Of a stretch of DNA of 24,924 nucleotides, positions 1-24,924 are shown piece by piece. Position numbers and translations under genes: made by a program. The notes below the pieces were generated by a model. That model saw nothing but the letters and a program-made list of their open reading frames with translations. It did not search any database and was not told the DNA's origin. Every line of letters begins with the position of its first letter. Positions within the stretch are counted from its first letter, which is position 1. Origin of the DNA: an uncultured bacterium (lineage in GTDB: Bacteria > Bacillota > Clostridia > Peptostreptococcales > Anaerovoracaceae); NCBI GenBank assembly GCA_905214225.1, contig CAJMLL010000034.1, positions 1 through 24,924 on the forward strand, in the 5' to 3' direction.

Positions 1-13
1 ATTAACTTATATA

Positions 14-82
14 GACCGTAGAAGCGTTGAAAAATGAACGTTTTCGGACGGTCTGGTGGGGGTTCAAATCCCTCATTGCGCA
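14..82 (+). other. 3' end of a tRNA-like sequence (T-arm and acceptor strand)
   Basis: Bases 58-74 form a canonical T-arm: a five-base G stem, the seven-base loop TTCAAAT and the matching stem CCCTC. A seven-base acceptor-like strand (75-81) and a discriminator A (82) follow, without an encoded CCA. The upstream bases do not look like a D-arm or anticodon arm. They form a hairpin instead (GACCGT at 14-19 with ACGGTC at 48-53). The T-arm resembles those of tRNA-Leu or tRNA-Ser. I read it as the 3' tail of a tRNA, or an attachment-site duplicate left by integration beside one. A true long-variable-arm tRNA cut by the window edge is the alternative, and tmRNA is less likely. Confidence 0.4.
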
Positions 83-88
83 TTCTGT

Positions 89-123
89 AAGCCTTGGAAT
101 CACTCGGTTCCAGGGCTTTTTTT
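89..123 (+). terminator. Intrinsic terminator behind the tRNA-like end
   Basis: An 11-bp stem (AAGCCTTGGAA at 89-99 with TTCCAGGGCTT at 108-118, one T-G wobble) closes an 8-base loop and runs into seven T (117-123). This is a textbook rho-independent terminator. Its position 7 bases past the tRNA-like 3' end fits termination of a tRNA transcript. Confidence 0.8.
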
Positions 124-124
124 G

Positions 125-292
125 CTTGAGCGACATTTAAGCGACATTTTCAACGGAAGAACTGGTCAAGTGGGTGATATTTTAGGCGATCAGGATGCTT
201 TTGTTATAGATGTAGACGTGGCCGAAGATGATTGGGAAACTGATTTATTTAAACGGAATGACATTGCGGCGGTGATAAGAAGAGCGAGGTAA
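125..292 (+). pseudogene. Unrecognised acidic reading-frame tail, probably a gene remnant
   Basis: An open frame ends at 292 after an acidic stretch containing GDILGDQDAF and AEDDWETDLF. The frame has no convincing start: its only long extension runs back through the terminator and tRNA-like end, which cannot be coding. I therefore read it as the 3' remnant of a small gene joined to the tRNA-like end by integration or deletion. I recognise no family. The next gene begins 46 bases downstream, so the two may once have been co-transcribed. Confidence 0.25.
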
Positions 293-338
293 CAATCTAA
301 CGTTAACTACAGAATCAGTTATTTAGGAGATGACGCAA

Positions 339-539
339 ATGAAAGTATCTGAAATTCTGCCTTTCCTTAATCACGATGTTGTCATATGCGATATTGACGA
401 TCAGTGCTTCAAAGGGTATATTACGAATTTTGTTGATGAGTTTGAAGCATCGTCAGGAAAAATGGAGATAGAAGCAGATCTGGGTGAAGTCTTATTAGGT
501 ATTCCAATTGATGAAATAAAATCAATTAAGTATGCGTAG
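339..539 (+). CDS. Small acidic protein of unknown function
   Basis: This frame encodes 66 residues. The start is set at ATG 339 rather than the upstream ATG at 330, because AGGAGA (325-330) overlaps the upstream codon and stands 8 bases before 339. The product is acidic and rich in alternating hydrophobic residues (for example DVVICDID and IEADLGEVLL). That pattern fits a small beta-barrel or Sm/SH3-like fold, but this is a guess from composition. There is no signal peptide or membrane segment. It lies in an AT-rich patch of small and broken frames, a setting common for cargo or immunity-type genes of integrated elements. No function is assigned. Confidence 0.5.
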   Translation: MKVSEILPFLNHDVVICDIDDQCFKGYITNFVDEFEASSGKMEIEADLGEVLLGIPIDEIKSIKYA

Positions 540-562
540 AATCTCAAGGCGGGGTTAAGACG

Positions 563-634
563 ATGGAACCGGATCTGGAAACAATTCTGAAACAAATCAT
601 AAGAGGAGATCAAGCTAATGCTCGTGTCGAATAA
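563..634 (+). pseudogene. 23-codon fragment between small ORFs
   Basis: ATG 563 opens 23 codons (MEPDLETILKQIIRGDQANA, then RVE) ending at TAA 632-634. The amphipathic helix-like content looks like the N-terminus of a longer protein, and AAGGCGGGG lies upstream at 546-554. No continuation is obvious. It may be a truncated gene or a chance frame. It is listed because its neighbours on both sides are also small and partly broken. Confidence 0.2.
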
Positions 635-696
635 TCCAGCAAGGACAAGATCGTCGGCATAGTCAATAAGGTGAGATGATCAAGGAGAGGGGAAAA

Positions 697-849
697 ATGA
701 ATCAAAAGAATGATGATTTTCAATCGCTTATTTCTTACATTAAGAAGGCTGACGATGAATCTCTAGTCAATCTGCCGTACTACCTGATAAAATAATTAGC
801 AACCGAGGATGTACGAGCACACTATGAAGAGCTTATTCAGGAAATCTGA
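697..849 (+). pseudogene. Small gene interrupted by an in-frame TAA
   Basis: A good ribosome binding site (AAGGAGAGGGG, 683-693) precedes ATG 697. The frame encodes 32 residues (beginning MNQKNDDFQSLISYIKKADD) and stops at TAA 793-795. The same frame then stays open for another 17 codons (LATEDVRAHYEELIQEI) to TGA 847-849. The charged, helical character continues across the stop. The simplest reading is one small helical protein of about 50 residues split by a nonsense change. The 32-residue version could still be made. Family unknown. Confidence 0.4.
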
Positions 850-885
850 TCTCTGAGTTAATTGAAGATCGTGCTTCACGGAGAC

Positions 886-995
886 GGCGGAGTCGGAAGC
901 GTGAGCATGCGCGAAAGGAGCCGGGAGGCGTTCCAGGCGTAGGCTGCGTTCAGCTCGCAGAAAAAGCTTGGAGATCTGTCAACAAAAACTCCCAC
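886..995. repeat. Copy 1 of a ~110-bp dispersed repeat
   Basis: This 110-base stretch begins GGCGGAGTCG and ends AACAAAAACTCCCAC. It matches 24743-24853 in the same orientation, with about a dozen differences including one single-base indel (roughly 89% identity by eye). The indel and a stop codon in copy 1 argue against a shared protein. In both places a TATAAT hexamer follows about 50-57 bases downstream. The element is therefore probably an intergenic sequence that sits ahead of transcription units. No terminal inverted repeats or target duplications are evident. Confidence 0.75.
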
Positions 996-1028
996 TACCT
1001 TTTGACGCCATCAAGGTATTGCTAACAG

Positions 1029-1057
1029 CTGGCAAGTTCAGAGAACTATAGTATAAT
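1029..1057 (+). promoter_or_regulatory. Sigma-70-type promoter for the acetyltransferase gene
   Basis: CTGGCA (1029-1034, four of six matches to TTGACA) and a perfect TATAAT (1052-1057) are separated by 17 bases. They sit about 47 bases before the acetyltransferase start. Confidence 0.6.
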
Positions 1058-1103
1058 ATCCTTGTACGTCAATTTTGATATGAATTAATTCAGGGGTAAG
1101 AAA

Positions 1104-1697
1104 ATGAGTTATATAGATATTCTTAAGGGCGATCAGCCTTACGTGATTAATAACATGAAAATTCCGCAGTCGGTGCAGAAGCAGAGCCACGAACTCTGCT
1201 GGAAGATCAATCATCTGCCGCCGGAGAAGGAAGATGAGAAGCGTGAAGCCATGCAGAAGCTTTTTGGCGAGGTGCATGATTATACCTTTATCATGCCGGA
1301 ATTTCACTGTGATTATGGATTCAACATTTATTTTCACGGGAATGCGTTTGTAAACTATAACGCGGTATTTCTGGACACGTCGCCGATCCATATCGGTAAT
1401 AACGCCTTCATCGCGCCGGGTGCGGTGCTGAGCTGCGCGGGTCATTCCATCGACAAAGAGCAGAGGGCAAGGGGAATCAGCACTTCTGCGCCGATTACTC
1501 TTGAGGATGATGTCTGGCTGGGTGCACGTGTCACGGTAATCGGCGGTGTCACAATCGGCCAGGGCTCGGTCATCGGTGCGGGAAGTGTGGTTACGAAGGA
1601 TATTCCGGCTGGCGTTGTTGCGGCAGGAACTCCATGCCGTGTGATCAGAGAGATTACGGAAAAGGACCGTCTGGAATTAACATACAGAGAGGAGTAA
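1104..1697 (+). CDS. Maltose/galactoside-type O-acetyltransferase (hexapeptide repeat family)
   Basis: The 197-residue product matches the size of sugar O-acetyltransferases (Maa/LacA/NodL type). These cytoplasmic trimers move an acetyl group from acetyl-CoA to a sugar hydroxyl. The N-terminal ~55 residues form the helical cap. From about residue 70 the sequence has the isoleucine-rich left-handed beta-helix repeats (IHIGNNAFIAPGAV, then ITLEDDVWLGARVTVIGGV). The catalytic histidine is H114 in CAGHSIDKEQR. The C-terminus has the usual AAGTPCRVIREI acetyl-CoA-binding stretch. The start follows AGGGGTAAG. A small gene begins 4 bases after its stop, so the two form an operon. The sugar substrate cannot be told from sequence. 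Confidence 0.9.
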   Translation: MSYIDILKGDQPYVINNMKIPQSVQKQSHELCWKINHLPPEKEDEKREAMQKLFGEVHDYTFIMPEFHCDYGFNIYFHGNAFVNYNAVFLDTSPIHIGNNAFIAPGAVLSCAGHSIDKEQRARGISTSAPITLEDDVWLGARVTVIGGVTIGQGSVIGAGSVVTKDIPAGVVAAGTPCRVIREITEKDRLELTYREE

Positions 1698-1701
1698 GAG
1701 A

Positions 1702-1956
1702 ATGTTTCATTTACATTTTGGGAAGAAACCGGAGAAGAATCCGGCCTATGAACGGATGATGAGGCTTCGGACACTGCTCTTTAATGTGCCGGGAGCGACG
1801 AATGAGTTTGGCGCTGCGCTGTGCCAGGAGATTCGAAGCGATGATCAGCAGAAGGTGATCGACTATCTGGAGGCAAATCCGGACGTGAATGCGGACGACA
1901 TTCTGGATTTTGTGACCCGGGAAGTTTTTCAGCATCAGGCGGAGCTTGAGAAATAG
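1702..1956 (+). CDS. Small hypothetical protein co-transcribed with the acetyltransferase
   Basis: This gene encodes 84 residues behind GAGGAG, only 4 bases after the acetyltransferase stop. The product is soluble and helical, with no signal peptide. A basic N-terminus (FGKKPEKNP) precedes two amphipathic segments (around residues 19-50 and 52-80). I do not recognise the family. The tight coupling to the acetyltransferase and the downstream terminator make it a real gene closing a two-gene operon. Confidence 0.7.
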   Translation: MFHLHFGKKPEKNPAYERMMRLRTLLFNVPGATNEFGAALCQEIRSDDQQKVIDYLEANPDVNADDILDFVTREVFQHQAELEK

Positions 1957-2003
1957 CGGAATGAGTCTGGCGATTCATTTATCTGAAATTGAAAAAACAA
2001 CAA

Positions 2004-2039
2004 AAAAGCCGTGGCAGCTGATGAATCTGCGCGGCTTTT
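2004..2039. terminator. Bidirectional-looking terminator between convergent genes
   Basis: AAAAGCCG (2004-2011) pairs with CGGCTTTT (2032-2039). An inner GCAG/CTGC step and a short bulge lead to a loop around 2018-2026. The stem has A-runs on one side and T-runs on the other, so it can end transcription from either strand. It serves the acetyltransferase operon and the convergent 34-codon frame. Confidence 0.75.
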
Positions 2040-2084
2040 CTGCTGTTGTCATTTTCAGTCTATGCTTGTTACTGAAACAGAAAA

Positions 2085-2189
2085 CTATGCATCACGTTTC
2101 TTTTTTGTGATGACGACGCACAGTGTTGCAAGTGCTGCGGAAATAGCGGCAATGGTGCTGATGATCAGTGCAATTTTCTTCTTATCCAT
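2085..2189 (-). CDS. 34-residue single-pass membrane peptide
   Basis: The minus strand encodes 34 residues (start ATG at 2189-2187, stop TAG at 2087-2085). They form a single hydrophobic helix flanked by charges: MDKKK, then IALIISTIAAISAALATLCV, then ITKKKRDA. This KKK, membrane span, KKKR plan is common in very small membrane proteins of Clostridia. The stop is about 45 bases from the shared terminator at 2004-2039. The weak point is translation start: a strong AAGGAGGTG (minus strand, 2251-2259) lies about 60 bases upstream, while only GGCGG is nearby. Plausible but unproven. Confidence 0.45.
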   Translation of the reverse strand: MDKKKIALIISTIAAISAALATLCVVITKKKRDA

Positions 2190-2528
2190 ATCTTATGGCA
2201 GGATCCGCCGTCGTGGAATCGTTGTTTTTTGTGGCGGTTTCTACTGCCCTCACCTCCTTGATAAGGTCAGATTAGCATACTGAGCCGCTTAAGTAAACCA
2301 TCATTTTAGAGATTTTTCTGAGTGCTTATTGTTGTTTTTACTGTATGCGTAATAAGAGTGAAATATCTTGCGTTTATCTTTTGCCTGATGATATTTATGT
2401 TGTAAAAAGGGTCATCTAATCACACAGATAACATATATGATGGGTACAATATAGGGCAGTTGTGGAGGAAATGCACACGGAAAACAAGAGGAGCAGGATA
2501 ACTGACGGGAAGGAAGTTTTTCATATAC
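2190..2528. other. Intergenic AT-rich stretch between divergent genes
   Basis: I see no gene here. The stretch separates the minus-strand 34-codon frame from the plus-strand DUF1287 gene, so it should hold divergent promoters. It has a strong Shine-Dalgarno-like sequence on the minus strand (2251-2259) and a TACAAT hexamer on the plus strand (2445-2450) about 79 bases before the next start, without a clear -35. Many TA-rich steps occur between 2284 and 2410. No riboswitch or strong hairpin is evident. Confidence 0.4.
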
Positions 2529-3305
2529 ATGAGCAGTAATTCAAAGGTTAAGAAGGACAGGGAAGAGCGCGAGGCAAGGCTGAAACGGATCAGACAGGCC
2601 AGAAAGAAACGCCACAGAAGAATGTTTATCCGGACGCTGGTGATCGTCCTGGTTCTGGTCGGGGCTGCAGGGGGACTGGCGCACAAGGCGATGGAAAAGT
2701 CAGGATCGGGCACTGCTAAGGCGAAGACCAGTACAGCGTCTGCAAAGAAGAAATATAATGACCCGGCTGCAAATGAATATAAATCGAAGGTGGATAAGAA
2801 CCACGATGGAATTGATGATCAGACGGAGATTCTGCAAGGTGCGCTGAAGTATGTGAAGACGAAGCCGCATTATCAGAGCGAATATTATCAGGGAGGCTGG
2901 CCGACGGACGGAAACGGCGTCTGCACGGATGTGGTCAATTATGCCCTGCTGAATGCGGGATATAACATGCATACGCTGGTGAACAGGGATATTGAGAAAC
3001 ATCCCGGATGGTACACTTCGGTTTCGGTTCCGGATTCTAATATCGACTTCCGCCGCGTGGAGAATCTTTATGCCTATCTGAAGCACCACGCCAAGTCGCT
3101 GACAACGAACATTCACGATACGGACCAGTGGCAGGGCGGCGACATCGTTGTGTTCAAGGAGCATATCGGTGTGGTTTCCGCAAAGCGTGACAAGAAGGGC
3201 ATTGCCTATATTATCCACAACGGAAAACCGACTCAGAAGAGCTATATCCAGGATATTCTGCCGAAGAAAGAGAAGGAGATCATCGGGCATTTCCGGATTT
3301 CCTAG
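2529..3305 (+). CDS. Membrane-anchored DUF1287 protein (NlpC/P60-like)
   Basis: The product has 258 residues. A strongly basic N-terminus (1-31) and one membrane helix (about 33-50) leave the rest outside the cell. A KNHDGIDDQ stretch (90-98) resembles a calcium-binding loop of the EF-hand/dockerin type. The C-terminal DUF1287 domain (about 115-258) carries the conserved GVCTDVV with C132, NIDFRRVENL, QGGDIVVF and EHIGVVS with H212, then H230. This cysteine-histidine arrangement is that of NlpC/P60-related cell-wall hydrolases, but no DUF1287 substrate is known to me. The start follows GGGAAGGAAG at a somewhat long spacing. It ends 131 bases before the corrinoid operon and is probably separate from it. 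Confidence 0.8.
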   Translation: MSSNSKVKKDREEREARLKRIRQARKKRHRRMFIRTLVIVLVLVGAAGGLAHKAMEKSGSGTAKAKTSTASAKKKYNDPAANEYKSKVDKNHDGIDDQTEILQGALKYVKTKPHYQSEYYQGGWPTDGNGVCTDVVNYALLNAGYNMHTLVNRDIEKHPGWYTSVSVPDSNIDFRRVENLYAYLKHHAKSLTTNIHDTDQWQGGDIVVFKEHIGVVSAKRDKKGIAYIIHNGKPTQKSYIQDILPKKEKEIIGHFRIS

Positions 3306-3366
3306 GCGGAATGCGTTATAGGAATCTTCTATAGGAAAAGATCGCCGGGCAGAGGGAGCGGTTTTA

Positions 3367-3403
3367 TGTTACACTGTTATGATGAGTCAGATGGACAGTA
3401 ACA
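3367..3403. promoter_or_regulatory. Inverted repeat upstream of the corrinoid operon
   Basis: TGTTAC (3367-3372) is mirrored by GTAACA (3398-3403). The arms extend as TGTTACACTGT against ACAGTAACA with a two-base bulge. A TATGAT hexamer (3378-3383) lies inside, so the repeat brackets a possible -10 element, although no -35 is convincing. It may be an operator or an mRNA hairpin. The 131-base gap to the previous gene contains no cobalamin aptamer (no GCCACTG or AGTCAGGAGACCTGCC-type boxes). Confidence 0.35.
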
Positions 3404-3436
3404 TGGTATTCAGACAGAAGTTTTCAGGGAGCAGAT

Positions 3437-4552
3437 ATGGTGAGCAGAGGCTCGGGTTCAGACAGAAAACAGACAAGTGAAGCAGGTATTCAGAAGCTGC
3501 AGGATCGTTCCAGGCAGGACTGGAGACAAACACAGAAGAGAAGGCGGTCGCGTTATACGGCGGTCTTTCTTTTGCTGTTTCTGGGCCTTGCCGTTGTCAC
3601 GGTGATCTCTGTGAACACGGGAAATATGCAGATTTCTCTGGGAGAGCTGATTCGGGCAGTTTTTCTGAAGCAGGGCAGAGTGGATGTTCTGAATATTCTC
3701 TGGACGATCCGGCTTCCGAGGATTCTGACCGGAATGCTGCTGGGGGGAGCGATTTCCCTCTCTGGATTCCTGCTGCAGACGTTTTTTGAGAATCCGATTG
3801 CGGGGCCTTTTGTACTGGGAATTTCTTCTGGGTCCAAGATGGCGGTTGCGATTGTGATGATTCTTCTTATGAATCGCGTATCGCGCCTGGGTTCCGGTGT
3901 GCTGGTGATTGCGGCCTTTGCCGGGGCGCTGGCGGCGACGGGTCTGGTGCTTTTATTTTCGCAGTGGATCAGAAATGCGGCAGCGCTGCTTCTGGCAGGC
4001 ATTATGATCGGATATATCTGCAGCGCGGTGACGGATTTTCTGACGACCTTTGCGAAGGATTCGGATGTGGTGAATCTGCACGGCTGGTCCATGGGATCGT
4101 TTTCAGGAATGAGCTGGCAGGATGTCCGGGTGTCGGGAATGATTGTTCTTGCGGCATCGCTTCTGACTTTTCTGCTGTCCAAGCCGATCGGGGCATATCA
4201 GCTTGGAGAGGCGTATGCGGCCAGCATGGGCGTGAATATCCGCAGATTCAGAGCTGAGATTATTCTCCTTTCCAGCCTGCTGTCCGGGTGCGTGACGGCC
4301 TTTGCCGGGCCGATTTCTTTTGTCGGCATCGCGGTGCCTTTCCTTGCGAAGCGTATGCTGGGAACGTCAAGGCCGATTCTGGTGATTCCGGCATCCTTCC
4401 TGACAGGGTCGCTGTTCTGCATGATCTGCGACCTGATTGCGAGGACCGCCTTTGCGCCGACGGAGCTGAATATCAGCACGGTGACGTCGATTTTCGGAGC
4501 ACCGATTGTTCTTTACATCATGCTGCAGAGAAGGAGGATGCGTCATGCCTAG
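3437..4552 (+). CDS. btuC: FecCD-family ABC permease (BtuC-like)
   Basis: The 371-residue product is a membrane permease of the BtuC/FhuB/FecCD family, which imports corrinoids, haem or iron-siderophore. A charged cytoplasmic N-terminus of ~42 residues precedes about ten hydrophobic segments. Family marks include SLGELIRAV, the RLPRILTGMLLGGAISLSG segment, PIAGPFVLGISSG and a C-terminal FGAPIVLYIML. It is the first gene of a unit that is otherwise corrinoid synthesis, and its stop overlaps the ATPase start, so a permease-ATPase pair is certain. No binding protein is adjacent. A matching lipoprotein is encoded about 19 kb downstream. Corrinoid is the likely cargo by context, but haem or another tetrapyrrole cannot be excluded. 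Confidence 0.85.
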   Translation: MVSRGSGSDRKQTSEAGIQKLQDRSRQDWRQTQKRRRSRYTAVFLLLFLGLAVVTVISVNTGNMQISLGELIRAVFLKQGRVDVLNILWTIRLPRILTGMLLGGAISLSGFLLQTFFENPIAGPFVLGISSGSKMAVAIVMILLMNRVSRLGSGVLVIAAFAGALAATGLVLLFSQWIRNAAALLLAGIMIGYICSAVTDFLTTFAKDSDVVNLHGWSMGSFSGMSWQDVRVSGMIVLAASLLTFLLSKPIGAYQLGEAYAASMGVNIRRFRAEIILLSSLLSGCVTAFAGPISFVGIAVPFLAKRMLGTSRPILVIPASFLTGSLFCMICDLIARTAFAPTELNISTVTSIFGAPIVLYIMLQRRRMRHA

Positions 4553-5714
4553 GACAGAGGGAAGGGGCCCTGAAAAAGAGACTGCCGCGCTGGAATTGCA
4601 GGAGGTCTGCGCGGGATATGGAAAGAGAACCATCGTCGGACCGGTCAGCCTCAGAATTCCGAGAGGCAGGATTACCACACTGATCGGGCCGAACGGAGCC
4701 GGAAAATCTACGCTGTTAAAGAGCATCACCAGAGAGCTTCCCCTGCTGTCCGGAAAGATTCTTCTGTTTGGAAAGGACATGCAGGGCCTGTCACAGAGGG
4801 AGATCGCGTCGGAAATCGCCGCGGTTCTGACGGAGCGGATCCATCCGGAACTCCTGACCTGCCGGGATATCGTTGCCGTGGGCCGCTATCCGTATACGGG
4901 AGCCTTTGGTCTGCTGACGGATGAAGATGAGAAGAAAATCGACCAGGCACTGAAAGACGTTCATGCGGAGGAAATTGCGGACCGGGATTTTGAACAGATC
5001 AGCGACGGCCAGAAACAGAGGATTCTCCTTGCGCGTGCGCTTTGTCAGGAGCCGGACCTGCTGATTCTGGACGAGCCGACCTCATACCTGGACATCAAGT
5101 ACAAGCTGGATCTTCTGACGGTGCTGCAGGAAATGACAAGAAGCCGGGGAATGACGGTGGTGATGTCGCTTCACGAGATCGATCTGGCGCAGAAAGTATC
5201 GGATCTGGTGGTGTGTGTCGGAAACCGGGGGCAGCTGAAGGCCGGGGCTCCGGAGGAGATTTTCCGGAAAGACACGATCCGCGAGCTGTACGGCATGGAA
5301 CATGGCTTTTACGATGCACTGTTCGGCACCGTGGAGTTCAGGGAGCAGGGACAAAGGAAGAAGCGGCCAGAGGTCATCGTCCTGTCTGCCGGAGGAACGG
5401 GTGTGGCGGTTTACCGGAAACTGCAGAAGCAGAAGGTCAGCTTTTCGGCGGGGCTTCTGAGTGAAGCGGATGTGGATTACCATCTGGCCAGGGAATTGTC
5501 CACTGAAACGGTTGTCGTTCCGGCTTTTCAGACGGCGGATGACGAGCAGATTCAGCGGACTGAGAAGGCGATTGATCAGGCTGCCTGTGTCATTGACGCC
5601 GGTGTGCCGGAGGGCATGCAGACTCCGAAGGAACTTGAGCAGCTGGAAGCCTATGCGGAGAAGGCAGGAAAACGCGTAACGCCGCAGGAGTTTTTCCGTG
5701 TGAGGGAGAAATAA
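4545..5714 (+). CDS. btuD: BtuD-like ABC ATPase with an extra C-terminal domain
   Basis: The start is ATG 4545, behind AGGAGG and overlapping the permease stop. The product has 389 residues, well above the usual ~260. Residues 1-~255 form the ATPase: Walker A GPNGAGKST (48-56), signature ISDGQKQR (a variant of LSGGQ), Walker B LLILDEPTSYLD and the switch histidine in SLHEID. The GRYPY segment is typical of FecE/BtuD importers. Residues ~264-389 are an additional soluble domain with an alpha/beta pattern (VIVLSAGGTGVAVYRKL, then VVVPAF, then CVIDAG). I do not recognise its function. It powers the adjacent permease, and cbiD follows 13 bases later. Confidence 0.9.
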   Translation: MPRTEGRGPEKETAALELQEVCAGYGKRTIVGPVSLRIPRGRITTLIGPNGAGKSTLLKSITRELPLLSGKILLFGKDMQGLSQREIASEIAAVLTERIHPELLTCRDIVAVGRYPYTGAFGLLTDEDEKKIDQALKDVHAEEIADRDFEQISDGQKQRILLARALCQEPDLLILDEPTSYLDIKYKLDLLTVLQEMTRSRGMTVVMSLHEIDLAQKVSDLVVCVGNRGQLKAGAPEEIFRKDTIRELYGMEHGFYDALFGTVEFREQGQRKKRPEVIVLSAGGTGVAVYRKLQKQKVSFSAGLLSEADVDYHLARELSTETVVVPAFQTADDEQIQRTEKAIDQAACVIDAGVPEGMQTPKELEQLEAYAEKAGKRVTPQEFFRVREK

Positions 5715-5727
5715 GAAGGAGCTGGGC

Positions 5728-6891
5728 ATGGATGAAGTGGTAAGAAATGGAAGTAAAATGCTGCGCCTGGGCTTCACGACGGGAACCTGTGCGGCGCTGG
5801 CTTCATCGGGAGCTCTTCAGCTTCTTCTGACGGGACGGGTTCCGGAAAGGCTGAATATTGTCACGCGGAAAGGGATTTCTGTATCTGTTTCGCCGGAGGA
5901 AGCCGGATTCCGGGATGAAGGGAAAACAACCGCCTACTGCCTGATAAAAAAGGACGCGGGCGATGATATCGACGCGACGGACGGCGCTCTGATCGGGGCG
6001 GAAGTGTCCCTGACGGAAAAGCCGGGAATTTCGATTGACGGGGGGGAAGGCGTCGGCAGGGTGACGAAGCCGGGCCTGGACCAGCCGGTTGGGGCGGCGG
6101 CGATCAATACCGTGCCACGGCAGATGATCCGGGAGTCTCTGGAAGCCTGTGCGCGTCAGCTGGACTATCCCCTTGAAAAACGCGGCGCAGCCGCGGTGAT
6201 TTTTGTCCCGGAAGGAAGGGAAATCGCAGAAAAGACCTTCAATCCGCATCTGGGCATCACCGGAGGAATTTCGATTCTGGGAACGACCGGGATCGTGGAG
6301 CCGATGAGCGAGCAGGCGCTGGTGGACACCATCGAAGTAGAGATGAAGCAGAAGAGAACTGGCGCAGGGGACGTGATTCTGGTGCCGGGTAATTACGGAG
6401 AGACCTTCCTTCAGCAGGGGCATCTGGGAAATGTTCTGGACCATGCGCCTCTGGTGCAGTGCTCCAATTTCATCGGCGACGCGGTGGATATCGCGGTAAA
6501 CTGTGGCTTTCAGCGGGTTCTTCTGACCGGACACATCGGAAAGCTCGTGAAACTGGCCGGCGGGATGATGAACACCCATTCCCGTATGGGAGACTGCCGG
6601 ATGGAGATCCTGACTGCGCATGCGGTCTGCGCGGGGGCAGACCAGAAGACCTGTCAGAAGCTGATGCAGTGCGCGGTTACCGATGAGGCGGTGAGGATCC
6701 TGGAAGAGGCCGGCGTATTTCCAGAGGTCATGGAAGCGCTGCTTCAGAAAATCCAGCATCATCTGGACCGGAGAGCGGAAAACAGGCTGAAAATCGGTGC
6801 GGCGGTCTACCAGGGCGAACGGCTGCTGGGGCTGACGGAGACAGCAGAGAAAATACTGAAGGAATGGAATGTGCAGATTCCGGAAAAATAG
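5728..6891 (+). CDS. cbiD: Cobalt-precorrin-5B C1-methyltransferase CbiD
   Basis: The 387 residues match CbiD, which adds the C1 methyl group in the anaerobic corrin pathway using S-adenosylmethionine. The family hallmarks are present: LGFTTGTCAALAS at the N-terminus, VTKPGLDQPVGAAAIN, the FNPHLGITGGISILGTTGIV segment, and the long LTGHIGKLVKLAGGMMNTHS stretch. The start follows GAAGGAG. The protein is cytoplasmic. It lies 13 bases after the ATPase and 9 bases before cbiF. CbiD does not look like the canonical methyltransferases that follow, so its identification rests on these motifs and on the operon. Confidence 0.95.
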   Translation: MDEVVRNGSKMLRLGFTTGTCAALASSGALQLLLTGRVPERLNIVTRKGISVSVSPEEAGFRDEGKTTAYCLIKKDAGDDIDATDGALIGAEVSLTEKPGISIDGGEGVGRVTKPGLDQPVGAAAINTVPRQMIRESLEACARQLDYPLEKRGAAAVIFVPEGREIAEKTFNPHLGITGGISILGTTGIVEPMSEQALVDTIEVEMKQKRTGAGDVILVPGNYGETFLQQGHLGNVLDHAPLVQCSNFIGDAVDIAVNCGFQRVLLTGHIGKLVKLAGGMMNTHSRMGDCRMEILTAHAVCAGADQKTCQKLMQCAVTDEAVRILEEAGVFPEVMEALLQKIQHHLDRRAENRLKIGAAVYQGERLLGLTETAEKILKEWNVQIPEK

Positions 6892-6900
6892 GAGGAGAAT

Positions 6901-7674
6901 ATGGTTCATTTTGTAGGCGCGGGACCGGGAGCTGCCGACCTGATCACGGTGCGGGGACAGAAACTGCTGCAGGAAACGGACGTGGTGATTTACGCGGGAA
7001 GTCTGGTGAATCCTGCGCTTCTTCAGATGACAAAAGAAAACTGCAGGATCTTTAACAGCGCCCATATGACGCTGGACGAGGTGGTCGCTGAGATGAAAAA
7101 AGCGGAGGAGCAGGGTCTGGATACCGTTCGTCTTCACACGGGCGACATGAGCCTGTACGGTGCGATCCGAGAGCAGATGGACGCGCTGGATGAGCTGGGA
7201 ATTAAATACGACGATACGCCGGGCGTTTCCAGCTTCTGCGGCGCGGCATCGGCCCTGAATGCGGAGTATACGCTTCCGGACGTGTCGCAGACCGTGATCA
7301 TCACCAGAAAAGCCGGGCGCACGCCGGTTCCGGAAAGAGAGAGCATTCCGCAGCTTGCCGCGCATGGATCTACCATGGTTCTGTTCCTGTCTTCCGGCAT
7401 GATTCCGGCTCTGCAGGAGGACCTTCTGCAGGGGGCTTACACGGAAGATACTCCGGCGGCCATTGTGTATAAGGCTACGTGGCCGGAGGAAAAGACTATC
7501 CGCTGCAGGGTGGGAAATTTAGCAGAGGAAGCAGAAAAGAACGGTATCAGCAAGACCGCACTGGTTCTGGTAGGAGATTTTTTAGGTTCCCGCTATGAGA
7601 AGAGTAAGTTATATGACCCGTCCTTCAGCACGGAGTTCAGGCAGGCAAAAGAAAAGAAGTCAGGGAATAAATAG
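6901..7674 (+). CDS. cbiF: Cobalt-precorrin-4 C11-methyltransferase CbiF
   Basis: The 257 residues fit the canonical tetrapyrrole methyltransferase family. The N-terminal FVGAGPGAADLITVRG, VVIYAGSLVNPALL and HTGDMSLYGAIREQ (the SAM-pocket glycine loop) are characteristic of CbiF/CobM. So are TPGVSSFCGAASAL and IITRKAGRTPVPERE. It methylates C11 of cobalt-precorrin-4. The start follows AGGAGG at good spacing. It sits between cbiD and cbiG, and CbiG acts on its product. Length is normal and no oddities were seen. Confidence 0.95.
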   Translation: MVHFVGAGPGAADLITVRGQKLLQETDVVIYAGSLVNPALLQMTKENCRIFNSAHMTLDEVVAEMKKAEEQGLDTVRLHTGDMSLYGAIREQMDALDELGIKYDDTPGVSSFCGAASALNAEYTLPDVSQTVIITRKAGRTPVPERESIPQLAAHGSTMVLFLSSGMIPALQEDLLQGAYTEDTPAAIVYKATWPEEKTIRCRVGNLAEEAEKNGISKTALVLVGDFLGSRYEKSKLYDPSFSTEFRQAKEKKSGNK

Positions 7675-7680
7675 CAGAAG

Positions 7681-8865
7681 ATGAGTGAGATGGACGGAAA
7701 AATTGAAAAGGCAGAAGCTGCCGGGAAAACGGACTTCGTCTATCGGATTCTGGCCTTTTCTGAAGACGGCTTCCGGCTGGCGGAAAGAATAGAAGAGGCG
7801 CTTGGAAAGCAGGGGCTTTCTGCCTTTTCGCAGCGGTCGGGAAGGCCGCTTAAGGCATCGGAATGGAGCCGGGAGTATTTTCATAAGGGAAACTGCCTTT
7901 TATATATCGGGGCCTGTGGGATTGCTGTCCGCAGCATTGCGCCGCTCTTAAAGAGCAAACTTGAAGATCCTCCGGTTCTGGTGCTGGATGAAAAGGGAAA
8001 ATTCGTGATTCCGCTGCTTTCCGGCCATCTCGGGGGCGCAAACCGTGAGGCAGAGCGCCTTGCAGGGCTGCTGGGCGCGCAGGCTGTTCTCACTACGGGA
8101 ACCGATGTCCATAAGAAGTTTGCCGTGGACAGCTGGGCGGATTCTCAGCGGCTTAAGATTCTGGAGCCGGAGAGGATTGTAAAGGTTTCCGGGAAGGTCT
8201 TGGATGAAAAGGCCGGGATCACCGTGCTTTCCCGATGGGAGATTCCTGGGACTATTCCGGATGGAATCGGAAGCTTTCAGGTTTTCCAGAAAGAAAGCGG
8301 GAAAAACGAGCGTGAAGACCATTCGGAGGACAACATCCGCGACGCAGTTGAAGGAAACTGCCGGGGAAACGCAGGAAGGAAGGCAGAACGCATGGATGCC
8401 CGGAAAAGGGCAGATGTAATCCTTGATGTCGGCAGCTTTCCTGAAGAAAGGGCGCTTCATCTGGTCCCAAAGGCCCTGGTACTTGGTATCGGATGCAGGA
8501 AGGGAAGCTCTGCGGCAGCAGTTGAAGCCTGCTGGCAGCAGTTTTCTTCTATGTACGGATTCTTTGATCTGGCGCTGGCAGCGGCCGCCAGCATCGATGT
8601 GAAGAAGAACGAAGCCGGCATTATCCAATTCTGTAAAGCAAAGCAGATTCCCTTCCGGACATATTCTGCAGAGGAACTGAATGAACGGAAAGGAAACTTT
8701 ACAGGATCGGATTTTGTGAAAAAGACCGTGGGAACGGACAATGTCTGTGAGCGGAGCGCGGTGACGGCAGCCGGCGGAGACAGAGAGCGTCTGATCGCTG
8801 AAAAGTTCAGCTTTCAGGGGGTTACCATGGCAGCGGCGCTGGAAGAGCTTCGGCTGAACTGGTAA
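7681..8865 (+). CDS. cbiG: Cobalt-precorrin-5A hydrolase CbiG with an internal insertion
   Basis: CbiG opens the ring-A lactone of cobalt-precorrin-5A, releasing the two-carbon fragment. Residues ~20-165 hold the N-terminal domain (YRILAFSEDGFRLAERI, YIGACGIAVRSIAPL, LSGHLGGANREAERLA, LTTGTDVHKKFAVD). Residues ~264-394 hold the C-terminal domain (PKALVLGIGCRKGSS). Between them, about residues 203-243 are a very hydrophilic insert rich in E, R, K and D. This brings the protein to 394 residues against roughly 350 usual. The ribosome binding site is weak, and starts at 7681 or 7690 are both possible. It begins 6 bases after cbiF. Confidence 0.92.
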   Translation: MSEMDGKIEKAEAAGKTDFVYRILAFSEDGFRLAERIEEALGKQGLSAFSQRSGRPLKASEWSREYFHKGNCLLYIGACGIAVRSIAPLLKSKLEDPPVLVLDEKGKFVIPLLSGHLGGANREAERLAGLLGAQAVLTTGTDVHKKFAVDSWADSQRLKILEPERIVKVSGKVLDEKAGITVLSRWEIPGTIPDGIGSFQVFQKESGKNEREDHSEDNIRDAVEGNCRGNAGRKAERMDARKRADVILDVGSFPEERALHLVPKALVLGIGCRKGSSAAAVEACWQQFSSMYGFFDLALAAAASIDVKKNEAGIIQFCKAKQIPFRTYSAEELNERKGNFTGSDFVKKTVGTDNVCERSAVTAAGGDRERLIAEKFSFQGVTMAAALEELRLNW

Positions 8866-8942
8866 GAAAAACGCAGAAATGAAAACGCCAGAAAATCTGG
8901 AGAAAACTATAGAATCAGCAAGGGAAGAAGGGAGTACAATCC

Positions 8943-9680
8943 ATGGCAGCAGTATATGCAGTGGGAATCGGCCCGGGGAAACCGGAATACATGACACAGG
9001 AAGCAGCGGATGTTATTGAAAAGTGTACGTATATCGGAGGATATACGGTGTATATCAATCTGGTGAAAGACCAGTATCCGGACAAAAAGTTTTTTTCAAC
9101 TCCAATGAAGCAGGAAATCCAGAGATGCCGGATGGCTCTTCAGTATGCTCAGGAGGGAAAGGACACCGCCCTGGTCTGCAGCGGAGACGCGGGAATCTAC
9201 GGAATGGCGGGCCTTCTCCTGCAGCTTCTTCCGGAATATCCGGGAGCAGACGTACAGGTAGTTTCCGGCGTGACGGCGGCGACTTCAGGAGCCGCGGTAT
9301 TAGGCGCACCTCTGGGACACGACTTCTGCGTCATCTCCTTGTCGAACCTTCTGACGCCGGAAGAACTCATTGAAAAGCGGCTGCGGATGGCGGCAGAAGG
9401 TGATTTTGCCCTTTGTCTGTATAACCCGAGGTCGCATCACAGAAAGGACGCGCTGAAAAAGGCCTGCAGGGTCCTTCTGGAGACTCTGAGCGGAGATACA
9501 GTCTGCGGCTGGGTGAAGAACATCGGCCGTGACGGGATGGAAAAGAAGGTGCTGACTCTTCGGGAACTTCCGGATGAGGACATCGATATGTTTACCACCG
9601 TGTTTATCGGCTCTTCCCAGACGAAAAACATCGGAGGCCGCATGGTGACACCGAGAGGATATGAAAAGAAGGCAGAATAG
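8943..9680 (+). CDS. cbiH: Cobalt-precorrin-3 C17-methyltransferase CbiH
   Basis: The 245 residues belong to the tetrapyrrole methyltransferase family. CbiH/CobJ marks are YAVGIGPGKPEYMT, YIGGYTVYINLV, CSGDAGIYGMAGLLLQ, VVSGVTAATSGAAVLGAPLG HDFCVISLS and YNPRSHHRKD. CbiH methylates C17 and contracts the macrocycle. No CbiL-type C20 methyltransferase is nearby, although CbiL provides the substrate. The start follows GAAGGGAG. The 77-base gap before it is the largest in the first half of the operon and holds no evident signal. Confidence 0.95.
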   Translation: MAAVYAVGIGPGKPEYMTQEAADVIEKCTYIGGYTVYINLVKDQYPDKKFFSTPMKQEIQRCRMALQYAQEGKDTALVCSGDAGIYGMAGLLLQLLPEYPGADVQVVSGVTAATSGAAVLGAPLGHDFCVISLSNLLTPEELIEKRLRMAAEGDFALCLYNPRSHHRKDALKKACRVLLETLSGDTVCGWVKNIGRDGMEKKVLTLRELPDEDIDMFTTVFIGSSQTKNIGGRMVTPRGYEKKAE

Positions 9681-9686
9681 GGCGGA

Positions 9687-10511
9687 ATGAGAGTATTAAT
9701 TTTTGGCGGAACAACAGAGGGAAGAGCGCTGACGCAGGAGCTTGCGGAGCAGGGCTGCAGCGTCTTATACAGCGCGGCGACGGACTACGGCGCGGAAACG
9801 CTCGGGCAGATTCCCGGCGTGAAAGCGGTGTTCGGCATCCGGCCGGAAGAAGAGATCGAGGACATGCTGGACAGCGCAGATGTCTGCATCGACGCTACCC
9901 ATCCCTTCGCAGAGCATATCAGCGGAAGCATCCGGACCGCCTGCAGCAATAAAAAAGTAAAAGAATTCCGCTTCGTCAGGGAAGAAGCACCGATTCCAGA
10001 GACGGAGTTTCTGAAGAAGGTGTCGTCTGTCTCCGAAGTCTGCAGTTATCTTCAGCAGAAAGCGGGCAGCATCCTGCTGACGACTGGATCCAAGGATCTG
10101 AAGGCATATGCCGTTCTCGGACCGGAGCGGCTGTATCCGAGGGTTCTTCCGGCGGTGCGCTCGATTCAGCTCTGTGAAGAAGCGGGAATTCCGAGGAAAA
10201 ACATCATCGCCATGCAGGGGCCCTTTTCCACAGCGATGAACTGCTGCATGTTAAGAGACTATGATATCTCCTATATAGTCACCAAGGAAAGCGGGCGCCA
10301 GGGCGGACTGTTTCAGAAGATCGAAGCGGCAGAAGAATGCGGCGTGCAGCTGCTGATGATTCAGCGGCCGGAAGAGGTGATTCCGCCTTCCAGTGAAGAG
10401 GAAATCCTTTCCTGGATCCAGGAAAGACAAAATAAAGAAACAAGAGGGAAGCATCCGGGAAAACCGGAAAAGAAAGAAAACGAACAGCACGGAAAGGAGC
10501 AGAATGGATGA
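9687..10511 (+). CDS. cbiJ: Cobalt-precorrin-6A reductase CbiJ
   Basis: The 274 residues match CbiJ/CobK, the NAD(P)H-dependent reductase of cobalt-precorrin-6A. Diagnostic stretches are MRVLIFGGTTEGRALTQELA, ATHPFAEHISGS, LLTTGSKDLKAY, PRVLPAVRSI, IAMQGPFSTAMNCCML and YIVTKESGRQGG. The last ~30 residues form a charged, low-complexity tail (K, E, N and G rich) that the family does not require. The stop overlaps the start of cbiET by four bases (ATGA), so the two genes are translationally coupled. Confidence 0.94.
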   Translation: MRVLIFGGTTEGRALTQELAEQGCSVLYSAATDYGAETLGQIPGVKAVFGIRPEEEIEDMLDSADVCIDATHPFAEHISGSIRTACSNKKVKEFRFVREEAPIPETEFLKKVSSVSEVCSYLQQKAGSILLTTGSKDLKAYAVLGPERLYPRVLPAVRSIQLCEEAGIPRKNIIAMQGPFSTAMNCCMLRDYDISYIVTKESGRQGGLFQKIEAAEECGVQLLMIQRPEEVIPPSSEEEILSWIQERQNKETRGKHPGKPEKKENEQHGKEQNG

Positions 10512-11776
10512 AGGTATCCCTGATCGGACTTGGCGCCGGAATGAATACGGTAATTGCAGAAGCGCGTGAAGCGGTAGAAAATGCGGATATCCTCATCGGA
10601 GCACCGAGACTTCTGGAACTGGTCCGCAGCGCCTATCCGGAAAGCAGACAAGAATTCCGCCAGGAGATCTGGCCGGGAAGAATCGCGGATCTTCTGATGG
10701 AAAAGAAGGAAGAATGGGGAAAATGGAAGGTCGCCCTCCTGTTCAGCGGAGATACCGGATTTTACAGCGGAGCAGGTTCATTTTTAAGAGAATACCGGAA
10801 GCGGCTTCCGGAAAACATGGATCCGATGAGCCGGGAAGCAGAAGCCTTCAGCGGCTTTTCCCTTGAAGAATTTCCGGGAATTTCTTCGATTCAGATGCTT
10901 TCTTCCGCCATTGGAAAGCCATGGCAGGACTGGACCCTGGTTTCGGCGCACGGCAGGGACTGTGATCCTGCCGCGGCGGTCAGAAAAGGAAAAGATGCGT
11001 TTTTCCTGACCGGAGGCAGCACAGGAGCGCAGAAACTCTGTCAGGAACTCTGCCATGCCGGGCTTGAAGAACAAAAGGTCTGGATCGGAGAAAACTTAGG
11101 CATGAGCAGGCAGAAGATTACCGCCTGCAGCTGCAGGGAGGCGGCAGAAATCGCCTTTTCCTCCCTTGCTGTTGCGCTGGTGGAAGGTGTTCAGGATCTG
11201 TATCCTGCATGTGGAATTCCGGATGAAGCCTTTATCCGGGGGAAAGTTCCTATGACCAAGAAGATGATCCGGATGGCCCTTTCATCGCTTCTTCAGATTT
11301 CTCCGGAAGAAACGGTCTGGGACATTGGCGCCGGAACGGGAAGTGTTTCTGTGGAGCTGGCACGTCAGGCAGCCGGCGGGATCGTTTACGCCGTGGAGTG
11401 TAAGGAAGAAGCCTGCAGTCTGATTCAGCAGAACCGCAGAAAATTTCATCTGGGAAATCTAGAGATCATTAAAGGAGAGGCACCGGAAGCCCTGCAGAAT
11501 CTTCCAGAGCCGGACGTTGTGTTTATCGGCGGCTCCAATGGTCATATCGAAGAGGTTATCCGGGCGGCAGTGGAGAAGAATCCCCAGGTCCGGATCGCCT
11601 TTACCGGAATCGTGCTGGAGACGGTTCTTCAGGGAATGGATGCGCTGGAAAAGCTGGGAAAAGACCCGGATATCATGCAGATTTCTGTCAGCCGTTCGAA
11701 AACAGTCGGCAGCCGCGGCATTCACATGATGACGGCGGAAAACCCGATTTACATTGTCAGCGCAATAAAGGAGTAG
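10508..11776 (+). CDS. cbiET: Fused CbiE-CbiT: precorrin C5/C15 methyltransferase and C12 decarboxylase
   Basis: The 422 residues combine two enzymes that are separate in Salmonella, as in CobL. Residues 1-~215 are CbiE (KVSLIGLGAGMNTVIAEA, ILIGAPRLLE, LLFSGDTGFYSGA, LVSAHGRD). Residues ~225-422 are CbiT (RGKVPMTKKMIRMALSSLLQ, then the SAM loop WDIGAGTGSVSVELA, then PDVVFIGGSNG). CbiT methylates C15 and decarboxylates the C12 acetate. CbiE methylates C5. The start overlaps the cbiJ stop. The fusion is common and both domains look intact. Confidence 0.95.
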   Translation: MKVSLIGLGAGMNTVIAEAREAVENADILIGAPRLLELVRSAYPESRQEFRQEIWPGRIADLLMEKKEEWGKWKVALLFSGDTGFYSGAGSFLREYRKRLPENMDPMSREAEAFSGFSLEEFPGISSIQMLSSAIGKPWQDWTLVSAHGRDCDPAAAVRKGKDAFFLTGGSTGAQKLCQELCHAGLEEQKVWIGENLGMSRQKITACSCREAAEIAFSSLAVALVEGVQDLYPACGIPDEAFIRGKVPMTKKMIRMALSSLLQISPEETVWDIGAGTGSVSVELARQAAGGIVYAVECKEEACSLIQQNRRKFHLGNLEIIKGEAPEALQNLPEPDVVFIGGSNGHIEEVIRAAVEKNPQVRIAFTGIVLETVLQGMDALEKLGKDPDIMQISVSRSKTVGSRGIHMMTAENPIYIVSAIKE

Positions 11777-11779
11777 CGG

Positions 11780-13231
11780 ATGGAGAAAAAAATACAGGCC
11801 GCAGTCGCGGCGTCTTCTTCAAACTCGGGAAAGACGCTGATTACCTGCGGGCTTTTGGAAATTCTGAAGAGAAAGGGGCTGAATCCCTGCGCCTTCAAGA
11901 CTGGGCCGGACTACATCGATCCGATGTTTCACCGCAGCATTCTGAATGTGAGCAGCCACAATCTGGACCTGGTCATGTCGGATGAGGATTACGTGAAAAC
12001 GGCCTACAGAAGAGAGCTGGCAATGCACGGATCCGCGGTGATCGAGGGCGTGATGGGCATGTATGACGGGCTGTCCGGGAAGACGGATACCGGCAGCTGC
12101 TGGCATCTTGCTGATGTCGTGAACGTTCCGGTGCTGCTGGTTTTGGCCCCTGAAGGAAGCAGCCTGACCCTGGCGGCGGAAGTACAGGGCCTTCAGAATT
12201 TCCGGCAGGACAGCCATATCGCGGGGATTTTCCTGAACCGCTGCAAGCCCTCCTACGCGGCGCTGATGAAGACCATATTGGAGAAGGAAACGGGACTTCC
12301 GGTCATCGGCTGTCTTCCGGAGATTCCGGACGTGCGTGTAAAATCCAGGCATCTGGGGCTGTATCAGGCGGACGAGATCGAGGATCTGCAGAAGAACATC
12401 GGCATCGTCGCGGATGAAATGGAGAAGAATCTGGACTGGGATGCCTTCCAGAAGGCCTTCTCTGTACCGGTTCTGCAGGACAAAGCCTGCCCGGCCCAGG
12501 GAGACACAGAAAGCCTGGAAACTGCCGGCGGCCGTTCGTCTTTTCCGGCTTTTCCGCAGAGCCGGGCGCCGCGGCGTGCGGTCATTGCCATTGCCCGGGA
12601 CGAGGCCTTTTCCTTCTGCTACCGGGAAACGGAAGAAGAAATGGACCGTCAGGGCGGCTGCATCGTGTACTTCAGCCCGATTCACGAGCCGCGCATTCCG
12701 GAAGAGGCAGATGCTCTGTATCTTCCGGGAGGCTATCCGGAGCTTTACGCGAAGGAGCTGGCGGAAAACCAGAGTATGAGAGACAGCATCAGAAAGTCGG
12801 CGGAATCCGGCATGCCGGTGATCGCTGAGTGCGGAGGATTCCTCTACCTTCTGGATTCGATCTGCGATGAAGAGGGTCAGGAATTCCCGATGGCCGGCGT
12901 ATTTCCGGGCGGAAGCGGAAATTCCGGAAAGCTGGTCCGCTTCGGCTACGCAGAGATGACGGCAGAGGAAGACAGCCTTCTGATGAAAAAAGGCGAGTCC
13001 ATGTTTGTTCATGAATTCCATTACTGGGCTGCCGAAAAGGATGGAGAAGCTTTTCATTTGAAAAAAGCGATGAGCAGAAGAGAGTGGGACGAGGGATATG
13101 CGGGCCCGACGATGTATGCGGCATTTCCGCACCTTTATCTGGCCGCCTGTCCGGAGGCAGTCAGCCGCTATATTGCTTCCGCAGAACGCTGTCACAGGCA
13201 GAAGGAAGAGAAGAAAAAAGACAGCAGATAA
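11780..13231 (+). CDS. cbiA: Cobyrinic acid a,c-diamide synthase CbiA
   Basis: The 483-residue product amidates the a and c carboxylates of cobyrinate using glutamine and ATP. An N-terminal dethiobiotin-synthetase-like domain has the P-loop SSSNSGKT (12-19) and FKTGPDYIDPMFH. VIEGVMGMYDGLSG is the conserved metal/substrate segment. The C-terminal glutamine amidotransferase domain has LYLPGGYPELYAKEL, the nucleophile cysteine in AECGGFLYLL and the HEFHYW histidine. A linker of about 35 residues near 235-270 is variable. The start follows AAAGGAG, and cbiET ends 3 bases before it. Confidence 0.95.
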   Translation: MEKKIQAAVAASSSNSGKTLITCGLLEILKRKGLNPCAFKTGPDYIDPMFHRSILNVSSHNLDLVMSDEDYVKTAYRRELAMHGSAVIEGVMGMYDGLSGKTDTGSCWHLADVVNVPVLLVLAPEGSSLTLAAEVQGLQNFRQDSHIAGIFLNRCKPSYAALMKTILEKETGLPVIGCLPEIPDVRVKSRHLGLYQADEIEDLQKNIGIVADEMEKNLDWDAFQKAFSVPVLQDKACPAQGDTESLETAGGRSSFPAFPQSRAPRRAVIAIARDEAFSFCYRETEEEMDRQGGCIVYFSPIHEPRIPEEADALYLPGGYPELYAKELAENQSMRDSIRKSAESGMPVIAECGGFLYLLDSICDEEGQEFPMAGVFPGGSGNSGKLVRFGYAEMTAEEDSLLMKKGESMFVHEFHYWAAEKDGEAFHLKKAMSRREWDEGYAGPTMYAAFPHLYLAACPEAVSRYIASAERCHRQKEEKKKDSR

Positions 13232-13333
13232 GTCCGGGGCGGCAGAAGGAAAAGAGAACAGGATTTCCTGACGGCGGAAAACAGAGCCGCGCGGAGAAAA
13301 CCGGAAAAAGTACAGTAAGTGAGGAGCGTGCAG

Positions 13334-14332
13334 ATGAACCACTGGGTGATGTATTTTATAATAACGGAAGCGGCAGCATGCGCAGGAGCGCTGCTGGATC
13401 TGCTGCTGGCAGATCCATACCATTTTCCTCATCCGGTGGTGATTATCGGAAAGTGTATCTCACTGTTTGAGAAGTGTTTCCGGAAAATTTTTCCGAAAGG
13501 AAAGAAAGGAGAGCTGGCCGGAGGATTCTTTACTGCGATACTCACAATCCTTCTTACTTTTGCGGTTACCGCCTTTGTCTGCTGGGGAGCGCTCAGAATC
13601 CACCCGCTTCTGGGCTTTGCGGTGGAGACACTGTGGTGCTGGCAGGCACTGGCGATGAGAGGCCTTCAGAAAGAAGCCGTCAATGTATACCATCATCTTC
13701 CGCCGGAGGGAAGTCTTGAAGATGCGCAGAAGGCGGTCGGAAGAATTGTCGGAAGAGACACCTTTGTCCTGGATGAGACCGGCGTGATCAAGGCAGACTG
13801 CGAAACGGTGGCAGAGAATTTCTCTGACGGCGTGATCGCTCCGCTGTTCTATATGGCCATCGGCGGCGCTCCGCTGGCACTGACCTATAAAGCGGTGAAC
13901 ACCCTGGACAGCATGATCGGATACAGAAATGATAAATATCTGTATTTCGGAAGAACCGGAGCCAGGATCGACGATGTGTTCAATTACATTCCATCCAGAA
14001 TTTCGGCGCTCCTGTGGGCACTGGGCGCGGCAGTGACAGGAAATGACGGCAGGAACGCGCTGCGGATCTGGAGAAGGGACAGCCGGAAACACGCGAGTCC
14101 GAATTCCGCGCAGACAGAGTCGGCCTGCGCAGGTTCTCTTCATGTGCAGCTTGCGGGTCCTGCCCAGTATTTCGGCAAGATTTACGACAAGCCGGCAATC
14201 GGAGATTCTGACCGGCCGATCGAAAGAAACGATATTTTACGCTGCTGTCAGATGCTGGGCGCGTCTTCTGCGGCGGGGCTGTTCATATTCTTCAGCCTGC
14301 GGGCGCTGATTTTCTGGCTGATTCTGAGATAG
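13334..14332 (+). CDS. cbiB: Adenosylcobinamide-phosphate synthase CbiB
   Basis: The start is ATG 13334, which stands 7 bases after GAGGAG (13321-13326). An upstream in-frame GTG at 13319 overlaps the binding site and is rejected. The 332 residues form an integral membrane protein that joins the aminopropanol phosphate arm to adenosylcobyrate. Family motifs are LLLADPYHFPHPVVIIGK, GRDTFVLDETGVIKA, TVAENFSDGVIAPLFYMAIGG and MIGYRNDKYLYFGR. NYIPSRISALLWALGA and the C-terminal hydrophobic segment are also present. It uses the product made by the downstream CobD. Confidence 0.95.
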   Translation: MNHWVMYFIITEAAACAGALLDLLLADPYHFPHPVVIIGKCISLFEKCFRKIFPKGKKGELAGGFFTAILTILLTFAVTAFVCWGALRIHPLLGFAVETLWCWQALAMRGLQKEAVNVYHHLPPEGSLEDAQKAVGRIVGRDTFVLDETGVIKADCETVAENFSDGVIAPLFYMAIGGAPLALTYKAVNTLDSMIGYRNDKYLYFGRTGARIDDVFNYIPSRISALLWALGAAVTGNDGRNALRIWRRDSRKHASPNSAQTESACAGSLHVQLAGPAQYFGKIYDKPAIGDSDRPIERNDILRCCQMLGASSAAGLFIFFSLRALIFWLILR

Positions 14333-14478
14333 TCACGGCCCGGGCAGATTAAGGCTGAACAGAAACAGGACAGGATGCGGGAAATCCGGAACAGGCTGTT
14401 GAAGAAAACCGCAGCAGAATCTCTGCGGAATCTGCTGAAAATATGCGGAAAATGAAGAAGTAATTTGGAGAGGGAACA

Positions 14479-15603
14479 TTGAGTTTTATAACAAACAGTG
14501 AACATGGCGGAGATATTTATGGTTTTGAAAAGCAGTACGGCAGGAAGCCTCTGGATTTTTCCGTGAATGTCAATCCGGAAGGAACGCCGGAAGGGGTTCA
14601 GAAAGCCGCAGCAGCTACAGTGTCTGAAGCTTCCGAGTATCCGGACCCGGAGCAGAGAGATCTGGTAAATGCCCTGGCAGAGAAGAATCAGCTGGAAACA
14701 TGGCAGATCCTTCCGGGAGCAGGCGCCTCGGACATCATTTACCGGATTGTCTTCAGCAGGAGGCCGTCCAGGGCGGTGGTCACGGCACCGACCTTCAGTG
14801 AATACGAGCGCGCACTGAAGGCGGCAGGATCACAGGTCAGCCATTTTCTCCTTCGGGAAGAAGACGAATTTCTTCTGAATAACCGGATCGACGAACTTCT
14901 GGAACTGGCGGAAAAAGATCCGGAATTTCCGGAAAGCGGGCGCGCGGAGATGATTTTTCTCTGTGAACCGAACAATCCGACAGGAAGGACAACGGATAAG
15001 GCTTCACTTCTCCGGCTTCTAGCGGCATGTCAGAAAAAAAAGATCACGCTTGTCGTTGATGAATCTTTTCTCTGGCTTCTCGATGATCCGGAGAAACACA
15101 CGCTGCTTGCAGAAGGCGGGAAGTATGGCCAGCTCATCCTTCTGCGCTCATTTACCAAGATCTTTTCCATGCCGGGAATCCGCCTTGGCTACGGAATCTT
15201 TTTCCGGAAGGACTGGAGAGAGCGGGCAGAATTATGCGGCCCTTCCTGGGCAGTTTCCACAGGAGCGCAGGCAGCTGGCCTTGCCGCACTGAGGGAATCG
15301 GAATACATAGAAAGATACCGGCAGCAGAATACAGAAGAACGGGCGTATCTGAAAGAACAGCTAGAATCCCTTGAAGGAATACCTTTTGTCAGCAGCGGAC
15401 AGGCCAACTACCTTCTGATCCGTGCGGATATCAGGCTTTCTGAACCGCTGGCGGAAAAAGGCATTCTGGTCCGCGACTGCAGCAACTATCATGGCCTGGA
15501 TGAACACTGGATCCGCGTCTGCGTCAGAAGCCGTCAGGATAATCAGATGCTGATTCAGGCGGTCAGAGAATGCCTTCAGGAAGGCGGAATCCGTCAGCGC
15601 TGA
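14479..15603 (+). CDS. cobD: L-threonine-O-3-phosphate decarboxylase CobD
   Basis: The 374-residue PLP enzyme of the HisC-like aminotransferase fold makes (R)-1-amino-2-propanol phosphate for CbiB. The start is an unusual TTG (14479) behind GGAGAGGG. It gives the family N-terminus SEHGGDIYGF, then LDFSVNVNPEGTP. CEPNNPTGRTTD, VVDESFLWL and the PLP-binding lysine in LLRSFTKIFSMPGIRLGYG follow. A histidinol-phosphate aminotransferase is the main alternative, but the HGGDIY start and position between cbiB and cbiP favour CobD. The 146 bases before it hold no convincing gene, only a short AGCAGA/TCTGCT stem. Confidence 0.93.
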   Translation: MSFITNSEHGGDIYGFEKQYGRKPLDFSVNVNPEGTPEGVQKAAAATVSEASEYPDPEQRDLVNALAEKNQLETWQILPGAGASDIIYRIVFSRRPSRAVVTAPTFSEYERALKAAGSQVSHFLLREEDEFLLNNRIDELLELAEKDPEFPESGRAEMIFLCEPNNPTGRTTDKASLLRLLAACQKKKITLVVDESFLWLLDDPEKHTLLAEGGKYGQLILLRSFTKIFSMPGIRLGYGIFFRKDWRERAELCGPSWAVSTGAQAAGLAALRESEYIERYRQQNTEERAYLKEQLESLEGIPFVSSGQANYLLIRADIRLSEPLAEKGILVRDCSNYHGLDEHWIRVCVRSRQDNQMLIQAVRECLQEGGIRQR

Positions 15604-15660
15604 CCGGGGATCTTCCGGGAAAAGAGAGAAGCTTGTTACTATTCTCAGAAAGGAGTAAAC

Positions 15661-17178
15661 GTGACAGACCATAGGATTACAGGAAATATTATGGTGCAGG
15701 GAACCATGTCAGGGGCCGGAAAGAGCCTCTTGTGCGGTGCCCTCTGCCGCATCTTCCGCCAGGACGGATACCGGGCCGTTCCTTTTAAAAGTCAGAATAT
15801 GGCGCTGAACAGCTACATTACTTCTGACGGGCTGGAAATGGGCCGGGCCCAGGTCATGCAGGCCGAGGCCGCAGGGGTCGAGCCGGACGTGCGGATGAAC
15901 CCGATTCTGCTGAAACCGTCGAGCGACGTCGGAAGTCAGGTGATCGTAAACGGAAGAGTGCTGGGTGATATGGAAGCCCGCGAGTATTTCAAGTATAAGG
16001 AGAGGCTGATTCCGGATATTATGGAGGCCTACCGGTCACTGGCAGAGGAGAACGATATCGTTGTGATCGAGGGTGCGGGAAGTCCGGCCGAGATCAATCT
16101 CAAGCAGCATGATATTGTGAATATGGGTCTTGCGGAGATGGTGGACGCGCCGGTTCTGCTGGCCGGGGACATCGACCGGGGCGGGGTGTTCGCCCAGCTT
16201 TACGGAACTGCGGCCCTGCTGGAGGAAAACGAACGCCGCCGCATTAAGGGCATGCTGATCAATAAATTCCGGGGCGATAAGGAAATTCTGATGCCGGGAG
16301 TCCGGATGATTGAGGAAAAGACCGGAATCCCTGTGCTCGGTATTATTCCTTACCTTCACGTCGATATCGATGAAGAGGATTCCCTGGCGCCGCGGCTTTC
16401 TCATTCTGAGATAAATGAAGATTCGCATGCGCTTCTGGATATTGCCGTTGTCCGCCTTCCGCGGATTTCCAACTTCACGGATTTTGCGCCGCTTGAGGCC
16501 GATCCGCTGATGTCCGTCCGCTATATTTCCCGTCCTGAAGAGTTCGGCGATCCGGATCTTCTGATTCTTCCGGGGACAAAAAGCACCCTGGATGACCTGG
16601 TCTGGACAAGGGAGTCGGGCCTGGAAATGATGATCCGCAAGTTCGCGGCCGCAGGCGGAGCCGTCCTGGGCATCTGCGGAGGATACCAGATGCTGGGAGA
16701 ACAACTGGACAACCCGGAACATACAGAAGGAAAGCGGGATTCCATGAAGGGCTTATCCCTGCTTCCTGTGCAGACCGTGTTTACCGGGGAAAAGACGAGA
16801 ACCCGCGTGCACGGAGAAATCGTCTCAGGACCGCTTGCAGGAGCCTCGGTGGATGCCTATGAAATTCATATGGGAAAGACCGAAGTTTCCGGTGATTCCT
16901 TCAGCCGGCTGGAAAATGAGACTGCCGGAGGAGAAAAAAAAGAAGACGGATGCAGCTGCGGAAATGTATTTGGAACTTATCTGCATGGTCTGTTTGATTC
17001 CGGTGAAGCCGCGGAAAAGCTCGGCCGCTGGCTGTGCAGCCGGAAGGAAATTTCCTATACCGGCGGAAAACGCCTGAGCTGGAAAGAGTATGAAAACCAG
17101 CAGTATGACAAACTCGCAGAAAAGGTCCGGGAATCCCTGGATATGGATGCGGTTTACGCGATGACGCTGAAAAAATAA
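15661..17178 (+). CDS. cbiP: Cobyric acid synthase CbiP
   Basis: The start is GTG 15661 after AAAGGAG. The 505-residue enzyme adds four amides (b, d, e and g) to adenosylcobyrinate a,c-diamide. The N-terminal domain has [14 protein letters not shown] (P-loop), [11 protein letters not shown] and [12 protein letters not shown]. The C-terminal amidotransferase domain has [14 protein letters not shown], the nucleophile cysteine in [20 protein letters not shown] and [10 protein letters not shown]. Length is typical. It lies 57 bases after cobD and 18 bases before cbiC. Confidence 0.96.
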
Positions 17179-17196
17179 AGGAAAGAAGGAGAATTT

Positions 17197-17910
17197 ATGG
17201 GACTTCAGCATGTGAAACCGGGAGATATTGAAAAGACCAGCATGAGGACAATCCGGAAGGAGCTGGAAGAAAAAGGATTCACACTTCCGGAAAATGAGGC
17301 AGAACGTGCCGTCCTGCTGCGGGCGATTCACACCAGTGCGGATTTTGATTACGCGGAAAGCTTAAGGTTCGTGGAAAATGGACCTGAGGCGGGCGTCCGT
17401 TATTTCCTCCGGGGTCTTCAGGCAGGAGAAGAGGCAGCAGCGCCGGCAGAGGAAGAAAAGATTGTCATTACGGACACCAACATGGCACTTTCCGGAATCA
17501 GTAAAAGAGCGCTGGAAAAACTTTCCGGCCGTGCCGTCTGCTATATGGCAGATCCTGAAATTGCAAAGAGGGCAAAAGAAGAAGGCAGCACCAGGGCGAG
17601 AGCCTCCATGGAATATGCCGGAAAAGTTCATCCGCATGGGGTGTTTGCATCCGGAAACGCGCCGACTGCTCTGATTTCACTTACGGAGCAGATTGAAGAG
17701 GGACTCCGGCCTTCCCTTGTTGTCGGCGTTCCGGTGGGCTTTGTCAATGTGGTGGAAAGCAAGGAGATGCTGATGGAAGCCTGTGAAAAACATCATGTTC
17801 CGGCGATCATTGCCATGGGCAGAAAGGGCGGAAGCAATGTTGCCGCCGCAATCATCAATGCGCTGCTGTACACGGCGGCGGGCTGGCTGAATCCGGAAAA
17901 CAGGAAGTAA
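17197..17910 (+). CDS. cbiC: Cobalt-precorrin-8 methylmutase CbiC
   Basis: The 237-residue CbiC/CobH moves the C11 methyl group to C12, giving cobyrinate. The conserved segment is AIHTSADFDYAESL, with the catalytic histidine. ITDTNMALSGISKRAL, FASGNAPTALISL, SLVVGVPVGFVNVVESKE and AIIAMGRKGGSNVAAAIINA follow. An N-terminal helical extension of about 35 residues precedes the domain. It closes the biosynthetic unit. I see no convincing terminator before the promoter and riboswitch that start 26 bases later, so some read-through is possible. Confidence 0.95.
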   Translation: MGLQHVKPGDIEKTSMRTIRKELEEKGFTLPENEAERAVLLRAIHTSADFDYAESLRFVENGPEAGVRYFLRGLQAGEEAAAPAEEEKIVITDTNMALSGISKRALEKLSGRAVCYMADPEIAKRAKEEGSTRARASMEYAGKVHPHGVFASGNAPTALISLTEQIEEGLRPSLVVGVPVGFVNVVESKEMLMEACEKHHVPAIIAMGRKGGSNVAAAIINALLYTAAGWLNPENRK

Positions 17911-17935
17911 GTCATATATTTTCTGTGACAGGAAA

Positions 17936-17964
17936 TTGAAAGACCTGTGAACGCATGTTATAAT
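17936..17964 (+). promoter_or_regulatory. Near-consensus promoter of the riboswitch operon
   Basis: TTGAAA (17936-17941), a 17-base spacer and a perfect TATAAT (17959-17964) with an extended TG at 17956-17957 make this the strongest promoter in the window. It places transcription start near 17971, a few bases before the first aptamer helix. Confidence 0.85.
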
Positions 17965-17974
17965 ATATTTTACG

Positions 17975-18153
17975 TTCAGGTGATTGCTGTCTATAGATGA
18001 GCAGGCAGCGGTTGAAAAGGGAAACAGGTGGAAGTCCTGTACGAACTTCGTCACTGTAAACAGATTGCGGAAGCTGTAATGCCACTGCGCAGGCTCTCAC
18101 TGCGCGGGAAGGCGGCGGACGCGGAAATCTGCAAGTCAGGAGACCTGCCTGAA
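17975..18153 (+). ncRNA. Cobalamin riboswitch aptamer
   Basis: The closing helix pairs TTCAGG (17975-17980) with CCTGAA (18148-18153). Inside are the conserved boxes: AAAAGGGAA with the following GGTGGAAGTCC, GCCACTG (18081-18087), GGGAAGGC, and the B12 box AGTCAGGAGACCTGCC (18134-18149). Order and spacing fit the classical cobalamin aptamer. It lies upstream of the exported chelatase gene, and by family rule ligand binding lowers expression. None is found ahead of the biosynthetic operon. Confidence 0.93.
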
Positions 18154-18165
18154 TAAGATCGCAGT

Positions 18166-18268
18166 GGAAAGAAGGCTTTTTCTTTCCGGCCACGAGTAAC
18201 TGGCATATGCGGTAGAAAGGATTCTATCCGTATGCCTTCTACCATTATTTCCATGCAGAAGGTTTTTT
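18166..18268 (+). promoter_or_regulatory. Riboswitch expression platform with competing hairpins
   Basis: GGAAAGAA (18166-18173) pairs with TTCTTTCC (18180-18187). Further on, GGTAGAAAGG (18211-18220) can pair with CCTTCTACC (18235-18243), one bulge. Alternatively CCTTCT (18235-18240) can pair with AGAAGG (18257-18262), which runs directly into six T (18263-18268). The two structures share CCTTCT and exclude each other. This is the layout of an antiterminator and a terminator, supporting transcriptional control. Confidence 0.7.
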
Positions 18269-18316
18269 AATGAGAGCGGTTTCTTCAGCAATGGAAACCG
18301 GGAAAGGGAGAAATTC

Positions 18317-19681
18317 ATGAAAAAGCAATCCTTGAAGAAATTTATGACGCTGGCTCTTTCTGCAGCCCTGGCATCCAGCATGCTGCTTGCTGTTCCGGCG
18401 TTTGCAGATACGACGCAGAGCACGTCTGCAAACGCAGGCACGACAGCTGCAACAGACACAGCAGCGCAGCAGACGACAGAAAAGGTCACGATTACCAAGG
18501 ACAACGTCAAGGAAATCACCGGAAAGATTACCCAGATGACACTGGAGCAGGGAAAGGCATTCGTCGATGAAAACGACTGCCCGCTTCTGGCTGCCGGACT
18601 GATTGGCGAGATTTACATTCACCCGAAGTCAACACCGGCAGAACAGGAGGCTCAGACAGAGATGATAGCAAAGGTCGCAAAGGTTGCGAAGTATGCGTAT
18701 AACAAGCTCTCTGCCGCAGATAAGAAGGCCGTTCCGGAGATTCCGGACGGATATGAGTATCCGGGTGCAGGCGGGGCAGATTATTTCTCCACAGCAGCAC
18801 CGATCGGAAGCGCGGCAAAAGACAAGGCATGGACAAAGAAAGTCTGCGCAGCACCGACAAAGAAGTCCGAAATTCTGGTCGTAAGCTTTGGTACAAGCTA
18901 TAACACAAGCCGTTACCAGACCATCGGCGGAATCGAGAAAGCAATCAATAATAAGTATGGCAAGAAATATTCTGTAAGAAGAGCATTTACTTCCCAGGTC
19001 ATCATCAACCACATCCTGGCAAGAGATGAGTACCGAATTGACACGGTAAGAGAAGCCATGGAAAAAGCCAACAAGGCCGGTGTCAAGACCCTGATCGTTC
19101 AGCCGACCACCCTGATGAGCGGTGAAGAGTATGACCTGCTGAAGGAGAATGTCAAGGCGAACAAGGGCAGCATCAAGACGATCAAGATCGCAAGCCCGCT
19201 TCTGAAGTCCGATAAGGATAGAAAGACTGTCGCAAAGGCTCTGGCTGCTTCCGCAGCAAAGAAGGCCGGCGTTAAGACAGAAACTCTGAAGAAATCCGGC
19301 TCCAAGACCGCATTCGTATTCATCGGACATGGAACCTCCCATGCAAACCGCATTACTTATACAAGAATGCAGAACGATTACACAAAGCTGGGCTATAAGA
19401 ATGTATTCGTTGGAACCGTTGAAGGAAAGCCAGCAGCAACATCCTGCACATCCCTGATCAAGAAGCTGAAGAAGAAGGGATATAAGAAGGTTGTCATCCG
19501 CGGAATGATGGTTGTTGCAGGCGACCACGCCAATAACGACATCGCCGGAAACGATGCAGATGCCTGGAAGACACAGCTGAAGAAGGCCGGCTTCAAGGTC
19601 AGCGCACAGATCGAGGGACTTGGTTCTCTGAAGACCGTTCAGAACATTTACGTTCAGCACACTGCTGCTATGATGAAATAA
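18317..19681 (+). CDS. cbiK: Exported CbiK-type cobaltochelatase
   Basis: The 454-residue product starts with a Sec signal peptide (KKFMTLALSAALAS core, cleavage after AFA at residue 30). A Thr/Ala/Gln-rich linker and a helical region of unknown role (about 45-170) follow. Residues 182-454 form the CbiK domain: SEILVVSFGTSYNTSR, LIVQPTTLMSGEEYD, IGHGTSHA (H338), GTVEGKP (E369) and VVAGDHANND (H404). These histidines match the metal-binding pair of Salmonella CbiK, so the site looks intact. CbiK inserts cobalt into sirohydrochlorin in the cytoplasm, but here the enzyme should be outside the membrane. There is no anchor motif. The start follows AAGGGAG. It is the first gene under the cobalamin riboswitch. 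Confidence 0.93.
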   Translation: MKKQSLKKFMTLALSAALASSMLLAVPAFADTTQSTSANAGTTAATDTAAQQTTEKVTITKDNVKEITGKITQMTLEQGKAFVDENDCPLLAAGLIGEIYIHPKSTPAEQEAQTEMIAKVAKVAKYAYNKLSAADKKAVPEIPDGYEYPGAGGADYFSTAAPIGSAAKDKAWTKKVCAAPTKKSEILVVSFGTSYNTSRYQTIGGIEKAINNKYGKKYSVRRAFTSQVIINHILARDEYRIDTVREAMEKANKAGVKTLIVQPTTLMSGEEYDLLKENVKANKGSIKTIKIASPLLKSDKDRKTVAKALAASAAKKAGVKTETLKKSGSKTAFVFIGHGTSHANRITYTRMQNDYTKLGYKNVFVGTVEGKPAATSCTSLIKKLKKKGYKKVVIRGMMVVAGDHANNDIAGNDADAWKTQLKKAGFKVSAQIEGLGSLKTVQNIYVQHTAAMMK

Positions 19682-19742
19682 CTGACCGCTTTCAGTACCG
19701 CTTCAGGCGGCAGACTGATTGGACAAAATATAATGGGCAAGG

Positions 19743-19776
19743 CAGAGATCCGCTGCAATGATGCGGCGGATCTCTG
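19743..19776 (+). other. Stem-loop between cbiK and the NEAT-like/FnIII gene
   Basis: A perfect 11-bp stem, CAGAGATCCGC (19743-19753) with GCGGATCTCTG (19766-19776), closes a 12-base loop. No T-run follows, so it is not a standard terminator. A lone TATAAT (19729-19734) lies just upstream without a -35. The hairpin could stabilise or process the polycistronic mRNA, or sit at the 5' end of a secondary transcript. Confidence 0.6.
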
Positions 19777-19810
19777 TATATGTGAAAATATGAAAAGAAG
19801 AGGTATTACA

Positions 19811-20605
19811 ATGAAAAAATGGATGAAAATCGGCGCCTTTGCATGCGCCGGCGTAATGGCAATGAGCATGTCCGCATTTGCAGATACAACAGCGGATTCA
19901 TCCAATACGGCAGACGCTGCGAAGATTCCGGATGGTGTTTACGCCCTTCCGGTTACTTCGGACTATTTTATGCTCAGCATCAGCAAGCTGGATAACAGCC
20001 AGGCATTTCTGACGGTAAAGAACGGTGTAGAGACTCTGACCTTCCGTCTGAGCGGACAGGGCTATGATTACCTGTATTTTGGTAATTCAACAGCTGCAGA
20101 AGATCCTGCACATCAGATCAAGACACAGGTAAAGCGCGGCGACTCTCATTACTTCACGCTGCCGCTTACGAAGGACGGTTATGCAGTGAAAGTCGGAACT
20201 AACACACTGGCTCTTGCCGGACACAGTGCAAGGGAGAATCGCTGGTTCCCGACTCATACCTGGACCATGACCTATACCGGCAATGAGCAGAACCTGAAAA
20301 CCGCCAAAGTTTCTGCCCCGGCAAAAACAGCAATTACGAAGGTTAAAGCAAAGAAAAAAGCTGCAGCGGTCAGCTGGAAACAGATCACAAAGAATGGAAG
20401 CGGCTACCAGCTTCAGTATTCCACCAATAAGTCGATGAAAAAGGCTTCTAAAACGAATCTCTATTACAACGATGAGACTTCCAAGACCGTCAAGAAGCTG
20501 AAGAGCGGCAAGACCTATTACTTCCGTGTCCGCACAGAGCATTTCAACGGCTATAAGTCCGCATACTCCGGATGGAGCAAAGTAAAGAGCGTCAAGGTAA
20601 AGTAA
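19811..20605 (+). CDS. Secreted NEAT-like plus fibronectin III protein
   Basis: The start is ATG 19811 behind AGAAGAGG. The upstream in-frame ATG at 19733 is rejected because it lies before the hairpin and lacks a binding site. The 264 residues have a signal peptide (cleavage after AFA at 24). A beta-rich module (about 38-157) contains DGVYALPVTSDYFMLSI, LTVKNGVETLTFRLSGQGYD and ALAGHSARENRW. It closely resembles the second module of the 842-residue neighbour and, in general build, NEAT/Shp-type haem-binding domains. The C-terminal FnIII domain (168-264) is recognisable by ITKVKAKKKAAAVSWK and LKSGKTYYFRVRT. No sortase motif or membrane anchor is present. By context it probably binds a tetrapyrrole at the cell surface, which is an inference. 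Confidence 0.75.
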   Translation: MKKWMKIGAFACAGVMAMSMSAFADTTADSSNTADAAKIPDGVYALPVTSDYFMLSISKLDNSQAFLTVKNGVETLTFRLSGQGYDYLYFGNSTAAEDPAHQIKTQVKRGDSHYFTLPLTKDGYAVKVGTNTLALAGHSARENRWFPTHTWTMTYTGNEQNLKTAKVSAPAKTAITKVKAKKKAAAVSWKQITKNGSGYQLQYSTNKSMKKASKTNLYYNDETSKTVKKLKSGKTYYFRVRTEHFNGYKSAYSGWSKVKSVKVK

Positions 20606-20662
20606 TTCATGGATAAACAGGAAATCCTTAATGGGTCTTCTGATTATGTATGATGTGTTATT

Positions 20663-20729
20663 CTGTGCATGCAGCACAGATTCTGCTGAAATCTCTCCGT
20701 TTTCTCTGAATACAAGGATGGGGAGATTT
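20663..20729 (+). other. Two stem-loops in the intergenic leader of the large surface gene
   Basis: CTGTGC (20663-20668) pairs perfectly with GCACAG (20674-20679) around a 5-base loop. AAATCTCTCC (20689-20698) pairs with GGGGAGATTT (20720-20729) with one wobble. Neither is followed by a usable T-run. They fill most of the 161-base gap between two exported-protein genes and may affect mRNA stability or translation. Confidence 0.5.
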
Positions 20730-20766
20730 TCGCATATCTCAAAGGCATAGAAATGAGGGAAAAAGA

Positions 20767-23295
20767 ATGCGCAATTTGCAGCCGAAATTGAAAAGACTGC
20801 TGACAGCAGCTCTCATCCTTGCGGTTGCCGTCTGCTTTACTTTTTGTCCTGAGCTCTGGAGCAGCGCGGAAAGAACGGCGCATGCCGAAACAGAGACGGA
20901 GTCAGAAAGCAAAATCGCAGACGGAACTTACGTACCGTCCGGCTTCAGTTTTACCGGAGGAACCGGTAAGGTAAAGATTACCTGCAGCTGGGTGAAGATT
21001 ACCGACGGAAAGGCGGAAGCAGAAATTGTCTTTCACAGCTCCTATTACAACAGCATGACAATCGGAGATAAAACCTACACGTCGAAAGTCAGTGAGCGCG
21101 CGGGAACAGCTTCATTTACGGTGCCGGTGAACCTGAATGCCGCGACGGTTGTGCATGCCGTTACCACCAGAATGTCAGAAGCGCACAGCATTGAATACAC
21201 CCTGCATGTGGGCCTGAAGGGGAAGCTGAAAACCTACAATAGCAAGAGCTCGAACTCCGGCAAAAAGAATTCATCGTCCGATTCCGGAAAAAAGAACTCC
21301 GGAAACTTCGATTATGACAAGGCGATCAAGAAGACTTCCTCTGCAAAAGACAAGAAGCGGGAAAAATCCTATTTCAAAAATGGAAAACTGAAGGACGGCA
21401 CTTACCGGGTGCAGGCCTGGACCGACCACTATATGTTCAACATCCAGCCCTATAAAGGCGGAACTTACGCGATTCTGAAGGTGAAAAACGGGAAGATGAA
21501 GGCGCAGCTGACGCTGACCGGCCAGGGATACGATTACGTCTATCCAGGTACCAAAGCCCAGGCAGAGAAGGCGCCGAAGTCGAAGTGGTGTCACTACAAG
21601 GAGCACAACAACTACTATTCCTACATCTTCCCTGTGAAAAAGCTGAATAAGAAATTTGCTCTGGCGGGGCATTCCAAGAGAGAAAACCGCTGGTATGCCC
21701 ATACCGCAAAAATTTACACGGCTGGAATCCGGAAGGTTGCTTCCTCTGCGACGAACATTCCGAAAGGCCGGAACACGACCAAGAGAAGAAGCAGCACAAC
21801 GGGAACAACTACACAGAAAGTCTTCCGCAACAATCATAAGAAGGACCGCGTGTCCAAGTCCACGAAGGATACTTCTGGCAGCACCTCCAAAGTCAACAGC
21901 CATGCCGGGCTCAGGGACGGCGTCTACACACCGAGTACCTTCAGCTGGTCCGGCGGAAGCGGAAGACTGAAGGGAATTTCCTGTAACAAGATCACTGTGA
22001 CCAATGGAAAGGCCTACGCGACAATCGTCTTCCAGAGTCCGCACTACGACTACCTCCGGGCAGACGGCAGGACCTTTACCGGAAAGCAGGGCGCCGACAC
22101 GTCGACTTTTGTCATTCCAGTAAAACTGAACGCGAATAACACCGTCGTCGGCCGGACGACCGTCATGTCCCAGCCCCACTGGATTACCTATACACTCTAT
22201 ATCGGTCTGACCGGAAAGAGCGGGTCTTCCTCGTCTTCATCTTCACAGCAGCTGAAGGGAGGACAAAAGAAACTGTCCAAGAAGGCACCGGTCATTGCCG
22301 GCCTGAAAAGCAAATCGGAAATCAAGGCGGAAAATGCGAAACTCTTCCGGATTTTCCAGTATAACCACGGGGTCGTTCTGGTGCAGGTGGATATGGAAAA
22401 AAATACCAGCACCAGAAAGGCAGTCGGCTATAAAGAGAAAAAGACAAAGGTCACCGAAGACCGGGATGAGATCGAGCAGAAAGAAGGAAAAACCCAGAGC
22501 GAGCGAACGCAGGAACTGTATAAGGGAAATGTCATCAATTACCTGATCGTTCCGAAGGGCGCTTCGATTCCGGCGGGACTGGACAAGGCCTGTGTGATCA
22601 TCCGCACGCCGAAGAAGGGCTATACGGCTTCTCAGAGTGCGCTGAGATTTGCAGGAATCCTGAATCAGTCCGGGAAATTTACTTCGCTGGGATTCAGCAG
22701 ACAGAAAGCATACAGCAGTCTGTCTGCAAGCCAGGAGCAGGAGATGCGTGTACGTGTGAAAAACGGAAAAATCCAGTTTCCGGGGAAATGGCAGAATGTG
22801 AATTACCGTGACCTGGTGGAGAGCCAGGCGGACCTGTGCATCCTTCCTTCCGGAGCACTTCCTCATGAGATTAAGAACCTGAATGCCGCTGCATCGGGCA
22901 GCGGGAGCAGCTCATCCGCATCGGCATCTTCCATCGCAAAAGAACATCCGGTCAAACATTTCTTTGCGTCGATTATCGGAATTCTTCCGGAAAAAATGCT
23001 CGTGAAGAGCCTGCGTTCATTTGTAGAGACCTACGCGCCGTCTTCTCATGCGGCATCCGGAAAAGGCAGCAGGCAGATGACAGAAAAAGAAAAGGCGCAG
23101 AAACAGTACCGGCAGCTGGATAGGACCATTCAGCTCTTTACCGCGATGCAGACGCCGGTTTTGATTGATCGCTCTGCAAGAGAGAAAACAAAACTTGCAA
23201 AGGCGGAGTGGATCAAAGTCTACGGAGCGATTTTTGGATGTGAGGACGATGCGCAGAGCTGGTACAGCAGTTATGAAAAAGCCCAGCAGGAGTAG
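20767..23295 (+). CDS. 842-residue exported protein: three NEAT-like modules plus half a BtuF-type binding protein
   Basis: The start is ATG 20767 after GAGGGA. A signal peptide is cleaved near AHA (residue 40). Module A1 (about 52-150) and module A2 (about 383-481) are related to each other: DGTYVPSGFSFTGG against DGVYTPSTFSWSGG, FHSSYYNSM against FQSPHYDYL, and MSEAHSIEYTLHVGL against MSQPHWITYTLYIGL. Module B (about 209-317) matches the upstream FnIII protein's module (LTGQGYDY, ALAGHSKRENRWY). Ser/Lys/Thr-rich linkers separate them. Residues ~506-842 resemble the N-terminal lobe and bridging helix of the downstream lipoprotein (PVLIDRS, EWIKVYG) and then end. No lipobox or sortase motif was found. 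I infer extracellular tetrapyrrole capture and relay. The exact family name is uncertain. Confidence 0.8.
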   Translation: MRNLQPKLKRLLTAALILAVAVCFTFCPELWSSAERTAHAETETESESKIADGTYVPSGFSFTGGTGKVKITCSWVKITDGKAEAEIVFHSSYYNSMTIGDKTYTSKVSERAGTASFTVPVNLNAATVVHAVTTRMSEAHSIEYTLHVGLKGKLKTYNSKSSNSGKKNSSSDSGKKNSGNFDYDKAIKKTSSAKDKKREKSYFKNGKLKDGTYRVQAWTDHYMFNIQPYKGGTYAILKVKNGKMKAQLTLTGQGYDYVYPGTKAQAEKAPKSKWCHYKEHNNYYSYIFPVKKLNKKFALAGHSKRENRWYAHTAKIYTAGIRKVASSATNIPKGRNTTKRRSSTTGTTTQKVFRNNHKKDRVSKSTKDTSGSTSKVNSHAGLRDGVYTPSTFSWSGGSGRLKGISCNKITVTNGKAYATIVFQSPHYDYLRADGRTFTGKQGADTSTFVIPVKLNANNTVVGRTTVMSQPHWITYTLYIGLTGKSGSSSSSSSQQLKGGQKKLSKKAPVIAGLKSKSEIKAENAKLFRIFQYNHGVVLVQVDMEKNTSTRKAVGYKEKKTKVTEDRDEIEQKEGKTQSERTQELYKGNVINYLIVPKGASIPAGLDKACVIIRTPKKGYTASQSALRFAGILNQSGKFTSLGFSRQKAYSSLSASQEQEMRVRVKNGKIQFPGKWQNVNYRDLVESQADLCILPSGALPHEIKNLNAAASGSGSSSSASASSIAKEHPVKHFFASIIGILPEKMLVKSLRSFVETYAPSSHAASGKGSRQMTEKEKAQKQYRQLDRTIQLFTAMQTPVLIDRSAREKTKLAKAEWIKVYGAIFGCEDDAQSWYSSYEKAQQE

Positions 23296-23321
23296 GCGGG
23301 GCTGTCCCGGTTGTATGAAGA

Positions 23322-23350
23322 GGCGGAATGGAAACTTCTTCCTTTCCGCC
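23322..23350 (+). other. Stem-loop between the large surface gene and the lipoprotein gene
   Basis: GGCGGAA (23322-23328) pairs with TTCCGCC (23344-23350). After one T-T mismatch, GGAA (23330-23333) pairs with TTCC (23339-23342) around a 5-base loop. No T-run follows. The hairpin buries the in-frame ATG at 23328, which argues for the later start at 23388. Confidence 0.65.
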
Positions 23351-23387
23351 AGCTAAGGAAAAAAGCAGAAAGAAAAGTGATAACAGA

Positions 23388-24581
23388 ATGATGAAGAGCA
23401 GTAAATTTATGAGATTCAAGAAAGCAGGCGTGCTTCTTCTGGCCGTGATCATGGCGGCAGTCATGCTGACAGGATGCGGCGGTTCTTCAGGATCAGGCAG
23501 CAGCTCCGGTTCTTCTGGTTCGGCGTCCTCTTCTTCCGGACATCCGGAAATTTCCGGTCTGACCTATCAGTCAAAAATCAAACTGGACTACGCGAAACAG
23601 TTCAGCATCTACCGCTATAAAGGTGGTTACAGTGTGATTGACATCAAGCAGGAAGGGAAATTCCTGGTCATCCCGCAGGGAAAGAAGAAGCCGGAGAATC
23701 TTCCAAAGAAGATTACCGTCATCCGTCAGCCGCTGAAAAACGTCTATCTGGCGGCAACCGCCGTCATGTCCCTGTGCTGTGACATCCACGGAGACAGTGC
23801 CATCACCATGAGTTCCATAAGGGCCTCAGAATGGTCCTTCCAGGAACCGAAAAAGCGCATGGAAAATAAAGAGATGGTGTTTGCCGGGAAGTACAGCGAG
23901 CCGGATTATGAGCTTCTGGTTAAGAAAAAATGCGACCTGGCTCTGGAATCGACGATGATTTATCATACGCCGGAAGTCAAGGAAATGATTGAAAAACTCC
24001 ATATTCCAGTCCTGATCGACCGCTCCAGCTATGAAGATACGCCGATGGGTCGCATGGAATGGATCAAGATGTACGGTGTGCTTTTTAACAGAGAGTCCGA
24101 AGCCCAGAAGTTTTTCAAGGCACAGGAGGCCAAGACGAAGAATCTGAAGAAAGGTTCTCATAAGACGGTGGCCTTCTTCTATATCTCAACCGATGGAAAA
24201 GCGGTTGTAAGACGTTCGGATGACTATGTTCCGGCGATGATCAAGATGGCCGGCGGCACGTATGCCTATGAATCTGTCGGAAAGAACAGTTCCAGTATTT
24301 CCGTTCCGATGAACATGGAGAAATTCTACGAACTGACGAAAAATGCCGATATCATCGTCTATAACGGCAGCATCGACAGCAGCGTGACGAGCATGTCCGC
24401 TCTGAAATCCAAGGATCCGGTCATTAAGAAACTGAAGGCAGTAAAGAATGGAAACTGCTGGCTGGCGAAGTCTGCGATGTATCAGCGTCCGGATCAGGCG
24501 GGAGATATCGTCGTAGATTTCAATACCCTGATTCAGGAGAAGAATCCGACAGGAATGCGATTCCTGACGAAACTGAAGTAA
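23388..24581 (+). CDS. BtuF/FepB-type substrate-binding lipoprotein
   Basis: The start is ATG 23388, with 23391 or 23409 possible since the binding site is weak. The 397 residues begin with a lipoprotein signal: a basic region, LLLAVIMAAVM, then lipobox LTGC with C30. A Ser/Gly-rich tether follows. The remainder is a two-lobed type III binding protein of metal-chelate/B12 importers, including YSVIDI, ITVIRQPLKNVYLAATAV and a long interdomain helix near IPVLIDRS and MEWIKMYG. The C-lobe has VAFFYIS, VPAMIKMAGGTYAYE and ADIIVYNGS. It is the only complete candidate partner in the window for the permease and ATPase at 3437-5714. It is the last gene of the riboswitch operon. Ligand is inferred as a corrinoid or other tetrapyrrole. 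Confidence 0.85.
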   Translation: MMKSSKFMRFKKAGVLLLAVIMAAVMLTGCGGSSGSGSSSGSSGSASSSSGHPEISGLTYQSKIKLDYAKQFSIYRYKGGYSVIDIKQEGKFLVIPQGKKKPENLPKKITVIRQPLKNVYLAATAVMSLCCDIHGDSAITMSSIRASEWSFQEPKKRMENKEMVFAGKYSEPDYELLVKKKCDLALESTMIYHTPEVKEMIEKLHIPVLIDRSSYEDTPMGRMEWIKMYGVLFNRESEAQKFFKAQEAKTKNLKKGSHKTVAFFYISTDGKAVVRRSDDYVPAMIKMAGGTYAYESVGKNSSSISVPMNMEKFYELTKNADIIVYNGSIDSSVTSMSALKSKDPVIKKLKAVKNGNCWLAKSAMYQRPDQAGDIVVDFNTLIQEKNPTGMRFLTKLK

Positions 24582-24700
24582 GCCGTAACCCAGATGCTGC
24601 TCGAGAGCTGTGGAGCGGTAAGGGATTTGCCAGGCTGATTGAAGATGAGTCTGTAACGCAGCCTGATGCCTGAATTTCTGAGCGCTTCGCTGCCAGACGA

Positions 24701-24747
24701 CCGCCGGCCTGAATCCGGGCTTTATGCCTCCGGATTCAGGCCGGCGG
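24701..24747. terminator. Perfect 18-bp stem-loop after the riboswitch operon
   Basis: CCGCCGGCCTGAATCCGG (24701-24718) and CCGGATTCAGGCCGGCGG (24730-24747) are exact reverse complements around an 11-base loop. It lies 120 bases after the last gene and is the strongest stem in the window. It probably ends or protects the transcript, although no T-run follows. It overlaps repeat copy 2 by five bases and has no counterpart at copy 1. Confidence 0.6.
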
Positions 24748-24853
24748 AGTCGTAAGCGTGAGCATGCGCGAAGGGGGCAGGGAGAAGTTCCAGGCACAGG
24801 CTGCGATGCAGCTCACAGAAAAAGCCTGGAGATCTGTCAACAAAAACTCCCAC
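24743..24853. repeat. Copy 2 of the ~110-bp dispersed repeat
   Basis: This 111-base stretch matches 886-995 in the same orientation, about 89% identical by eye. Shared runs include AAGCGTGAGCATGCGCGAA and GGAGATCTGTCAACAAAAAC. As at copy 1, an AT-rich zone with TATAAT follows about 51 bases later. Confidence 0.75.
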
Positions 24854-24904
24854 GAACGCTTACCACCATCTGAACTGCTCCCCGTCAAGAAGACAGTGAA
24901 AAAA

Positions 24905-24910
24905 TATAAT
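24905..24910 (+). promoter_or_regulatory. Possible -10 element after repeat copy 2
   Basis: A perfect TATAAT lies 51 bases past the repeat, as at copy 1. The best -35 candidate 17 bases upstream (CCGTCA) is poor. Any gene it serves lies beyond the window. Confidence 0.35.
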
Positions 24911-24924
24911 ATTTTTGACCAGTG

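What the first reader, a model, noticed from the sequence alone, without database searches (positions are those of the whole stretch)
17936..24581. A B12-riboswitch operon for an extracellular tetrapyrrole capture and chelation module
Seen: one promoter and cobalamin aptamer precede four genes whose products all carry export signals: a CbiK chelatase, a NEAT-like/FnIII protein, a multi-module NEAT-like protein fused to half a binding protein, and a BtuF-type lipoprotein. Known: cobalamin riboswitches control B12 synthesis and uptake, and NEAT domains in Gram-positives hand haem to importers. Inference: this is a surface system that binds a corrinoid, haem or metal-free tetrapyrrole, possibly alters its metal, and passes it to the importer. 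I know of no characterised Gram-positive system with this set of parts.
Basis: partly seen in the sequence, partly recalled or inferred. Interest (0 to 1): 0.9.

Follow-up and report, generated by a model that had tools for sequence, protein, structure and literature searches.

The report
Outside-the-cell cobalt loading for B12
Some gut and rumen bacteria appear to pick up an unfinished, metal-free B12 precursor, put cobalt into it outside the cell with a secreted enzyme, and import it to finish the vitamin, which could explain how bacteria that lack the first half of the B12 pathway still use the second half.

Summary
A cobalamin riboswitch (103.5 bits) heads four genes: an exported CbiK chelatase, a NEAT/FnIII protein, a three-NEAT protein fused to half a binding protein, and a binding lipoprotein. 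Relatives of gene 3 occur in 30 Clostridia-type genomes; the riboswitch heads their operon in 22 of 24 assessable loci. Exported CbiK occurs in 27 of 30; these form one clade, keep the catalytic residues, and 27 of 29 lie directly behind a cobalamin riboswitch. In three loci one tight gene run reads riboswitch, exported CbiK, NEAT proteins, binding protein, BtuC, BtuD, cbiD, cbiL and onward.

Eleven of the 30 genomes, two of them isolates, lack hemB, hemC, SUMT and SirC yet keep cbiD (11) and cbiL (10). In nine, the only cobaltochelatase found is the exported one. Of 18 SUMT-positive genomes, 15 also have a cytosolic CbiK.

My reading: scavenged sirohydrochlorin is loaded with cobalt outside the cell and imported for CbiL. 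Against it: two hem-less carriers show no CbiK, three carriers with the full early pathway have only the exported one, and nothing biochemical was tested. The window's own genome is not held.

The parts
17936..17964 (+). sigma-70-type promoter-like site, TTGAAA-17-TATAAT
   Evidence: 11 of 12 consensus bases; consensus match only
17961..18166 (+). cobalamin riboswitch aptamer
   Evidence: RF00174, 103.5 bits, E 3.2e-25
18201..18268 (+). probable expression platform: a strong hairpin overlapping one arm of a terminator-like stem with a T run
   Evidence: fold of 18195-18272 at -22.2 kcal/mol, z -3.05; the terminator arm is read by eye and was not flagged by the scan, whose loop limit is 8
18317..19681 (+). 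exported CbiK chelatase: signal peptide, about 150-residue linker region, CbiK domain from residue 180
   Evidence: Pfam E 1.7e-65; best PDB sequence match FetB 9b86 E 1.5e-33; Glu89/His145/His207 equivalents kept
19811..20605 (+). exported NEAT (NB type) plus FnIII protein
   Evidence: profile hits NB 9e-25 and FN3 8e-29; fn3 Pfam 3e-6
20767..23295 (+). exported NEAT-NEAT-NEAT protein (NA, NB, NA) ending in an N-lobe plus interlobe helix of a class III binding protein
   Evidence: domain profiles, model and fold search, homology to gene 4 family
23328..24581 (+). class III substrate-binding lipoprotein
3437..4552 (+). BtuC-like permease, the probable importer channel
   Evidence: best NCBIfam match BtuC 1.7e-61, below its curated cut-off; its orthologues follow gene 4 in 21 of 27 assessable relatives
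4506..5714 (+). ABC ATPase partner of the permease
   Evidence: best NCBIfam match 'corrinoid ABC transporter ATPase' 1.9e-65, below its curated cut-off
5728..17910 (+). anaerobic corrin pathway genes cbiD, cbiF, cbiG, cbiH, cbiJ, cbiET, cbiA, cbiB, cobD, cbiP, cbiC; no cbiL or cytosolic chelatase seen in the window
   Evidence: ORFs; cbiF, cbiH, cbiET confirmed by NCBIfam; the other names are by recognition of the translations and were not scanned

Best explanation
A riboswitch-controlled salvage system that loads cobalt into a scavenged B12 precursor outside the cell and imports the product. When cobamide is low the riboswitch allows expression. NEAT domains at the surface capture a metal-free uroporphyrinoid, most likely sirohydrochlorin (factor II), lost by other microbes. 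Exported CbiK inserts Co(II). The large NEAT/half-binding-protein fusion hands cobalt-sirohydrochlorin to the binding lipoprotein, its N-lobe copy perhaps docking on the same permease, and the BtuCD-type transporter imports it. CbiL then starts corrin synthesis in the cytosol. Shown: the parts, their conservation, the kept catalytic residues, the riboswitch linkage, and in relatives the missing early pathway and missing cytosolic chelatase. Inferred: ligand, catalysis, hand-off and import.
For: Eleven of 30 genomes with gene 3 lack hemB, hemC, SUMT and SirC; 11 of these have cbiD and 10 cbiL; 10 have exported CbiK, in 9 as the only cobaltochelatase found. No CbiX separate from CbiK in the 30. 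15 of 18 SUMT-positive genomes have a cytosolic CbiK against 1 of the 11 (Fisher p 2.6e-4, kinship not corrected). The catalytic residues are kept in 47 of 47 CbiK domains; the 31 exported domains form one clade, 100/98. 27 of 29 exported proteins lie directly behind a cobalamin riboswitch, and 27 of 29 carry a NEAT domain or have one in the next gene. L006, L007 and L008 hold exported CbiK, NEAT proteins, binding protein, BtuC, BtuD, cbiD, cbiL, cbiF in one tight run. Where exported CbiK stands apart, cbiL, whose substrate is CbiK's product, lies about 1 kb away in 8 genomes. NEAT fold shown by model.
Against: No biochemistry. G001 (gene 3 closest to the window's), G004 and G025 have the early pathway and SirC yet only the exported CbiK. 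Two hem-less gene 3 carriers show no CbiK at all: G008 (contig cut) and, in the order-wide control, G204. In that control 23 of 29 cbiD+ hemB- genomes lack full-length gene 3, so most hem-less genomes manage otherwise. Most of the 30 genomes are metagenome-assembled, and the hem genes cluster, so one gap can remove several. hemA, hemL and hemD were not searched. The window's genome is not held. The ligand of the NEAT domains and of gene 4 is not determined by their folds.
Confidence: 0.5

Rival explanations
1. Corrinoid uptake: the NEAT proteins and gene 4 capture finished cobamides or cobinamide for the BtuCD-type transporter, as BtuG and BtuF do elsewhere, and exported CbiK is a corrinoid-binding or minor accessory protein.
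For: Cobalamin riboswitch and BtuC/BtuD-like transporter; class III binding protein, BtuF among the Foldseek matches.
Against: Leaves unexplained why an exported chelatase with intact catalytic residues is kept, why it replaces the cytosolic one in genomes without the early pathway, and why cbiL sits beside it.
Confidence: 0.22
2. Metal exchange or removal: exported CbiK strips iron or another metal from siroheme or a similar metallo-tetrapyrrole, yielding sirohydrochlorin or iron, before uptake.
For: CbiK-type enzymes accept several metals; IhtB of P. gingivalis is thought to take iron from haem (passage of PMC10913741).
Against: Regulation by cobalamin riboswitches in 27 of 29 cases and linkage to cbi genes rather than iron genes; still needs cobalt insertion somewhere.
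Confidence: 0.12
3. Haem acquisition as in Isd systems: NEAT domains take haem and pass it to an IsdE-like binding protein.
For: NEAT fold; weak IsdE match of gene 4, 30.7 bits against a cut-off of 298.65.
Against: Cobalamin riboswitch, cbi linkage, BtuCD-like transporter, corrin-pathway chelatase.
Confidence: 0.06
4. Cobalt scavenging: exported CbiK acts as a surface cobalt-binding protein that supplies cobalt, without tetrapyrrole chemistry.
For: Metal ligands kept.
Against: Does not explain the NEAT pairing (27 of 29) nor the missing cytosolic chelatase.
Confidence: 0.04

Closest known systems
Iht system of Porphyromonas gingivalis (IhtA TonB receptor, IhtB CbiK-like lipoprotein, IhtC binding protein, IhtD permease, IhtE ATPase)
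   Same: An exported CbiK-like lipoprotein beside a binding protein and an ABC importer (passages of PMC10913741), in a bacterium said to lack precorrin-2 synthesis (PMC6461909). FetB 9b86, to my recall IhtB under another name, is the best PDB match of gene 1.
   Different: Read as haem or iron uptake; no NEAT domains; Gram-negative. In the tree FetB falls with the D. vulgaris enzyme, outside the Clostridial exported clade (long branches).
Periplasmic CbiK of Desulfovibrio vulgaris (2xvx)
   Same: CbiK exported from the cytosol (recalled; Lobo 2008 was not held).
   Different: Not in the Clostridial exported clade; its context was not examined.
NEAT-domain haem relays (Isd, IsdX, Hal, Shp)
   Same: NEAT fold on exported proteins feeding a class III binding protein and ABC importer.
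   Different: Control by cobalamin riboswitch; chelatase; half a binding protein fused to NEAT domains; sequence below Pfam's NEAT cut-off; ligand unknown.
BtuFCD corrinoid import
   Same: BtuC/BtuD-like transporter and class III binding lipoprotein with cobalamin riboswitch.
   Different: Exported chelatase and NEAT modules; ligand probably a precursor.
Tetrapyrrole precursor salvagers of Shelton et al. (precorrin-2 type)
   Same: Corrin pathway kept, early tetrapyrrole genes missing (11 of 30 relatives).
   Different: Shelton et al. describe the category; I saw no importer or chelatase named for it in the passages read.

Membership tests
Cobalamin riboswitch (RF00174) | Match above the gathering score over the whole model | tested here: met
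   103.5 bits against 31.5, positions 1-189 of 189
CbiK class II chelatase | Pfam PF06180 above cut-off | tested here: met
   221.4 bits against 26.2
CbiK class II chelatase | Active-site histidines (His145, His207) and Glu89 of the Salmonella enzyme | tested here: met
   Kept in gene 1 and in 47 of 47 domains; histidines named in PMC7689651, Glu89 recalled; mapped
CbiK class II chelatase | NCBIfam equivalog SiroCoChCbiK cut-off | tested here: not met
   171.2 bits against 400; so gene 1 is CbiK-family, not shown to be the classical cytosolic equivalog
CbiK class II chelatase | Sirohydrochlorin cobaltochelatase activity | not testable with these tools
   Needs an enzyme assay
NEAT domain | NEAT beta-sandwich fold | tested here: met
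NEAT domain | Pfam PF05031 above cut-off | tested here: not met
   Window E 2.9e-4, 21.7 bits against 32.8; 13 of 40 relatives match at E<=1
NEAT domain | Haem-ligating tyrosine and haem binding | not tested
   No residue-level mapping or binding test made
BtuF-type binding protein | Class III binding-protein fold | tested here: met
BtuF-type binding protein | B12 as ligand | tested here: inconclusive
   Siderophore, haem and B12 binders all match
Precorrin-2 type tetrapyrrole precursor salvager | Corrin genes present, genes up to precorrin-2 absent | tested here: inconclusive
   Met in 11 of 30 relatives for hemB, hemC, SUMT and SirC (hemA, hemL, hemD not searched); the window's own genome is not held
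Iht system | Exported CbiK-like protein with binding protein, permease and ATPase | tested here: met
   Components present in the window, contiguous in L006, L007, L008, L048; homology of the transporter parts to IhtCDE was not tested
Iht system | TonB-dependent outer-membrane receptor | not tested
   Not searched; not expected in these Gram-positive-type genomes

The most novel reading that the evidence does not exclude
Cobalt insertion, a step of B12 biosynthesis placed in the cytosol, takes place outside the cell in a wide group of Clostridia. Bacteria without the first half of the pathway live on sirohydrochlorin leaked by neighbours, metallate it at the surface and import cobalt-sirohydrochlorin, so that B12 is built by two species through a shared extracellular intermediate. 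In carriers with the full pathway but only an exported chelatase (G001, G004, G025) the intermediate may even leave and re-enter the cell. The Iht system of P. gingivalis, read as haem uptake, would be an independent second case.
Probability: 0.4. Interest if true: 0.93.

Novelty: new variant of a known kind. Interest (0 to 1): 0.82.

Why it matters
Shelton et al. (PMC6461909) define bacteria that lack early tetrapyrrole steps but keep the corrin pathway, and write that little work has explored them; dependence on 5-aminolevulinate was verified there in three species. How precorrin-2-type salvagers obtain their precursor is, as far as I could search, open, and the same puzzle for P. gingivalis dates from 2000 (title of Roper et al., seen only in a reference list). 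This locus offers a concrete machine to test: named genes, a riboswitch that says when it is used, and cultured carriers. If right, it moves a core B12 step outside the cell, makes sirohydrochlorin a shared nutrient in gut and rumen, gives NEAT domains a new ligand class, and suggests that CbiK-like 'haem' proteins of other anaerobes be re-examined.

Tried and rejected
NEAT by sequence alone: the gene 3 profile against PDB sequences gave only low-complexity and chance hits, so the fold was modelled instead. Gene 4 against PDB sequences at E<=0.01: none. Own-genome search: not held. Ligand class from gene 4's fold: undecidable. CbiX in place of CbiK inside: no CbiX separate from the CbiK places. 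Exported CbiK in the same operon as a rule: rejected, 9 of 30 loci.

System strictly tied to loss of hem genes: rejected. In 198 genomes of the order of G005, full-length gene 3 is in 6 of 29 cbiD+ hemB- and 5 of 114 cbiD+ hemB+ genomes (p 0.009). Adding partial NEAT/binding-protein hits, a list I chose by hand, gives 14 of 29 against 10 of 114 (p 5e-6). Neither test corrects for kinship. Of the 6, four (G003, G005, G006, G007) have a CbiK match and two (G008, G204) have none.

IhtB/FetB as a member of the Clostridial exported clade: not supported by the tree (long branches, midpoint root).

Rows dropped or relabelled: L003 (same contig as L002, inverted duplicate). L043_2542 relabelled cytosolic (its CbiK hit is split). 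L054 (exported fragment) and L065 (cytosolic fragment) left out of the tree but counted for G024 and G009. Six loci (L009, L020, L021, L022, L028, L029) not assessable for the riboswitch at contig starts. Only 9 of 16 cytosolic CbiK neighbourhoods were scanned for riboswitches; none has one within 500 nt upstream. For L018 and L056 the first possible start lies before the riboswitch; a later start with a lipobox was taken. Presence lists were copied by hand from tool tables; SirC was counted at E<1e-20, SUMT and CbiL at the curated cut-off.

Full report
1. What is there. The aptamer matches RF00174 over its whole length at 103.5 bits. Downstream, a hairpin (z -3.05) overlaps one arm of a terminator-like stem read by eye, which fits ordinary attenuation. 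Gene 1 is a CbiK chelatase (E 1.7e-65) behind a signal peptide and about 150 further residues. Gene 2 is a NEAT-type plus FnIII protein. Gene 3 is three NEAT-type domains followed by the N-lobe and interlobe helix of a class III binding protein, and nothing more. Gene 4 is the full binding lipoprotein. Upstream lies a run of anaerobic corrin genes, cbiD to cbiC, headed by a BtuC-like permease and a BtuD-like ATPase. I saw no cbiL in the window.

3. Conservation. Gene 3 has 333 homologues among the candidates scored. A scan of one genome per species gave 31 loci, 30 after dropping a duplicate; their record titles name Eubacteriaceae, Lachnospiraceae, other Clostridia, or only Bacillota. Iterated profiles show gene 4 directly after gene 3 in 27 of 28 loci where the contig allows (L023 differs), and a BtuC-like permease after the binding protein in 21 of 27 (not in L001, L005, L011, L016, L022, L025). 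A cobalamin riboswitch heads the operon in 22 of 24 assessable loci; L017 and L030 lack it there. Exported CbiK is in the same operon in 9 of 30 loci. A whole-genome search finds CbiK in 29 of 30 genomes. Neighbourhoods show an exported CbiK, with signal peptide or lipobox, in 27 of 30 genomes, one of them a fragment. Of 29 full exported proteins, the window's included, 27 have a cobalamin riboswitch directly upstream; L041 has none and L044 is cut by the contig end. NEAT domains are inside the protein or in the next gene in 27 of 29; L057 ends at a contig edge, and in L033 a second riboswitch follows. L048 is the compact form: riboswitch, CbiK lipoprotein, NEAT protein, binding protein, permease, ATPase.

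4. The enzyme. In 47 of 47 CbiK domains the residues equivalent to Glu89, His145 and His207 of the Salmonella enzyme are kept (the two histidines are named in a passage of PMC7689651; Glu89 is recalled). The 31 exported domains form one clade against 16 cytosolic ones (100/98). FetB (9b86) and the D. vulgaris enzyme (2xvx) group together outside it, with long branches and a midpoint root, so export may have arisen more than once.

5. The key pattern. In all 30 genomes I searched hemB, hemC, SUMT, SirC, cbiD, cbiL, CbiX and CbiK (table). Eleven have none of hemB, hemC, SUMT (above cut-off) and SirC (strong hit): G002, G003, G005, G006, G007, G008, G011, G018, G020, G027, G030. All eleven have cbiD and ten have cbiL. 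Nine have only the exported CbiK, G030 has both kinds, and G008, whose contig is cut, has none found. CbiX matches fall only on CbiK places. By contrast 15 of 18 SUMT-positive genomes have a cytosolic CbiK, and 17 of 18 an exported one. G003 (Hornefia butyriciproducens) and G005 (Aminicella lysinilytica) are isolates by title, which speaks against gaps; most others are metagenome-assembled and gaps remain possible, because the hem genes cluster (for example G001 contig 61).

6. Reading. Anaerobic corrin synthesis needs cobalt at the sirohydrochlorin stage, and CbiL takes the cobalt product (passage of PMC8123684). Genomes that cannot make sirohydrochlorin by the known route, keep CbiL onward, and have their only cobaltochelatase outside the cell are best explained if sirohydrochlorin is taken from outside, loaded with cobalt there and imported. 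Gene order agrees: in L006, L007 and L008 a tight run (gaps -50 to +92 nt) goes exported CbiK, NEAT, gene 3, binding protein, BtuC, BtuD, cbiD, cbiL, cbiF, cbiG, cbiH, cbiJ, cbiET, after one riboswitch. CbiL is confirmed in L006 and L007, and at the curated cut-off in 26 of 30 genomes. Where exported CbiK stands apart, cbiL lies about 1 kb away in G010, G012, G013, G014, G015, G017, G019 and G030, co-directional in six and divergent in G010 and G015.

7. What does not fit. G001 (gene 3 closest to the window's), G004 and G025 have the early pathway and SirC but only the exported CbiK; SirC may insert cobalt there, or the intermediate may leave the cell. In a wider control of 198 genomes of the order of G005, full-length gene 3 is in 6 of 29 cbiD+ hemB- and 5 of 114 cbiD+ hemB+ genomes (p 0.009, kinship not corrected). 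So the link is a tendency, most hem-less genomes manage otherwise, and two of the six (G008, G204) show no CbiK. The window's own genome is not held, so for it the salvage role is carried over from relatives.

8. Literature, as seen. Shelton et al. (PMC6461909; passages and part 1 of its discussion) define tetrapyrrole precursor salvagers, verify ALA dependence, and note that P. gingivalis lacks precorrin-2 synthesis. A review (PMC8123684, passages) quotes 0.6% precorrin-2 salvagers. P. gingivalis has the Iht system with the CbiK-like lipoprotein IhtB, a binding protein and an ABC importer, read as haem or iron uptake (PMC10913741, passages; PMC6460266, one passage). A search for NEAT domain with cobalamin and riboswitch gave 0 papers; one for six phrases on precorrin-2 or sirohydrochlorin uptake, transport or salvage and extracellular cobalt insertion gave 0. 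The listings showed no title on such an importer. The library holds only open-licence papers, so absence there is weak. Lobo 2008 and Roper 2000 were not held.

9. Verdict. The finding is real, conserved and more specific than first proposed. The parts are known families. Their joint use, cobalt insertion outside the cell feeding an importer and the second half of B12 synthesis, is not described in what I could search. I rate it a new variant of a known kind, because an exported CbiK-like protein beside an importer is known from the Iht system; the functional reading, if proven, would be a new kind.

Noticed in passing
L034 1835-2953, L035 15495-16655, L036 15283-16464, L038 1411-2565, L040 3609-4724, L043 1043-2170, L046 541-1860, L049 3305-4549: A second type of NEAT (NB-NA) protein of about 370-440 residues sits next to the cytosolic CbiK gene.
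   Followed up: no
L012 4635-9422; L059 3962-6766: Exported proteins with two CbiK domains each, in L059 with a NEAT domain between them.
   Followed up: partly
G041, G062, G077, G084, G095, G098, G108, G113, G117: Two CbiK matches within one open frame of about 580-645 residues, apparently tandem CbiK proteins, in genomes of the order.
   Followed up: no
L024 2341-8274; L030 17367-22292; L031 1161-7343: Giant NEAT proteins (1642-2060 residues) directly behind a cobalamin riboswitch; the one in L024 ends in choline-binding repeats, suggesting cell-wall attachment.
   Followed up: partly
L007 7229-7756; L002 3635-4147 and 7132-7644; L034 6227-6673; L039 5361-5807: Back-to-back cobalamin riboswitches driving divergent genes; in L034 and L039 one side is exported CbiK and the other cbiL, in L002 and L007 the other side is an unidentified gene of 437-455 residues.
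   Followed up: partly
L011 13811-15247, L016 13389-14753, L025 7192-8589: In these loci the BtuC-like permease does not follow the binding protein; an unidentified gene of 454-478 residues does.
   Followed up: no
L062 3398-6106: A cytosolic CbiK beside its own ABC ATPase and a BtuC-like permease, in a genome (G030) without the searched early pathway genes.
   Followed up: no
L002/L003 (JALEQY010000108.1): The contig is an inverted duplicate of itself, probably an assembly artefact; counted once.
   Followed up: partly
window 2529-3305: A 258-residue protein upstream of the BtuC-like permease with an N-terminal hydrophobic stretch and no NCBIfam match at 1e-10.
   Followed up: no
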